Source: Virgibacillus alimentarius
GTDB taxonomy: Bacteria > Bacillota > Bacilli > Bacillales > Amphibacillaceae
Direction: 5' to 3'
DNA: 57,874 bases
Assembly (NCBI RefSeq): GCF_000709085.1
Contig: NZ_JFBD01000052.1
Coordinates: forward strand, 1 to 57,874
A program made the position numbers and the translations under genes. This document shows positions 1-57,874 of this stretch, in pieces. The stretch's first letter is position 1; every line of letters begins with the position of its first letter. The notes under the pieces were generated by a model, which saw only the letters and a list, made by a program, of their open reading frames with translations, searched no databases and was not told the origin of the DNA.

Positions 1-25
1 AACATACTATACGAGGAGGATTTTG

Positions 26-724
26 ATGAAAAAAATTTTTATTGATGCAGGACATGGAGGAGCAGATTCGGGTGCTATTGGTAATGGGCTTAAAGAAAAA
101 GATGTTTGCTTGACGATTGCTCTAAAGATGAGGGATTATTTGAACCGGGAGTATGCGGAACAAATTATTAAACTTTCCCGCACAAAAGATGAATATTTGA
201 CCTTAAAGCAGCGCACAAATATGGCAAATCACTGGGGGGCGAATTGCTTTGTGTCGATTCATCTTAATGCAGGGGGAGGGGCAGGATTTGAATCGTATAT
301 TTATAATGGGAAATTTGCAGATAAGCGTAGCACCAATCGATTTCGGAACCACGTGCATGATGAAATAATCGTAGGTACAAAATGGCAGGACAGGGGGAAG
401 AAAGAGGCAAACTTCCATGTGTTAAGAGAATCATCGATGACAGCTATTTTGACAGAAAATGGATTCATTGATCACGAGCCTGATGCAAATAAATTAAAAA
501 GCGATGGCTTTTTGAATACACTTGCCTTCGCTCATACAAAAGGACTAGCGTTAGCCCTCGGATTAAAGCAGTGCACTAGTAAAAAAATGCATGTAATACA
601 AAAAGGAGAGACATTTTGGAACTTAGCGATCAAATATCAATCAACTGTAAAAAAATTAAGGCAATTAAATCCTGACGTAATTCCAGAAAGATTGCAGATT
701 GGGACACGAATCAGAGTGAAATAA
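26..724 (+). CDS. N-acetylmuramoyl-L-alanine amidase, CwlC-like, with C-terminal LysM
   Basis: A zinc amidase that cuts the bond between N-acetylmuramic acid and L-alanine in peptidoglycan. The Amidase_3 domain fills about residues 1-175: the DAGHGG motif supplies His10, Glu24 follows in GLKEKD, His79 lies in SIHLNAG, and the catalytic Glu is in LTENGF. Residues about 188-232 form one LysM repeat (HVIQKGETFWNLA). There is no signal peptide, as in Bacillus subtilis CwlC, a mother-cell-lysis enzyme that the catalytic domain resembles closely; CwlC binds the wall through a different C-terminal module, so the LysM is a variation. Start chosen at ATG 26, 5 nt after GAGGAGGA; a TTG 3 nt earlier is too close. 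The late-sporulation role is inferred. Confidence 0.9.
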   Translation: MKKIFIDAGHGGADSGAIGNGLKEKDVCLTIALKMRDYLNREYAEQIIKLSRTKDEYLTLKQRTNMANHWGANCFVSIHLNAGGGAGFESYIYNGKFADKRSTNRFRNHVHDEIIVGTKWQDRGKKEANFHVLRESSMTAILTENGFIDHEPDANKLKSDGFLNTLAFAHTKGLALALGLKQCTSKKMHVIQKGETFWNLAIKYQSTVKKLRQLNPDVIPERLQIGTRIRVK

Positions 725-732
725 TGGAAAAG

Positions 733-756
733 TCTTACCATTTGGTAAGCTTTTCT
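733..756 (+). terminator. Rho-independent terminator after the amidase
   Basis: A 6-bp stem (CTTACC at 734-739, GGTAAG at 744-749) with a 4-nt loop is followed by CTTTTCT. It lies 9 nt after the amidase stop codon and insulates the GntR operon from it. Confidence 0.7.
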
Positions 757-757
757 A

Positions 758-793
758 TTTACAGTGTATACAGAGTAATGTATTATGTATACA
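758..793 (+). promoter_or_regulatory. Promoter with two TGTATACA operators for the GntR/amidase operon
   Basis: A sigma-A-like promoter reads TTTACA (758-763), 17 bp, TATTAT (781-786). The identical 8-bp palindrome TGTATACA occurs at 765-772, inside the spacer, and at 786-793, just after the -10 box. The two copies are 21 bp apart, two helical turns, so two dimers would bind the same face. GTATAC cores suit FadR-subfamily GntR proteins, and such a protein is the first gene of the operon, so autoregulation is the simplest reading. Confidence 0.75.
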
Positions 794-821
794 TAAGAAA
801 TTATAGGAGTTGCATTGTAAG

Positions 822-1490
822 ATGAGTGAATTAAATTTTGGAAAGCCTATTAAAAAAGAAACAGTCTATGAGATTGCGTACAGGGAACTTAAATCAGCAA
901 TTTTATCGAACAAGCTAAATCAGAATCAATTTTATACCGAGGAGGATTTTGCGAATGAATTAGGTATTTCAAGAACTCCGGTAAGGGAAGCCATTCAAGG
1001 CTTGGTTTATGACCGATTGCTTATTGCAGTTCCAAGAAAAGGAGTGAAAGTAAGAGGGTTTACGAATTCAGAAATTAATCAAATATTTTTACTTAGAAAA
1101 GCGATTGAAAAAGAAGTACTAACGGAGTTTTTGAAAACGGTAACAAATGAACAAATAAACAGGTTGGAAGAAATTATTTCTCAGCAAGATAAGGCTATTA
1201 TTCATGAAAACAGAGAATTATTTATTCAATTAGATCAAGAATTTCATAATTGTATCATTCATTATACCAATTACAATTTAGTTGAGGAAATTTATAGCAA
1301 GCTGCATGATCTAACGGTTTTAATTGGATATCAGGCAATACGAAAAGAAGGCAGAATGAATGAAGTGATTACAGAGCATAAGGATATTGTGCAGGCGATT
1401 GTAGAAAAAAACAAGGAGCAAGCTAGTGCTAAGTTACTTCTCCACTTAGATAACACAATGGACTCTTACAAGATTATGGATAATAAATGA
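822..1490 (+). CDS. GntR-family regulator with FCD effector domain
   Basis: A FadR/FCD-type transcription factor of 222 residues. The winged helix is at about residues 10-75, with the family motif ELGISRTPVREAI. The C-terminal all-helical FCD domain contains the acidic and histidine residues typical of metal/ligand binding (DQEFHNCI and a later EHKDIV). Start chosen at ATG 822; an upstream TTG at 810 lies against the TAGGAG ribosome binding site. It opens an operon with a nitrilase-fold amidase, DUF2848, an NHL propeller and an NRAMP-like transporter, so its ligand is probably the substrate or a product of that pathway. Two TGTATACA boxes in its promoter suggest autoregulation. Confidence 0.88.
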   Translation: MSELNFGKPIKKETVYEIAYRELKSAILSNKLNQNQFYTEEDFANELGISRTPVREAIQGLVYDRLLIAVPRKGVKVRGFTNSEINQIFLLRKAIEKEVLTEFLKTVTNEQINRLEEIISQQDKAIIHENRELFIQLDQEFHNCIIHYTNYNLVEEIYSKLHDLTVLIGYQAIRKEGRMNEVITEHKDIVQAIVEKNKEQASAKLLLHLDNTMDSYKIMDNK

Positions 1491-1512
1491 AAACGAAACG
1501 GGAGGTTTTATC

Positions 1513-2298
1513 ATGAAATATGCAGTTTATCAAATGGATATTATTGCTGGTAACCCCAAGAAGAATAGAGAGAAGGTAAACAACTGGGCAAAGGAGACAA
1601 TGGCAAACGAAAAGCTGGATGTGCTTGTTCTTCCAGAAATGTGGACGACAGCCTTTACGCTTCCGGAATTAGATGAGTTCGCAGATGTTAATGGTGAACC
1701 TACGACATCCTTTCTTCAAGAACTTGCAAAAAAACATCACGTTCATATTATCGGTGGTTCCATCGCAAACAAAAAAGACGGAAAATTTTATAATACAAGT
1801 GTAGTAGTTGACCGTAAAGGATCGATCGTATATACGTATGACAAAATTCACTTAGTACCCATGCTCCATGAGCATAAATACCTCACGGGTGGTACAGAAA
1901 AGGTAAGAACATTTGAACTAGAAGGAGTAAAAATGGGAGTCATCATTTGTTATGATTTGAGATTTCCAGAACTGGCTAGAAAATTAGCACTAGAAGGTGT
2001 ACAGGTATTGCACATTGTCGCTGAATGGCCTGCCCCGAGAAAAGACCATTGGAGACATCTCCAACTAGCCCGGGCAATTGAAAATCAAATGTTCGTTGTA
2101 TCTTGTAATCGTGTTGGTTCTTATGATGGAGAGGATTTTGCAGGAACGTCGATGATCATTGATCCTTGGGGAACGCCATTAGAAATTGGCAGTGACTCAA
2201 AGGAAGAGACGCTTTCTACAACGCTGTCCTTGGATATCGTTCCTAAAATTAGAAAAGATGTACCTATTTTTTCAAGCAGAGTTCCAGAACTATATTAA
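1513..2298 (+). CDS. Carbon-nitrogen hydrolase (nitrilase superfamily, omega-amidase-like)
   Basis: A 261-residue nitrilase-fold enzyme that should hydrolyse a C-N bond, releasing ammonia or an amine. The Glu-Lys-Cys catalytic triad is complete: Glu42 in LPEMW, Lys111 in DKIHLVPM and Cys146 in IICYDLRFPE. The last motif and the short length resemble omega-amidases and related aliphatic amidases rather than true nitrilases. GGGAGG precedes ATG 1513. The gene lies 22 nt after the regulator and 21 nt before DUF2848 and is probably the main catabolic step of this operon. The substrate cannot be read from the sequence. Confidence 0.88.
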   Translation: MKYAVYQMDIIAGNPKKNREKVNNWAKETMANEKLDVLVLPEMWTTAFTLPELDEFADVNGEPTTSFLQELAKKHHVHIIGGSIANKKDGKFYNTSVVVDRKGSIVYTYDKIHLVPMLHEHKYLTGGTEKVRTFELEGVKMGVIICYDLRFPELARKLALEGVQVLHIVAEWPAPRKDHWRHLQLARAIENQMFVVSCNRVGSYDGEDFAGTSMIIDPWGTPLEIGSDSKEETLSTTLSLDIVPKIRKDVPIFSSRVPELY

Positions 2299-2319
2299 TC
2301 ATACAAGGGGGAAATGATA

Positions 2320-3009
2320 ATGAAAAATACACTAAAACTAAATGTACAAGGAAAAAATAAAACAATCGATGTAGATGTTCATCATGTATTTAACGCTGGA
2401 TATGCAGGAAGTGATCAAGAAAAGGTGCAGGAACATATTGATGAATTAGCAAAATTGGGTGTACCTACACCGACAACAACACCTATCTTATTTCCGGTTT
2501 CCGATTATGTTGTATCCACAACGAAGCATATACAAGTGCAGCATGAGGAAACAAGCGGGGAGATTGAATATGTATTAATTTGGCATAACAATGAATTATA
2601 CGTCACCGTCGGCAGTGACCACACAGACCGCAAATTAGAAACATTCAGTGTGCCGATGTCAAAACAGGCATATCCGAATGTGATTGCAGAAGATGTATGG
2701 AAATATGAAGACGTTAAAAATCACTGGGATCAACTAGAGTTTATTTGTTGGGTTACTTCTGGAAATGAGAAAAAAATCTATCAACAAGGCACCTGTGCAG
2801 ATTTATTAAATCCGGAGCAATGGGAAGAAAACTTTTCTAAATTAAATGTGGAAGAAGATGGAAATTTATTCTTCTCTGCAACGATTAATACGGAAGATAA
2901 TACATTGGCATTCGCTGATAAATATGAATTTGAATTAAGAGACCCAGTGCTTCATCGATCCATTAAACATCAGTATGAAGTGAATGTGCTTCCTGAATCT
3001 ATTGAGTAA
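2320..3009 (+). CDS. DUF2848 family protein
   Basis: A soluble protein of 229 residues that matches the DUF2848 family: a near-N-terminal NAGYAGSDQ segment, HIDELAKLGVPTP, and the central motif VTVGSDHTDR are as I remember them for that family. The biochemical role of DUF2848 is unknown to me; a resemblance to fumarylacetoacetate-hydrolase-like folds has been suggested for this kind of protein, which would suit a hydrolase or isomerase step. Start chosen at ATG 2320, 8 nt after AGGGGG; the ATG at 2314 is too close to it. It follows the amidase closely and probably acts on the same substrate or on the amidase product. Confidence 0.75.
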   Translation: MKNTLKLNVQGKNKTIDVDVHHVFNAGYAGSDQEKVQEHIDELAKLGVPTPTTTPILFPVSDYVVSTTKHIQVQHEETSGEIEYVLIWHNNELYVTVGSDHTDRKLETFSVPMSKQAYPNVIAEDVWKYEDVKNHWDQLEFICWVTSGNEKKIYQQGTCADLLNPEQWEENFSKLNVEEDGNLFFSATINTEDNTLAFADKYEFELRDPVLHRSIKHQYEVNVLPESIE

Positions 3010-3037
3010 TCAAAATAGAATAGGATGTGTTTCTGGT

Positions 3038-3877
3038 ATGTTGGTATTTGGGCTTGGTCCGAGAAAGTATCAGGTAAAGCGAGATTGGGGACGTCTTCCT
3101 AGTCACCTTTCTATTAAAAGTATCTCCGCAATTGAAGTGGATCAGCATGACAACGTTTTTGTACTACAGCGGAGTCGTCCTTTTCTACTTCTATTTACTA
3201 GCGAAGGAGAGTTGATTGATGCTTGGGACAATGATTATATAGCTGATGGACATTATTTATACGTTACTCCCGAAGATAGAGTCATTGTGGTAGATCGGGA
3301 TTTTCACCGACTGATTGTCTTTAATAAAGAAGGGGAAGTAATTGATGTTATTGGCGAAAGGCATATCCCGGGTTTGCCCGGGGAACCTTTTAATCATCCA
3401 ACTGATATGGTGATGACAAGAAATGGACATTATTACGTAACAGATGGATATGGGAATAGCTGTGTCCATCATTTTGACCCTAGTTGGAAGCGGTTGAATA
3501 CTTGGGGTGAAAGAGGCTCAGAAAATGGTGCTTTTTCAACACCACATGCAATTGCAACGGATTCCTATGGTCGTTTGTTAGTGACAGATCGAGAAAACAA
3601 TCGAATTCAATTTTTTAATCAAGATGGAAATTATTTAAAAGAAATTGGGAATGTTTATCACCCGATGGATATTTGGATTGACAAAGAGGGGCTTATTTAT
3701 GTGACAGATCAAACACCCAGTATAAATATGTTCAGTCCTGAAGGTGAATGGATTGGTAGATGCCGGACATTTGGCATATATGGCCATGGGATTACGGTCG
3801 ATAGCAAAGGGGATATTTATATTGCAGAAATGTTTCCAGATGGAATTACAAAATTAGTTTTGAATCATTTAGGATAA
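3038..3877 (+). CDS. NHL-repeat beta-propeller protein (peptidyl-alpha-hydroxyglycine lyase-like)
   Basis: A propeller protein of about 279 residues built of NHL repeats. Recurrent signatures are HPTDMVMTRNGHYYVTDGYGN, HAIATDSYGRLLVTDRENNR and MDIWIDKEGLIYVTDQ (each shown in part), ending with GHGITVDSKGDIYIAE. This arrangement is shared with SMP-30-like lactonases and with bacterial relatives of the peptidylglycine amidating lyase. No signal peptide is seen, so it should be cytoplasmic. The start is uncertain: the frame is open back to 2984, overlapping DUF2848, but ATG 3038 with a weak AGGAT upstream gives the natural domain boundary. Its operon position suggests a lyase or lactonase step in amide breakdown. 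Confidence 0.75.
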   Translation: MLVFGLGPRKYQVKRDWGRLPSHLSIKSISAIEVDQHDNVFVLQRSRPFLLLFTSEGELIDAWDNDYIADGHYLYVTPEDRVIVVDRDFHRLIVFNKEGEVIDVIGERHIPGLPGEPFNHPTDMVMTRNGHYYVTDGYGNSCVHHFDPSWKRLNTWGERGSENGAFSTPHAIATDSYGRLLVTDRENNRIQFFNQDGNYLKEIGNVYHPMDIWIDKEGLIYVTDQTPSINMFSPEGEWIGRCRTFGIYGHGITVDSKGDIYIAEMFPDGITKLVLNHLG

Positions 3878-3934
3878 ATATATTTCAAGTATTTTGAATT
3901 TGCAAAATTTAATATCTGCAAAGGGGGAAGTAAG

Positions 3935-5164
3935 ATGAATTCAAATCATTTGCAACCTGATAAACCTATTATAACAAAAGGGCATAAACGATTAATATGG
4001 GGCGCCATTTTCTTGATGGCAACTTCCTCAATAGGGCCCGCCTTTTTAACACAAACAACTGTTTTTACGGAAGAGTTTGCAGCTAATTTCGCTTTTGCTA
4101 TCTTAGCCTCTGTTATTATTGATATTGGTGCTCAACTGAATATTTGGCGCATTCTTGTTGTTTCGGGAAAACGAGGTCAGGATGTAGCAAATCTGGTTTT
4201 ACCGGGTCTAGGTTCAGTTATTGCTATATTAATCGTAATAGGCGGTCTTGCATTTAACATTGGTAACGTTGCTGGTGGGGGACTTGGACTTAATGTATTA
4301 TTTGGTGTTTCGACCACAACAGGTGCCATCATCACTGGGATCCTTGCAGTAATCATATTTCTTTTAAAAGATGCTGGAAAAGCCATGGATATTGTCGCTT
4401 TAACTTTGGGCTCCATTATGCTAATCATGGTTGGATATGTTATGCTTACAACCAATCCTCCAGTAGCTGAAGCAATGGTGAAAAGTGTCTTTCCGGATGA
4501 TTATAAATCACTTGTTTTACCTGTTATTACGTTAGTTGGCGGAACCGTTGGAGGTTATATCACGTTTGCAGGAGGACACAGACTACTTGACGCTGGTGTA
4601 AATGGTAAAGAGAATTTACCTGTCGTAAATAGGGCAGCTAATTACGGAATTTTAACAACGGGTGTCATGCGTATTTTCCTTTTCCTTGCCGTACTAGGGG
4701 TTGTAGCAGCTGGATATAAGCTTGATGCCAGCAATCCACCAGCATCTGTGTTTCAAATTGCTCTTGGGGACGTTGGATATAAGATATTTGGTTTAGTACT
4801 TTGGTCCGCAGCATTAACTTCTGTTGTAGGATCTGCTTATACAAGTGTTTCCTTCTTGCGCTCATTCCATCAAAACTTCGAAAAATATAACAAATATATT
4901 ATCATCGGATTTATCCTTTTTTCTACAATAGTCTTTGCGGTTGTTGGGAAACCAGTTACAATCTTAGTAATTGTCGGTTCATTAAACGGATTAATTTTAC
5001 CATTAACATTAGGATCTATTTTGATTGCATCACGCAAAAAGGAAATTGTTGGGGACTATCATCACCCTACATGGATGATTGTATTCGGTATTATTGCAGT
5101 AATTATCACATTAATCGCTGGTTGGTTTTCTTTAGAAGGCATTGCAGAGCTTTGGACGGGGTGA
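3935..5164 (+). CDS. NRAMP-superfamily transporter of the YcsG type
   Basis: An integral membrane protein of 409 residues with about 11 hydrophobic spans. It aligns with the YcsG branch of the NRAMP superfamily (IGPAFLTQTTVF, DIGAQLNIWR, GGLAFNIGN). The residues that bind metal in true NRAMP proteins are missing: helix 1 has GPAFLTQ where DPGN is expected, and helix 6 has FAGGHRLLD in place of the MPH motif. Transition-metal transport is therefore unlikely; in B. subtilis ycsG lies beside oxoprolinase genes. Here it ends a GntR-amidase operon and is best read as the uptake system for the amide substrate. AAGGGGGAAG precedes ATG 3935. Confidence 0.8.
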   Translation: MNSNHLQPDKPIITKGHKRLIWGAIFLMATSSIGPAFLTQTTVFTEEFAANFAFAILASVIIDIGAQLNIWRILVVSGKRGQDVANLVLPGLGSVIAILIVIGGLAFNIGNVAGGGLGLNVLFGVSTTTGAIITGILAVIIFLLKDAGKAMDIVALTLGSIMLIMVGYVMLTTNPPVAEAMVKSVFPDDYKSLVLPVITLVGGTVGGYITFAGGHRLLDAGVNGKENLPVVNRAANYGILTTGVMRIFLFLAVLGVVAAGYKLDASNPPASVFQIALGDVGYKIFGLVLWSAALTSVVGSAYTSVSFLRSFHQNFEKYNKYIIIGFILFSTIVFAVVGKPVTILVIVGSLNGLILPLTLGSILIASRKKEIVGDYHHPTWMIVFGIIAVIITLIAGWFSLEGIAELWTG

Positions 5165-5169
5165 AAAAA

Positions 5170-5207
5170 GAAGCTGTTCGTAATTATTACGGACAGTTTT
5201 TCTTTTA
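5170..5207 (+). terminator. Terminator of the GntR/amidase/NRAMP operon
   Basis: A long imperfect stem (AGCTGTTCGTAAT at 5172-5184 with ATTACGGACAG at 5186-5196) is followed by TTTTTCTTTT. It begins 6 nt after the transporter stop codon. Confidence 0.75.
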
Positions 5208-5254
5208 TTTTTCCGTCAATCAATTTTCCAGTATTTCCTTTTTTGCCGGAATGA

Positions 5255-5269
5255 TGTAAACTGTTTACA
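5255..5269 (+). promoter_or_regulatory. 15-bp palindromic operator upstream of the second GntR gene
   Basis: TGTAAAC-T-GTTTACA is a perfect palindrome around one central base. It matches the GTNNAC-N-GTNNAC plan of FadR-subfamily operators, and variants recur before the lactate-oxidase gene (6037-6049) and the phenylalanine dehydrogenase gene (8079-8098). It ends 36 nt before the regulator's start codon and probably serves autoregulation. Confidence 0.7.
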
Positions 5270-5305
5270 AGTCAGATAGATAAGTTATTAACAGGGGGTG
5301 GGATG

Positions 5306-5944
5306 ATGAGTGGTATTGTTAAGCCTGAATCACTTCATCTTCAAGCATATCATATTATAAAAAAATCCATTATGGATGGTGAATTCAAGCCGTCTGAACG
5401 TGTGGTGGAATCAAAGATCGCTACGAAGCTGGGCATTAGCAGAGGACCAGTCAGAGAAGCAATCCGTATGCTTATTCAAGATGGACTGCTTAATTATAAT
5501 GATGGATTTGTTCGTGTTTATCAGCCGCATGTACAGGATGTTATTGATTTATTTGAGTGCCGTGAAAGTTTGGAAACACTTGCAATTCAACTAGCGATTA
5601 AAAATATTTCAGAGGCGGAAAAAGAGCAATTAGCCGTTAATTTAAAAGAAACGAAAGAAGTACCAGATCATGGGGTAGAGCTTGGGCAATTAGACCAGCA
5701 ATTCCATACGATTATCATTGGGGCTTCAAAAAATAGACAGTTAATTGAATTGATGGATACCATTAAGACGAAAATTCATTATATGCGTAAAAGTATGGTA
5801 GGCGGAGATTTTTATCCGGAATTTATTGAGGAGCACGAACATCTTTATGAATTAATACGTGAGAAAAAAGAGGAAAAAGCTGTAAAGTTCATGCATGCTC
5901 ATATTAAAAGAGCTTTAGATGGTGTACTCATGCATATTGGTTAA
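5306..5944 (+). CDS. GntR-family regulator with FCD domain (LldR/FadR-like)
   Basis: A 212-residue transcription factor. The winged helix lies at about residues 10-70 with KLGISRGPVREAI, and the FCD domain follows with LFECRESLE, LDQQFHTIII and EEHEHLYELI, the last two carrying His residues typical of the family. Start chosen at ATG 5306, 5 nt after GGGGGTG; another ATG lies directly before it. FCD regulators of this type often sense lactate or other hydroxy/oxo acids, and the next gene is an FMN-dependent hydroxyacid oxidase. Operators of the same design occur before both genes and before the PheDH operon, so this protein may coordinate all three. Confidence 0.85.
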   Translation: MSGIVKPESLHLQAYHIIKKSIMDGEFKPSERVVESKIATKLGISRGPVREAIRMLIQDGLLNYNDGFVRVYQPHVQDVIDLFECRESLETLAIQLAIKNISEAEKEQLAVNLKETKEVPDHGVELGQLDQQFHTIIIGASKNRQLIELMDTIKTKIHYMRKSMVGGDFYPEFIEEHEHLYELIREKKEEKAVKFMHAHIKRALDGVLMHIG

Positions 5945-5973
5945 TACTTTATTAAAATATCATAGAAAACAAA

Positions 5974-6014
5974 GAATCTTAATCCAGTTTGAAAGGGTTA
6001 AGATTTTCATTTTT
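5974..6014 (+). terminator. Terminator after the second GntR gene
   Basis: AATCTTAATCC (5975-5985) pairs with GGGTTAAGATT (5994-6004) and is followed by TTCATTTTT. It separates the regulator from the oxidase, which has its own promoter. Confidence 0.65.
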
Positions 6015-6036
6015 AAAAATAATTTGCAAGCTTTTA

Positions 6037-6073
6037 GTTAACTGTTGACAAAAAATACAGAAAATTATATTAT
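6037..6073 (+). promoter_or_regulatory. Promoter and overlapping operator of the hydroxyacid oxidase gene
   Basis: TTGACA (6045-6050), 17 bp, TATTAT (6068-6073) is a strong sigma-A-type promoter. The half-sites GTTAAC-T-GTTGAC (6037-6049) overlap the -35 box, so a bound GntR dimer would block RNA polymerase. Confidence 0.75.
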
Positions 6074-6125
6074 TTCATTAAATGGAGTTTTCGTTTAAAA
6101 AAGTTAAAAGAAAGAAGTGTATTCG

Positions 6126-7289
6126 TTGGCCAGTGTAGGAAATGAAGTTCAAAATCAAATTTATGAGGGAATGTTTTCCCAAGAACAGAAACGTTTGCCA
6201 GTTTCGTTTGAAGACTGGGAAAAAGCCGCAAATAATTTATTAGCAAAGCACTCTTTTGATTATGTAGCAGGCGGGGCTGGATCAGAAGAAACCGTACATA
6301 ATAATCGAGATGCATTTAAACGCTGGCAGATTGTACCACGTATGCTCAATGATGTAGGTAGCCGTGATTTAAGGGTTCATTTATTAGGTCATACATTTCC
6401 TCATCCATTTATGTTAGCACCAATTGGTCTGCAGTCGATCATCCATCCGGACGGAGAGGTAGCGGTTGCAAAAGCAGCTGCTAAAATGGGAGTTCCTATG
6501 ATCGTAAGTACGGTGTCATCAAAGCCGATGGAAGAAATTTCTGCGGCTGCTGATGGAAGCCCGAAATGGTATCAGCTTTATTGGAATGAAGACCCCGAGA
6601 TAACGGCCAGCTTTCTAAAACGCGCAGAAAGAGCAGGTTATACGGCAATTGTCATTACATTAGATGCTCCTGTCACACCATGGAAAGAACGTGATCTCAC
6701 AAATAGTTATCTTCCTTTTATGTTAGGGGAAGGCATAGGAAACTATCTTACTGACCCTGTTTTTTGCAAGAAACTTGGATGTGATCCGGAATCTGACATG
6801 AAGACCACAATCGATTACTGGGGCCAAATCTTTGGAAACCCAAAAGTAACGTGGGATAATCTGTCATTTATTCGTGAACATACGAATTTGCCTATTTTGT
6901 TAAAAGGAATTCTTCATCCCAATGATGCAAAGTTAGCATTAGAATACGGTGTTGATGGCATTATTGTCTCTAATCATGGTGGAAGACAAGTAGATGGTTC
7001 GGTTGCGGCCCTTGACGCATTGCCAGAGATCGTAGCGGCAGTACAAAATAAAGTACCTATTTTAATGGATAGCGGAATAAGAAGAGGTGCTGATGTCTTA
7101 AAGGCACTCGCCCTGGGAGCAACTTCTGTACTCATTGGCAGACCATATATTTATGGGTTAGCAGTTGCTGGAGAAGAAGGAGTAGAGCAAGTTCTACGCC
7201 AGCTGGCAGCTGATATCGATTTGACGTTAGCGCTGTGCGGGAAAAACTCTCTATCATCCATCGATCGCTCATTATTAAGAAGGAAGTAG
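6126..7289 (+). CDS. FMN-dependent alpha-hydroxy acid oxidase (lactate 2-monooxygenase/lactate oxidase-like)
   Basis: A soluble flavoenzyme of about 387 residues that should oxidise L-lactate or a related 2-hydroxy acid. The FMN_dh barrel spans nearly the whole protein. Visible are DYVAGGAGSEET near the N terminus, APIGLQ, the catalytic His in SNHGGRQVDG, and the FMN phosphate-binding region LMDSGIRRGADVLKALALGA. The segment between barrel strands 4 and 5 (LGEGIGNYLTDPVF) resembles lactate 2-monooxygenases more than glycolate oxidases. The start is uncertain: GTG 6117 has almost no ribosome binding site, while TTG 6126 lies 9 nt after AAGAAG and is preferred. The preceding GntR gene and shared operator suggest induction by a hydroxy or oxo acid. 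Confidence 0.85.
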   Translation: MASVGNEVQNQIYEGMFSQEQKRLPVSFEDWEKAANNLLAKHSFDYVAGGAGSEETVHNNRDAFKRWQIVPRMLNDVGSRDLRVHLLGHTFPHPFMLAPIGLQSIIHPDGEVAVAKAAAKMGVPMIVSTVSSKPMEEISAAADGSPKWYQLYWNEDPEITASFLKRAERAGYTAIVITLDAPVTPWKERDLTNSYLPFMLGEGIGNYLTDPVFCKKLGCDPESDMKTTIDYWGQIFGNPKVTWDNLSFIREHTNLPILLKGILHPNDAKLALEYGVDGIIVSNHGGRQVDGSVAALDALPEIVAAVQNKVPILMDSGIRRGADVLKALALGATSVLIGRPYIYGLAVAGEEGVEQVLRQLAADIDLTLALCGKNSLSSIDRSLLRRK

Positions 7290-7351
7290 CTTTTTCCAGT
7301 TGCTCTATAATTACCTGGTTGTTTCTATCTATCCGTTCTGGGGTGAAACGA

Positions 7352-7906
7352 TTGAAAAGCAAAGAAATAAATCGACACTTTCAACAGTTAAAAAAGCAGC
7401 GGGAAATTTTTTATAATGACTGCAGTTTGGATTTTAAACATGCATGGAGGAGGCCTTTACCGGATAAATGGTTCATCGGCGAAACGCTGTATCACTTAGT
7501 CTTATTAGTAAGACTGTTCAGAAGGTTTTCTGTTTTATATATACCGGTTATGCTACCAATTGCCCATTTACGGAAGAAAAAACCTTATCAATCTGAAATA
7601 CATAACATATACAAAGAATATAAGGAAAAGAAAAAGAGGTCAATGTCCGCACCATCTCTACTTGTACCACCTAAAGATTTGAAAAAGGATTATCGCTTCA
7701 AAGACGTTCAGGAATTGCTTGAGGAAGAAACGAAAAAGCTGATGGATGTGATCGAAAGTATGGAGGAAAATGTTGCCGGACATATACGTTATCCCGACCC
7801 AATTGCCTATTACCCCAATCTGATCCAAAGTATCCATTTGCTAGCTATTCATGAGCAACACCATTTTGATCTTGTTAAAAAATATGAATTGCTTCAACTG
7901 CAATAA
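7352..7906 (+). CDS. DinB-like four-helix-bundle protein
   Basis: A soluble protein of 184 residues belonging to the DinB/YfiT-like group. The metal-binding histidines can be placed at GETLYHLVLL (helix 2) and in HEQHHFDLVKKY near the C terminus. Members include thiol-dependent transferases and many proteins of unknown job. Start chosen at TTG 7352, 5 nt after GGGGTGA; the frame is open upstream into the oxidase gene, but that part has no family similarity. It lies 62 nt after the oxidase with no clear terminator and may be cotranscribed with it. No specific substrate can be proposed. Confidence 0.65.
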   Translation: MKSKEINRHFQQLKKQREIFYNDCSLDFKHAWRRPLPDKWFIGETLYHLVLLVRLFRRFSVLYIPVMLPIAHLRKKKPYQSEIHNIYKEYKEKKKRSMSAPSLLVPPKDLKKDYRFKDVQELLEEETKKLMDVIESMEENVAGHIRYPDPIAYYPNLIQSIHLLAIHEQHHFDLVKKYELLQLQ

Positions 7907-7925
7907 ATATTCCTTTCAGCACTGT

Positions 7926-7959
7926 AACGGATCATAGTAACGATGCATGCTGATCCGTT
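7926..7959. other. Hairpin between the DinB-like gene and the PheDH promoter
   Basis: AACGGATCA (7926-7934) and TGATCCGTT (7951-7959) form a 9-bp stem with a 16-nt loop. There is no T-run on either side, so it may be a weak transcription barrier rather than a standard terminator. The remaining sequence up to 8223 holds the regulatory sites listed separately. Confidence 0.45.
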
Positions 7960-7993
7960 GCAATGTCGTTGAAGACTACAAAGTGCATGAAAA

Positions 7994-8007
7994 TGAAAGC
8001 GTTTTCT
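7994..8007 (+). promoter_or_regulatory. cre box (CcpA) upstream of the PheDH operon
   Basis: TGAAAGCGTTTTCT fits the cre consensus TGNAANCGNTNNCN, with A/T flanks. It lies about 75 bp upstream of the -35 box, suggesting CcpA-mediated carbon control of phenylalanine catabolism. Confidence 0.65.
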
Positions 8008-8078
8008 AATTTGTCGTTTCTATTCTGTTAAAGTTTTTTAAATCCTTCGTTTTTTTCAATTATTATTTACTATTTGCA

Positions 8079-8108
8079 GTTGACAGTTAACAGTCAACAG
8101 AATATACT
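8079..8108 (+). promoter_or_regulatory. Promoter with three overlapping GntR half-sites before PheDH
   Basis: TTGACA (8080-8085), 17 bp, TATACT (8103-8108) forms a clear promoter. Over its -35 box and spacer lie three half-sites in one phase: GTTGAC-A-GTTAAC-A-GTCAAC (8079-8098). These can be read as two overlapping operators, 8079-8091 and 8086-8098, of the same type as at 5255 and 6037. A further lone GTTTAC half-site is at 8121-8126, just after the expected start point. Confidence 0.75.
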
Positions 8109-8174
8109 TAAAAATGAAACGTTTACAAAGCAAAGATTTTATCGATTTTAGATCGACTATTTTATGTAAGATGA

Positions 8175-8188
8175 TGAAAGCGAATACA
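8175..8188 (+). promoter_or_regulatory. Second cre-like box in the PheDH leader
   Basis: TGAAAGCGAATACA fits TGNAANCGNNNNCA. It is about 60 nt downstream of the likely transcription start and 36 nt before the start codon, where bound CcpA could act as a roadblock. Together with 7994-8007 it brackets the promoter. Confidence 0.5.
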
Positions 8189-8223
8189 TGGGAATAAAAG
8201 TAAAAAACTGGAGGTAGTGTGTG

Positions 8224-9357
8224 ATGAAACAACTAGCAAAAAAGAACGAACAGGATATATTTCAAAAAATAGCAGGGCATGAACAGGTCGTTTTTTGTAA
8301 TGACCCAATCACTGGTTTGCAAGCTATTATTGCGATTCATGATACAACCCTCGGTCCAGGTCTTGGTGGAACGCGGATGTACCCTTATGAAAATGTAGAT
8401 GACGCACTTGAGGATGCACTTCGTTTATCTGAAGGAATGACATACAAATGTGCAGCAGCTGATATTGATTTTGGCGGTGCAAAGGCTGTAATTATTGGAG
8501 ATCCGGATAAAGATAAAACCCCTGCGATGTTTCGTAAGTTTGCACAATACGTCGATTCATTGAATGGTAGATTCTATACAGGAACAGATATGGGAACAAC
8601 CATGGATGATTTTGTTCAAGCACTAAAAGAAACGAATTTCATTAATGGAATTCCTGAAGCATATGGCGGAAGCGGTGATTCATCCATACCAACATCTCAA
8701 GGTGTTGTATATGCCATCCAAGCAACAAATAAGCACGTCTTTGGTGATGACAGTCTTGGAGGAAAAACGTATGCGATTCAAGGTTTAGGAAAAGTAGGTT
8801 ATAAAGTAGCAGAGCATTTACTTCAAGCTGGAGCAGATTTATTTGTAACGGATATTCATGAACATGTACTTGAATCGATCCAAGATAAGGCAAAAGAATT
8901 AGGCGGTTCTGTAACCGTTGTAGGAAGTGACGAAATTTACAGTGTGGATGCAGATGTCTTTGTACCTTGTGCAATGGGCGCGGTTCTCAACGATGAAACC
9001 ATTCCTCAATTAACAGTAAAAGCTGTTGTAGGCTCAGCAAATAATCAGCTTAAAGCCAAAACGCATGCACAAGTACTTGCAGATAAAGGTATTTTATATG
9101 CACCGGATTACATTGTAAATGCAGGTGGTTTAATTCAAGTTGCTGATGAGCTATATGAACCAAATAAAGAACGTGTATTACTTAAGACCAAAGCAATCTA
9201 TGACTCTCTTCTAGAAATCTATGAACAAGCGAAACTAGCAGATATTACAACAGAAGAAGCAGCAAATAGAAAATGTCAGCAAACCATCGATGAACAACGA
9301 AACAGAAACAATTTTTTCGCTCGTGATCGCAGACCAAAATGGAATATTCGTGGGTAA
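8224..9357 (+). CDS. pdh: Phenylalanine dehydrogenase
   Basis: An NAD-dependent amino-acid dehydrogenase of 377 residues that deaminates L-phenylalanine to phenylpyruvate and ammonia. The N-terminal domain carries [26 protein letters not shown] and the catalytic lysine region [18 protein letters not shown]. The nucleotide-binding domain has [20 protein letters not shown]. The stretch [14 protein letters not shown] is that of PheDH; leucine dehydrogenases have a GNPSPVTAYGV-type sequence there, so PheDH is favoured. GGAGG precedes ATG 8224 by 9 nt. The E1-E2-E3 genes follow after 32 nt and would oxidise the oxoacid product. Its promoter shows GntR operators and two cre boxes. Confidence 0.9.
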
Positions 9358-9389
9358 AAGCCAAAAATAATTCGTGAAGGGTGAATGAA

Positions 9390-10448
9390 ATGAAGGAAAA
9401 GTATCCAATGATGGAGATTATTGATAAGGCCGGTAAATTCGTCTCAAAGGAATATGAAAAGGAAATAACGAAGGAACAAGCACAAAAATTTTATTATCAT
9501 ATGCTACGAATTCGTACCTTTGATCGGAAAGGGAAAGCTCTGCAGCGTCAGGGAAGAATTGGAACCTACGTGCCTTTTGAAGGACAGGAGGCATCACAAG
9601 TAGGAAGTGCATTAGTTCTTGAAGAGAAAGACTGGATGTTTCCAACATACCGTGATCACGGGGCTACATTAACATTTGGAGCTGAAATGGATCGTGTATT
9701 GCTTTATTGGAACGGACGTGTGGAAGGCTCCGTCCCATCGAAAGAAAAAAATATTTATCCTGCTTCTGTTCCAATTGCGACACAGCTCCCACATGCTACA
9801 GGTGCTGCAATGGCAGAAACGTATAAAGGAACAAATAATGTAGCGATTGCTTATTTTGGTGACGGTGCGACTTCAGAAGGGGATTTTCATGAAGGTATTA
9901 ATATAGCGAGTGTCTTTCAGGCACCAGTTGTATTTTTTAACCAAAATAATGGATTTGCCATTTCTGTTCCAATTGAAAAACAAATGAATTCTGAAACGAT
10001 TGCCCAAAAATCAGAGGCATATGGCATACCGGGAGTACGTGTAGATGGTATGGATGTTTTCGCTGTGCATTTCGCAGTAAAAGAAGCTTTTGAAAGAGCG
10101 CGGAACGGAGAAGGTCCAACTTTAATTGAAGCGGTAACATGGCGTTTCGGTGCTCATACAACTGCTGATGATCCTACAAAATACCGCGATCAGGAAGAAA
10201 CAGAGAAGAAACGGGAAGAATTGGATCCAATTTTACGATTAGAACGTTTTATGAAAAATCATGATATGTGGGATGAAGACTGGGCTGAAAAAATAGAAAA
10301 GGAAATTGAAGCAGAGTTAGATGACGCAATTGTAGAAATGGAAAAATTCCAGAAACCTGATCCTGCTGATATGTTTGACTATGTTTTCGAGGAGCCAACT
10401 TGGACGATTCAAGAGCAAAAGGAAATCTTAAAGGGGGCGACAAAATAA
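9390..10448 (+). CDS. 2-oxoacid dehydrogenase E1 component, alpha subunit
   Basis: A thiamin-diphosphate enzyme subunit of 352 residues that decarboxylates a 2-oxoacid. The TPP motif runs from AYFGDGATSEGDFHEG to FFNQNNGFAI, and MFPTYRDHG, IPGVRVDGMD and the HTTADDPTKYR loop are present. It resembles PDH E1-alpha, but the GAEMDRVLLYWNGR region is divergent, so it is a specialised paralog rather than the housekeeping pyruvate dehydrogenase. Start chosen at ATG 9390, 7 nt after GAAGGGTG, rather than the GTG at 9381. Its stop overlaps the E1-beta start by one base. Position after PheDH suggests phenylpyruvate or branched-chain oxoacids as substrate; this is inferred. Confidence 0.88.
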   Translation: MKEKYPMMEIIDKAGKFVSKEYEKEITKEQAQKFYYHMLRIRTFDRKGKALQRQGRIGTYVPFEGQEASQVGSALVLEEKDWMFPTYRDHGATLTFGAEMDRVLLYWNGRVEGSVPSKEKNIYPASVPIATQLPHATGAAMAETYKGTNNVAIAYFGDGATSEGDFHEGINIASVFQAPVVFFNQNNGFAISVPIEKQMNSETIAQKSEAYGIPGVRVDGMDVFAVHFAVKEAFERARNGEGPTLIEAVTWRFGAHTTADDPTKYRDQEETEKKREELDPILRLERFMKNHDMWDEDWAEKIEKEIEAELDDAIVEMEKFQKPDPADMFDYVFEEPTWTIQEQKEILKGATK

Positions 10449-11470
10449 TGGCAAAGATGTTAGAGAAGCAGGCGAATGAATCAATGGAAACAACTAAATC
10501 AATGACACTGATTCAAGGGGTTACTGATGGCTTAGGAACGATGCTTGATGATGATGAAAACATCCTAGTGCTTGGTGAAGATGTTGGTGTAAATGGAGGC
10601 GTTTTCCGAGCTACAGATGGCTTGCAGGAAAAGTTTGGCGAAAGAAGAGTGGTCGATACACCACTAAGTGAAGCGGGGTTTGTGGGTGCAGCTGTCGGAA
10701 TGGCGCTTAATGGATTGAAGCCGGTTGTAGAAATTCAGTTCCTTGGTTTCATTTATCCAGCGTATGAACAAATTGCAACACATGTTACACGTGCACGTTC
10801 ACGTACAATGGGCCATTATCATTTACCAATGGTTATTCGTGCTCCGTATGGTGCAGGGGTAAGATCACCAGAAATTCATTCAGATAGTATTGAAGCTTTA
10901 TTTACCCATTTACCAGGAATCAAAGTTGTTTGTCCATCAAACGCCTATGACGCAAAAGGATTGCTTGTCGCTTCGATTGAAGATCCTGATCCTGTATTAT
11001 TCTTAGAGCCAATGCGTCTTTATCGCGGTGAGCGTGTTGAGGTACCTACTGAAAAGTATTCCATTGAGTTAGGAAAAGGGGAGCGGATTATCGAAGGTGA
11101 GGATGTAACTGTTCTTGCATGGGGAGCAATGGTTCCGATCGCTAAAAAAGCAGCCGAGCAAATGAAGGAAAAAAATATCTCCTGTGATGTTATTGATCTT
11201 CGTACATTGTATCCATTAGATAAAGATATCATTGCAGAATCCGTCCAAAAAACAGGTCGCGTTGTCATCGTTCATGAAGCACAATCAACTGGCGGGGTAG
11301 GAAGTGAGATCACATCCGTTATTAATGACAAAGCCTTTTTATACTTAAAATCTCCAATTGAACGTGTAACAGGGTTTGACGTGCCAGTTCCACTGTTTGC
11401 TTTGGAAAATGATTATTTGCCAACACCTCAGCGAGTGCAGGATGCGATCCAAAAAGTAATTGATTTTTAG
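10448..11470 (+). CDS. 2-oxoacid dehydrogenase E1 component, beta subunit
   Basis: The 340-residue partner of E1-alpha; together they form the heterotetramer that holds TPP. Family marks are LGEDVGVNGGVFRATDGL, TPLSEAGFVGAAVGMALNG, the MVIRAPYGAG loop and C-terminal VIVHEAQSTGGVGSE. Translation starts at ATG 10448, overlapping the E1-alpha stop as TAATG, with AAGGGGG at 10431-10437; the open frame upstream of it lies in the alpha gene and is not used. Tight coupling fits the equal stoichiometry of the subunits. Confidence 0.9.
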   Translation: MAKMLEKQANESMETTKSMTLIQGVTDGLGTMLDDDENILVLGEDVGVNGGVFRATDGLQEKFGERRVVDTPLSEAGFVGAAVGMALNGLKPVVEIQFLGFIYPAYEQIATHVTRARSRTMGHYHLPMVIRAPYGAGVRSPEIHSDSIEALFTHLPGIKVVCPSNAYDAKGLLVASIEDPDPVLFLEPMRLYRGERVEVPTEKYSIELGKGERIIEGEDVTVLAWGAMVPIAKKAAEQMKEKNISCDVIDLRTLYPLDKDIIAESVQKTGRVVIVHEAQSTGGVGSEITSVINDKAFLYLKSPIERVTGFDVPVPLFALENDYLPTPQRVQDAIQKVIDF

Positions 11471-11484
11471 GAGGAGAACAAGCA

Positions 11485-12708
11485 ATGGAAGTAAAATTTC
11501 ATGACATTGGAGAAGGAATGAATGAAGGAGAAATTTTAACGTTTTTTGTTAAAGTTGGCGATGAGGTAACTGTTGACCAACCGCTTGTGGAGATGCAAAC
11601 AGATAAAATGGTCGCAGAAATCCCATCTCCAACTGCGGGCACCGTCAAGGCGATTCACTTTAATACAGGGGAAGTCGTGACTGTCGGGACACCTATCATG
11701 GAAATTGATAATGGCGAGGAAAACAGTCCTCCGGAAAAAGCAGAAGAACCCAAAAAACAGGAAAAACAATCTGCTCCACAACCAGTCGAAGAGAAAACCT
11801 CAACTAAGAAAAAGCATAACCGTGTCCTAGCAGCCCCATATACACGAAAAATCGCACGTGATAAAGGGGTAGATATAGAAGAGATTCAAGGTACAGGTCC
11901 TGCCGGCCGTGTGACAGAAGAAGATGTGTATCAGTTTGTAAACGGTTCAGCGGGTAAAGCGGGAGTTCAGGAAGCTGCTGCGGCGAGTGTCCCCGCTGCA
12001 AATCAAAAAGAACAAGCAAGCGATACAATTCCTTTTAAAGGAATCAGGAAACAAATTGCAAAAAATATGAGCTATTCCTTGCAGACTATCCCACATGTCA
12101 CGCATTTTGAGGAAGCAGATTTAACAAACTTGCTTGAACTGCGAAAAGAATTGAAAGAATCTGGGGATAACATTTCCGTTGTAGCATTTTTCTTAAAAGC
12201 GCTAGCTATCTCACTAAAAGAGCATCCAATCTTTAATGCAAGACTTGATGAAGAAAATGAAGTCATTCATTTACTTAAACAATATAATTTTGGTCTTGCT
12301 ACAGATACGGAAGCAGGATTGTTGGTACCAGTCCTTCCAAATGTGGATCAAAAATCACTACGTGAAATTCATACAGAAATGAAAGATCTAACGAAAAAAG
12401 CGCAAGAAGGAAAATTAAGTGCTCAAGAAATGGCAAATGGCACCTTTACGATTAGTAATGTTGGGCCACTTGGCGGAATGGGAGCTACACCAATTATTAA
12501 TCATCCGCAAACGAGTATTTTGGCATTTCATAAAACGAAAAAAGTGCCTGTTGTCATGGATGATGATGAGATTGCAATCCGCTCCATGATGAATATGTCG
12601 CTTTCTTTTGATCATCGTGTTGCTGATGGCGCAGCATCTGTAAGGTTTACAAATCGGTTTGTAGAATTACTGGAAGAGCCGAAAAAGTTACTATTGGAGT
12701 TGGTTTAA
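11485..12708 (+). CDS. Dihydrolipoamide acyltransferase (E2) of the 2-oxoacid dehydrogenase complex
   Basis: The 407-residue core subunit that passes the acyl group from TPP to CoA. One lipoyl domain occupies residues 1-77, with the modified Lys41 in TDKM. A charged, proline-rich linker follows (about 78-112), then the peripheral subunit-binding domain (about 115-153, APYTRKIARDKGVDIEEIQG). The catalytic domain fills about 180-407 and ends with the active-site motif SFDHRVADGA. A single lipoyl domain is usual for Bacillus complexes. AGGAGG overlaps the preceding stop region and ATG 11485 follows. It belongs to the PheDH operon. Confidence 0.92.
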   Translation: MEVKFHDIGEGMNEGEILTFFVKVGDEVTVDQPLVEMQTDKMVAEIPSPTAGTVKAIHFNTGEVVTVGTPIMEIDNGEENSPPEKAEEPKKQEKQSAPQPVEEKTSTKKKHNRVLAAPYTRKIARDKGVDIEEIQGTGPAGRVTEEDVYQFVNGSAGKAGVQEAAAASVPAANQKEQASDTIPFKGIRKQIAKNMSYSLQTIPHVTHFEEADLTNLLELRKELKESGDNISVVAFFLKALAISLKEHPIFNARLDEENEVIHLLKQYNFGLATDTEAGLLVPVLPNVDQKSLREIHTEMKDLTKKAQEGKLSAQEMANGTFTISNVGPLGGMGATPIINHPQTSILAFHKTKKVPVVMDDDEIAIRSMMNMSLSFDHRVADGAASVRFTNRFVELLEEPKKLLLELV

Positions 12709-14139
12709 ATGGTTGTAGGAGAAATTGCAGAAAGCCGAGATTTAGTCATTATTGGCGGCGGTCCTGGCGGCTATAATGCCGCCATCCGGGCTGCACAACT
12801 TGGACTTGATGTAACCATCATTGAGAAAGGAAAAATGGGAGGCGTTTGTTTAAATGAAGGATGTATTCCTTCAAAAGTCTTTGCACACGCAGCAAAGGAA
12901 TATGCCTCTGTTCCAAATCTATCCATACTTGGCATCAATATAGGAGAGCCAACTTTTGATTTTCATGCACTAATGAAATATAAAGACAGAACAGTTACAC
13001 AACTCAGAAAAGGCGTAGAGGCTTTATGTGCAGCCAATAAAATTGAAATCATTGAAGGACAAGCTACTTTCACAGCAGAGAATAAGATTGGCGTTGAGAA
13101 TGGTCATCAATTTGACGTGTATGAATTTAACCATGCGATTATTGCTACAGGAAGTGCAACTATAAAACCTGACTTTTTGCCTAAGCAAAGTGACCGTGTT
13201 TTATTTTCTGATGTAATTTACAATCTAGATGAAATGCCACAAGATTTAATCGTATATGGCAGTAATTATATTTCACTGGAAGTTGCATTTAGCTATCATA
13301 ATCTCGGTGCTAATGTAACAATGATTTTAGATGAAACAGATGATTTTTCATTTGATACGTCTATTAACAGAGAATTAAAGCGTATTTTGAAGAAACAAAA
13401 AATTAAAGTGCATCGCGGATTTAAAGTGGAGGAAGTGCATGCTTCTGAAGATGACGTTGAAGTCCAACTTGCTAAAGATGGAAAAGAAGAAACTTTAAAA
13501 GGTACGCATATCTATGTAGCTACGCAGCACAAGGCAGACATAGCCGAATTAGGACTGGAACGCTTTGGTCTTAAAATGACGGAAGACGGTCTCGTTGAAA
13601 CAGATGCACAAATGCGGACATCGTTGGACAAGCTTTTTGCCGTAGGAGATATCACAGAAGGAACACCTTCTGCAGTGAAAGCGATTAAAGAAGGAAAAGT
13701 AGCTGCTGAGACCATTGCTGGACTAAACAGTGAAGTTGATCTAACTTTCCTTCCATCAATTGTTCATAGTATTCCAAAGATCGCGTCAGTAGGATTAACC
13801 GAAGAAGAAGCTGCTGAAGCAGGGTACAAAGTGAAAACGAGCCAATTTGCAAATAGTGGCAATAGCTACGCAATGATTACAAATGAAAAGAGTGGAATAA
13901 CGAAAATAATTAAAGATGAAGAAACAGATTTACTTCTGGGATTCCATGCAATTGGAGCGGGAGCTGTTGAATTAATCAGCACGGCTGTAACTGCTCTTGA
14001 AATGGTAGGACGAGACGAAGATTTAAATTTCCCATTATACCCGCATCCTAGTTTTAATGAGACGATACTCGAAGCCGTGGAAGGTCTGGAAGAAAAAGCG
14101 ATTCATATGCCACCACCTAAGAAGACTGCGAAAGTATAA
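12709..14139 (+). CDS. Dihydrolipoyl dehydrogenase (E3)
   Basis: A 476-residue FAD enzyme that reoxidises the lipoyl group and reduces NAD. It has the N-terminal FAD fold (VIIGGGPGGYNAAIRAAQLG), the redox disulfide in GGVCLNEGCIPSK, a central NAD-binding fold, the second FAD contact at FAVGDITEG, and a C-terminal dimer domain with HPSFNETILEAVEG, which holds the catalytic His-Glu pair. The central GSNYISLEVAFSYHNLG shows Asn-Tyr-Ile where GGG-type glycines are usual, a local divergence. The start codon follows the E2 stop directly; GGAG within the E2 end lies 9 nt upstream, so the two are translationally coupled. Confidence 0.9.
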   Translation: MVVGEIAESRDLVIIGGGPGGYNAAIRAAQLGLDVTIIEKGKMGGVCLNEGCIPSKVFAHAAKEYASVPNLSILGINIGEPTFDFHALMKYKDRTVTQLRKGVEALCAANKIEIIEGQATFTAENKIGVENGHQFDVYEFNHAIIATGSATIKPDFLPKQSDRVLFSDVIYNLDEMPQDLIVYGSNYISLEVAFSYHNLGANVTMILDETDDFSFDTSINRELKRILKKQKIKVHRGFKVEEVHASEDDVEVQLAKDGKEETLKGTHIYVATQHKADIAELGLERFGLKMTEDGLVETDAQMRTSLDKLFAVGDITEGTPSAVKAIKEGKVAAETIAGLNSEVDLTFLPSIVHSIPKIASVGLTEEEAAEAGYKVKTSQFANSGNSYAMITNEKSGITKIIKDEETDLLLGFHAIGAGAVELISTAVTALEMVGRDEDLNFPLYPHPSFNETILEAVEGLEEKAIHMPPPKKTAKV

Positions 14140-14160
14140 AAGTAATGAAGGAGACTTTTT

Positions 14161-15606
14161 ATGTTCCGAATTAAACCTGTACAAGTACCATCTTTATCTG
14201 AGGCAGTATTGATAACAGTCGCAATTCTATTCATCATGGGTTCCAGCATCATCATTTATGATGCACCTCCGCATATCCCTTTAGCTATTTCACTTTTACT
14301 TCTGGTTGTATATGGACTGATAAAGAAAGTGCCATATAAAGATTTAGAAGAAGGAGTAACGGAAGGTGCCAAGGCCGGCATGGCTGCAGTATTTCTCTTC
14401 TTCTTTATTGGAATTTTAATTGCCTCCTGGATGCTGGGAGGCACGATTCCAACCCTTATTTACGCTGGCTTTGAACTAGTGACACCAAGCTTCTACTTTG
14501 CGATTGTTTTTGTCATAACAGCAATTGTAGGTATGAGTGTTGGGAGTTCTTTGACAACAGTAGGAACAGTTGGCGTTGCTTTTATCGGAATATCAAGCGC
14601 AATCGATGCTTCACTTGCAATTACAGCAGGTGCGATCGTATCAGGTGCGTTCTTTGGTGATAAAACTTCACCACTATCCGATACGACAAATATGGCTTCA
14701 TCCATATTAAAAGTGGACTTATTTGAACACATCAAAAACATGACATGGACAACAGTCCCAGCATTTGTGATAACCTTTATTTTATTCGCTATATTATCAC
14801 CTAAACTTACAGATACAAATTTCGGAAAAATGGAACAATTTCAGCAAGGATTACTGGATACAGACCTTGTCCACTGGTATAATGGTGTCATTCCAATCGT
14901 TGTTTTGTTAATTTTCTCAATAATGAAAGCGCCTGCATTACTGGCGCTCGCTGCCGGATCCCTTAGTGCCATTGCAATTTCCTATATTAATGGAGCCACA
15001 CCGGTTGGGGACCTGTTTGGTGTTTTATTCGGCGGATTTGTTTCTGAAACAGGCGTCTCAGAAATAGACGAATTATTGACCCGGGGCGGCATAGAGGATA
15101 TGTTATTTACCATCGGTCTTGTCTTACTTGCTCTAAGTATGGGCGGATTGCTATTTACCTTAGGAATCGTGCCAAGATTGCTTGCTTCCATTGAAAATAT
15201 GCTAAAGAAAGTAAGATCTGTGATTTTAACATCGGCACTCACTGCAATCGGTATTAATGTTCTTGTTGGGGAACAATATTTATCAATCCTATTAACCGGC
15301 GAATCTTTTCAATCCCAATATAAAAAGGTCGGTCTGACAAATAAAAATTTAGCAAGGGTTTCCGAAGATGCAGGAACTGTCGTTAATCCACTTGTCCCGT
15401 GGAGTGTTACAGGGGTCTTTATCACAACCGTTCTAGGGGTTCCGACCTTACAATATTTCCCTTTTGCAATCTTTTGTTTGCTATGCCCCTTATTAACTAT
15501 ATTTTATGGGTTTACCGGGAAAACATTGACCTATATAGACAAAGAAAAGGAAGGAGCAGAACGAAATATCCACGCAGAAAACATGGCAAAAAGAAAAATG
15601 ATTTAA
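14161..15606 (+). CDS. NhaC-type Na+/H+ antiporter family transporter
   Basis: A polytopic membrane protein of 481 residues and about 11-12 spans. NhaC-family signatures include SVGSSLTTVGTVGVAFIG, AGAIVSGAFFGDKTSPLSDT and VSEDAGTVVNPLVPWSVTG. The family includes sodium/proton antiporters and also solute exchangers such as malate-lactate antiporters. The gene starts 21 nt after E3 with AAGGAG before ATG 14161 and appears to be the last member of the PheDH operon. A role in exchanging an amino acid or organic acid for Na+ or H+ is more likely than general pH homeostasis, but this rests on context only. Confidence 0.82.
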   Translation: MFRIKPVQVPSLSEAVLITVAILFIMGSSIIIYDAPPHIPLAISLLLLVVYGLIKKVPYKDLEEGVTEGAKAGMAAVFLFFFIGILIASWMLGGTIPTLIYAGFELVTPSFYFAIVFVITAIVGMSVGSSLTTVGTVGVAFIGISSAIDASLAITAGAIVSGAFFGDKTSPLSDTTNMASSILKVDLFEHIKNMTWTTVPAFVITFILFAILSPKLTDTNFGKMEQFQQGLLDTDLVHWYNGVIPIVVLLIFSIMKAPALLALAAGSLSAIAISYINGATPVGDLFGVLFGGFVSETGVSEIDELLTRGGIEDMLFTIGLVLLALSMGGLLFTLGIVPRLLASIENMLKKVRSVILTSALTAIGINVLVGEQYLSILLTGESFQSQYKKVGLTNKNLARVSEDAGTVVNPLVPWSVTGVFITTVLGVPTLQYFPFAIFCLLCPLLTIFYGFTGKTLTYIDKEKEGAERNIHAENMAKRKMI

Positions 15607-15611
15607 TAAAG

Positions 15612-15643
15612 GCGAGGCATGCACAAATGTATGTCTCGTTTTC
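15612..15643 (+). terminator. Terminator after the NhaC-type gene
   Basis: CGAGGCATGCA (from 15613) pairs imperfectly with TGTATGTCTCG (15629-15639) and is followed by TTTTCC. It closes the PheDH operon. Confidence 0.6.
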
Positions 15644-15699
15644 CATGGTTATGCGCTTGAAATTTATGCCACCGTTGAAATTGTCCATTTGTTCCCGTG

Positions 15700-15966
15700 C
15701 ATCGGTTGATATATGTTCTTTTCCGGTTGCTATCCCCGCACACCGGTTGATACATGTTCTTTTCCGGTTGCTATCCCCGCGCACCGGTTGATATATGTTC
15801 TTTTCTGGTCGATATCCCCGCGCACCGGTTGATATATGTTCTTTTCCGGTTGATATCCCCGCACACCGGTTGATATATGTTCTTTTCCGGTTGCTATCCC
15901 CGCACACCGGTTGATACATGTTCTTTTCCGGTTGATATCCTCGCGCAGCGGTTGATATATGTTCTT
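15700..15966. repeat. 41-bp tandem repeat, about 6.5 copies
   Basis: Units begin at 15700, 15741, 15782, 15823, 15864, 15905 and 15946, each exactly 41 bp apart; the last is partial. The unit reads roughly CACCGGTTGATATATGTTCT then TTTCCGGTTGATATCCCCGCG, so CCGGTTGATAT occurs twice per unit at unequal spacing. Copies differ at only a few positions (T/C in ATATATG/ATACATG, GATATC/GCTATC, CGCGCA/CGCACA). GC content is above that of the neighbours. The period is not a multiple of 3. The remaining gap from 15644 to 16159 has no convincing gene. Confidence 0.92.
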
Positions 15967-16159
15967 CCAGTCGGTTCCACCTCTCTGGTTCAATTTTCAT
16001 CATCTACAATCGATGTATTCAGTCCTTCATCTCCATAAATGACAAAAATTAGTCATAATAAAATTCGAACAAAGTATGTGCACATGTTATAATAGTCCTA
16101 AGTATGGTATCCTATCAATATATGGGGTATTTTAAAATGAACTGCACGAGGTGAACAAA

Positions 16160-17083
16160 GTGAGTAAAACTTCTACCGATATGATTGGAAAAGTTACTGA
16201 TTCAAATCAACAACATACAACTTCTATCATCTCCGATATAAAATCACTTGTAAAAGGCATTGTGTTAATATCGAATGTTCTGCCGGTACTAACCGGATTG
16301 GCATTAGCGCTCTATTTTACCAATGCTTCTCTTGCGGAGAATTGGAATGTGATTCTACTGACATTAATTGGGAGTACCCTTGTTATGGCTGGAGCATTAA
16401 TGCTTAATAATTGGTATGAAGTTGATCTCGACAAGGAGATGCAGCGGACAGAGAAGCGACCAACTGTTACAGGAAGCATTCCTCTTAAGATGGTTTTAAC
16501 AATGGGAATCAGCACAACGATTCTTGGATTCATTCTTCTTTTATTTACAACATTTGAAGCGACGGTATATGCATTTATAGGTTGGTTTACTTATGTTGTA
16601 TTGTATACGTTCTGGTCAAAACGAAAATATACACTCAATACAATCATTGGTAGTGTTTCCGGAGCAGTAACCCCTTTAATAGGGTGGGCTGCAATTGAAT
16701 CAGCATATCATGTTGTTCCAATTGTACTAGCTTTGATCTTGTTTATCTGGCAAATTCCACATACGTTTGCCATCGCCATAAGAAGATGTGATGAATATAA
16801 AGCGGCTGGGGTACCGATGCTTCCAGTCGTATGTGGTGTCGAAGTGACAAAACGTCAAGCGCTTATCTATATAGCCTGCTTGCTTCCATTACCATTGTTT
16901 TTAACTTCGCTTGGCACAGCATTCGTCGTTCTTGCTTCGTTGCTGAATGTAGGTTGGCTGGCGCTTGGAATTAGTGGGCTTTTCACAAAAGATAACTTGA
17001 AATGGGCGAACAGGAACTTTTTCTATTCATTAAATTATGTGATCATCCTTTTTGGTATGATGATTGTATTTACCGGATTTTAA
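16160..17083 (+). CDS. ctaB: Protoheme IX farnesyltransferase (heme O synthase)
   Basis: A UbiA-family membrane enzyme of 307 residues that adds a farnesyl group to heme B, giving heme O for terminal oxidases. About eight or nine hydrophobic segments are seen. The first Asp-rich site is NNWYEVDLDKEMQRTEKRP, and the CyoE/CtaB-specific loop RRCDEYKAAGVPMLPVV is intact. Start chosen at GTG 16160, 8 nt after GAGG; the upstream GTG 16151 overlaps that site. In Bacillus this gene usually lies beside ctaA and the cytochrome aa3 genes; here it stands alone between a tandem repeat and an MFS gene, so it may be a second copy. Confidence 0.88.
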   Translation: MSKTSTDMIGKVTDSNQQHTTSIISDIKSLVKGIVLISNVLPVLTGLALALYFTNASLAENWNVILLTLIGSTLVMAGALMLNNWYEVDLDKEMQRTEKRPTVTGSIPLKMVLTMGISTTILGFILLLFTTFEATVYAFIGWFTYVVLYTFWSKRKYTLNTIIGSVSGAVTPLIGWAAIESAYHVVPIVLALILFIWQIPHTFAIAIRRCDEYKAAGVPMLPVVCGVEVTKRQALIYIACLLPLPLFLTSLGTAFVVLASLLNVGWLALGISGLFTKDNLKWANRNFFYSLNYVIILFGMMIVFTGF

Positions 17084-17098
17084 TCTTAACATATAAAC

Positions 17099-17160
17099 AA
17101 AAAAGCTATCTCCAAGGGCAGAGGATTTGTTTTATTGCCCGAAGAGGTAGCCTTTTTAGT
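17099..17160. terminator. Bidirectional terminator between ctaB and the MFS gene
   Basis: AAAAAGCTATCTC and GAGGTAGCCTTTTT form the outer stem, with an inner GGGCA/TGCCC hairpin (17115-17140). T-runs exist on both strands, serving two convergent genes. Confidence 0.75.
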
Positions 17161-18372
17161 TTAGCGAGCTTCTGTTGAGACCATCGTTGATTCCTTATGC
17201 TGGCTTGCTTTTTTGCCGTGCAAGAAGTAGTAGACACAGCCTCCTACTAAAGTAAGTCCCGCCATTGATATATATAACCCTTTAAAACCGATGACTGGTA
17301 TTAAAAATCCAAGAAAGAAAGGTCCGATGCCAAGTCCTGTATCAAGGAAAATATAATACGTTGATGTTGCTAATCCAATGCGATGTTTTGGAGATTCTTT
17401 AACCGCAATTGCTTGTGCACTGGACAGGAATGTGCCATATCCAAGGCCAACGAAAATACCCGCTAATAAAATCAAATAACCTTGAATATCAGCAAAGCTT
17501 AAAATGAGAAAAGCCATTGCGAATAATAGAAAGGCGGGATACATCACAAAATTCTCCCCTTTTGTGTCAAACCAGCGTCCGACAAAAGGTCTTGAAACTA
17601 ATGTCGCCACGGCGTAAAAAATAAAAAAGAAGCTGGCGATATCTACTACATCGATTGCGATCGCGTAGGAATTGATAAAAGATAAGATACTTGCATATCC
17701 AAGCCCCATAAAACCAGCGATAATGGCAATCGGAATCGTTCTTGGTTCAAGAAAACTACTTCGTTTAAATCCTTTTAAATCCTCCAATTGCTCTTTCGTA
17801 ATTTCAGATTTAGGGACTGTTAAGAAAAAGGAACAAATAAAACTAAAGCCAAGCAGAATGATACATAGAATAAAGTTGATACTAAAATCCGCGTGCTGGT
17901 GGATAAACATACCAAGAAAAGGTCCTACAGCTGCAGCGAGTGTAATACTTAAGGCATAATAACCTATGCCCTCTCCATGCCTTTGTTTTGGAATGATAGA
18001 TGCAACAATGGTTCCAGTGGCAGTGGATGCGATGCCTAAAGCTGCGCCATTCAAAAGGCGGATAAGATAAAGGAACATCAAACTATCGATCGTAAAATAA
18101 AGGAAGTTCGTTAATAATGTAAAAATAAAACCGATATAAAGAATCTTTTTTTGCCCAACGGTATCGACTAACCCTCCGGCAAATATCCTAGCAATCAAAA
18201 TGCCGATGATAAAAATACTGGAAGCTAGACCTGCCTCACTGGGCGTGGCTTGGAATTGATCTACTGCAAAAACGGATATAGTGGCCATTAATAAATAAAA
18301 TGTAAAGTATAGAAAAAAATTGGCAGTTGATACAATGAGGAAATCTTTTGTCCACAATTTTGTGCTAGTCAT
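17161..18372 (-). CDS. MFS transporter
   Basis: A major facilitator protein of 403 residues with 12 predicted spans. The loop 2-3 motif is GGLVDTVGQKK, and a second copy of the motif (GRWFDTKGEN) comes after helix 8. It most resembles bacterial multidrug-type exporters of the YwoG/YfmO kind. Its ATG overlaps the stop of the upstream MarR gene by 4 nt (ATGA), so the two form one operon, and MarR ligands are often the exported compounds. The substrate is not evident. Confidence 0.82.
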   Translation of the reverse strand: MTSTKLWTKDFLIVSTANFFLYFTFYLLMATISVFAVDQFQATPSEAGLASSIFIIGILIARIFAGGLVDTVGQKKILYIGFIFTLLTNFLYFTIDSLMFLYLIRLLNGAALGIASTATGTIVASIIPKQRHGEGIGYYALSITLAAAVGPFLGMFIHQHADFSINFILCIILLGFSFICSFFLTVPKSEITKEQLEDLKGFKRSSFLEPRTIPIAIIAGFMGLGYASILSFINSYAIAIDVVDIASFFFIFYAVATLVSRPFVGRWFDTKGENFVMYPAFLLFAMAFLILSFADIQGYLILLAGIFVGLGYGTFLSSAQAIAVKESPKHRIGLATSTYYIFLDTGLGIGPFFLGFLIPVIGFKGLYISMAGLTLVGGCVYYFLHGKKASQHKESTMVSTEAR

Positions 18373-18797
18373 CTATTTTTCCCCCTTTCTTGAAGCAAAT
18401 TATCACGGATTTGAGGAATAAAATGAAAAGCAGCAAGTAGCTCTTCTTCAGGAATATCCTTTAAAACTTGATTTTCTAATCTCGTAATCCTCTCCCTGCA
18501 AGACTGATATACTACCTCTCCCTTTGATGTTAATTGGATGATTTTCTCCCGTCTATTTTTGCCAGGAATTTGTTCCATCAGCTCTTTCTTTTCTAGACGA
18601 TGGACACTTCTTGTGATCGAAGGTTTCTCGATATGATAATAATTTGAAATGGTTACAAGTGTTGAAGGACCTTTCTTTTTGACGTAAAAAATAATCTGCC
18701 ACAAGGAATAAGACAGGTCGTATTCCTTCAGCAGGTCATTTAACTTTGATGTGAGCGGCCGGTATAATAATAAATAACGCTGGAAAAAGCCTTGCAT
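18369..18797 (-). CDS. MarR-family transcriptional regulator
   Basis: A 142-residue winged-helix protein. The DNA-recognition region is STLVTISNYYHIEKPSITRS followed by VHRLEKKELMEQI, and the wing contains RREKIIQLTSKGE, the usual MarR pattern. It sits directly before, and overlaps, the MFS gene on the minus strand, so it probably represses its own operon. An inverted repeat 14 bp beyond its start codon (18811-18847) is the likely operator. Confidence 0.87.
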   Translation of the reverse strand: MQGFFQRYLLLYRPLTSKLNDLLKEYDLSYSLWQIIFYVKKKGPSTLVTISNYYHIEKPSITRSVHRLEKKELMEQIPGKNRREKIIQLTSKGEVVYQSCRERITRLENQVLKDIPEEELLAAFHFIPQIRDNLLQERGKNR

Positions 18798-18810
18798 GTT
18801 ATTCGCTCCT

Positions 18811-18847
18811 ATCGTAACCTTAGATAATAGTTAACAAAGGTAACGAT
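18811..18847 (-). promoter_or_regulatory. Inverted repeat upstream of marR, likely MarR operator
   Basis: ATCGTAACCTT (18811-18821) and AAGGTAACGAT (18837-18847) are inverted copies with a single mismatched pair. Between them, on the minus strand, lies TATTAT, a possible -10 box. A protein bound here would cover the promoter of the marR-MFS operon. Confidence 0.65.
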
Positions 18848-18978
18848 ACATAAATTTTATGGAGCTGTCAATGTTTCATGGTAAAAATTCTTATTTCGCT
18901 TCCTAAATATGATACACTCTAAACGAGCATTTCCCTTGTATTACATAAACAGGAACGAAATATAGGAGCTATGCATAC

Positions 18979-20637
18979 ATGGAAAACTTTGAATCGAACA
19001 GGAATAAAAGACAGTTGACATGTCCAAACGTTTCCTTTCAATTTAGTTTAAAATTAAAAATGATCTTGCTTTTCAGCTTGCTGATCATCGGTATTTTTAT
19101 CATTTTCGGATTATTTTTGCGTTCCTTTATTTCGGCTACTATGGAAGACCAAATCGGAAAAAGGGCGTTAGGTGTAGCGAAAAGCGTAGCAAATACACCT
19201 GAAATAAGAGAAGCCTTTGAACTTGAAAATCCAGCAAGGGTGATCCAGCAAATTGTTCAGCCTATCCAGGAAGCAACAGATGCGGAGTTTATCGTTGTTG
19301 GAAATGAAGAGGGTATTCGCTATTCCCATCCGGATCCTGATCGTTTAGGAGAAAAAATGGTAGGGGGCGATAATGACAGGGCACTAAATAAGGGTGAATC
19401 CTATATTTCCAAAAGCACAGGGTCGCTTGGACGATCCATTCGCGGCAAAGTGCCTATATACGATAACCATAACAATGTCATCGGCTTAGTTTCCGTTGGA
19501 TTTTTAAACAATGATGTCCAAAGTATTATTCAAAATCAAAGCAAATCTTTGTGGTTTACGTTATTGGGGATTGTGCTTCTCGGAATTGTTGGGGCCATTT
19601 TCATTTCCCATTACATAAAAAGGCTTTTGTCTAATATGGAACCGGAGGAAATTAATCATTTATTATTGCAAAAAGAAGCGATTTTGCAGTCGACACATGA
19701 AGGGATTATAGCAGTGGATCACAATGGACTAATTACAATGATGAATACTGCTGCACAAAAGACGTTATTTGATAAACAAATACAAAATGCTGCCTATATG
19801 GGCAAACCAGTTAAGGATTTATTGCCGCATTCTAACATATATGACGTACTGACATACGGGGAAAGGCATTATGACAAAGAAATGATTCTTGGCAATGATG
19901 TCGTTCTCGTCAATCGAACGCCGATCTATCACGAACGAGCGATCACTGGGGCGGTGTCCACTTTTCGCAGTAAAACAGAAGTGGAGCATGTCACAAAAGA
20001 ATTGCTGCAAATTAAGCAATATGCAAATGCACAGCGTGCGCAAACCCATGAATTTTCAAATAAGCTTTACATTATTTTAGGATTGTTGCAGCTTAATCAA
20101 ATTCAAGAGGCCATTGATTTTATCAAAAAAGAAAATAATATCCAGCAGGAATGGTCGCGCTTTTTGCTTGAAAATGTGTCTGATCCAACGATACATGGTT
20201 TACTGCAAGGGAAATTCAATCAGGCAAATGAACTCGGCATTACCATGTTCATTCAGCCAGCTAGCCAACTGACCTACCCACTTACAGGCAGTAAAAAAGA
20301 TGCTTTATTGACAGGCCTTGGCAATTTACTGGAAAATGCCATTGAGGCTGTGAACGTTCAAAATCGTTCTCAACGAGAAATTTCTATTTTCTTTACGGAT
20401 ATTGGTGAGGATATTGTCATCGAAATTGATGATTCTGGTCCGGGAATGAAAGGTGAGGGAAATATTTTTGAGCAAGGCTATTCTACGAAAATTGGTTTAC
20501 ATCGCGGTACCGGACTCGCCTTAACAAGACTTCAGCTACGAAAAGTTGGCGGCGAAATCATGCTGGAAGACGGGGAGTTAGGTGGAGCCTGTTTTGTTAT
20601 CATCATACCGAAGGAGGCTGAAAATGAAAATGAGTGA
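18979..20637 (+). CDS. Sensor histidine kinase of the CitS/DcuS type
   Basis: A 552-residue membrane kinase. A first transmembrane helix (about 27-50) and a second (about 190-212) bracket an extracytoplasmic sCache domain with the di/tricarboxylate-sensor segment GESYISKSTGSLGRSIRGKVP (shown in part by GSLGRSIRGK). A cytoplasmic PAS domain (about 228-335) follows, then the SpoB-type phosphoacceptor helix with AQTHEFSNKLY and LLQL, and an ATPase domain with LLENAIEAV, DSGPGMKGEG and GTGLALTRLQL. The family senses citrate, malate, succinate or fumarate. The response regulator overlaps its end and a CitMHS carrier follows, so citrate is the likely ligand. Confidence 0.9.
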   Translation: MENFESNRNKRQLTCPNVSFQFSLKLKMILLFSLLIIGIFIIFGLFLRSFISATMEDQIGKRALGVAKSVANTPEIREAFELENPARVIQQIVQPIQEATDAEFIVVGNEEGIRYSHPDPDRLGEKMVGGDNDRALNKGESYISKSTGSLGRSIRGKVPIYDNHNNVIGLVSVGFLNNDVQSIIQNQSKSLWFTLLGIVLLGIVGAIFISHYIKRLLSNMEPEEINHLLLQKEAILQSTHEGIIAVDHNGLITMMNTAAQKTLFDKQIQNAAYMGKPVKDLLPHSNIYDVLTYGERHYDKEMILGNDVVLVNRTPIYHERAITGAVSTFRSKTEVEHVTKELLQIKQYANAQRAQTHEFSNKLYIILGLLQLNQIQEAIDFIKKENNIQQEWSRFLLENVSDPTIHGLLQGKFNQANELGITMFIQPASQLTYPLTGSKKDALLTGLGNLLENAIEAVNVQNRSQREISIFFTDIGEDIVIEIDDSGPGMKGEGNIFEQGYSTKIGLHRGTGLALTRLQLRKVGGEIMLEDGELGGACFVIIIPKEAENENE

Positions 20638-21331
20638 AAAATTCCAAGTCCTTATCATTGAAGATGATTTTAGAATCGCTGATATTCATCATCAATTTGT
20701 TGAAAAAATGGGAGATTTTATTGTACTGGAAAAAGTGAAAACCGGGAATGAAGCGTTAACCTATCTTCAAAATACGGAATCGATGCCAGATCTCATTTTA
20801 TTGGATATTTATATTCCGGACGTTGAAGGTCTGGATTTATTATGGGAGCTCCGGACAACATTTCATCATATTGATATCATGATTGTAACCGCTGCAAATG
20901 ACGTTGAAAAAGTAGAAGAATCGCTTCGGGCAGGTGTTTTTGATTATATTATCAAACCTGTGGATGTAGCACGTTTTGAGGAGACATTAAAACGATACAA
21001 ACAACAGCGTCAATGGATTGCATCCAAAGAAGTGATGGAACAGAGAGATATTGATTTTATCAGGAGAGGAGATGCTCTTGCTCCTTCCACTGACAATAGC
21101 AATCATAATTTGCCAAAAGGTATTGATCCACTTACATTAAATGAAATTACAAGTTTACTAAAAAATAATGAAGTGCAGGGAGTAACTGCTGTGGAGCTAA
21201 GTAAATTAATCGGTACAAGTCGATCAACTGCAAGACGTTATTTAGAATATTTGGTATCCGTTGAAAAAATCCGTACAACTCTGAAATACGGAAGTGTCGG
21301 CAGACCAGAGAGGAAATACGTATTAAAATAA
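20624..21331 (+). CDS. Response regulator of the CitT/DcuR type
   Basis: A 235-residue regulator with an N-terminal receiver domain (phospho-acceptor Asp61 in LLDIYIPD; acidic pocket EDD at 13-15; Lys in IIKPVD) and a C-terminal helix-turn-helix (about 180-235) with VTAVELSKLIGTSRSTARR and GRPERKYVLK. Start chosen at ATG 20624, 6 nt after AAGGAGG; it overlaps the kinase gene by 14 nt. It should activate the CitMHS carrier gene that follows after 217 nt. Confidence 0.9.
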   Translation: MKMSEKFQVLIIEDDFRIADIHHQFVEKMGDFIVLEKVKTGNEALTYLQNTESMPDLILLDIYIPDVEGLDLLWELRTTFHHIDIMIVTAANDVEKVEESLRAGVFDYIIKPVDVARFEETLKRYKQQRQWIASKEVMEQRDIDFIRRGDALAPSTDNSNHNLPKGIDPLTLNEITSLLKNNEVQGVTAVELSKLIGTSRSTARRYLEYLVSVEKIRTTLKYGSVGRPERKYVLK

Positions 21332-21482
21332 ATAACTTGTTCTCCTATCCGTGAAACTTATGAACAAAATGAAGAATAAAGAGGTTAAGCCGTTTATGTT
21401 TAGAAGGTTCCCCATGCAATGTATTCATGATATTTTTTAATTAATCTAAAAGTAACGGGTTACCCCCTTTTTTGGATGAAAT

Positions 21483-21496
21483 TGCGAACGCTTTCA
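21483..21496 (-). promoter_or_regulatory. cre box before the citrate carrier gene
   Basis: On the minus strand TGAAAGCGTTCGCA matches TGNAANCGNTNNCA at every fixed position. It lies 52 nt before the carrier start. B. subtilis citM is also repressed through a cre site in its promoter. An imperfect GTAAC-GG-GTTAC dyad sits just upstream (21452-21463). Confidence 0.75.
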
Positions 21497-21548
21497 TTGA
21501 TGGTATGCTTTAATTCCATCATTTATAAGGCGGAAAGGAGAGACAAAA

Positions 21549-22877
21549 TTGGATTTAAGTTTGATTGCATTTATTACGATATTTATTATTGTGTTACTGC
21601 TTATAAGCGGAAGAGTGTCACCAATTATTGCCTTGGTGCTTGTACCAATTATCGGTGCATTTTTTGCAGGTTTTGATATTACCCAAATCGGGGATTTCTT
21701 TGATGAAGGTATTGCATCCGTTATCAATGTTGTGATTATGTTTATTTTTGCAATCCTTTTCTTTGGGATTATGCAAGATGTCGGTTTGTTTGATCCACTT
21801 ATCAATAAATTGATTGCTATTTCACGAGGGAACGTTATCGCGGTCAGTGTTGGGAGTGTTCTAATCGCAATGGTTGCACAATTGGATGGCTCTGGGGCTT
21901 CCACATTCTTAATTACCATTCCAGCGCTTCTCCCGCTATATAATCGATTGAAGATGAACCCATATTTACTCCTCTTATTGATCGGTGGAAGTGCAAGTGT
22001 GATGAACATGCTTCCATGGGCAGGCCCTTTGGGTCGTAGTGCTTCTGTACTAGAGATGGATGTTACCGAACTTTGGAGACCGTTAATACCAATCCAAATC
22101 ATTGGAATGGTACTTATGATCGGTTTAGCTGTTTTCCTTGGGTATTTTGAACAACGCAGAATTCGAAAAAAATATGGTGATGTACAATCTGCTGCTGCGT
22201 TAGAAGAAGAGGCAGATGAAGATCAATCCGCAAATGAACCTCAAAATCGTAAATGGCAGCGACCAAAATTACTATGGGTCAACATCATGTTAGCGATAGC
22301 CGTTATTGGTGTTCTCGTATGGGGCATCATTCCGGCAGGTTTTGTCTTTATGATTGGTGTCAGTATCGCACTGCCAATTAATTATCCGAAAATGAGCGAT
22401 CAAATGGAGCGAATCCGTGCACATGCCCCGAACGCATTAATGATGGCAACGATTATTCTTGCGGCAGGTTCGTTCTTGGGAATATTAAATGGCACAGGTA
22501 TGCTGGATTCAATTGCTGAAGATACTGTCAAAGTCTTGCCTGCTTTTGTCGCCCCTTATGTCCATTTGATTATAGGATTTCTAGGTGTACCATTTGAATT
22601 ATTACTAAGTACAGATGCATATTATTTCGCACTGCTCCCTGTCGTTGATCAAATTGCAGCAGGTTTTGATATTGCTTCGTTATCGACTGCATATTCCATG
22701 ATCATCGGAAGTATTGTTGGTACTTTTATTAGTCCGTTCTCCCCAGCGCTTTGGCTCGGGCTAGGCCTTGCAGGACTTGAGATGGGGAAACATATACGTT
22801 ATTCCATTTTATGGTTGTGGGCCATCAGCATTATTTTATTAATCGTTGCGTGCTTGATGGGGATCATCACCTTATAA
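21549..22877 (+). CDS. CitMHS-family citrate transporter
   Basis: A membrane protein of 442 residues with about 11-12 spans, of the CitMHS family (CitM/CitH type carriers for metal-citrate complexes). Typical features are LISGRVSPIIALVLVPIIGA near the N terminus, AQLDGSGASTFLITIPALLP, the PWAGPLGRSASVL loop and STDAYYFALLPV. A hydrophilic acidic loop (about 218-240) divides the halves. The start is TTG 21549, 8 nt after GGAAAGGAG. Cis elements and the preceding CitS/CitT-like pair indicate citrate induction plus carbon catabolite repression. Confidence 0.88.
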   Translation: MDLSLIAFITIFIIVLLLISGRVSPIIALVLVPIIGAFFAGFDITQIGDFFDEGIASVINVVIMFIFAILFFGIMQDVGLFDPLINKLIAISRGNVIAVSVGSVLIAMVAQLDGSGASTFLITIPALLPLYNRLKMNPYLLLLLIGGSASVMNMLPWAGPLGRSASVLEMDVTELWRPLIPIQIIGMVLMIGLAVFLGYFEQRRIRKKYGDVQSAAALEEEADEDQSANEPQNRKWQRPKLLWVNIMLAIAVIGVLVWGIIPAGFVFMIGVSIALPINYPKMSDQMERIRAHAPNALMMATIILAAGSFLGILNGTGMLDSIAEDTVKVLPAFVAPYVHLIIGFLGVPFELLLSTDAYYFALLPVVDQIAAGFDIASLSTAYSMIIGSIVGTFISPFSPALWLGLGLAGLEMGKHIRYSILWLWAISIILLIVACLMGIITL

Positions 22878-22884
22878 GCATAAA

Positions 22885-22921
22885 AATAAGACTGCAGGAG
22901 CGGATGCACTGCAGTCTTATT
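22885..22921. terminator. Bidirectional terminator between the citrate carrier and thioredoxin-like genes
   Basis: AATAAGACTGCAG (22885-22897) and CTGCAGTCTTATT (22909-22921) pair perfectly over 13 bp with an 11-nt loop. The right arm includes part of the thioredoxin-like gene's stop codon. Confidence 0.75.
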
Positions 22922-23474
22922 ATATGTTTGCTAATGATTCTTTTATTTCTTCATAGTTGGCATCCCAAAACTTCGAATCATTTTGGAATGATTTTGTCAT
23001 GAATTTGATAATTTCTTTAAACTTCTCTTGATAGTTTTCTGCATCTTTCGGTGGAATGCTTGCTTTATGTTTATCAACAAACGCTGCGGTATATACTGAT
23101 TTTGGTCCCCATTTTGCAACTTCATTCCCGTTCGCATCAATAAATATATAAATTGGAACTGTGCGGGATTTTCCATTGGTCAAATACTGATCCATTAATT
23201 CTAAGTTTTCATCGCGTAGTAGAACACGGACTGGCATTTCTGTTTTTTCTGCAAAGCGAAATAAAATCGGCAGATCCATCATACAATGACCGCACCAAGG
23301 CTCGGCAAGAACAATTACCCTTAAGTTTTTCTCTTTTACAGACTGAAAGAATGCGTTATCCTCTGGTAACGTAAAGTTTTTATAAACATGATGAAAACCA
23401 TCTTTTAGTTTATCCAATGTTTTTGTATATTCTTCAGATGTTAATCCCTTATTAAACCAACCATTTAAATCCAC
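22920..23474 (-). CDS. Thioredoxin family protein
   Basis: A soluble protein of 184 residues with a thioredoxin fold. The redox motif is WCGHC in LAEPWCGHCMMDLPI, at about residues 60-64, and VPIYIFIDANG supplies the usual cis-proline region. There is no signal peptide. It resembles the Bacillus thioredoxin-like proteins of the TrxA/YtpP-related kind with an N-terminal helical extension (about 50 residues). It is monocistronic and faces the citrate carrier gene. The CGHC site suggests disulfide exchange, but the partner is unknown. Confidence 0.8.
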   Translation of the reverse strand: MDLNGWFNKGLTSEEYTKTLDKLKDGFHHVYKNFTLPEDNAFFQSVKEKNLRVIVLAEPWCGHCMMDLPILFRFAEKTEMPVRVLLRDENLELMDQYLTNGKSRTVPIYIFIDANGNEVAKWGPKSVYTAAFVDKHKASIPPKDAENYQEKFKEIIKFMTKSFQNDSKFWDANYEEIKESLANI

Positions 23475-23641
23475 TTTCGATCGACTCCTTTTATGATGAT
23501 AACTATTTTCAGTATAAGCGATTGAATTACTAACGTAAATGGAACTGCTTTAAACAGAGGGTTATGCATTGTTGTTCATTTTCATATATAATAAAACTAA
23601 AGAAAATTCTTTTGATCAGCGGGCCGAAAGGAGCAGTTCAT

Positions 23642-24271
23642 TTGAAAACGACTGCCGAATTAGCAAACAGCGTCAAAATAAAAGAATACAAAAACGGAGT
23701 ATCGATCTTGGAAAAAGATGAGCTTCTAGAATTTATCGGGAAAGGTAGAAGTGCGGTTGTTTTTAAAATGAAACATACAAACAAAGCACTTAAAATATTT
23801 TTCCCGACATGTGCACAAATTGCTAAAGAAGAAGCTGACATATATAGAGTACTTGAAGGGAACGTATATTTCCCAAGATTATATGAAGCAGGTGATAATT
23901 ACTTAGTAATGGACTATATTCAAGGGGTAACATTATTTGACTGTCTGGCCCAGGGGATAGAACTTAACGAGTTAGTCATTCAACAAGTGGACAAGGCCTT
24001 ACTTTCTGCGAAACGGCTCGGACTTAATCCTTCAGACATCCACCTTAAAAATATTATTTTACTGCCCGAAGGAAAAATTAAAATTATTGATGTTGCCAGA
24101 TTTAGACAAACGAAAGATTGCCGCCAATGGAAAGATTTAAAGAAAGCTTTTTTTAAGTTTTACAAAAAGAATTTCTTTCCGAAAAAAATTCCTGTATTTT
24201 TATTAAATTTCATTGCATTTTTATATAAAAAGGTAAGTTTCTCATTGCCTGTTGTATACACTCTTTTTTAA
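23642..24271 (+). CDS. Small protein kinase-like protein (YrzF-like)
   Basis: A soluble protein of 209 residues with a compact kinase-like fold. A glycine-rich start (IGKGRSAVVFKMKH), a Lys in ALKIF, a catalytic-loop equivalent DIHLKNIIL with Asp and Asn, and IDVARF in place of the DFG motif are present, so the ATP/metal residues appear kept. The C terminus is basic and hydrophobic. B. subtilis has similar mini-kinases (YrzF/YbdM type) whose targets I do not know. Start chosen at TTG 23642, 8 nt after AAAGGAG; an upstream in-frame extension lacks similarity. It is monocistronic. Confidence 0.7.
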   Translation: MKTTAELANSVKIKEYKNGVSILEKDELLEFIGKGRSAVVFKMKHTNKALKIFFPTCAQIAKEEADIYRVLEGNVYFPRLYEAGDNYLVMDYIQGVTLFDCLAQGIELNELVIQQVDKALLSAKRLGLNPSDIHLKNIILLPEGKIKIIDVARFRQTKDCRQWKDLKKAFFKFYKKNFFPKKIPVFLLNFIAFLYKKVSFSLPVVYTLF

Positions 24272-24273
24272 AC

Positions 24274-24320
24274 AAAAAATGCCGTTTGCACGATTGCTTT
24301 ATCGTCAAACGGCATTTTTT
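24274..24320. terminator. Bidirectional terminator after the kinase-like gene
   Basis: AAAAAATGCCGTTTG (24274-24288) and CAAACGGCATTTTTT (24306-24320) form a perfect 15-bp stem, with an inner ACGA/TCGT extension, and T-runs on both strands. Confidence 0.88.
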
Positions 24321-24331
24321 TGAGGTTGTAA

Positions 24332-25471
24332 TTATTTTTTCTGTGATCCTTTCGAAATAACCCATACAATGAGTGCAATCAATAACATAAGGCCAGCACT
24401 AACTAAAAATGGAAGCCCTAATACTTCAGCAACGGTTCCTGAAATAAAAGAACCTGCAACTGCCCCTAGCGAAAAGAAGGCATAAAAAATACCATATGCT
24501 TTCCCGCGATCGACTTTGGAAGATGTTTCTGCAACAATTTGATTCATCGAAGGAAAGACAAGTGCAAATCCGCCACCATAAACGATCATAGCGAAAATAC
24601 TGCTAAGGAAACTAGGGATAAAGCTCAGCATTGCAAGTGCGATAGCGATAAATGCAATACCGGTTAAAACAAGTCCCAGAGATGCGTACCTGTCATAAAT
24701 TTTATTGATTGGTGTTAAAAAGATAATTAAAGCCACGATTCCAAAAATACTTAAAAGCATCCCGGTTGTTTCGGATGTAAGACCTAAATCATCCACTTTT
24801 AAAGGAAGTGCAAAGGCCAACGTGCCATTACTTACCATTAATGCAAAAGCAGCGAGGGAAGCTTGCATCAGTAGCGGATGTTTTAGGAGAGGAATAAAAT
24901 GTTTCAGAGCAACTTTGTTTCTTTCACTGGAAACGAAGGATTCTTTAATAAATCTTGCTATTAATATAGAAGATATGATAAATAAGCCTGAAATCATTAA
25001 AAAAACAGATTCGATGGAAGCCCGTGCTGCCATAATTCCGCCGATAGCGGGGCCTATAATAGCGGCAATCCCAATACTCGCTCCGGTAAAGGCCATTGTT
25101 TTTCCTCTTGATTTATTGCTAGACATATCACCAACATATGCAAAAGCAGCCGGAATTAATATTCCTCCCGCAAGCCCGTGCAGGAGTCGGAAAATAAAAA
25201 GCTGTTCGCCAGTTTGTGCGTACGGATAAAAAAATAAAACAATGGCAACCGTAACCATCCCGGTAAGCAGCATTCGCTTACGTCCAAATCGATCAATCCA
25301 ATGGCCGCCAACAACATTTCCAAGCATATTTGTAAGGGAATAAACTGCGACAATCGCTCCTGCTAAAATATGAGAAGCCCCTAATCCGAGTGCATAAGGG
25401 GTGATGATTGGCAACTGTACGAATGTATCTAAAAATGCAACAATGATAATGAAATAAAGTAGCTTGTTCAT
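24332..25471 (-). CDS. MFS transporter
   Basis: A 12-span major facilitator protein of 379 residues. The loop 2-3 motif is GGHWIDRFGRKRM, and helix 5 has the drug:H+ antiporter motif C-like GASIGIAAIIGPAIGG. These features put it among the 12-helix drug exporters. Start chosen at the ATG that begins MNKLLYFII, about 9 nt after AGAAGG on the minus strand; the open frame reaches a further 16 codons upstream. It has its own terminator and no neighbouring regulator. Confidence 0.8.
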   Translation of the reverse strand: MNKLLYFIIIVAFLDTFVQLPIITPYALGLGASHILAGAIVAVYSLTNMLGNVVGGHWIDRFGRKRMLLTGMVTVAIVLFFYPYAQTGEQLFIFRLLHGLAGGILIPAAFAYVGDMSSNKSRGKTMAFTGASIGIAAIIGPAIGGIMAARASIESVFLMISGLFIISSILIARFIKESFVSSERNKVALKHFIPLLKHPLLMQASLAAFALMVSNGTLAFALPLKVDDLGLTSETTGMLLSIFGIVALIIFLTPINKIYDRYASLGLVLTGIAFIAIALAMLSFIPSFLSSIFAMIVYGGGFALVFPSMNQIVAETSSKVDRGKAYGIFYAFFSLGAVAGSFISGTVAEVLGLPFLVSAGLMLLIALIVWVISKGSQKK

Positions 25472-25566
25472 GTAATCGACCTTCTCTTTCTCTATACTTC
25501 TTTCATTATAACGCTCCATAAGTTGCCTGTCACTTTATGTATGATAAGATTCATTTTTTTGTAATA

Positions 25567-25606
25567 AGACTGTCTCATAGGAAGATAATCTCCTTAAAGA
25601 CAGTCT
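25567..25606 (-). terminator. Hairpin after the SASP gene
   Basis: AGACTGTCT (25567-25575) and AGACAGTCT (25598-25606) form a 9-bp stem downstream of the SASP stop. The minus-strand tail is TATTAC, only weakly T-rich. Confidence 0.55.
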
Positions 25607-25614
25607 CATTACGG

Positions 25615-25821
25615 CTACGAATTGTTCCTATTGTTCATACTTTCTTCGGCGATTTGGATCATTCGTTTGACCATTTCGCCACCTACCGATCCATTTTCAC
25701 GTGCAGTTGTGTCAGCTCCAAGCTTTACATCAAATTCATTTGCAATTTCTTCTTTCATTGCATTTACTGCATTTTCCGCTTCAGGCACTGACAATGCATT
25801 TTTGCTTCTGTCATCCGCCAT
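25615..25821 (-). CDS. Small acid-soluble spore protein, alpha/beta type
   Basis: A 68-residue spore protein that coats and protects DNA in the dormant spore. The germination-protease site lies in MKEEIANEFDVKLG, and the second conserved block is TTARENGSVGGEMVKRMI. Both are diagnostic for the alpha/beta SASP family. Start chosen at ATG 25821, 8 nt after AAGGAGGG on the minus strand; the longer open frame to 25944 is not part of the family. It is monocistronic, as usual for ssp genes, which are read by forespore RNA polymerase. Confidence 0.95.
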   Translation of the reverse strand: MADDRSKNALSVPEAENAVNAMKEEIANEFDVKLGADTTARENGSVGGEMVKRMIQIAEESMNNRNNS

Positions 25822-26018
25822 CGGTAATCCCTCCTTGGGATCGTTGAACAATTGGATGAACAGGATCACCTGTTCATCCTTTATTTTAAGCAGAAAACAT
25901 TCTTTTATCCGTTCCAAAATATGGGGATATAAAGTAATTTTCAATCAAATTTGAATCTTTACAAAATGAATAGAAATCGCTATGATAGTACCAATTATGG
26001 ACATTGGGAGTGTTTACG

Positions 26019-27191
26019 ATGTGGACATTTGAGCAATCGAAAACGTTAAAACGTTTACCAGAGCAATTTTTTGCAAAACTTGTTCAAAAAGTGCAGCGCC
26101 TGAAGGATGAAGGACATGACGTGATTAATCTTGGGCAAGGAAATCCTGATTTGCCGACGCCGCCTTCAATTGTAAAGGCCTTGCAAAAAGCAGCTGAAGA
26201 TCCGGTCAATCATAAGTATTCACCATTTAGCGGCCATACATATTTTAAAGAAGCAGTAGCAAAATTTTATCAGAGGGAATATGGAGTGGAAGTAGATCCA
26301 AAAAGGGAAGTATCCATCCTTTTTGGAGCAAAAACAGGCTTAGTGGAGATTAGCCAATGCTTATTGAATCCAGGTGATTTGGCATTACTGCCTGATCCGG
26401 GCTATCCGGATTATTTGTCTGGTATGGCGCTTGCCGATGCAAAACAAATATTGATGCCATTGTTAAAAGAGAATCATTTTTTACCTGATTACCATGCTAT
26501 TTCTGAAGAAGACGCAGAAAAGGCCAAACTTCTTTTCTTAAATTATCCAAACAATCCTACGTCAGCAACTGCGACAAAGGAGTTTTTTGATGAAACGGTA
26601 GCTTTTGCAAAAAAACATCATCTATGTGTCGTTCATGATTTTGCCTATGGGGCGCTCGGTTTTGATGGGGAGAAGCCGCGCAGTTTTCTCCAATCAGAAG
26701 GAGCAAAAGAAATTGGAGTCGAAATGTATACGATGTCAAAAACATATAATATGGCAGGATGGCGCGTCGCTTTTGCAGTAGGCAATCCATCTGTAATCGA
26801 AAGCATTGATTTAATCCAGGATCACTTGTATGTAAGTTTATTCGGCGCCATTCAGTATGCGGCGGCCCAGGCACTTCTTGGAGATCAGACTGCTGTAAGA
26901 GAACTGGTTCAAACTTATGAGCGCCGGCGCAATCGTTTTATCAAAGCAGTGAAGGAAATTGGCTGGAAAGTGGATATGCCAAAGGGGACATTCTTTGCCT
27001 GGCTTCCGGTTCCAAGTGGGTATACTTCACAGGAATTTGCTGATTTACTGCTTGAGAAAGCCCATGTTGCTGTGGCTCCTGGAAATGGATTCGGATGTAC
27101 AGGTGAGGGATATGTACGGGTTGGACTGCTTGATTCAGAAGAAAGATTAGAGGTAGCTGCCAAACGCATAGGAGAATTAGGTTTGTTTTAG
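26019..27191 (+). CDS. mtnE: PLP-dependent aminotransferase, MtnE-like
   Basis: A class I aminotransferase of 390 residues. It closely resembles B. subtilis MtnE (YkrV), which aminates 4-methylthio-2-oxobutyrate at the end of the methionine salvage pathway: VINLGQGNPDLPTPPSIV, LNYPNNPTSATAT, VVHDFAYGALGFDG, the PLP lysine in MSKTYNMAGWR, and FAWLPVPSGYTSQEF agree. Start chosen at ATG 26019, 8 nt after TGGGAG. The other mtn genes are not nearby and no S-box riboswitch is visible in the short leader, so regulation may differ from B. subtilis. Confidence 0.85.
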   Translation: MWTFEQSKTLKRLPEQFFAKLVQKVQRLKDEGHDVINLGQGNPDLPTPPSIVKALQKAAEDPVNHKYSPFSGHTYFKEAVAKFYQREYGVEVDPKREVSILFGAKTGLVEISQCLLNPGDLALLPDPGYPDYLSGMALADAKQILMPLLKENHFLPDYHAISEEDAEKAKLLFLNYPNNPTSATATKEFFDETVAFAKKHHLCVVHDFAYGALGFDGEKPRSFLQSEGAKEIGVEMYTMSKTYNMAGWRVAFAVGNPSVIESIDLIQDHLYVSLFGAIQYAAAQALLGDQTAVRELVQTYERRRNRFIKAVKEIGWKVDMPKGTFFAWLPVPSGYTSQEFADLLLEKAHVAVAPGNGFGCTGEGYVRVGLLDSEERLEVAAKRIGELGLF

Positions 27192-27198
27192 GAAATAA

Positions 27199-27222
27199 AG
27201 GACTTGCGTTAAAGCAAGTCCT
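27199..27222 (-). terminator. Terminator between mtnE and the small Lys-rich ORF
   Basis: AGGACTTGC (27199-27207) and GCAAGTCCT (27214-27222) form a perfect 9-bp stem with a 6-nt loop. The minus-strand tail is TTATTTCC, so it mainly serves the small minus-strand ORF, and perhaps mtnE. Confidence 0.7.
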
Positions 27223-27230
27223 CCCTGAAT

Positions 27231-27338
27231 TTAAGTCGAAGGTCGATTTGATTTGCTGTATTTCTTCTCATCTTTTGTTTTCATTGCATTTAACTCTTCT
27301 TTGCTTTTGTTTTTTGTTTTCGTTTTATCTTTTGCCAA
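27231..27338 (-). CDS. 35-residue Lys-rich small protein (unrecognised)
   Basis: A short frame starting with TTG 27338, 8 nt after a strong GGAGG on the minus strand, and ending with TAA directly before a terminator. The peptide begins MAKDKTKTKNKSKEELNAM and is about one third lysine, with no hydrophobic segment. Composition and size resemble the minor small acid-soluble spore proteins, and a SASP gene lies 1.4 kb away, but I do not recognise the family. Support comes from the ribosome binding site, the tight terminator and the unbroken, strongly biased composition. Confidence 0.5.
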   Translation of the reverse strand: MAKDKTKTKNKSKEELNAMKTKDEKKYSKSNRPST

Positions 27339-27406
27339 TGAAAATGCCTCCTTTATATTTAGTATGGTACACTTCATAAAAAATAATAGGTTAAAAAATT
27401 TTTCCC

Positions 27407-27434
27407 TTGTTTAATCTTGCAATCCATGTATAAT
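27407..27434 (+). promoter_or_regulatory. Promoter of the thiamin salvage operon
   Basis: TTGTTT (27407-27412), 16 bp, TATAAT (27429-27434). Transcription would start near 27441, about 35 nt before the TPP riboswitch. Confidence 0.5.
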
Positions 27435-27474
27435 TGTTAATGAATTCAAAATAAAATAATCGATTTAAAATGAT

Positions 27475-27566
27475 CACCTCTAGGGGAGCTTTATGAAGCT
27501 GAGAAAGACGCAAACAGTCTTGACCCTTGAACTTGAACTAGTTAGTACTAGCGGAAGGAAGCGGTG
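27475..27566 (+). ncRNA. TPP riboswitch (THI element)
   Basis: The conserved core is recognisable: AGGGGAGC (27482-27489), GCTGAGA (27498-27504), GACCCTTGAACTTGAACTAG (27522-27541), GTTAGTACTAGCGGAAGGAAG (27541-27561, partly shown). P1 closes by CACC (27475-27478) with GGTG (27563-27566). The genes behind it encode a thiamin-precursor deformylase and the ThiXYZ uptake system, as in other Bacillaceae. A terminator hairpin follows at 27627-27658. Confidence 0.92.
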
Positions 27567-27626
27567 TGGTATTTTGTATATTTTTGTATTGGCAACAATA
27601 CAGATATTTGACGTACGATACATGCT

Positions 27627-27658
27627 AAAGCCACTTTCTTCGTGAAAGGGCTTTTTTT
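27627..27658 (+). terminator. Riboswitch-controlled terminator
   Basis: AAAGCCACTTTC (27627-27638) pairs with GAAAGGGCTTT (27644-27654) around a TTCGT loop and runs into seven T residues. It ends 22 nt before the YlmB start codon and is the expression platform of the TPP riboswitch: TPP binding should favour termination. Confidence 0.88.
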
Positions 27659-27680
27659 AATGGAAATGGAGGATTATCAA

Positions 27681-29012
27681 ATGGAAAAAGATATCCAATC
27701 GATTATGAAGCAGGTAGATGAGAGGCAAGAAGAACTGCTTGATTTATTAAAAACATTAATTCGTTTTAGGACACCTGCACCACCAGCACGAAACACGGAA
27801 GAGGTACAAGCATATATTGCATCATTTTTAAAAAACAAAGGTTTTGATATTGACACGTGGGATGTATATCCGAATGACCCGAATGTTGTCGGAGTATTAA
27901 AAGGAAAAGAATCGGATGCTTATCAGAGCCTAATGATTAATGGTCATGTTGATGTTGCAGAAATTGGAGAGGATGAACAATGGGAAGTTGATCCGTTTAT
28001 CCCGGTTGTGAGAGATGACGTGATCATTGGACGCGGAGCAGCAGATATGAAAGGTGGGCTTGCTGGAGCTTTATTTGCGATTCAACTGCTTTTTGAAGCC
28101 GGCGTTGAACTGCCGGGAGATCTGACTTTTCAATCGGTAATCGGTGAAGAAGTTGGAGAAGCAGGTACACTGGAATGCTGCAAGCGGGGTTATGAGGCGG
28201 ACTTTGCCGTTGTTGTGGATACGAGTGATTTAGAGATTCATGGTCAAGGCGGTGTGATAACAGGGTGGATTACGATTAAAAGTGAGAATACGTATCATGA
28301 TGCGACCAGAAGAAATATGGTCCATGCAGGTGGAAATTTATTCGCAGCAAGTGCCATTAATAAAATGGTGAAAATTTTAAATGGTCTGGAGGACCTGGAG
28401 CGCCACTGGGCTGTGACGAAAAGTTACCCTGGTTATCCGCCTGGAACAAATACGATTAATCCCGCTGTAATTGAAGGGGGGCGACACGCAGCATTTATTG
28501 CAGATGAATGCCGCCTATGGATTACAGTTCATTATTATCCAAATGAAACACATGAAACGGTGGCTAAAGAAGTAGAAGAGCACATCCTAAACGTCGCTGC
28601 AGCAGACCCATGGCTAAAGGAAAATCCCCCTCTTTTTACATGGGGAGGAACGTCTATGATTGAAGATCGCGGCGAAATTTTCCCTTCTTTGGAAGTGGAT
28701 GAGAATCACGAAGCAGTGAACCTTTTGGCAAATTCACATCAACATGTTACAGGTGCAGAAGTCATTAAAGGTGTTTCTCAATCTGTAACAGATGGTGGCT
28801 GGCTTGGAGATGCAGGTATTCCAACAGCTATTTATGGTCCTGGTGATACATTCAATGCACATAGTGTTAATGAACAGCTTTCCATTTCACAATTGATAGA
28901 CTACACAAAAATAATGATTAAATTTATTTATGAATGGACACATACAGCTAAAACAAAACAAGGAGTGTCAGCCAACCATGATCCATCAGCAGAAAATGCA
29001 AGCTCGATGTAA
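27681..29012 (+). CDS. ylmB: Formylaminopyrimidine deformylase (YlmB-like, M20 family)
   Basis: A 443-residue M20/ArgE-type metallohydrolase. Metal and catalytic residues are visible in LMINGHVDVAE, GRGAADMKGGLA and IGEEVGEAGT, and a dimerisation domain lies in the middle. B. subtilis YlmB removes the formyl group from N-formyl-4-amino-5-aminomethyl-2-methylpyrimidine, a breakdown product of thiamin, allowing its reuse. The TPP riboswitch and the ThiZXY genes that follow give strong context for the same role. Start chosen at ATG 27681, 8 nt after GGAGG; two nearer upstream ATG codons lie in the terminator/SD region. Confidence 0.88.
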   Translation: MEKDIQSIMKQVDERQEELLDLLKTLIRFRTPAPPARNTEEVQAYIASFLKNKGFDIDTWDVYPNDPNVVGVLKGKESDAYQSLMINGHVDVAEIGEDEQWEVDPFIPVVRDDVIIGRGAADMKGGLAGALFAIQLLFEAGVELPGDLTFQSVIGEEVGEAGTLECCKRGYEADFAVVVDTSDLEIHGQGGVITGWITIKSENTYHDATRRNMVHAGGNLFAASAINKMVKILNGLEDLERHWAVTKSYPGYPPGTNTINPAVIEGGRHAAFIADECRLWITVHYYPNETHETVAKEVEEHILNVAAADPWLKENPPLFTWGGTSMIEDRGEIFPSLEVDENHEAVNLLANSHQHVTGAEVIKGVSQSVTDGGWLGDAGIPTAIYGPGDTFNAHSVNEQLSISQLIDYTKIMIKFIYEWTHTAKTKQGVSANHDPSAENASSM

Positions 29013-29042
29013 AAATAGCCTTCAGAATGTGAGGGAAATCAG

Positions 29043-29813
29043 ATGAGCAAAGCCGTACTCGAATTTAAAGATGTGTCTTTTCAATATCAGGAAGCGGACA
29101 AGTCAGTAGATCTGCTTGATTCACTTCACTTCCGGGTTTTTGACGGGGAGTTTATCAGTATTATTGGTGCGAGTGGTTCAGGTAAATCAACGTTGTTCCG
29201 TCTGATTACTGGCCTAGAGCAGCCTGTGAGTGGATCGATCCATATAAACGGGGAGCAGCGGCCAAATCGACTAGGCAGTGTTGGTTACATGCCCCAGCAA
29301 GATTTACTCATGCCATGGCGCACTATCTATGAGAATGCTGTATTGCCGCTCGAGATAAAAGGTGTTAGCAAGCAGGATGCACATCAGCAGGTTGTGAAAG
29401 GATTGAAAGAATTTGGGCTAAGTGGGTATGAGCAGAACTATCCAAGCGACTTATCCGGTGGAATGAAACAGCGCGTATCTTTTTTAAGAGCTGTCTTAAG
29501 CGGTTCGAATATCTTGCTGCTGGACGAGCCGTTTAGTGCACTGGATGCGATGACAAAACTGTCGATGCAGGAGTGGTTGCTTGCGCAGTGGGAGAAAAGA
29601 GGCCAAACCATTTTATTTATTACCCATGATGTAAATGAGGCATTATTTTTATCTGATCGTATTTTTATTTTAACAGAGAGGCCCGTAAAACAGCTCAAAG
29701 AAGCAGTTGTCCCAATGAATCGCCCACGAACCTTAAGTGGTCTTCATGCTCCGGAAGTAACAAAAATGAAGGAGCAGCTAATTGAACAACTTCGAGAGAG
29801 GATTAGCCTATGA
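29043..29813 (+). CDS. thiZ: ABC transporter ATP-binding protein of thiamin-precursor uptake (ThiZ)
   Basis: A 256-residue ATPase with Walker A GASGSGKST, Q-loop YMPQQDLLMPWRT, signature LSGGMKQR, Walker B ILLLDEPFSALD and the switch histidine in FITHDVNEA. It belongs to the nitrate/sulfonate/taurine-type ATPases that energise ThiXYZ, the importer of formylaminopyrimidine. It starts 31 nt after ylmB and its stop overlaps the permease start (ATGA). Confidence 0.9.
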   Translation: MSKAVLEFKDVSFQYQEADKSVDLLDSLHFRVFDGEFISIIGASGSGKSTLFRLITGLEQPVSGSIHINGEQRPNRLGSVGYMPQQDLLMPWRTIYENAVLPLEIKGVSKQDAHQQVVKGLKEFGLSGYEQNYPSDLSGGMKQRVSFLRAVLSGSNILLLDEPFSALDAMTKLSMQEWLLAQWEKRGQTILFITHDVNEALFLSDRIFILTERPVKQLKEAVVPMNRPRTLSGLHAPEVTKMKEQLIEQLRERISL

Positions 29814-30547
29814 GAAATTATCTCCCCTCGATTTTATTAATTGCTGTTTTCGTCATCGTTTGGGAGGTTGGGGCAAGGATTGTTAATACGGAATTTATTT
29901 TACCAGCTCCTTCAGGAATTGGACTCAAACTTTGGGACTTAAAAGGATTGCTCTTGAAAGAACATCTCACGTCCACATTACTGATTATTGTGATTGGGCT
30001 TGCCATTTCCATTGTGCTTGGAATTGCTCTAGCGATTACGATGACGCAAAGCAGCGTAATGGAAAAAACATTTTATCCGATTATTATTACATCACAAACA
30101 ATTCCAATCATCGCACTTGCTCCAATTTTTGTACTGTGGTTCGGGTATTCGATATGGAGTAAAGTCGTTGTGACAATTTTAATCACATTTTTTCCGATAA
30201 CGGTTAGCACATACGACGGGCTGCGTTCCAGCAGTAAAGAGCTAAAGGAATTGCTGTTAACCATGGGGGCAAGCAAAAAGGATATATTTTTCAAATTAGA
30301 TGTTCCTTCTGCTATCCCTTACTTTTTTTCTGGCATGAAAGTGGCTGTACCGCTCAGTGTAATCGGCGCTGCTATTGGTGAATGGCTGGGCGCCCAAGAA
30401 GGACTTGGCTACTTCAGCAGAAGAATGATGACGCAGTTTGACGGTGCGGGTGTGTTTGCACCGATTGTCATCCTATCATTATTAGGAATTATTTTCTTTT
30501 TAATTGTAATTATGTTCGAAAAAAAGGCATTAAAATGGAGGAAATAA
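29810..30547 (+). CDS. thiX: ABC transporter permease of thiamin-precursor uptake (ThiX)
   Basis: A 245-residue inner-membrane protein with about six spans. The EAA loop, which contacts the ATPase, is visible as ELLLTMGASKKDIFFKLDVP. It is related to the SsuC/TauC family of permeases. Translation is coupled to thiZ by a 4-nt overlap, and the substrate-binding protein gene follows directly. Together with ThiY and ThiZ it should import a pyrimidine precursor of thiamin. Confidence 0.9.
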   Translation: MRNYLPSILLIAVFVIVWEVGARIVNTEFILPAPSGIGLKLWDLKGLLLKEHLTSTLLIIVIGLAISIVLGIALAITMTQSSVMEKTFYPIIITSQTIPIIALAPIFVLWFGYSIWSKVVVTILITFFPITVSTYDGLRSSSKELKELLLTMGASKKDIFFKLDVPSAIPYFFSGMKVAVPLSVIGAAIGEWLGAQEGLGYFSRRMMTQFDGAGVFAPIVILSLLGIIFFLIVIMFEKKALKWRK

Positions 30548-30549
30548 CA

Positions 30550-31539
30550 TTGAAAAAAGCATTGGTATTATTTATAGCTATAGCTCTAGGAGCTACTCTT
30601 ACGGCATGTGGGGATAAAGAAGCAACAGGAAAAGCAGATGAATTAAAGGAACTGGACGTTATGCTTGATTGGTATCCGAATGCTGTACATAGCTTTTTAT
30701 ATGTAGCAAAAGAAAAAGGATATTTTGAAGAAGAAGGGCTCGACGTATCGATTCAATTTCCGGCAAATCCGACAGACCCGCTCAATTTAGCGGCTTCCGG
30801 AAAAATAGATATCGGATTTTATTATCAGCCGGATGTCATTATGGCTAGAGCAAATGAAGACATCCCAGTAAAGTCAACAGGTGTTGTTGTTCGTTCACCA
30901 CTAAATCATCTTGTGTTTAAAGAAGATAGTCCTGTACAAACACCGAAAGATTTTGAAGGCAAAAAAGTCGGCTACCCAGGTATTCCTTTAAATGAAGCTA
31001 TCTTAAAAACAATGGTGAAAAGTGACGGCGGGGACCCAGAAGCAGTTGAAATGGTCAATGTGGAATTTGAATTAGGATCTTCACTTATTGCTGACAAAGT
31101 AGACGGTGTGATCGGAGCTTATATTAATCACGAAGTTCCGGTGCTTGAAAGTAAAGGGCATGGGATCGCATATAATAATCCTGTTGATTATGGTGTCCCA
31201 AGTTACTATGAACTAGTAGGTGTAACAAGTGACCAAACATGGGAAGACGAGCAAAAAAAGATTGAAGCATTTTGGCGTGCAGCAGAAAAAGGATATGATT
31301 TTATGGAAAAAAAGCCAGACGAAGCGTTGGATATTCTGTTAGATAATCAGGACGAGGCTAATTTCCCGCTGGATGAGGAAGTGGAGACAAAAAGCATGGA
31401 AATTTTACTGCCAAAAATGGAATCTGAACATGGTTTTGGAAGCCAAAGTGAAGATGCATGGCAAGAGACAGCTGATTGGCTGAAGGAAACAGGATTAATT
31501 GAAGAAATACCAGAGATGGAAGATTTGTTTGTAGAATAG
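30550..31539 (+). CDS. thiY: Thiamin-precursor-binding lipoprotein (ThiY)
   Basis: A 329-residue secreted lipoprotein of the NMT1/ThiY family. A signal peptide of about 20 residues ends in the lipobox LTAC, with the lipid-modified Cys near residue 21. The mature part starts with LDVMLDWYPNAVHSFLYVA, a typical HMP/formylaminopyrimidine-binding fold. Start chosen at TTG 30550, 8 nt after GGAGG that lies inside the thiX end; it overlaps no stop. It delivers substrate to ThiX. No terminator was found before the bioY promoter. Confidence 0.9.
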   Translation: MKKALVLFIAIALGATLTACGDKEATGKADELKELDVMLDWYPNAVHSFLYVAKEKGYFEEEGLDVSIQFPANPTDPLNLAASGKIDIGFYYQPDVIMARANEDIPVKSTGVVVRSPLNHLVFKEDSPVQTPKDFEGKKVGYPGIPLNEAILKTMVKSDGGDPEAVEMVNVEFELGSSLIADKVDGVIGAYINHEVPVLESKGHGIAYNNPVDYGVPSYYELVGVTSDQTWEDEQKKIEAFWRAAEKGYDFMEKKPDEALDILLDNQDEANFPLDEEVETKSMEILLPKMESEHGFGSQSEDAWQETADWLKETGLIEEIPEMEDLFVE

Positions 31540-31578
31540 CGAAGCTTTAAATCTATCGTAAACGAAATAAAATGAATG

Positions 31579-31637
31579 TTGACAATCAGCCTCTATACTG
31601 TATATTATTCTAGTAATAGAATGATAGAGAATAGAGG
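31579..31637 (+). promoter_or_regulatory. bioY promoter with nested inverted repeats
   Basis: TTGACA (31579-31584), 16 bp, TATATT (31601-31606). Directly after the -10 box is the dyad ATTCTA-GTAA-TAGAAT (31607-31622). An outer pair CCTCTAT (31590-31596)/ATAGAGG (31631-31637) encloses it. No BirA-type box could be read, so the regulator is uncertain. Confidence 0.6.
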
Positions 31638-31643
31638 TTTTTT

Positions 31644-32222
31644 ATGATGAAGTTACGTGATATGATGTACATTTCTTTATTTGCAGCAATTGTTGGTGTA
31701 TTAGGTTTCTTCCCTCCAATACCACTTCCGTTCAGTCCCGTACCGATTACCGCTCAAACACTTGGAGTGATGCTAGCCGGAGGGATTTTAGGAGCACGTC
31801 GGGGCGGTCTAAGTTTACTCTTATTTATCATCCTTGTTGCCATTGGTACGCCACTTTTATCAGGTGGAAGGGGCGGATTAGGTCCATTGCTTGGCCCTGG
31901 CGGAGGATATATTATTAGTTGGCCTATAGCTGCATGGACAATCGGTTATCTTGTAGAAAAAAGTTGGAATAAATTATCATTATGGAAGATACTCTTGTAC
32001 AATGTACTAGGTGGAATTTTATTAATCTATGCTGGTGGCGTTACTTATTTATCCATTGCAGGAAATCTCCCGTGGCTGCCAACAGCTATCAGCGCACTTG
32101 CATTTTTGCCTGGTGACTTAACGAAAGCTGTAGTTTCCAGCTATATTACATGGAAAATCAGCAAAGCATACCCGCTGATAACTCCAAAAAAGCACCAACA
32201 ACCAATAAAAAGGGTGGGATAA
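31644..32222 (+). CDS. bioY: Biotin transporter BioY
   Basis: A 192-residue membrane protein, the substrate-binding (S) component of ECF-type biotin uptake. Six spans are seen; family motifs are FSPVPITAQTLGVMLAGGILG and GPGGGYIISWPIAAW. The energising ECF genes are not in the window, as usual for BioY. Start is ATG 31644 or ATG 31647, after AGAGG. It is followed directly (1 nt) by an acyl-CoA ligase gene and then a thiolase gene, the order known from the B. subtilis yhfUTS region. Confidence 0.92.
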   Translation: MMKLRDMMYISLFAAIVGVLGFFPPIPLPFSPVPITAQTLGVMLAGGILGARRGGLSLLLFIILVAIGTPLLSGGRGGLGPLLGPGGGYIISWPIAAWTIGYLVEKSWNKLSLWKILLYNVLGGILLIYAGGVTYLSIAGNLPWLPTAISALAFLPGDLTKAVVSSYITWKISKAYPLITPKKHQQPIKRVG

Positions 32223-33707
32223 ATGGGAATTGGGAAACAGATTGAACAGATCGCACAAGAGCATCCAGACAAAGCAGCGCTTATATTCAAAAATAACTTT
32301 ATAACGTATGATGCATTTTATCAATCCATATGCCATATACAAAAACACCTATTATATATTGGTGATACGAAAAGGCCTCAAAAAGTTGCCGTTCTTATCG
32401 GAAACGAGCCGGCATTTCTTGAAGTATTCTTTGCGGTAGTGACACTTGGATGGACCGCAATTCCTTTTGATCCAAAATGGAGTGAAAGGGAAGCAGCACA
32501 GGTAATGAGCAAAGCAGAAGCTGATATCTATTTAAAAAGTAAACAATTTACGGAATATGCTCCGTACATGGTTGACGCAGCTTATGATATCGAAGAAATA
32601 AAAGCCACTCCTATCATTGGCGATTCGCTGCCTCCATGGAATGTACATACTTCTGAACATTTTTATCTTGGATTTACATCTGGTTCAACAGGATCTCCAA
32701 AAGGATTTATTAGAAACCATACGTCTTGGTTAGAAAGCTTTAAAGCAGGTGAGGAAGCATTTCAATATGGAAGGGATGATGTCATTATGGCACCCGGGCC
32801 GTTATGTCATTCCTTATCCTTATTTGGAGCGATCCATGCACTCCATATGGGTGCCACTTTTCATTTGACAACAACTTTTTCTGCATCAAGCATTCTCAGT
32901 CATTTAAGAAAAGGATGTACAAGTGTCTTATACGCAGTTCCTACAATGCTACAAAGCCTTATGCAACATCTAACAAAACCGATCAAAAGAAAAATCACCT
33001 TTCTTTCTTCAGGCGCAAAACTGGATTCCAGATTGAGACATAAACTAGGAAACGCATTTCCAGAAAGTATTATTTATGAATATTACGGTGCTTCTGAATT
33101 AAGCTATGTTTCTTTTTCTTCGGAAGAGCTATCTTCCAAATACCCGGGTAGCGTAGGAAAGCCCTTTCCAGGAGTACAAATAACGGTACGAAATAGCAAC
33201 GGGGAACCAGTACCAAACGGAAATATTGGAAAAATATATATCGAAAGTGATTTTTTATTTGATGGGTATGTCCATGAACCAGAAGAAACGAAAAAAGTAT
33301 TAACCGATTTTGGTGCGAATATTGAAGATCTTGGATGGATGAATGATGAAGGTGTTCTTACGATCGTTGGCAGAGAAAAGAACATGATGATCAGTGGAGG
33401 GCTGAATGTTTTTCCTGAAGAAATAGAAAAAGTAATGAAAGAAAAGGATACAGTAAAAGAAGCAATTGTAATCGGAATACAGGATGAATACTGGGGGCAA
33501 AAGGTGATAGCTTTGATTCAATGGAAAGGGAAAGCATATCCGGATTCTCTCCATTTGCATTGCAAACAGCGATTAGCTTCTTATAAAGTACCAAAAGCTT
33601 TTTATGAAATAGAAGCGTTTCCTTATACATCCACTGGTAAAATTGCACGGAAGGAAATTGAAATGAAATGGCGTGATTTGATAAATGAATACACCTGTAA
33701 TTGTTAA
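32223..33707 (+). CDS. yhfT: Acyl-CoA ligase, YhfT-like (AMP-binding)
   Basis: A 494-residue adenylate-forming enzyme that activates a carboxylic acid as its CoA thioester. The phosphate-binding motif is GFTSGSTGSPKGF, followed by YEYYGASELSYVS, DLGWMNDEGVLTIVGREKN and the C-terminal Lys in TSTGKIARKEI. It is shorter than long-chain acyl-CoA synthetases (about 560). The gene follows the bioY stop directly and overlaps the thiolase gene by 23 nt. In B. subtilis the same trio exists (yhfU, yhfT, yhfS); a link to biotin or its pimelate precursor is suggested by context only. Confidence 0.87.
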   Translation: MGIGKQIEQIAQEHPDKAALIFKNNFITYDAFYQSICHIQKHLLYIGDTKRPQKVAVLIGNEPAFLEVFFAVVTLGWTAIPFDPKWSEREAAQVMSKAEADIYLKSKQFTEYAPYMVDAAYDIEEIKATPIIGDSLPPWNVHTSEHFYLGFTSGSTGSPKGFIRNHTSWLESFKAGEEAFQYGRDDVIMAPGPLCHSLSLFGAIHALHMGATFHLTTTFSASSILSHLRKGCTSVLYAVPTMLQSLMQHLTKPIKRKITFLSSGAKLDSRLRHKLGNAFPESIIYEYYGASELSYVSFSSEELSSKYPGSVGKPFPGVQITVRNSNGEPVPNGNIGKIYIESDFLFDGYVHEPEETKKVLTDFGANIEDLGWMNDEGVLTIVGREKNMMISGGLNVFPEEIEKVMKEKDTVKEAIVIGIQDEYWGQKVIALIQWKGKAYPDSLHLHCKQRLASYKVPKAFYEIEAFPYTSTGKIARKEIEMKWRDLINEYTCNC

Positions 33708-34824
33708 AGCAAAACGGACAGCTGTAGGTAAAGTTGGCGGCATATTTAAAAACGTTGCTCCTGAAAAGTTAGGCGCAGCGGTTATTCAAGCATTGATCAA
33801 GGAAAGTAAAATGGATCCGGCAGCCATTGATGAAGTGATCCTTGGAAATGTTGTCGGTCCAGGTGGTAATATGGCAAGACTTACAGCACTTTCAGCCGGA
33901 CTTCCAGCAGATGTTCCGGGTGTTACAGTCGACAGGCAATGTGGATCAGGTCTAGAAGCTATTCAAATGGCGTGTAGACATGTTCAAGCTGGTGCTGGAG
34001 AAATTTATATTGCTGGTGGGATTGAAAGCAGTAGCTTGGCGCCTTGGAAATTGGCAAAGCCTGCTTCCCTGTATCAACCACCGACATTATTCACACGTGC
34101 ACGTTTTTCTCCTGATACGATTGGTGATCCAGAAATGGGAGAAGCGGCTGAAAACGTAGCAAAAGCGTATCAAATTTCCAGAGAAGAGCAGGATTTATTT
34201 GCTTATCATAGCCATCAAAAAGCAATTGCTGCCCAAGAGGAAAATAGATTTACGGAAGAAATCACAGTCGTACAGGGGAAAGATCAGGATGAATGTCCCA
34301 GGTCTCGATTAACGATGAAACGGCTTGCTAAGCTGCCTGCCCTTTTTAAAGAAAATGGTACGGTAACAGCAGGTAATGCGTGTCCCGTGAATGATGGGGC
34401 TGCTGCTGTTTTAGTCATGTCTGAGAAAAAGTGCCAGGAACTTGGCTTAAAACCAATATTAAAATTTATTGATGCGACAAGTGCTGGAGTAGATCCAAAT
34501 CTTCTTGGTGTAGGACCCATTCCTGCTGTTCATAAACTGCTGAATCGAACAAATTTGTCAATGAAAGATATTGATGTAATCGAATTTAATGAAGCATTTG
34601 CTTCCCAAGTATTAGCATCTGCAAAGGAACTTGCTATTGAGTTTGATCGAATGAATGTTGGCGGAGGAGCACTTGCTTTTGGTCACCCGTACGGTGCTTC
34701 GGGTGCCATTCTTGTTACACGCTTATGTACAGAAATTCAAAGGCTAAAAGGAAAACGAGCGCTGGCAACACTTGGAATTGGCGGCGGGCTTGGATTAGCA
34801 GCGCTATTTGAGAGGTGTGAATAA
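33685..34824 (+). CDS. yhfS: Thiolase (acetyl-CoA C-acyltransferase), YhfS-like
   Basis: A 379-residue thiolase. The nucleophile is Cys86 in VDRQCGSGLEA; the C-terminal part has GGGALAFGHPYGASGA with the catalytic His. The usual NASGINDGA block reads NACPVNDGAA, and the last block, which normally holds the second Cys (CIGGG), reads TLGIGGGLG with no Cys, so the acid/base Cys appears to be missing. Such features mark the YhfS branch, and a full thiolase reaction is doubtful. It begins inside the ligase gene and forms an operon with bioY. Confidence 0.85.
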   Translation: MNTPVIVKAKRTAVGKVGGIFKNVAPEKLGAAVIQALIKESKMDPAAIDEVILGNVVGPGGNMARLTALSAGLPADVPGVTVDRQCGSGLEAIQMACRHVQAGAGEIYIAGGIESSSLAPWKLAKPASLYQPPTLFTRARFSPDTIGDPEMGEAAENVAKAYQISREEQDLFAYHSHQKAIAAQEENRFTEEITVVQGKDQDECPRSRLTMKRLAKLPALFKENGTVTAGNACPVNDGAAAVLVMSEKKCQELGLKPILKFIDATSAGVDPNLLGVGPIPAVHKLLNRTNLSMKDIDVIEFNEAFASQVLASAKELAIEFDRMNVGGGALAFGHPYGASGAILVTRLCTEIQRLKGKRALATLGIGGGLGLAALFERCE

Positions 34825-34866
34825 ACTGGAAAAGGTATCCCAATTATAAAAGGGGATTAAACACGA

Positions 34867-34906
34867 ATATATAGGATAAGGGGGACAGCCCCCTTACCCT
34901 ATATAT
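34867..34906. terminator. Bidirectional terminator between yhfS and malate synthase
   Basis: ATATATAGG-A-TAAGGGGG (34867-34884) pairs with CCCCCTTA-CCCTATATAT (34889-34906) around a short loop. The malate synthase stop codon (34899-34901 on the minus strand) lies inside the stem. Confidence 0.8.
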
Positions 34907-37079
34907 TTACACCGCTTGCCATTTGTTGCTTAAGCTCCAGTCTTCGTTGATGGAGGATAGGCTCCGTATACCCGCTTGGCTGATCTCTTCCCTTCAACAC
35001 GAGATCGCAAGCAGCCTGGAAAGCGATTGATTTTTCAAAGTCATTAGACATTGGCATATAGTCTGGATCGTTTGCATTTTGCTCATCTACAATCTTGGCC
35101 ATACGCTTCATCGTTTCGATTACTTGTTCTTTTGTACATATTCCGTGGTAGAGCCAATTGGCAATGTGCTGGCTTGAAATTCTTAAGGTAGCACGGTCTT
35201 CCATTAATCCAACATTATTTATATCCGGCACTTTCGAACAGCCTACACCCTGATTAATCCAGCGAACAACATAACCTAAGATTCCCTGTGCATTATTATT
35301 CAATTCTTCTTGAATTTCATCATTGCTCCAATTTGATTCTTCAGCAATTGGTATTGTCAGTAGATCGTTTTGGAGTGTTGTGATTTGTTTTTCTAATTCG
35401 ATTTGCTTATCTTTTACATTTATTTGATGATAATGGATCGCATGTAATGTCGCTGCTGTAGGTGATGGAACCCACGCAGTATTCGCACCTGCTTTTGGAT
35501 GTGCTAGTTTTTCATCAAGCATGTTTTTCATTTTATCGGGAGCTGCCCACATGCCTTTTCCGATTTGTGCATGATTCGAAAAACCTGCACCAAGTCCAGT
35601 AAATACATTCGATTTTTCATAGGCAGCGATCCAGGTAGATGCTTTCATATCTTGCTTTCTGATCATTGGGCCTGCTTCCATAGATGTATGAATTTCATCT
35701 CCCGTACGATCCAGAAAACCAGTATTAATAAATGCGATACGTTCTTTTACTTCTTTAATAGCGGCTTTCAGGTTGAGAGAAATACGGCGCTCCTCATCCA
35801 TTAAACCAATTTTTAGTGTATTTCTTTCTAGAGATAGCATATCTTCTACACGGTTAAAAAGCTTGTTTGCAAAAGCTGCTTCTTCTGGACTATGCATTTT
35901 TGGTTTCACAATATAGATAGAACCCTTACGTGAATTGTCATAAACGCCCTTTTTCAGCAATGAATGTTTTCCTATTAAACTCGTAATCACAGCATCTAAC
36001 ATTCCTTCGTAAACCTCTGCATTATCTTTGTTTAATATAGCACTATTTGTCATTAAATGCCCTACATTACGTACAAACATCAGAGATCTTCCGAATAAGG
36101 AAAATTCTTTATGATCAAGAGATTGATAGATTCGATCTGGATTCAGTGTACGTGTTACTTCTTTCCCACCTTTTTTAAATGATGTGGATAAATCGCCCTT
36201 CATTAATCCAAGCCAGTTACGATAAACCTCTACTTTATCCTCCGCATCAACTGCTGCAACGGAATCTTCACAGTCAATAATGGTAGAAAGTGCTGCCTCT
36301 AATACAATATCTTTGATTCCAGCATCATCTGTTTTTCCGATTGGATCGGAAGGATCAATTTGCATATCAAAGTGTAAACCATTATTTTTAAATAAGATCG
36401 ACGTAGGGCTATTTGCATTCCCCTGAAAACCAGTTAGCTTTTCATTTTCTTTTAAACTAGTTACGGTACCATCTTTAAGCGTAACAACTAATTCACCATC
36501 AACGATCGAATAGTTCCCGACGTTTTTATGTGTACCCTTTTGGAGAGGGATGGTTTCGTCTAAAAATTCTCTTCCGAATTCAATTACTTTTTGACCGCGG
36601 ATCGGATTATATTCGGCCGTTTTATCTGCTCCATTTTCCTCACTAATGACATCTGTTCCGTAAAGTGCATCATAGAGACTGCCCCAGCGAGAATTGGCAG
36701 CATTTAATGCATAACGCGAATTATTGACCGGAACAACGAGCTGAGGTCCAGCTTGTTTCAACTCGTCATCTACATTTTCTGTTTCAATACGAAAATCTTC
36801 CGGAATAGGTTGCAGGTACCCTATCTCTTTTAAAAATTGTTTGTACGAGTGGAAATCATTTGACTTATTTTCTTTATGGTACTGATTCATTTTCTCCTGT
36901 AAGTCTTTTCTCTTTTCAAGGATAGCGTCATTTTCAGGTGTTAAATCATTAATCAGTTTTTCAAAATCAATCCAAAACTGTTGTGTATCAGTTTCACTTC
37001 CAGGGATTGCCTCTTTATTAATGAATTCATAAAGGTTTTTGGCAACTTTCAGTGATCCTACATCTACATATCCATTCAT
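34899..37079 (-). CDS. glcB: Malate synthase G
   Basis: A 726-residue monomeric malate synthase, which condenses glyoxylate and acetyl-CoA to malate. The length fits the G isoform (about 720) rather than the A form (about 530). Visible marks are [20 protein letters not shown] near the N terminus, [12 protein letters not shown], the [14 protein letters not shown] loop, [19 protein letters not shown] with acidic active-site residues, and [19 protein letters not shown] precedes ATG 37079. Isocitrate lyase is not in the window, so glyoxylate may come from glycolate, purine or other catabolism. Confidence 0.95.
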
Positions 37080-37306
37080 ATTTTAACCCTCCATTAAAAA
37101 TTGCAGCTTTTGTTATATAACAGAACCTTAGTGAGTATTATAGACAGAAATTTCAAGAAAGTCAATCAGATATGGAAAATAATTCAAGGGTTTTTTAGTT
37201 GTGGAAGATAGTTATTCATTATATTAACTGTTTTTTTATAATGATAACGTAATGCATACCTAGGAGGTATGTTAAAATATGAATACAATAATAGGAGGTG
37301 GACAGT

Positions 37307-37531
37307 GTGGCTGACATTAAATACGAAATATTAGAGACCATCGGTGTATTATCTGAATCTCCAAAGGGGTGGACAAAGGAATTAAATTTGATTAGCTGGA
37401 ATGGGCGGAATCCTAAATATGATTTAAGAGATTGGGCTCCAGATAAGGAAAAAATGGGGAAGGGAGTTACATTATCAAAAGAAGAACTGCAGCAATTAAA
37501 GGAGATTTTGCTAACAAAAGAAATCTCGTAA
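37307..37531 (+). CDS. YdbC/PC4-like single-stranded-DNA-binding protein
   Basis: A 74-residue protein of the PC4/YdbC family: KYEILETIGVLSESPKGWTKELNLISWNG shows the beta-strand region (given here as IGVLSESPKGW and LNLISWNG), and DLRDWAPDKEKMGKGVTLS precedes the C-terminal helix. Family members dimerise and bind single-stranded nucleic acids. Start chosen at GTG 37307, 8 nt after AGGAGG; GTG 37298 overlaps that site. Monocistronic, between malate synthase (divergent) and an amidohydrolase gene. Confidence 0.85.
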   Translation: MADIKYEILETIGVLSESPKGWTKELNLISWNGRNPKYDLRDWAPDKEKMGKGVTLSKEELQQLKEILLTKEIS

Positions 37532-37685
37532 AAAGTTGGCCAATCATATCGAATGGAAGCTATTTCCCTACCGGTTATGTGAAGGGGTTTTTTGTTAATG
37601 AACGATTCAGAATTTTATTGACTTTTTTCGAAAGATTCATGTATAGTATCCCTACATGTAGCCGTTAAATAAGGAGAAATCAGCT

Positions 37686-39284
37686 ATGAGAAAAATATTT
37701 ACAGATGGAAAATTTTATACGTTTGATTCAGTTAAGCCTCAAGTAGAAGCTGTCGTAGTGGAAGATAATCGTTTCATTGATATGGGATCATCACACGAAA
37801 TGATCATGCAGTGGGACAGCCCGGACACTGAAATTATCAAACTGAATGGCAAGACAGTGACACCTGGATTAATCGATAGTCACATGCATCTATCCGGAGT
37901 AGCCGGATCGTTTTTAAATTTAGATCTGACCGGACTGACATCGAAACAAAAGATGCTTGAAAAAATCCAAACAAAAGCAAACACCCTTCAAAAAGGGGAA
38001 TGGCTAATCGGAAGAGGCTGGGATGAAAATCTGTTTACAGACGGAAAGATACCTACGATTGAGGAATTAGATCGCATTGCACCGCACGTTCCGCTTTTTT
38101 TACCTAGAGTTTGCAGCCATGCAGCTCTCGTGAATACAAAAGCGTTGGAAACGTGTCATTATCATCCATCGATTACCGTTCCAGAAGGCGGGACAATTGT
38201 GCTTGATGAGGATACGAAGCAGCCGACAGGTTTGTTGCTCGAGTCCGCATCAGACCTGATTAGGAATCATATTCCAGAACCTTCCTATGAAACAATAAAA
38301 CTTGCGATGCGAAAAGGGATCCATTATGCAATGGAAAAAGGTTTGACAAGTGTACATACGAACGATCCGCTTTTTTTAGGCGGGCTTGAATCGACTTATC
38401 ACGTGTATGATGAATTATTAAATCAGGAACAGTTAGGGTTGCGATGTAATTTATTAATCGATCATGTTTTCCTGAATGATTTGAAAGTAAAAGGAATGTA
38501 CGCGGGCTATGGAAACGATACGTTACAAATAGGTGCAGTAAAAATCTTTGCAGATGGCGCACTGGGAAGAAGAACAGCTTTATTATCAAAGCCGTATAGT
38601 GATGCACCAGGTGTCTGTGGTGAAGCGATGCAGGATCAACAGTCCCTTTATCAGATTGTTCAGGCAGCACGTGATCTATCGATGCCTGTTGCTGTACATA
38701 CGATTGGAGATCAGGCGCTAGAGAATGTGCTGGATATTTTGGATCAATTTCCAGCGGCCTCACATCGTGATCGTCTCGTTCATATTCAAATTTTAAGGAA
38801 CGATTTGATAGAACGAATGGTGAACACGAATAGAATTGCAGATATTCAGCCAAGATTTGTAGTTGGTGACTTTCCTTGGGTAGAGGAGCGCCTTGGTGAG
38901 GAAAGAATTAAACTTTCCTATGCATGGAAGTCATTAATGCATGCAGGTGTCATCTGTGCTGGCGGTTCAGACGCTCCTGTAGAACCGGTTGATCCGCTAC
39001 TTGGAATCCATGCAGCTGTCACGAGAAAGATTCCAGGCCAGGCACATGACGGATATATCCCCAAAGAAAAACTATCGATGACGGAAGCTTTTCAATTATT
39101 TACAGTGCTCGGTGCATACCCGACTAATGAGGAAATGAAGAAGGGTACAATTTCAAGGGGAAAACTTGCTGATATGACAGTTTACTCGAAAAATCCATTC
39201 CATATGGAAGATGCCGATGAATTATTAGAGACCGAAATTGAAATGACTATTATTGGCGGGAATATGATGTATCGGAAAGGATGA
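37686..39284 (+). CDS. Amidohydrolase, YtcJ-like
   Basis: A 532-residue metal-dependent hydrolase of the amidohydrolase superfamily. The first metal site is TPGLIDSHMHLSG; VKIFADGALGRRTA follows, then AVHTIGDQALE with the next metal His and GGSDAPVEPVDPLLG with the catalytic Asp. YtcJ-like members are long, cytoplasmic and of unknown natural substrate; some act on N-substituted formamides or aryl amides. ATG 37686 follows AAGGAGA. It is monocistronic and bounded by a strong terminator. Confidence 0.87.
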   Translation: MRKIFTDGKFYTFDSVKPQVEAVVVEDNRFIDMGSSHEMIMQWDSPDTEIIKLNGKTVTPGLIDSHMHLSGVAGSFLNLDLTGLTSKQKMLEKIQTKANTLQKGEWLIGRGWDENLFTDGKIPTIEELDRIAPHVPLFLPRVCSHAALVNTKALETCHYHPSITVPEGGTIVLDEDTKQPTGLLLESASDLIRNHIPEPSYETIKLAMRKGIHYAMEKGLTSVHTNDPLFLGGLESTYHVYDELLNQEQLGLRCNLLIDHVFLNDLKVKGMYAGYGNDTLQIGAVKIFADGALGRRTALLSKPYSDAPGVCGEAMQDQQSLYQIVQAARDLSMPVAVHTIGDQALENVLDILDQFPAASHRDRLVHIQILRNDLIERMVNTNRIADIQPRFVVGDFPWVEERLGEERIKLSYAWKSLMHAGVICAGGSDAPVEPVDPLLGIHAAVTRKIPGQAHDGYIPKEKLSMTEAFQLFTVLGAYPTNEEMKKGTISRGKLADMTVYSKNPFHMEDADELLETEIEMTIIGGNMMYRKG

Positions 39285-39290
39285 ATTTGG

Positions 39291-39337
39291 AAAAAGCCAC
39301 TTTTTCGTCTTGTTTTCAAGCGAAAAAGTGGCTTTTT
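39291..39337. terminator. Bidirectional terminator between the amidohydrolase and putP
   Basis: AAAAAGCCACTTTTTCG (39291-39307) and CGAAAAAGTGGCTTTTT (39321-39337) form a perfect 17-bp stem with T-runs on both strands. Confidence 0.9.
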
Positions 39338-39342
39338 ACCAT

Positions 39343-40863
39343 TTATTCTTTTGCTTTTAATATTGTTTTATCAAATTCTTCTGCCATTTCAGGAGTAATC
39401 TTGCCCATTAAACTTACGATAATGGTAATGATAAGATTGAATAGAAATCCTGGGAGAATTTCATAAAGATCAAATATTCCTCCTGATAAAAATTCACCCC
39501 AAATAATAACCGTTAACGCACCAACGATTATTCCCGCTAGTGCACCATTTCGAGTAATTCGCTTCCAGAATAATGATAATAAAATAATCGGACCAAAAGC
39601 AGCACCAAACCCAGCCCATGCATAGCTAACAAGATCAAGGACAGAGCTCTCAGGATTTATCGCAATCAGCGCTGCGATAATAGCAATCACGAGTGTGGCG
39701 ATTCTTCCAACCCATACGAGTTCCCGGTCAGAAGCCTTTTTTCTGAAAATAGCTTTGTAAAAATCCTCAGCTACAGCGGATGATGATACAAGTAGTTGTG
39801 AGTCAATTGTACTCATAATCGATGAGAGGATTGCAGCAAGCAGGATCCCAGCTACTACCGGATGAAAGAGGATTTGTGAGAAAGCAATAAAAATTTTCTC
39901 GGAATCTGCAAGCATTTGTACACCGTTTTCCGACATAACATTAATCTCAAACGTTTCTAACACGGAAACATCCTGTGTATTTATAAAAGCAAGACCAATA
40001 AAACCTGTGAAAATGGCACCATACAGACCTAAAATCATCCAAGTTGTCCCAATAAAGCGAGCTTTTGGTACATCTTTTGGTGAGCGTAAAGCCATGAAGC
40101 GGACAATGATATGCGGCTGTCCAAAATAACCAAGCCCCCAGGCTAAAGAAGAAATGATTGCTAATACACCAACACCTTTTATCATATTCAGATGATCCGG
40201 ATTAATTTGACCAACGGCTTGGACAGCTTCGTTCCAGCCTCCAATTTGGTTTAGCGCTACCAAAGGAACAACAATTAATGCAAGAAACATTAACGTACCT
40301 TGGATAAAATCTGTCCAGGCAACAGCAAGGAAACCACCAAGTAATGTATAAGAGACAACGACAATTGTTCCCACCCATAGTGCTGTTTGATACGAAAACC
40401 CAAATGATGCTTCAAACAGTTTAGCACCAGCAACCATTCCGGAAGAAGTATAAAAAGTAAAGAATAATAAAATGACTAATGCAGAAATCACACGAAGGAT
40501 ATTGGATTTATCTTTAAAGCGATTTCCTAAGAAGTCCGGAATTGTAATGGAATCACTAGCCACTTCTGTATATACTCTTAATCTTTTAGCAGTAAATTGC
40601 CAGTTCAAATATGCACCAGTTGCTAAGCCAATAGCCATCCAAGCTTCTGACAAGCCAAATGCGTAAATGGCTCCAGGAAGACCAAGTAATAACCACCCAC
40701 TCATATCGGAGGCACCGGCACTTAAAGCGGCGACACCAGGCCCAAGTTTTCTCCCGCCAAGTACATAGTCAGATAAATCATTGGTTCGCCAGTACATAAA
40801 TAGTCCAATGACGAGCATTCCAATTAAATAAACAAGAAATGTTACGAAGGTTGCAGTCCCCAT
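39343..40863 (-). CDS. putP: Sodium/proline symporter PutP
   Basis: A sodium:solute symporter of 506 residues with about 13 spans. Marks include GGRKLGPGVAALSAGASDMSGWLL in helix 2 (shown in part by AGASDMSGWLLLGLPG), which is highly conserved in PutP, QPHIIVRFMALRSPKDVPKAR, and SSIMSTIDSQLLVSSS with the Na+-binding serines. It takes up proline with Na+ for use as carbon source or osmoprotectant. ATG 40863 directly follows the TAA of a 35-codon ORF for a one-helix peptide, so the two are translationally coupled; no other put genes are near. Confidence 0.93.
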   Translation of the reverse strand: MGTATFVTFLVYLIGMLVIGLFMYWRTNDLSDYVLGGRKLGPGVAALSAGASDMSGWLLLGLPGAIYAFGLSEAWMAIGLATGAYLNWQFTAKRLRVYTEVASDSITIPDFLGNRFKDKSNILRVISALVILLFFTFYTSSGMVAGAKLFEASFGFSYQTALWVGTIVVVSYTLLGGFLAVAWTDFIQGTLMFLALIVVPLVALNQIGGWNEAVQAVGQINPDHLNMIKGVGVLAIISSLAWGLGYFGQPHIIVRFMALRSPKDVPKARFIGTTWMILGLYGAIFTGFIGLAFINTQDVSVLETFEINVMSENGVQMLADSEKIFIAFSQILFHPVVAGILLAAILSSIMSTIDSQLLVSSSAVAEDFYKAIFRKKASDRELVWVGRIATLVIAIIAALIAINPESSVLDLVSYAWAGFGAAFGPIILLSLFWKRITRNGALAGIIVGALTVIIWGEFLSGGIFDLYEILPGFLFNLIITIIVSLMGKITPEMAEEFDKTILKAKE

Positions 40864-40971
40864 TTAATGCCCCCCTTTTTCAGTAAATAAAGTAATGATG
40901 GAAAGGATAATTAAAATCGGCATCGGCACAAAAAGCCACAAAATGGTTCCTCCTGAAATAGCGTACTCCAT
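40864..40971 (-). CDS. 35-residue one-helix membrane peptide upstream of putP
   Basis: A short frame starting with ATG 40971, preceded by AAAGGAGC at good spacing on the minus strand, and ending with TAA immediately before the putP ATG. The peptide is one hydrophobic helix (ILWLFVPMPILIILSIITLF) with a short acidic N terminus and a KGGH end. Small single-span partners are known for other Na+ symporters, for example MetS with MetP and other short symporter-accessory peptides. The ribosome binding site, the zero-gap junction and the composition support a real gene; its interaction with PutP is inferred. Confidence 0.7.
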   Translation of the reverse strand: MEYAISGGTILWLFVPMPILIILSIITLFTEKGGH

Positions 40972-41017
40972 ATGTTCAGCTCCTTTCTATTATTCGTATT
41001 GTTCCCTTTACTTCTTA

Positions 41018-41112
41018 TGAAGATTGTATGCTTCATAAAATGTTCCTATGTTGGGAAAATTTGCATAAGACAACGATATTATAAAAATATTAAATTTACA
41101 AATCATTCCCAA
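41018..41112. promoter_or_regulatory. Inverted repeats in the putP/amidase divergent region
   Basis: TATGAAG (from 41017) and CTTCATA (41032-41038) form a 7-bp dyad. A wider pair, TTGGGAAAATTTG (41051-41063) and CAAATCATTCCCAA (41099-41112), brackets the space upstream of the amidase -35 box. These may be operators for either divergent gene; the proteins that bind are unknown. Confidence 0.4.
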
Positions 41113-41117
41113 TATTA

Positions 41118-41146
41118 TTGACCTTCTTATGTGAAAGCGCTATAAT
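41118..41146 (+). promoter_or_regulatory. Amidase promoter with cre-like box over the -10 region
   Basis: TTGACC (41118-41123), 17 bp, TATAAT (41141-41146). TGAAAGCGCTATAA (41132-41145) matches the cre consensus except for A in place of the late C, and overlaps the -10 box. The paaK promoter on the other strand has an almost identical arrangement. Confidence 0.7.
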
Positions 41147-41196
41147 ACAGGGAACTTGTACCATTTTTAAAATAAAATGACTAGAGAGGGATACCC

Positions 41197-42591
41197 ATGT
41201 TCACAATTAATGACTTAATAGAGGGATATGCAAATAAACAATATTCACCAGTTGAAATAACGCGTGCGTATATTGAGCGTGCCAAGCAAAACTCACATCT
41301 AAATGCATATATCACATTAACGGAAGATACAGCAATCGAACAAGCTAAAATCGCTGAAAAGCGCTGGCATTTAGGTGAGGCAGGGCGCTTGGAAGGAATA
41401 CCACTATCTTATAAGGATAACTATCATACAAAAAATGTAGCGACTACAAGTGGCTCTAAGGTTGATGCAGATTTTGTTCCGGACGAACACTCGAATCTTG
41501 TTCAAACTTTAACAAATGAAGGGGCAGTGATGATAGGTAAGAACAACATGCATGAATTTGCTTTCGGAATTACGAATAACAACCCTTTTTACGGGCCGTC
41601 TCGTAATCCTTGGAATACGGATTTGATTTCAGGTGGTTCAAGTGGCGGATCTGCTGTATCTGTAGCTACAAATACCAGTATAGCCTCATTGGGAACGGAC
41701 ACAGGGGGATCAATTCGGATACCTTCAGCTTGTTGTGGCTTAGTCGGATTAAAACCTACCAATGACTTGCTTAGCAAATCAGGGATAACCTTATTATCCT
41801 GGAGTCTGGACCATGCAGGGCCTATCACACGTAATGTCTCTGATCTCATTGTGATGATGGAAGCGTTAGTCGGTAGAGAAATATCGGAAACGAAAATTCA
41901 ATCGACAGATTTGCTCGGTTTAAAAGTAGGAGTACCTTCTAATTTCTTTACCGAACAAATTGAACAGGAAGTGTTAGATGCTTATCATCAAACATTGCAA
42001 AAGTTAGAGGAATTAGGTGCTGTTTTAGTCGAAGTAAAAGTGCCTGATGCAGAGGAGGCTTTAGCCTTAACATTTACCTTAGCAACCGGCGAAGCAGGAT
42101 TTTTACACCGAGAACGAATGGAATCCCGCTTGGATAAATATGGAGAAGATGTTCGCCAAATATTACAATCAAGTCCTTCTCTTATTGCGCTAGATTATAT
42201 GGAAGCATTGCATAGACAACAGGAGATTTCGAATAGTTTTGATGAATTAATGGAAGAAATTGATGTACTTGTTGCACCAACTTTACCTATTGCTCCAAAG
42301 CCAATCGGAAAAGAAATAGTTACGATTAACGGAGGAAATGAGCCAATTTTTAATTGCATGATTCGCTATACTTCTTATTTCAATTTAACAGGACATCCTG
42401 TTTTAGCTCTGCCGGTAGGGATAACTTCGGATAGCCAATTACCTGTTGGAGTGCAGTTGGCAGGCAATAAAAGAGATGAAGGGCAATTACTTAAAATTGC
42501 CAAAATCTTTGAAAGACATTATTTACATGATTTCTATAAACAGCGAGAAAAGGTATGCAATGCTTCAAAAGCAGATGAAGTTAATTCGTAA
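41197..42591 (+). CDS. Amidase (amidase-signature family, GatA/aryl-amidase-like)
   Basis: A 464-residue amidase with the Ser-cisSer-Lys triad: Lys73 in LSYKDNYHT, and the two serines in the glycine-rich signature SGGSSGGSAVSV and GTDTGGSIRIPSA. It is monocistronic, with its own promoter, and no gatC or gatB lies beside it, so it is a catabolic amidase rather than the tRNA-dependent amidotransferase subunit. GAGAGGG precedes ATG 41197. The substrate is unknown; the neighbourhood (aromatic acid activation, proline uptake) suggests scavenging of amides. A 19-bp near-identical direct repeat flanks the gene. Confidence 0.85.
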   Translation: MFTINDLIEGYANKQYSPVEITRAYIERAKQNSHLNAYITLTEDTAIEQAKIAEKRWHLGEAGRLEGIPLSYKDNYHTKNVATTSGSKVDADFVPDEHSNLVQTLTNEGAVMIGKNNMHEFAFGITNNNPFYGPSRNPWNTDLISGGSSGGSAVSVATNTSIASLGTDTGGSIRIPSACCGLVGLKPTNDLLSKSGITLLSWSLDHAGPITRNVSDLIVMMEALVGREISETKIQSTDLLGLKVGVPSNFFTEQIEQEVLDAYHQTLQKLEELGAVLVEVKVPDAEEALALTFTLATGEAGFLHRERMESRLDKYGEDVRQILQSSPSLIALDYMEALHRQQEISNSFDELMEEIDVLVAPTLPIAPKPIGKEIVTINGGNEPIFNCMIRYTSYFNLTGHPVLALPVGITSDSQLPVGVQLAGNKRDEGQLLKIAKIFERHYLHDFYKQREKVCNASKADEVNS

Positions 42592-42690
42592 GCGGAAAAT
42601 AAAAGAGGTTGCACGCAGCAATAACGAGTTTTCTTTACAGGCGTAAACGAAAAAATGCTAATATATAAAGAATGGAATGAAAATTTGAAT

Positions 42691-42741
42691 GAACAATAGC
42701 AGGGAAATTTGCAAATCATTCCCCTGCTATTGTTCTGTGTT
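42691..42741. terminator. Terminator after the amidase gene
   Basis: GAACAATAGCAGGG (42691-42704) pairs with CCCCTGCTATTGTTC (42721-42735), followed by TGTGTTTTA. The loop contains AAATTTGCAAATCATTCCC, nearly identical to 41092-41110. Confidence 0.75.
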
Positions 42742-42807
42742 TTAGTAGTGAAATATCAAAGGAAAGAGAGACTAATCTCAGTTGGCTAAGAATGAAATGA
42801 TAAAACT

Positions 42808-43230
42808 TTATTTCTCCATAAAGTTTTCCTTTTTTCTATAAACCATTCCTTCCATAGTTGCGATAAGATCATCTGAAGCATTATATACCTTCATTTCATA
42901 GGTTGCTATTTTAGGTGTTAATTTCGTTTCCTTTGCAATACAAATGATTTCCTCCCCCTTTTTTCCAGGGGCCAGATAAGACATGTTGACATTTAATCCT
43001 ACAGCTGTTCTCCCGTGTGAATTACTTGCGACTGCAAAAGCATAATCTGCCAATGAGAAAATAGCTCCACCATTAGCAGCACCATTGAAATTCAGTAAAT
43101 CTTTCGTAATCGGCATCTTTACTTTTGCATACCCTGCTTCACAATGTTCTAACATGATGTTTAAGTGGTTAGCAAATGGGTCCGATGTGAAAAAATCGAT
43201 CATTTGCTTATCATTTGTTTTCGTTTCCAT
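42808..43230 (-). CDS. paaI: PaaI-like hotdog thioesterase
   Basis: A 140-residue hotdog-fold thioesterase. NFNGAANGGAIFSLADYAFAVASNSHG (shown in part by GAANGGAIFSLADYA) holds the catalytic Asp and helix of the PaaI group. Such enzymes hydrolyse phenylacetyl-CoA or its hydroxylated forms and free trapped CoA. The gene lies 74 nt after paaK on the same strand; a 13-bp stem hairpin sits between them, so it may be expressed less strongly than paaK. AGGAGAAT precedes ATG 43230. Confidence 0.85.
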   Translation of the reverse strand: METKTNDKQMIDFFTSDPFANHLNIMLEHCEAGYAKVKMPITKDLLNFNGAANGGAIFSLADYAFAVASNSHGRTAVGLNVNMSYLAPGKKGEEIICIAKETKLTPKIATYEMKVYNASDDLIATMEGMVYRKKENFMEK

Positions 43231-43264
43231 GTAAATTCTCCTAACGTGATGTAATTCTTGTATT

Positions 43265-43301
43265 AATAAAGAAGAGAGGGGGGGAGATTCTCTTCTTTAT
43301 T
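43265..43301. terminator. Hairpin between paaK and paaI
   Basis: AATAAAGAAGAGA (43265-43277) and TCTCTTCTTTATT (43289-43301) are perfectly complementary over 13 bp around a G-rich loop. On the minus strand it follows the paaK stop and ends in CTTTATTAAT, so it may act as a partial terminator in the paaK-paaI unit. Confidence 0.6.
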
Positions 43302-43304
43302 TGT

Positions 43305-44633
43305 TTATTGTGTAATATGTTCTGTTCTTTGATCTACGACGCGTACCGCTTTCCCTTCTGATCTTGGTATCGATTTAGGTGGTAGAATCGTAACATCTAC
43401 ACTTACTAGACACTCATCCTTGATTGTAGATTGAATATAGTCTTTGAGATTACCAATATTCTCATGGTTGATATCTTGCTTGTATTGATGGAAAGTAGGT
43501 TCAGATAATTCAACCTGCAATTCAACTGCATCCATTGCTCCGTCTTTTTTAAGATGGATCTGGTAGTGTGGAGAAAGTGCTTTCATTTGTAGCAAGGATC
43601 TCTCCATTTCAAATGGGAAAACATTAACACCCCGAATAATCAGCATATCATCAATTCGGCCTTTAACACGAGACATGCGCACGGTTGTACGTCCACAATT
43701 ACATTTTTTACGTGTAATCGTAGCAATATCTCCGGTCCTATACCTGATAACCGGAAAGGCTTCTTTCGTTAAACTTGTAAAAACGAGCTCTCCTTCCTCA
43801 CCGTCAGGAACTGTTTCTAATGTGTCAGGGTCAATCACTTCAACGAAGAAATGGTCTTCCTGAATATGCAGACCGTCCTGTTCTTCGTGACATTCAATTG
43901 CGACACCTGGTCCGACAACTTCACTCAATCCGTAAATATCCACAGCCTTAATATCAAACTTTTCTTCCAATGTATTTCGCATCTCCTCAGACCAAGGTTC
44001 AGATCCAAATATACCATATTTTAAATTGGTCTTTCGTGGATCTTTTCCTTGTTCCTCCATTACCTCGGCGATATGAAGTGCATAGGAAGGAGTGGAACAT
44101 ATTACTTGTGGTTTCAAATCTTCTAGGAGCAAAATTTGCCGATTTGTATTTCCTCCTGATACCGGAACGGTAGTAATGCCTAGCTTCTCACCGCCATCAT
44201 GTAATCCCAGTCCACCTGTGAATAAACCATATCCATAAGCATTGTGCATCACTTCGTTTTGGCTCCCGCCAGCAGCCGTAATGGATCTGGCAACAATCTC
44301 TGCCCAGTTGTCAATGTCATTTTCGGTATAGGCAACAACTGTAGGCTTCCCGCTTGTACCGGATGAAGCATGCAAGCGGATAATATCTTCCATCGGAGTG
44401 GCAAAGAGACCGTATGGATAATGATCTCTTAAATCCGATTTTACAGTAAAAGGTAGTTTTTTAATATCTTCTATTGATTTAATATCGTTTGGTTTTAGAT
44501 GTAATTCATCAAATTTTTTCTTATAAAATTCTACATTTTGATAGACTCGTTCCACTGTTTCTTGCAGGCGACTTAACTGTAAAGTATCCATTTCATTTCT
44601 TTCTAGTGTTTCTATTTCTTTATTAAAAATCAA
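43305..44633 (-). CDS. paaK: Phenylacetate-CoA ligase
   Basis: A 442-residue adenylate-forming ligase making phenylacetyl-CoA from phenylacetate. Family marks are PFTVKSDLRDHYPYGLFA, the ATP motif HASSGTSGKPTVVAYT, YGLSEVVGPGVA, RYRTGDIATI and KGRIDDMLIIRGVNVFP. Four cysteines or histidines around KCNCGRTT match the zinc-like loop of the family. The length is normal. The promoter on the minus strand has a cre-like box. Genes for the aerobic phenylacetyl-CoA oxygenase are not in the window; a TetR regulator and aldehyde dehydrogenase lie divergently upstream. Confidence 0.93.
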   Translation of the reverse strand: MIFNKEIETLERNEMDTLQLSRLQETVERVYQNVEFYKKKFDELHLKPNDIKSIEDIKKLPFTVKSDLRDHYPYGLFATPMEDIIRLHASSGTSGKPTVVAYTENDIDNWAEIVARSITAAGGSQNEVMHNAYGYGLFTGGLGLHDGGEKLGITTVPVSGGNTNRQILLLEDLKPQVICSTPSYALHIAEVMEEQGKDPRKTNLKYGIFGSEPWSEEMRNTLEEKFDIKAVDIYGLSEVVGPGVAIECHEEQDGLHIQEDHFFVEVIDPDTLETVPDGEEGELVFTSLTKEAFPVIRYRTGDIATITRKKCNCGRTTVRMSRVKGRIDDMLIIRGVNVFPFEMERSLLQMKALSPHYQIHLKKDGAMDAVELQVELSEPTFHQYKQDINHENIGNLKDYIQSTIKDECLVSVDVTILPPKSIPRSEGKAVRVVDQRTEHITQ

Positions 44634-44771
44634 ACTGATTCCTCCTTTAGGTTGAAAGAATGATTGACGTAAAAACGTCTACTTCCTGCTATTTATTCTT
44701 CCATTATTGGGAATTATATCCATTGTGATTATCTGATTTTGTAGCAAGCATATAATATAACAGATTAATCA

Positions 44772-44792
44772 ATAACGTGATATTTTCGTTAT
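44772..44792. promoter_or_regulatory. Dyad in the paaK leader
   Basis: ATAACG-N9-CGTTAT (44772-44792) lies at the expected paaK transcription start. It could be the operator of the divergent TetR protein or another regulator; nothing in the sequence decides this. Confidence 0.4.
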
Positions 44793-44797
44793 CATTT

Positions 44798-44826
44798 ATA
44801 ATAGCGCTTACATATCAGAAAGTCAA
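44798..44826 (-). promoter_or_regulatory. paaK promoter with cre-like box
   Basis: On the minus strand TTGACT (44826-44821), 17 bp, TATTAT (44803-44798). TGTAAGCGCTATTA (44812-44799) is a cre-like box with one departure (T for the late C), overlapping the -10 region. The spacer TTCTGATATGTAAGCGC is strikingly like the amidase spacer TTCTTATGTGAAAGCGC at 41124-41140. Confidence 0.7.
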
Positions 44827-44976
44827 TATAAGTATGAAAATTATAATAATTATCAACTGAGTTCTATGGACAAATGAAAGGTATGAAAACCCATATACTC
44901 TATTAAACTGCTTTCGTTGATGCTATACTTTTTGTAGACGCAGAAATATATATCGCAAAAGTTGCAGGAGGATTTC

Positions 44977-45558
44977 ATGGTTAAATTAACGGAGACTAAA
45001 ATTAAGGAAAGCGCACTAACACTTTTTATAAAGAAAGGCTATGCAGGCACCTCTCTTACGGATATTGGAAAAGAAGTGGGAATAAAAAAGCAATCCATCT
45101 ATACGCATTTTAAAAGTAAAGAAGATTTATTTTTACAAGTAATGAACCAGGTGATTCAAGAGGAAATAGCCTTTTTAAACGATTATTTTACCAATCAAAA
45201 ACATGTATCACTTCACGACATTTTATATCATTTTATCAAAAAACTAAAAGAGCGATTCATATCTGATGGAGAAGAAAATATTAAATTTTTACTTCGAATG
45301 ATGTTCATTCCGCCAAATCGTATTAAGGAAACGGTAATATCTAAAGCTCTTACCTATTACGATCAGTTAAAGAATCACATCGAACATACTTTTCATCTGC
45401 ATAAAGATGTTATAAACGTTTCTGTTGAAGCTGGGAAAATTTCCTTTTTAAATTTGTTTGATGGGTTATTGGTTGAACTTATATATATCAATATAAGAAA
45501 TTTTGAGAAAAGGTTTCAAATTTCTTGGAACATTTATTGGCAAGGAATAAAAAAGTAA
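44977..45558 (+). CDS. TetR-family transcriptional regulator
   Basis: A 193-residue regulator. The helix-turn-helix is at about residues 7-52: ALTLFIKKGYAGTSLTDIGK then VGIKKQSIYTHFKSKEDLF. The C-terminal ligand domain is not of a family I can name. Start chosen at ATG 44977, 5 nt after GGAGG; an upstream TTG (44962) overlaps this site. It is divergent to paaK and precedes the aldehyde dehydrogenase-aminotransferase genes, so it may control either. A dyad in the next promoter (45591-45622) is a good operator candidate. Confidence 0.85.
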   Translation: MVKLTETKIKESALTLFIKKGYAGTSLTDIGKEVGIKKQSIYTHFKSKEDLFLQVMNQVIQEEIAFLNDYFTNQKHVSLHDILYHFIKKLKERFISDGEENIKFLLRMMFIPPNRIKETVISKALTYYDQLKNHIEHTFHLHKDVINVSVEAGKISFLNLFDGLLVELIYINIRNFEKRFQISWNIYWQGIKK

Positions 45559-45566
45559 ATTATTAC

Positions 45567-45622
45567 TTGCAAAAGTTCTGATAATTTTGTACAATAACTT
45601 ACGAACGGTCGGAAGTTATTGT
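45567..45622 (+). promoter_or_regulatory. Promoter and dyad operator before the aldehyde dehydrogenase gene
   Basis: TTGCAA (45567-45572), 17 bp, TACAAT (45590-45595). ACAATAACTT (45591-45600) and AAGTTATTGT (45613-45622) are a perfect 10-bp inverted repeat overlapping the -10 box and start site. The centre CGAACGGTCGGAAG partly matches CNAACGNNCGTTNG, the operator I recall for a TetR-type phenylacetate regulator (PaaR) of Thermus. The same sequence could in part work as the tetR terminator. Confidence 0.65.
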
Positions 45623-45696
45623 GCAAATAATCTCATTGAGGAGGATTGGTTCTATAAATCATCATTTTATTGAAAGTTAATTTTTTTTACAACGAT

Positions 45697-45710
45697 TGTA
45701 AGCGGTAACA
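45697..45710 (+). promoter_or_regulatory. cre box upstream of the aldehyde dehydrogenase gene
   Basis: TGTAAGCGGTAACA matches TGNAANCGNTNNCA at every fixed position. It lies in the leader 49 nt before the start codon, downstream of the predicted promoter, so CcpA could block elongation. Confidence 0.75.
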
Positions 45711-45759
45711 ATAATGTAAATTATTTGGATTAAAAATATTTTCTTAGAAGGTGAATGGA

Positions 45760-47229
45760 ATGGAACAATCATATCAGTTATTTGTCGATGGGGAATGGAT
45801 GGATTCGATTTCTAAAGAAACGTTTAAATCGTATAATCCTGCTACTGGCGAGGTAAATGCTGTTGTAGCAAAGGGAGGAAAAGAAGATATTGATTTAGCA
45901 GTGAAAGCAGCTAGAAAAGCTTTCCAGTCCGGCCCGTGGGCTGAAATGGCCCCTAGTGACAGAGGCCGTCTATTAAATAAGGTAGCACAGGAATTGTGGA
46001 AGAAAGCTGACTACTTAGCGGAAGTGGAAACAAAAGACAATGGACTTCCAATTAATGAAAATAAGATGATTGCAATGCCTTCCATGATTGATGTTTTAGA
46101 GTTTTACGCTGGGCTTGCAAATAAAGTACAAGGAGAGACGTTAGCGTCACCTCCCGGAAGATTTAATTATACGTTGAAGGAACCACTTGGAGTTGTTGGT
46201 GCAATTATTCCTTGGAATTTCCCGTTGATGTTAGCGATGTGGAAGATTGCCCCAGCTTTAGCTGCAGGAAATACGATTGTACTAAAACCTGCTGAACAAA
46301 CACCGATCAGTCTGTTGGAAATGGTGAAGATTTTCAAGGAAGCAGGGATTCCTGATGGAGTCATTAACGTTGTTCCAGGGTATGGAAGTGACGCGGGGAA
46401 TGCATTATCTTCGCATCCAGATGTTGATAAAGTTGCATTTACAGGGTCAACATCTACAGGGAAAATTATCATGCAGGCGGCCAGTAAAAATCTAAAACCG
46501 GTAAGTTTAGAACTTGGAGGAAAAAATCCGAATATTGTATTTGACGATGCAAATATCGAAAATGCGGTGAATGGCTCGATGTTTGGTATTTACTTTGGTC
46601 AGGGGCAAGTCTGTGCATCCGGCTCCAGATTGTATGTACAAGAAAGTATTTATGAACAATTTATGGAAGCTTTTATCGATAAAACACAGAAAATCAAAGT
46701 TGGAAATCCTTTAGATCCTACTACTCATATGGGGCCACAAGTTTCCAAGCAGCAGCTAGAGCGAATTGAACATTTCGTAAAAACAGGGGTGGATCAGGGA
46801 GCAAAACTTGTCATTGGTGGAGAAAGAGCAAAAGTTGACAATGGAAACTTCTTCACTCCAACTGTTTTTGAAAACGTTTCAAGCGATATGACAATTGCCA
46901 AGGAAGAAATTTTTGGGCCTGTATTATCTGTTATCAAATTTAAGGATGAAGAAGATGCATTGCAAAAAGCGAATGATACACTGTACGGCCTAACTTCCGG
47001 TATATGGACGGAGAATCTAAAGCGAGCGCACCGAATGGTAAAAGGTTTACAATCAGGCACCGTATATGTCAATACATTCAGTATGCTTGATAGTGTTGCT
47101 CCTTTTGGAGGTACAAAGCAAAGTGGATTTGGAAGAGAACTGGGGATCCAGGCATTGGATATGTATACACAAACCAAAAATGTTTGGATGGACCTTAATG
47201 ATGAACATCTCAATTGGTATGGCGTGTAG
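45760..47229 (+). CDS. NAD-dependent aldehyde dehydrogenase
   Basis: A 489-residue aldehyde dehydrogenase. The Rossmann fold shows IPWNFPLMLAMWKIAPALAAG and FTGSTSTGK; the general base Glu is in LELGGKNPNIVF and the nucleophile Cys in GQGQVCASGSRL. It is of the broad betaine/phenylacetaldehyde dehydrogenase group. Start chosen at ATG 45760, 7 nt after AGAAGGTG. The class III aminotransferase gene follows after 55 nt; together they would convert a primary amine to an aldehyde and then to an acid, and PaaK is next door for phenylacetate. The amine is not proven. Confidence 0.9.
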   Translation: MEQSYQLFVDGEWMDSISKETFKSYNPATGEVNAVVAKGGKEDIDLAVKAARKAFQSGPWAEMAPSDRGRLLNKVAQELWKKADYLAEVETKDNGLPINENKMIAMPSMIDVLEFYAGLANKVQGETLASPPGRFNYTLKEPLGVVGAIIPWNFPLMLAMWKIAPALAAGNTIVLKPAEQTPISLLEMVKIFKEAGIPDGVINVVPGYGSDAGNALSSHPDVDKVAFTGSTSTGKIIMQAASKNLKPVSLELGGKNPNIVFDDANIENAVNGSMFGIYFGQGQVCASGSRLYVQESIYEQFMEAFIDKTQKIKVGNPLDPTTHMGPQVSKQQLERIEHFVKTGVDQGAKLVIGGERAKVDNGNFFTPTVFENVSSDMTIAKEEIFGPVLSVIKFKDEEDALQKANDTLYGLTSGIWTENLKRAHRMVKGLQSGTVYVNTFSMLDSVAPFGGTKQSGFGRELGIQALDMYTQTKNVWMDLNDEHLNWYGV

Positions 47230-47284
47230 TCATTTCTCAAAAAAGAGAAACTTGTTTCTATAATAAAAAATGGAGGTTTTACGC

Positions 47285-48646
47285 ATGGCAGTAAAAGCAA
47301 ATGTACAGAAATTATCTGAACTGGACAAAAAACACTTTTTACATCCTTTAACACCACCAAAAATGCAATATGAGCAAGGACCACCAATTATTGTATCTGA
47401 GGGTAATGGCATTTATATAAAAGATGAGAACGGTGATACGTATATTGATGGAATGTCGATGCTATGGAACGTAAACTTAGGTCATGGTCAGGAAGAATTG
47501 GCAGAAGCAGCAAAAGAACAAATGAAAAAATTAGCGTTTAGCTCGTCATTTAATGGTTATTCTCATGAGCCAGTCGTCCGCTTGTCTGAAAAAATTGCTT
47601 CGCTTACACCTGGAGATTTGAATGTTGTATTCTATACATCTGGGGGTTCTGAAGCCAATGATACAGCATTTAAACTAGCTAGGTACTACTGGAAATGTAA
47701 AGGACAGCCAAATCGTAATAAGGTGATTAGCCTAAAGCGTGGATACCACGGGGTTGCAGTAGGGTCTACAAGTGCTACAGGAATGCCGGAATTTAATAAT
47801 TTAGTGAGTTCAAAAGCTCCGGATTACATTCACGCTGAGCCGCATCTTTTAGAATGTGAACGTGGAGATAAGAATGCTGAGCATTACGATAAGAGTGTAA
47901 GAGGTATTATTGAAAAAGAAGGGGCAGAAAACATAGCGGCAATTATACTAGAGCCAATCATGGGTGCAGGTGGCGTATTTACTCCGCCTGAAGGTTATCT
48001 GCAAGCACTTCGTGATCTTTGTGATGAACATGGTATTTTAATGATTACAGATGAAGTCATTTGTGGCTTTGGTCGTACAGGGAAAAAATTTGGCGTAGAT
48101 AACTGGAATGTTGTACCTGACATGATGACAATTGCAAAAGGAATTACAAGTGGTTATATTCCTTTGGGCGGTGTCGTCATGCGAGAGAAGATTCGTGATG
48201 CACTGATTCAAACGGATGACGTTTTCTTCCATGGATTTACTTATAGTGGACATCCAACTTCCTGTGCTGTAGCATTAAAAAATCTTGAAATTATTGAACG
48301 TGACAACATTCTCGATAACGTGAAGAATATGGAGCAAGTATTTAAAGCGGAGCTACAGAAACTGGAAGACAAACATCCACATGTAACAAAGACAAGAGCG
48401 ATGGGTCTGCTTGGCGCGTTTGAATTATACGCAGATCGTGACAAAGAAGAACCTTTTGCACCCGAAATGGGAGCCGCTTTCCAAGTGGTAGATGAGTGTT
48501 TCAAACGTAATTTAATTTTACGATTTATTGACTGGGAAGGTTCCAATATTGTAGCTGTAGCACCACCATTAATTATAAATAAACAAGAAATTGAAGAAAT
48601 TTTTAAAATCATTGATGAGCACTCACGGCATTTGAAAATAACTTGA
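47285..48646 (+). CDS. Class III (omega) aminotransferase
   Basis: A PLP enzyme of 453 residues of the omega-transaminase class, which moves amino groups from amines or omega-amino acids to pyruvate or oxoglutarate. Marks are HPLTPPKMQY and MLWNVNLGHG near the start, the phosphate-binding YTSGGSEANDTAFKLAR, the GYHGV motif, ITDEVICGFGRTGK, and the PLP lysine in TIAKGITSGYIPLGG. Start chosen at ATG 47285, 8 nt after GGAGG. It forms an operon with the aldehyde dehydrogenase. Candidate substrates are aromatic amines such as phenylethylamine, putrescine or beta-alanine. Confidence 0.87.
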   Translation: MAVKANVQKLSELDKKHFLHPLTPPKMQYEQGPPIIVSEGNGIYIKDENGDTYIDGMSMLWNVNLGHGQEELAEAAKEQMKKLAFSSSFNGYSHEPVVRLSEKIASLTPGDLNVVFYTSGGSEANDTAFKLARYYWKCKGQPNRNKVISLKRGYHGVAVGSTSATGMPEFNNLVSSKAPDYIHAEPHLLECERGDKNAEHYDKSVRGIIEKEGAENIAAIILEPIMGAGGVFTPPEGYLQALRDLCDEHGILMITDEVICGFGRTGKKFGVDNWNVVPDMMTIAKGITSGYIPLGGVVMREKIRDALIQTDDVFFHGFTYSGHPTSCAVALKNLEIIERDNILDNVKNMEQVFKAELQKLEDKHPHVTKTRAMGLLGAFELYADRDKEEPFAPEMGAAFQVVDECFKRNLILRFIDWEGSNIVAVAPPLIINKQEIEEIFKIIDEHSRHLKIT

Positions 48647-48676
48647 ACTAAGTTTTTAACGTACATCAACGATATA

Positions 48677-48760
48677 GCTAGGAAGGTAGACGGTATTCAT
48701 TTAAAGAAATAAGCATTTCTAAAAACGAATGAATCATACGTTTACTTTCCTGGCTTTTTT
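48677..48760 (+). terminator. Long terminator after the aminotransferase gene
   Basis: GCTAGGAAGGTAGACG (48677-48692) pairs imperfectly with CGTTTACTTTCCTGGC (48739-48754) and is followed by TTTTTT. An inner ATTCATT/AATGAAT pair extends the stem. The rest of the interval to 49012 is AT-rich without a gene. Confidence 0.75.
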
Positions 48761-49012
48761 GTAGTTAAAGTTCCAATATATTCGTTTGTGTTATTAAAGA
48801 TCGAAGTGAAAGGAAAATATGCCTATAATTGACGGAATATTGTGAATATAAAGTACTGAAATCTACAGTTGCGATATTTCTATTAATGATAGAAAAGAGA
48901 AGCTGTAGGTAGCAATAAGAAATAAAATTATGCTAGATCAGAAAACGAAATTATAAGTGAACTTTTAATTCCCATATTTAGAATAACGATAAATTTTTTT
49001 AGGAGGTTTATC

Positions 49013-50389
49013 ATGCAAACTGAAAAAGTTTTATCAGGTGGCATTAACCCTAAATCTAGTAAAACAGGAGGAGAACTTGGAAAGGTATTAAAAACGAAAG
49101 ACTTAGTCATTTTTGGTTTGGTTTTTATGGCTCCTGTATCAGCGCAAACATTGTTTGGTGAATTATCTGTACTGTCACAAGGTCATGCAGTTTTATCTTA
49201 TCTGTTTGCTTTAGTTGCTATGCTTTTTACTGCATCAAGTTACGGTGTAATGGCAGGAACATTTCCAAAAGCAGGTTCAACTTATAGTTACACTTCTCAA
49301 GCTATCCACCCCTATGTTGGATTTGTTGCTGGTTGGGCAATTCTTTTAGATTATTTAGTGATGCCAATATTACTCACTAAATTAAGTGCAACTTTTCTAA
49401 TGGAATTACTACCATTTATTCCTTTGTGGTTCATGTTGCTGTTATTTCTTATTCCAATTACGGTTTTTAATTATTATGGAACAAAACTTACTGCCCGTGT
49501 TAATCTATTTATGACAGTAGCGATGCTTCTAAGTTTAGTGCTATTTATCGGATTTGCGATTAAAAATTTAGTATCTGATGGTGGCGCAGGTGCAATTTTT
49601 TCATTTCAAGGAGTGATTAATTCGAATACATTTTCTTCTGGGGTTGTTTTATCAGGTGCATCCATTGCAGTATTATCCTATCTAGGTTTTGATGCAGTAA
49701 CGACGATGGCAGAGGATTCAAAAGTAACAGGCAAAATGGTGGGAACTGCAGCTGTTATCTCCCTATTGTTTGCATCATTTTTTTATATCTTACAAGTTTA
49801 TTTTGCAACTTTAGTAATGCCAGATTTCACTTCATTTGGTTCACAAGATACAGCTTTTTTTGAAATAGCAACACTAGTTGGCGGAAGTGCATTAGCAACG
49901 ATATGTACGCTAATCATTGCAGTCTCGGGCATTTCAACTGGACTTGCAGGGCAATCTGCCGGTTCTAGAATTTTATTTGGAATGGGACGTGATAAAGTAT
50001 TACCCAAATTTTTCGCTCATGTACATGAAAAATATAAAACGCCAAGTAATAGTATCATCATTTTGGCTATACTCGGTTATGTTGGAGCATTATTTTTACC
50101 ATTAGATTTTATATTTAGTATTATGGTTTTTGGGGCGTTAACTGGTTTTATGTGCGTAAACTTATCTGTTGTCGTTGAATTTTTCTTCAAAAGAAAAATA
50201 AGGCAAGGGTCTAAGCTGTTTTTACATTTCATATTTCCTGCATTTGGAATTTTAATTTGCGGGTTTATTATGATCAATATGGATGTAATAGGTTTAATTG
50301 CTGGGGTCACTTGGATAGCGATTGGTACGACTTTACTAATTGCTAGAATCAAATACTTTAAGGTAAATGAAAATCTAGACTGGAGTTAA
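49013..50389 (+). CDS. APC-family amino acid/amine permease
   Basis: A membrane protein of 458 residues and about 12 spans in the amino acid-polyamine-organocation superfamily. Helix 1 carries VFMAPVSAQTLFG, helix 3 region GSTYSYTSQAIHPYVGFVAGW, and helix 6 ASIAVLSYLGFDAVTTMAED, as in putrescine/amino-acid importers. AGGAGG precedes ATG 49013. It has its own transcription unit behind the aldehyde dehydrogenase-aminotransferase pair and is the natural candidate to import their amine or amino-acid substrate. Confidence 0.85.
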   Translation: MQTEKVLSGGINPKSSKTGGELGKVLKTKDLVIFGLVFMAPVSAQTLFGELSVLSQGHAVLSYLFALVAMLFTASSYGVMAGTFPKAGSTYSYTSQAIHPYVGFVAGWAILLDYLVMPILLTKLSATFLMELLPFIPLWFMLLLFLIPITVFNYYGTKLTARVNLFMTVAMLLSLVLFIGFAIKNLVSDGGAGAIFSFQGVINSNTFSSGVVLSGASIAVLSYLGFDAVTTMAEDSKVTGKMVGTAAVISLLFASFFYILQVYFATLVMPDFTSFGSQDTAFFEIATLVGGSALATICTLIIAVSGISTGLAGQSAGSRILFGMGRDKVLPKFFAHVHEKYKTPSNSIIILAILGYVGALFLPLDFIFSIMVFGALTGFMCVNLSVVVEFFFKRKIRQGSKLFLHFIFPAFGILICGFIMINMDVIGLIAGVTWIAIGTTLLIARIKYFKVNENLDWS

Positions 50390-50844
50390 TTGTTCATAAA
50401 CACATACACCGATATCAATAGAGATCTCACCAGATAGCGTGGTAATTAGAAAAAATTTTTTCATGTTCGTATAGAGGTTTAATGCAGGTGAAAAGAAAAA
50501 ACGATATCCTTAGAAGGAAAATTAATGAGATTTGTATGGGATGCAATCGACTCGACCATCTGAAATAATGATAAAATATCGGGGGAAGCAGAAGGTATAT
50601 TATTGAACACGAAGTAACACTAGTGATGTCAACGAGGTATTCGACAATTTGACTAAATTTAAAATAAATAGGGATACTGATGTTTTTAAAAGATTAGTAT
50701 CTCCCTCTTTCTTTATTTTAACCCTCTATCGAATTACTTTTTTAAGAGGTAGATATTTATTGTGTTTTTCACTCACCCGGGGAGGAAAAACAAGTGTCTA
50801 TTGATGTATAATGATAAATAAATTAGAAAAAGGAGAAGTGAGAG
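50390..50844. other. Gene-poor interval with a terminator-like hairpin
   Basis: No convincing gene. GGGATACT (50671-50678) pairs with AGTATCTCCC (50696-50705, one bulge) and runs into TCTTTCTTTATTTT, a possible late terminator for the permease or the end of a lost gene. A 28-codon ORF (50482-50568) with CMGC has a modest ribosome binding site but is too short to support. Confidence 0.5.
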
Positions 50845-51825
50845 ATGAAATTGAAAACGCAAACACCAACGGTATACCCAATTATAGTTCCAACTTCATC
50901 AAGCTTAAAATCCTTTAACTTTTATCTTGTCAAGACAAAACAAGCTTTGATTCTTGTTGATACTGGTGTAAATGTTGATAAGTGCTGGAATTATCTTATG
51001 AATGTTCTTGAGGATAACGGATTTAGCCTAAATGATATTGATAAAATCATACTTACGCATAATCATAATGATCACATTGGTCTGGTTAATCGCATAAGGT
51101 CCCACAACCCTATTCCTGTATATGCACATCGGGATGCGATGCTCCGTTTAAAAAGAGATGAGGCTTTCCTGAAGAAGCGTATTGCATTTTTCCAAACGCT
51201 TTATAATGAGATGGGATGTGGGGATAGAGGGGAAAAACAAATTGAAAAATTAAACAAGGCACTAAAAAAGAATAAATCTCAAATAATAGAAGGTGAAATT
51301 CTTCCATTAGTAGAGGGAGATGAAATAGATGGTTTTCGGGTAATTGAAACTCCAGGGCATGCCCCGGACCACATTGTGCTATTGCACGAAGACAGTGGTT
51401 TATTACTTGCAGGGGATCACTTGATTCAGCATGTATCGAGTAATGCGCTGATAGAGCCTGATAAACAAGGTGAGAAAATATCCTCTCTATTGCAATATGA
51501 GCATTCGCTCAAGAAACTAAAAGATTACTCTTTGTCAATTGCTTATCCTGGACATGGGGAGATCGTAAAAAATCCACTTCAACTTATTGACAAAAGAATA
51601 GAGGGAATAGAGAAAAAATCAGAGAAGCTGAATAACATTGTTACTGATCAATCGTTGACAGCGGCGGAAATCGCCAAAATTTATTATCAGGAAAAATATG
51701 GAAGTGAATTTTCACTTGTCATGTCCGAGATAATTGGACATCTTGATCGATTAGAGTCATACAACCGAGTTACGAAGGAAAAGCAAGATGGAATTTTCTA
51801 CTATTATACGAGAGAAACGAACTGA
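50845..51825 (+). CDS. MBL-fold metallo-hydrolase
   Basis: A soluble 326-residue protein with the metallo-beta-lactamase fold. The metal site THNHNDHIG is complete, followed by the later ligands in TPGHAPDHIVLLH, LLLAGDHLI and AYPGHGEIV. A C-terminal helical/winged-helix region (about 240-326) is as in the glyoxalase II/YflN-like branch. AAAAGGAGAA precedes ATG 50845. It is monocistronic; the last codons lie inside the terminator shared with rocB. A specific substrate cannot be proposed. Confidence 0.85.
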   Translation: MKLKTQTPTVYPIIVPTSSSLKSFNFYLVKTKQALILVDTGVNVDKCWNYLMNVLEDNGFSLNDIDKIILTHNHNDHIGLVNRIRSHNPIPVYAHRDAMLRLKRDEAFLKKRIAFFQTLYNEMGCGDRGEKQIEKLNKALKKNKSQIIEGEILPLVEGDEIDGFRVIETPGHAPDHIVLLHEDSGLLLAGDHLIQHVSSNALIEPDKQGEKISSLLQYEHSLKKLKDYSLSIAYPGHGEIVKNPLQLIDKRIEGIEKKSEKLNNIVTDQSLTAAEIAKIYYQEKYGSEFSLVMSEIIGHLDRLESYNRVTKEKQDGIFYYYTRETN

Positions 51826-51853
51826 TTCGGAATAATCCCGAATCAGTTCGTTT
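51815..51853. terminator. Shared terminator overlapping the ends of both convergent genes
   Basis: AAACGAACTGATTCGG (51815-51830) and CCGAATCAGTTCGTTT (51838-51853) form a perfect 16-bp stem. The left arm encodes the C terminus and stop of the MBL gene, the right arm those of rocB; both proteins end in Glu-Thr-Asn. Confidence 0.85.
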
Positions 51854-53462
51854 CTTGCATTTCATACAGCCTCTCGATCAATTCATCCAATATCTCCGGT
51901 GTTTCTTCAAAAGCATTTTTGATATGCAATCGTTCCGTCCGTTTGTGTGCATCCTTTCCAAACGGTCCAATATTTAGGACTGGGGCGTTTAGCTGCTTCA
52001 TTTCTTGAAAAGGGATTGTATAGCTTTCTCCCCATACTGGTGTGTTTTCTTCAAATGAAATCCAGCCCTCATTCAAGTCGCTGTAATTCACATAACTAAG
52101 ATCACAAATCCCATTGAAATAATGAATTCTTTCAATAGGTAAACGAAATCGGTGCATTGCCATTTCTTTCACAAATTCGATGCATGTTTCAGTCAATTGA
52201 TTCGTGCTTGAGTTAACAGCTGGATAATATGGTGGTGCATACAATATAATGATGGCTGGTGCTAATTCTTGACATTGAATCATTAATTGATCAGTGATTC
52301 GAAGACTTTTCTCCCGCTCATCCCACGTTTTATTAAACTGAATATCTGCTTTGACTGATTCAATATAAGAAGCTCCAAATTTATCTCGCGCATGCTTTAA
52401 TAAATCTTTATACTGGATGACTTTAACCTTGCTAGTAGGGTCAACTTTATTGTCTAAACAGACCTTCGTATAAGCTTGATTGCATCGATTTGCGGCTTTT
52501 TGTGCCGCTTGTTCAAATAGATGAAATACATCTTGAGCTGTTTGTTTCATTAAAAAAACATTATAAAGGGCTGCGGATCGGTATGGCGTTTGTGTAGAAT
52601 ATTCCAGTCTTAAATCTTTTTGCTGTAATGTTACTGGAAGCGGCGTTCTTTCGTTTAAATCCGTTTCCTGAAAATGATGATTCCACTCTACCTCCTGCGT
52701 TAAAAAGGAAGCGATGTAAGGGGATGTTAGTCCTCTTAATGGTTCTCCAGCGTGTGTTTCTTTCCCGTAAAAAAGTGCTGCAGGCATAATCTTACCAATG
52801 GTTCCAGAATAAATATAATGATGATGAGCATTAGGATCTTGAGAAAAAACGGGTTCACTATTTAGAAATAATTGGTAATTGAGACCGTGTTCGTTTTTTA
52901 ATTCTAGCAATGTTGGCACGGCATGTCGCATCCCTGAAGAATTAACTTCCTCATCAGGAACGGTTAATAATAAAAGGTTAATCGGCCATTCCTCTATGCT
53001 CGCCTTTTCAATTAAACGCATATGTAATGCTAATCCCATTTTCATGTCCATGGTTCCTCTGCCAAATAAATAGTTGCCTGTCTTCAAATCGTGAAGTACA
53101 TCCTGTGGTAATTCATTTTGTCGTTCCGCTAATACCTTTGTTAATTCCTCTGGTAAAGTAGCCAGTGGTTCAAAATCCCCGTATTCCTCTGTACTTACTG
53201 TATCGAAGTGGCTTATCAAACAAATTGTTTTCTTAGCGTCCGGATGTTTATATAAGGCGGTTAAAAAATGTCTTCTTAAATCTGCAGGATGTAAACGGAG
53301 TAATTCCGGATGCTTTTGAAAATAAGCAAGTCTCTGTAATTTTGCATGTAATTTCATTGGGAATTGGCGTTCCCCCTCAGATAAAGTAATGCTCTTCCAA
53401 CTGACAAGTTCGCAAAGCAATTTTCGCAGGTCGCTCGGTTTTTCCCATCTTATTTTACTCAA
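51843..53462 (-). CDS. rocB: Arginine utilisation protein RocB (M20-like)
   Basis: A 539-residue protein of the peptidase M20 superfamily that matches RocB. Near the N terminus are LLCELVSWKSITLSEGE and LISHFDTVSTEEYGDFEPL; metal-site motifs are HFDTV, GRGTMDMKMGLALHM and VPDEEVNSSGMRHAV. RocB belongs to the arginine/ornithine catabolic genes of Bacillus, but its reaction is not settled. Start chosen at TTG 53462, 8 nt after GGAGG on the minus strand. No other roc genes lie near. Confidence 0.87.
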   Translation of the reverse strand: MSKIRWEKPSDLRKLLCELVSWKSITLSEGERQFPMKLHAKLQRLAYFQKHPELLRLHPADLRRHFLTALYKHPDAKKTICLISHFDTVSTEEYGDFEPLATLPEELTKVLAERQNELPQDVLHDLKTGNYLFGRGTMDMKMGLALHMRLIEKASIEEWPINLLLLTVPDEEVNSSGMRHAVPTLLELKNEHGLNYQLFLNSEPVFSQDPNAHHHYIYSGTIGKIMPAALFYGKETHAGEPLRGLTSPYIASFLTQEVEWNHHFQETDLNERTPLPVTLQQKDLRLEYSTQTPYRSAALYNVFLMKQTAQDVFHLFEQAAQKAANRCNQAYTKVCLDNKVDPTSKVKVIQYKDLLKHARDKFGASYIESVKADIQFNKTWDEREKSLRITDQLMIQCQELAPAIIILYAPPYYPAVNSSTNQLTETCIEFVKEMAMHRFRLPIERIHYFNGICDLSYVNYSDLNEGWISFEENTPVWGESYTIPFQEMKQLNAPVLNIGPFGKDAHKRTERLHIKNAFEETPEILDELIERLYEMQETN

Positions 53463-53550
53463 TTTAACTACCTCCACTCGCTGATTTACTGAATATCTCT
53501 TTCACCATAGAAAAAATGTTATCTTCCGGATTTGAAAATTCGAAATTCAA

Positions 53551-53596
53551 TTGACATTCTGAATAGCAATCTATATTATAAGTTTAACCGCTTTCA
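53551..53596 (+). promoter_or_regulatory. TRAP operon promoter with cre-like box
   Basis: TTGACA (53551-53556), 17 bp, TATTAT (53574-53579) is a strong promoter. On the minus strand TGAAAGCGGTTAAA (53596-53583) is a cre-like box with one departure, lying at the expected transcription start. Confidence 0.7.
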
Positions 53597-53701
53597 TATT
53601 ACAAAAATAGGGGGATAGTAAAAAAATCGTTTTATAAGGAACAAGTATCGTGCAATGATATCGATATCTTCACAAAATTATAACACCTAGGGGGTACATG
53701 T

Positions 53702-54730
53702 ATGAAACGCAATAAATATATCATAAATTTCATGGTTTTGATTGCATTATCTATTATATTAGCCGCTTGTGGAAATGATTCGGAAAAAACAGAAGGTAAA
53801 GCATCAGGCGGAGATGGGGATTCCATTGTTATTAAAGTTGGTCATATTGCACCAGAAGAACATTCTTATACAAAGGGCCTAGAAGAATTTGCTAAACGTG
53901 TGGAAGAAAAAACAGATGGACAGGTCACTTTTGATATGCATGGTAATGGGCAACTTGGTGGTGAACGAGAGGTAGTTGAGCAAGTTCAACTTGGTACGCT
54001 TGATATGACAATGGTTACAGCAGGTCCTTTAACTAACTTTGTTCCGGAATTCGCTGTACTTGAAATGCCGTTTTTATTTAGAGATATCGATCATGTTTAT
54101 GCAACGCTTGACGGGGAAGTTGGGGATGAATTGATGGAAAAAATAGATGAGCAGGGTTTTAAAACGCTTGGCCTATGGGAAAATGGATTCCGTCATCTAA
54201 CAAACGACAAAAAGCCGATTACATCTCCAAAAGATACGAAAGGAATGAAGATCCGTACGATAGAAAACGATCTTTATATTGATACGTATAAGGCAATTGG
54301 TGCCGATCCGACACCGATCGCTTTCCCTGAAACATATACATCGCTTCAGCAAGGGGTTGTAGATGGGATGGATGCTTCCTATGGTGTATTCCATTCTACA
54401 AAACTTTATGAAGTTCAAGGGCACCTAAGTGAAGTGGACATGCATTATGCAGCAGCACCGGTAATTATAAATCAGGGCGTTTTTGAAGGCTATCCGGAGG
54501 ATGTGCAGAAAGTTTTAATGGAGACAGGTAAAGAAATGACGGATGTTCAGCGTGAAATTAATCAGGAAATGGAACAAGAACAAAAAGAAGAATTGAAAGA
54601 GCAAGGAGTAGAAATTGTCGAAAAGAGCGATGTAGACATGGAAGCATTTGAGAAAACGCTACAGCCAGTTTATGACAAATATGAATCTGAATTCGGCGAT
54701 CTTGTAGAACGTATTAAAGCTGTTGAGTAA
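53702..54730 (+). CDS. dctP: TRAP transporter substrate-binding lipoprotein (DctP)
   Basis: A 342-residue secreted lipoprotein. The signal peptide ends at the lipobox LAAC (Cys about residue 23) and is followed by an acidic linker. The DctP fold shows IVIKVGHIAPEEHSYTKGL, GNGQLGGEREVVEQVQLGTLD, MPFLFRDIDHVYATLDG, and the carboxylate-binding Arg region KGMKIRTIENDLY. It binds an organic acid outside the membrane. Ligand unknown; C4-dicarboxylates are usual. AGGGGG precedes ATG 53702. A hairpin follows, so it is probably made in excess over the membrane subunits. Confidence 0.9.
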   Translation: MKRNKYIINFMVLIALSIILAACGNDSEKTEGKASGGDGDSIVIKVGHIAPEEHSYTKGLEEFAKRVEEKTDGQVTFDMHGNGQLGGEREVVEQVQLGTLDMTMVTAGPLTNFVPEFAVLEMPFLFRDIDHVYATLDGEVGDELMEKIDEQGFKTLGLWENGFRHLTNDKKPITSPKDTKGMKIRTIENDLYIDTYKAIGADPTPIAFPETYTSLQQGVVDGMDASYGVFHSTKLYEVQGHLSEVDMHYAAAPVIINQGVFEGYPEDVQKVLMETGKEMTDVQREINQEMEQEQKEELKEQGVEIVEKSDVDMEAFEKTLQPVYDKYESEFGDLVERIKAVE

Positions 54731-54738
54731 AAATAAAC

Positions 54739-54770
54739 AAGGTTCCATCAACGTGGAACCTTATTAAATT
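54739..54770 (+). terminator. Hairpin between dctP and dctQ
   Basis: AAGGTTCCA (54739-54747) and TGGAACCTT (54754-54762) form a perfect 9-bp stem followed by ATTAAATTT. It may terminate part of the transcripts or protect the dctP mRNA end. Confidence 0.7.
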
Positions 54771-54821
54771 TCCTAAATCAATAGTAACTTAAAATAGCAA
54801 AAAACAGAAAGTGTGAGCAGA

Positions 54822-55322
54822 ATGTGGAAAAAATTCATGGATAGGCTCAATATGACAACAGAATGGCTAACAGCTTTATTTCTTGCTGTGATGGTGCTAT
54901 TAATCTTTATACAAATCGTATCTAGATTATTTTTTTCTGTATCTTTCTCTTGGACAGAGGAAGTCGCTCGTTATTTAATGATCTGGTCAACCTTTCTCGG
55001 GGCTTCCTTTGCATTCAAATACGGAGCACATATCGGAGTTGAGGTGTTTGTAAGGAAGATGCCAAGGATCATCAAGAACATTGTCCAGATTATCGCATCC
55101 CTTGCTTCTTTAGCGTTTTTCGTTATCCTGATTTCGATGGGGTGGGAGATTATTGGCTTGTCGATGGTGCAAACGTCACCAGCACTAGATATACCGATGG
55201 GCTACGTATATATAATTTTTCCAATAAGCGGTGTATTAATGATTCTTAATTTAATTGATGTAACAATCAAATCTATCTTACACAATGAAAATGATGTTAC
55301 AAATGAAGTGCCGATGGACTAA
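54822..55322 (+). CDS. dctQ: TRAP transporter small permease (DctQ)
   Basis: A 166-residue membrane protein with four spans. VSFSWTEEVARYLMIWSTFLGA and FKYGAHIGVEVFV are the family motifs. It joins DctM to form the membrane part of the tripartite ATP-independent transporter. The start is uncertain: ATG 54822 is chosen, GTG 54813 is the alternative, and neither has a strong ribosome binding site. dctM follows after 12 nt. Confidence 0.88.
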   Translation: MWKKFMDRLNMTTEWLTALFLAVMVLLIFIQIVSRLFFSVSFSWTEEVARYLMIWSTFLGASFAFKYGAHIGVEVFVRKMPRIIKNIVQIIASLASLAFFVILISMGWEIIGLSMVQTSPALDIPMGYVYIIFPISGVLMILNLIDVTIKSILHNENDVTNEVPMD

Positions 55323-55334
55323 GGGGGGATTTCA

Positions 55335-56609
55335 ATGGCCACTTTGCTTTTTATTTTGCTACTTGTATTGATCGTCATTAATGTTCCAATTGCAATTGCA
55401 CTTGGACTGGCAACCATCGTTGTATTTATTGTTGCTGGAAATGTCCCGCTCGTTATTTTACCGCAAAAAATGTTTGCAGCACTTGATTCATTTCCGCTGA
55501 TGGCTGCTCCGTTCTTTATCTTGGCTGGAAAACTAATGGAACATGGCGGAATTAGTGAACGTCTCATCGGATTTGCGCAAAGTTTAGTCGGCCAGTTTAA
55601 AGGCGGTCTGGCCCATGTTTCGATTGTGGCATGCGTATTTTTTGCAGCAATTTCCGGATCTGCCAACGCAACTACTGCAGCCATTGGAAGCATCATGATT
55701 CCAGCAATGGTAAAAGCGGGATATGATCGAAACTTTGCTACAGCTATCCAAGCAGCTGGGGGTACCACGGGAATAGTCATTCCTCCAAGTGTACCACTTG
55801 TCCTTTACGGTGTGTCTGCAAGTGTTTCCATCAGCAGCCTTTTTATAGCAGGGATCGTACCGGGGATTCTTTTAGGTGTATCCCTTATGATTGTTGCGTA
55901 TATCGTTTCTTCTGTTAAAGGGTATGGAAAAGGAGCAGAAAAAACAAACATCAAACGTATTGTGAAAGCATTTAAAGAGTCTATTTTAGCTTTATTCATG
56001 CCAATTATTATTCTTGGCGGTATTTACGGAGGATTTTTTACACCAACGGAGGCTTCTGTTGTAGCGGTTGTATACGGATTTATTGTTGGTTGGTTTGTTT
56101 ATAAAAAGATAAATCTAAAAATTTTACGTAAGATCCTTGTGTCTTCATCTGTTACAACTTCGGTTATTTTATTTATTATTGCAACTGCAGCGTTATTTGG
56201 GATGCTCTTGACACGAGAAAATGTTCCGCAAAACATTGCCAATATGTTCCTAGAAGCAGATTTATCACCGTTTGTTATTTTACTTTTACTAAACCTATTT
56301 CTGCTAGTGGTAGGGACATTTATGGAAACAATTGCGTCGATTATTATTTTAACCCCGATTTTGCTTCCGGTTGCAACCAGCATTGGCGTGGATCCGACCC
56401 ACTTTGGAATTATTATGATTACAAATCTTGCCATTGGGTTAATTACACCGCCGGTTGGTGTAGCACTATTTGTTGGTGCCCAGGTTGGAAATGCCAGGTA
56501 TGAAGGAGTTGTCAAGGCAATTCTGCCATTTTTATTTATGATGATTGTCGATGTGCTCTTAATTACATTTATACCAGGCTTAACGTTGGTAAACATTATG
56601 GATAAATAG
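55335..56609 (+). CDS. dctM: TRAP transporter large permease (DctM)
   Basis: A 424-residue membrane protein with about 12 spans, the transport-active subunit. Typical are MAAPFFILAGKLMEHGGIS, ACVFFAAISGSANATTAAIGS, GGTTGIVIPPSVPLVLYGV and the second-half NLAIGLITPPVGVALFVG. AAGGGGGGA precedes ATG 55335. Together with DctP and DctQ it takes up an organic acid with Na+; the substrate is not known and no two-component sensor lies beside it. Confidence 0.92.
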   Translation: MATLLFILLLVLIVINVPIAIALGLATIVVFIVAGNVPLVILPQKMFAALDSFPLMAAPFFILAGKLMEHGGISERLIGFAQSLVGQFKGGLAHVSIVACVFFAAISGSANATTAAIGSIMIPAMVKAGYDRNFATAIQAAGGTTGIVIPPSVPLVLYGVSASVSISSLFIAGIVPGILLGVSLMIVAYIVSSVKGYGKGAEKTNIKRIVKAFKESILALFMPIIILGGIYGGFFTPTEASVVAVVYGFIVGWFVYKKINLKILRKILVSSSVTTSVILFIIATAALFGMLLTRENVPQNIANMFLEADLSPFVILLLLNLFLLVVGTFMETIASIIILTPILLPVATSIGVDPTHFGIIMITNLAIGLITPPVGVALFVGAQVGNARYEGVVKAILPFLFMMIVDVLLITFIPGLTLVNIMDK

Positions 56610-56629
56610 ATTGTTATCATGCAAAAGAA

Positions 56630-56688
56630 GTAGCAGGAGGATTTGGAGGAGCAGTACATTTCAAATAGTCCCTCTGCTATTTTTTTGG
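56630..56688 (+). terminator. Terminator of the TRAP operon
   Basis: TAGCAGGAGG (56631-56640) pairs with CCTCTGCTA (56671-56679) with one bulge and is followed by TTTTTTT. Confidence 0.7.
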
Positions 56689-56699
56689 CTTTATTAGTG

Positions 56700-57016
56700 G
56701 GCTGTCAAGGGGATGAGCGACCAATATTGGAAAAAGGTTTTCATTCTACATCTCAGTACATAAAACAACGATTGATCATACTTGGATCTAGAATGAAAAC
56801 GAATTTTTAATTGTGTATTGCCTACTAGGAGGATTAAGCCTGATGAATCAATAAAAAGCAGCATGCGAAAAACCTTATGCTTTCACACCCTTAAAACAAA
56901 ATCAAGGTAAGAGAATGACCGCTTTTTTGCCTGTTTTTTATTACCCGGGAAATATATATCGAAATCTGCATTTTTTTGTTTGTTGTTGTTCGTCTAGCTT
57001 TTTGCTAATAAAATAA
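56700..57016. other. Gene-free interval with an inverted repeat
   Basis: No gene was seen. GTTTTCATTCTA (56737-56748) and TAGAATGAAAAC (56789-56800) are a perfect 12-bp inverted pair 40 nt apart. An AGGAGG at about 56828 is followed by a very short frame only (ATGAATCAATAA). The interval may be worn-out DNA next to the pseudogene. Confidence 0.5.
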
Positions 57017-57421
57017 TTAATCTACTCGATTTGCATCAACATATTGACTTATTATGTTTCGATCATGTGGTTTGGTTAGATAGCTGAAAGCGACAAATAC
57101 AATGATATTGGCAATCAAACAAGAATACCTGCATGGATATCAAATGGAGTATTTGGATGAATCAATTGAAGTATATATTTACTAAAAAACTTGTTAATAA
57201 GCCAGCAATAACTCCTGCTGATGTAGCTCTTCTCCAGTAAAGAACACGGTAAACTCCAGGGACAAACTGAACGATTGATCCATAGGCACTGCTAAGAGTG
57301 CAATAAGTCCTTTTCCTCCAAACACTGCTACTAGATAAGCTAATGCCCCTATTACAATGACTGCGCCGCACATGGACCATGAAACAATAATCATTAATAC
57401 CTGTTTATTGTATCTTATTTA
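57017..57421 (-). pseudogene. Decayed sodium:solute symporter (C-terminal remnant)
   Basis: On the minus strand the C-terminal part of a sodium:solute symporter can be read only by changing frame at least three times: QVLMIIVSWSM and GALAYLVAVFGGKGLIALLAV, then AYGSIVQFVPGVY and LYWRRATSAGVIAGLLTSFLV, then LIHPNTPFDIHAGILV, and finally IANIIVFVAFSYLTKPHDRN before the stop at 57017-57019. The N-terminal two thirds are missing upstream. The pieces keep family order, so this is a broken gene and not chance similarity. Confidence 0.8.
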
Positions 57422-57874
57422 GACTATTCTGAAATAGGGAAAACCACATAAGAGATAAAACTTAAATTATTGTAAATAGTTTGACAAATTAACAGATTTA
57501 CGGGTAAACTATTGGTACGATGATTAAAAGACCTGCGGTAGTATGAATTTATCATTGTGTAAAAACATGGATGGATGAAAACTATAGACACTTGTTGATT
57601 CAAGACCAATTCGCAATTCAGTCACGGATTTCCCTTGAGAAACATATAGGATTTCATCTCTTAATGTGGTGGCGCCAGGTAAATCGTTATTTACGGTGAA
57701 GGAATTTTACCTTGCATTGAAAGCCGCCCTAGAGCTACTAACATCTAGGTTCAAAAATCAAGGTGCACAGCCTGCGTGTAGGAAGACCAAGGCGCACACT
57801 GGGAAACAGTCTTTTTATGCGGTTCAATCCGCAAGGGGGAAAAGAATTGTCCCAAATGATCCTAAGACCATTAT
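57422..57874. other. Gene-free window end, possibly structured RNA or intron start
   Basis: No protein-coding frame is convincing here. From about 57668 the sequence looks structured: GTGGCGCC, the hairpin GTAAAT-CGTT-ATTTAC (57679-57694), GGTGAAG, GCGGTTCAATCCGC, and elevated GC. This could be the 5' part of a group II intron or another structured RNA whose remainder lies outside the window. The family is not recognised. Confidence 0.35.

Follow-up and report, generated by a model that had tools for sequence, protein, structure and literature searches.

The stretch of DNA analysed here (the window, 57,874 nucleotides from Virgibacillus alimentarius) contains, at positions 8224-15606, six closely packed open reading frames on the plus strand. 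They encode an amino acid dehydrogenase of the phenylalanine dehydrogenase (PheDH) type, the E1alpha, E1beta, E2 and E3 components of a 2-oxoacid dehydrogenase complex, and an NhaC-type carrier (Table 1). The E1alpha stop codon and the E1beta ATG overlap by 1 nt, the E2 stop codon abuts the E3 ATG, and the remaining gaps are 14-23 nt. The same gene order recurs across many related genomes, which argues that the arrangement is beyond chance. An earlier note on this DNA had described a six-gene operon with a whole E1-E2-E3 complex, a private E3 and an NhaC carrier, and the reading frames and family searches bear out these six genes and their close packing.

Table 1. Features of the operon and its upstream region
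Feature	Position	Strand	Basis or remark
GntR/FCD regulator	5303..5944	+	PF00392 and PF07729; orthologue of the operon-upstream GntR in four relatives
Promoter-like TTGACA-17-TATACT	8080..8108	+	11/12 consensus match only
Near-perfect palindrome TTGACAGTTAACAGTCAA, candidate operator	8080..8097		overlaps the -35 box; pattern drawn from the site itself
PheDH-type amino acid dehydrogenase	8224..9357	+	ELFV domains; Asn142 in aryl pocket, numbering from GTG start at 8221
E1 alpha subunit, thiamine-diphosphate dehydrogenase	9381..10448	+	family searches; clade in E1alpha tree
E1 beta subunit	10448..11470	+	family searches; alternative open TTG start at 10400
E2 acyltransferase, lipoyl and E3-binding domains	11485..12708	+	family searches
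E3 dihydrolipoyl dehydrogenase	12709..14139	+	TIGR01350 over cut-off
NhaC-family carrier, candidate tyrosine/aryl-acid carrier	14161..15606	+	TIGR00931 over cut-off

The first gene product exceeds the cut-offs of PF02812 and PF00208 and is thus an ELFV dehydrogenase by family search; no NCBIfam model reaches its cut-off, the top one being ScyB (366 against 600). E1alpha carries PF00676 and scores 477.2 bits with the pyruvate dehydrogenase E1alpha model TIGR03181 (cut-off 411.35), E3 scores 424.6 (cut-off 408.8), and the carrier 413.5 (cut-off 370). E1beta, with PF02779/PF02780, and E2, with lipoyl, E3-binding and acyltransferase domains, fall below the cut-offs of every model that they matched, including the pyruvate dehydrogenase (PDH) models (304.3 against 321 for E1beta; 361.7 against 722 for E2). 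All four components of an E1alpha-E1beta-E2-E3 type complex are present with their catalytic domains and with the lipoyl lysine, the HxxxD motif of E2, the CxxxxC motif of E3 and the TPP motif GDG...NN, which we take to play their customary roles in E1, E2 and E3.

The region upstream of the operon offers candidate control elements. Promoter-like matches as a whole occur at chance level (24 observed against a shuffle mean of 25.0). With up to 2 mismatches allowed, the palindrome pattern was found at one other place in the host genome, on contig C86, and the reversed control pattern was also found at one. Among the related loci introduced below, a copy with 1 mismatch lies at position 8223 of L135, between the GntR and PheDH genes, and none within 2 mismatches was found in L099, L100, L101 or L119. 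The window GntR gene is separated from the operon by an FMN-dehydrogenase gene and a DinB-like gene; its product, which may regulate the operon, is 66-70% identical to the GntR proteins of L099, L100, L119 and L135.

The distribution of the E1alpha family was followed through 299 genomes of the order, with linkage expressed as raw genome counts that ignore relatedness. E1alpha was found in 127 genomes (123 once four best matches at only 46-48% identity are excluded) and the PaaA/PaaC family in 132, with both in 116 and neither in 156. The E1alpha gene lies within 1.5 kb of a PheDH gene in 97 of the 107 genomes having both, and within 25 kb of PaaA in 91 of 116; 20 of the 127 genomes lack a PheDH match, and PheDH occurs without E1alpha in 9 of 116. 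In a control with 13 genomes, PaaA was within 25 kb of paralogues of the PDH or branched-chain (BKD) type in 1 and of the aryl-clade E1alpha in 9. E1alpha occurs without PaaA in 11 genomes, of which seven have HpaB 9.5-14.9 kb away and the other four are the matches at 46-48%. Seven genomes with E1alpha and without PaaA or PheDH were considered as counterexamples to an aryl role and rejected, since all have HpaB nearby; in the seven stretches from these genomes an aminotransferase gene adjoins the complex and replaces PheDH (the L200 aminotransferase was confirmed by Pfam). HpaB-family genes occur in 210 of the 299 genomes, so their mere presence carries little meaning.

A non-redundant set of 77 E1alpha-clade loci was obtained from 126 scanned stretches by removing 13 without an E1alpha match, 31 under 56% identity and 5 duplicates. 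By analyst-set thresholds on tblastn matches of reference proteins, 48 of these loci are of the phenylacetate (paa) type, 12 hpa-type, 2 mixed and 15, the window among them, unlabelled. The reference names PaaK, PaaX, PaaA, PaaC and PaaD pass NCBIfam cut-offs; the others (PaaF, PaaG, gCA, YybH etc.) were assigned by similarity or by eye. The window E1alpha falls inside the PheDH/paa/hpa-linked E1 clade as defined in this analysis. Because its relatives are tied to PheDH and paa genes across the 299 genomes, an aryl-pyruvate role is well supported, and the substrate of the complex is very probably an aryl pyruvate and neither pyruvate nor a branched-chain acid.

Two known systems have been linked to a comparable step. 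Indolepyruvate:ferredoxin oxidoreductase (IorAB) is an anaerobic ferredoxin enzyme whose architecture differs from that of a lipoyl-dependent NAD complex. According to the excerpted text of PMC9765128, IorAB of Aromatoleum converts phenylpyruvate directly to phenylacetyl-CoA. The pyruvate-dehydrogenase-like pair PglB/PglC of Streptomyces pristinaespiralis is assigned in the excerpts of PMC7089894 and PMC10685826 to the conversion of phenylpyruvate to phenylacetyl-CoA in L-phenylglycine synthesis. By those descriptions, PglB/PglC is also an E1alpha/E1beta pair for an aryl-pyruvate step, but it belongs to actinomycete antibiotic biosynthesis, with pglA-E described there without E2 or E3, whereas the window operon has PheDH and a private E2 and E3 and is proposed to be catabolic.

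The choice between tyrosine and phenylalanine turns on finer features. In the E1alpha tree the window forms a clade (SH-aLRT 99) with L099, L100, L101 and L119; three of these four clade-mates lie in 4-hydroxyphenylacetate (hpa) clusters, and the window lineage is not paa-type. Physical linkage to hpa genes, present in L099, L101, L119 and L135, is absent for the window operon. The pocket of the window PheDH has G121, N142 and L304, and the leucine dehydrogenase (LeuDH) of the same genome has Ala and Val where PheDH has Gly and Leu, positions that presumably set specificity. The PheDH of Lysinibacillus sphaericus reportedly has an Asn145, and changing it is said to alter the choice between phenylalanine and tyrosine; a literature search in these spellings only found no work on PheDH Asn145. 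As listed in the excerpt of PMC8543943, the Bacillus badius enzyme shares the Gly and Leu (G123 and L306) but has V144, a hydrophobic pocket residue, where the window has Asn.

All 6 hpa-linked rows have Asn at the V144-equivalent position, against 1 of the 44 remaining paa-linked rows and 3 of the 15 unlabelled ones. In this count only the host LeuDH row was left out, two rows carrying paa as well as hpa genes were classed as hpa, and near-copies (e.g. L112 and L120) were kept. L163 has Asn and a paa label; its 11-kb stretch stops at a contig end directly after E1alpha. Genomes G013 and G020 each have Asn in the PheDH of the hpa copy and Val in that of the paa copy. NhaC shows a similar skew. 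Among the 12 hpa-type loci, 9 carry it, 7 of them in the aminotransferase group; none of the 48 paa-type and 2 mixed loci does, and 3 of the 15 unlabelled ones do, including the window. The window carrier is 73% identical to that of L101 and 69% to that of L135, and NhaC is missing from the clade-mates L099, L100 and L119. At 50% identity or more, the window GntR is present in 3 of 12 hpa-type loci, in L100 and in its own locus, and in none of the 48 paa-type ones; L101 has a relative at only 29%. The window thus has the pocket Asn, GntR and NhaC of the hpa-linked subtype; neither GntR nor NhaC is found in every hpa-type locus.

Other candidate marks were tried and set aside. Across the three hpa groups, few columns of E1alpha, E1beta and E2 show parallel changes. 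The best, E1alpha 109, is Tyr or Phe in all 46 paa rows and His, Ser or Asn in 12 of 17 hpa-group rows; the window has Tyr109, so no E1 residue marks its copy as tyrosine-type. A thioesterase failed as an hpa-only mark, because 38 of the 48 paa-type loci also have FlK-type genes, which mostly lie immediately upstream of PheDH, and the L151 type is found in two more paa loci. Only the alpha/beta hydrolase keeps to the aminotransferase/NhaC group, with 7 of the 12 hpa-type loci, 2 of the 15 unlabelled and none of the 48 paa-type ones having it.

The host genome contains genes for both downstream pathways, neither on the operon contig. Contig C13 has most hpa genes, with HpaB, HpaD, HpaE, HpaG and HpaI passing NCBIfam cut-offs and HpaC- and HpaF-like genes scoring below them; no HpaH was recognised by a search whose control worked in just 1 of 14 genomes. 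Contig C8 has a paa cluster and a second PheDH with Thr at the Asn142 position. The operon has no thioesterase gene, and a search run without a positive control found no relative of the L099 FlK-type thioesterase in the host genome.

Taken together, the clade, the pocket residue and the distribution of GntR and NhaC lean modestly towards tyrosine as the main substrate of the window copy, the probability being slightly lowered by the sharing of NhaC with only two near relatives and by the failure to find HpaH. The complex would more probably form 4-hydroxyphenylacetyl-CoA and, as a likely second product, phenylacetyl-CoA. The earlier note had proposed conversion of phenylalanine to phenylacetyl-CoA; the aryl route stands, with phenylacetyl-CoA in this lesser part, but phenylalanine probably gives way as main substrate, since the window copy groups with an hpa-linked, tyrosine-type lineage. 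A phenylalanine-specific operon, in which PheDH and the complex would supply phenylacetyl-CoA to the paa pathway and tyrosine would be incidental, would fit the preponderance of paa-type loci in the clade and the presence of host paa genes without another aryl-clade E1. It is rather unlikely given the hpa-linked lineage, the Asn142 and GntR shared with hpa-type loci, and the separate PheDH on the paa contig. The window E1 is the sole such E1 in the genome, and the complex may therefore serve phenylalanine too.

A second pyruvate or branched-chain complex, acquired beside an amino acid dehydrogenase for general amino acid catabolism, is improbable. Family models do point to pyruvate, because the window E1alpha passes the TIGR03181 model; all 16 aligned family members match this model, the over-cut-off score being given for the window protein alone. 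The best matches of solved structure are E1 chains of pyruvate dehydrogenase (1w85/3duf), and ELFV dehydrogenases can be broad in substrate. The order of the four genes is also that of pdhABCD in Bacillales, and the pairing of an ELFV dehydrogenase with an oxoacid dehydrogenase complex resembles the Bacillus bkd operon with its bcd leucine dehydrogenase. However, the host genome has just three E1alpha matches, the others lying in a PDH-type operon (C44) and in a BKD-type operon with its own LeuDH (C73), so that the window complex is a third one, distinct from both. Its components share 40-50% identity with the PDH-type parts and 32-41% with the BKD-type parts. The sub-threshold E1beta and E2 scores, the Gly and Leu of the PheDH pocket, and the paa/hpa linkage across the order also argue against this alternative. 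These findings support the earlier suggestion that the complex is dedicated to an aryl oxoacid and is not a generic one. A biosynthetic or overflow role, with aryl-acetyl-CoA made for aryl-capped metabolites or arylacetate exported, has a precedent in PglB/PglC and a possible exporter in NhaC, but is very improbable because, in searches directed at degradation genes, the relatives were found to lie among paa or hpa genes and the host to have both sets.

The operon therefore probably encodes a dedicated aryl-pyruvate dehydrogenase route, mainly for tyrosine and feeding the hpa pathway, and it may serve phenylalanine as well. In this route, the six genes would be transcribed together and the NhaC-type carrier would take up or exchange an aromatic amino acid or aryl acid. 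The PheDH-type enzyme would use NAD+ to convert tyrosine (or phenylalanine) to 4-hydroxyphenylpyruvate (or phenylpyruvate), and the private E1-E2-E3 would decarboxylate the oxoacid and pass it to CoA, yielding 4-hydroxyphenylacetyl-CoA (or phenylacetyl-CoA) and NADH. A thioesterase would then free 4-hydroxyphenylacetate for the hpa genes, and phenylacetyl-CoA would enter the paa cluster. A literature search pairing 4-hydroxyphenylpyruvate with 4-hydroxyphenylacetyl-CoA, in these spellings only, found nothing, and one for 4-hydroxyphenylacetyl-CoA alone, in this spelling, matched only a Salmonella methionine title. More tentatively, and with confidence just short of even, we propose from sequence comparison that this is a new tyrosine route, in which an Asn-type dehydrogenase and a lipoyl-dependent complex lead through 4-hydroxyphenylacetyl-CoA and 4-hydroxyphenylacetate to hpa, within a clade that would otherwise provide the phenylalanine-to-phenylacetyl-CoA step of Bacillales and is hpa-linked in three places in the tree.

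Automatic annotation would name a complex of this type pyruvate dehydrogenase. If the proposed function is correct, the family fills the step from aromatic amino acids to paa and hpa ring cleavage without the phenylacetaldehyde route. There would then be two natural series, phenylalanine-type and tyrosine-type, in which one dehydrogenase pocket residue follows the downstream pathway, and the paired PheDH copies in single genomes allow direct tests of that residue.

The segment had been described in the earlier note as a phenylalanine dehydrogenase gene followed by a complete oxoacid dehydrogenase complex with its own E3 and an NhaC-type carrier, and this arrangement was borne out by the open reading frames, the family matches and the shared strand. 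Catalytic motifs were found in the operon proteins. Upstream of the six genes lies a promoter-like site with its -35 box inside an 18-base palindrome, a candidate operator; promoter and operator are both recognized at consensus level only. The host genome (3.05 Mb, 99.8% complete), of which the window is contig C52, contains two further E1alpha matches, one in a PDH-type operon (E1alpha-E1beta-E2-E3, contig C44) and the other on contig C73, beside genes for leucine dehydrogenase, E3, E1beta and E2 and downstream of a sigma-54-type regulator gene named by eye. The window proteins are 40-50% identical to the former set and 32-41% to the latter. Because these complexes are separate, pyruvate and the branched-chain oxoacids have no need of the window operon.

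Features of the window and of L223, the stretch carrying the hpa (4-hydroxyphenylacetate) genes of the same genome
Location	Feature	Remarks
5303-5944	GntR gene	
6117-7289	FMN-dependent 2-hydroxyacid dehydrogenase	PF01070; between GntR gene and operon
8224-15606	PheDH-type dehydrogenase, E1alpha, E1beta, E2, E3, NhaC-type carrier	six close-set genes, one strand
15703-15966	tandem repeat just 3' of NhaC gene	unit 41 bp, 6.4 copies, 92% matches
41197-50389	amidase, PaaK-like phenylacetate-CoA ligase, aldehyde dehydrogenase, class III aminotransferase, amino acid permease	ligase on minus strand, 641.5 bits (slightly below cut-off 646.3)
L223:5352-6770	second NhaC-family gene	adjoins hpa genes; 36% identical to window NhaC
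L223:18777-19295	thioesterase-like ORF near hpa genes	named by eye; no NCBIfam match at E 1e-40

Several neighbors deserve mention. The 2-hydroxyacid dehydrogenase could, speculatively, supply aryl pyruvate from aryl lactate, and the genes at 41197-50389 look, from their family matches, like a module taking an aromatic amine or amide to phenylacetyl-CoA. A 163-aa minus-strand ORF spanning the tandem repeat has no Pfam match and looks spurious.

Across 299 genomes of the order, relatives of E1alpha (E <= 1e-95) were found in 127, the PaaA/PaaC family of the phenylacetate (paa) pathway in 132 and PheDH-type genes (E <= 1e-120) in 116; the corresponding counts for 117 genera are 56, 59 and 49. 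Of the 299, 116 genomes have both E1alpha and PaaA/C, 11 have only E1alpha, 16 only PaaA/C and 156 neither, kinship being ignored in this tally. The 107 genomes with both E1alpha and PheDH include 105 in which the two are on one contig and 97 in which they are no more than 1.5 kb apart; for E1alpha and PaaA, 100 of 116 genomes have the pair on one contig and 91 have it within 25 kb. There are counter-cases, namely E1alpha without a PheDH match (20/127) and PheDH without E1alpha (9/116). A control set of 13 genomes contains 28 genes for the remaining E1alpha paralogues; these come within 25 kb of PaaA in 1 genome, and the aryl-clade E1alpha does so in 9. A typical locus, seen for example in Heyndrickxia, Cytobacillus, Rossellomorea and Metabacillus, reads paa genes, PaaX, a TrpX-like ABC transporter (TrpX score 245, cut-off 390), an FlK-type thioesterase, PheDH, E1alpha, E1beta, E2 and E3; Exiguobacterium has a variant of this order, and more distant loci of Thermoactinomyces mirandus and Kroppenstedtia read PaaF-PaaG-PheDH-E1alpha-E1beta-E2. 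The FlK-family (fluoroacetyl-CoA thioesterase-like) gene occurs in 38 of 48 paa-type loci (e.g. L105, L111, L123), mostly directly upstream of PheDH, and is possibly the counterpart of PaaI. In locus L210 (genome G051) the aryl-clade E1alpha adjoins a LeuDH-like gene (51% to the LeuDH of the window's genome) rather than a PheDH-type gene. Haloarchaeal loci (L178, L180 and others) encode E1alpha proteins 47-50% identical to that of the window, on a branch of their own; no PheDH, paa or hpa matches were found in the stretches compared.

The window itself belongs to a lineage with links to hpa genes. In a quick-method E1alpha tree it groups with loci L099, L100, L101 and L119 (SH-aLRT 99). HpaB, HpaD, HpaE-like and HpaG-like genes adjoin the operon in L099 (with its extension L226), L101 and L119; L100 shows no hpa genes within the 13 kb available, its stretch ending at a contig end. 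A second hpa-linked group comprises L135 (Oceanobacillus) and L151 (Sporosarcina), and in a third (Halobacillus, Salibacterium and others) an aminotransferase replaces PheDH, with NhaC and an alpha/beta hydrolase. The hpa label takes three changes on this tree; the well-supported branches by themselves require only one. The window GntR is 66-70% identical to the GntR proteins whose genes precede the operon in L099, L100, L119 and L135, has only a distant relative in L101, and has no match of at least 50% in paa-type loci. Carrier and transporter are distributed as follows.

Occurrence of two transport genes among 77 non-redundant loci, labelled by tblastn matches
Gene	hpa-type	paa-type	mixed	unlabelled
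NhaC	9/12	0/48	0/2	3/15 (including window)
TrpX-like ABC	0/12	30/48	2/2	1/15

Seven of the nine hpa-type loci with NhaC fall in the aminotransferase group, and the others are L101 (the only one of the window's four clade-mates to have the gene) and L135. By analogy only, nhaC is also part of a tyrosine decarboxylase cluster, tyrS-tyrDC-tyrP-nhaC, in lactic acid bacteria (PMC3492074).

Position 142 of the window PheDH, matched by its spacing of 21 from the pocket glycine, corresponds to V144 of the B. badius enzyme, one of the hydrophobic residues listed for its substrate pocket (PMC8543943). Asn occupies this position in 6/6 hpa or mixed rows, 3/15 unlabelled rows (including the window) and 1/44 other paa rows; that sole row is L163 (Sporosarcina), whose stretch runs up to the end of its contig and which clusters with L164, a mixed locus. 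On the PheDH tree the residue is found in two distinct groups, both supported (100/99, 99/96). Genomes G013 and G020 each carry Asn in the hpa copy (L099, L104) and Val in the paa copy (L102, L103). Within the host, the window enzyme has Asn and a second PheDH, 72% identical and near paa genes on contig C8, has Thr; the latter nonetheless falls within the same Asn group. We presume that the equivalent residue is Asn145 in L. sphaericus PheDH, where it would set the choice between Phe and Tyr; nothing on this was found in the literature searched.

Some points of the case for tyrosine breakdown are weak. The operon is without the thioesterase that the hpa branch would need, and a search of the host genome for an FlK relative found none, with no positive control. 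Comparison of alignment columns found no E1 residue marking the window copy as tyrosine-type. HpaB-family genes occur in 210/299 genomes, the B. subtilis control among the carriers, and are so widespread that only their nearness to the operon counts.

Parts of this chemistry are already known. The E1 pair PglB/PglC is assigned to phenylpyruvate in pristinamycin synthesis (PMC7089894, PMC10685826), a role like that proposed for the window E1alpha and E1beta, and IorAB can form phenylacetyl-CoA as the window complex may do, but anaerobically (PMC9765128). The main text of a paa pathway review (PMC9493321) contains none of the terms "phenylpyruvate", "oxoacid" and "dehydrogenase complex", and titles and abstract openings in a mostly open-access literature revealed no paper on a PheDH-linked aryl-pyruvate dehydrogenase complex in Bacillales.

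Both downstream pathways are represented in the host. On contig C13, HpaB, HpaD, HpaE, HpaG-N, HpaG-C and HpaI exceed the NCBIfam cut-offs and HpaC-like and HpaF-like genes fall below them; HpaH was not found in the genome (weak control), and PheDH and E1 are absent among the matches in this stretch. Contig C8 has PaaA, PaaC, PaaD, PaaK and PaaX over the cut-offs, with further paa-like genes. In genome G020 the paa locus holds PheDH-E1alpha-E1beta and the hpa locus PheDH-E2, which suggests that one complex may be put together from two loci. Since the hpa and paa gene sets are both in the host genome, 4-hydroxyphenylpyruvate and phenylpyruvate are probably both substrates of one E1-E2-E3 complex in this organism.
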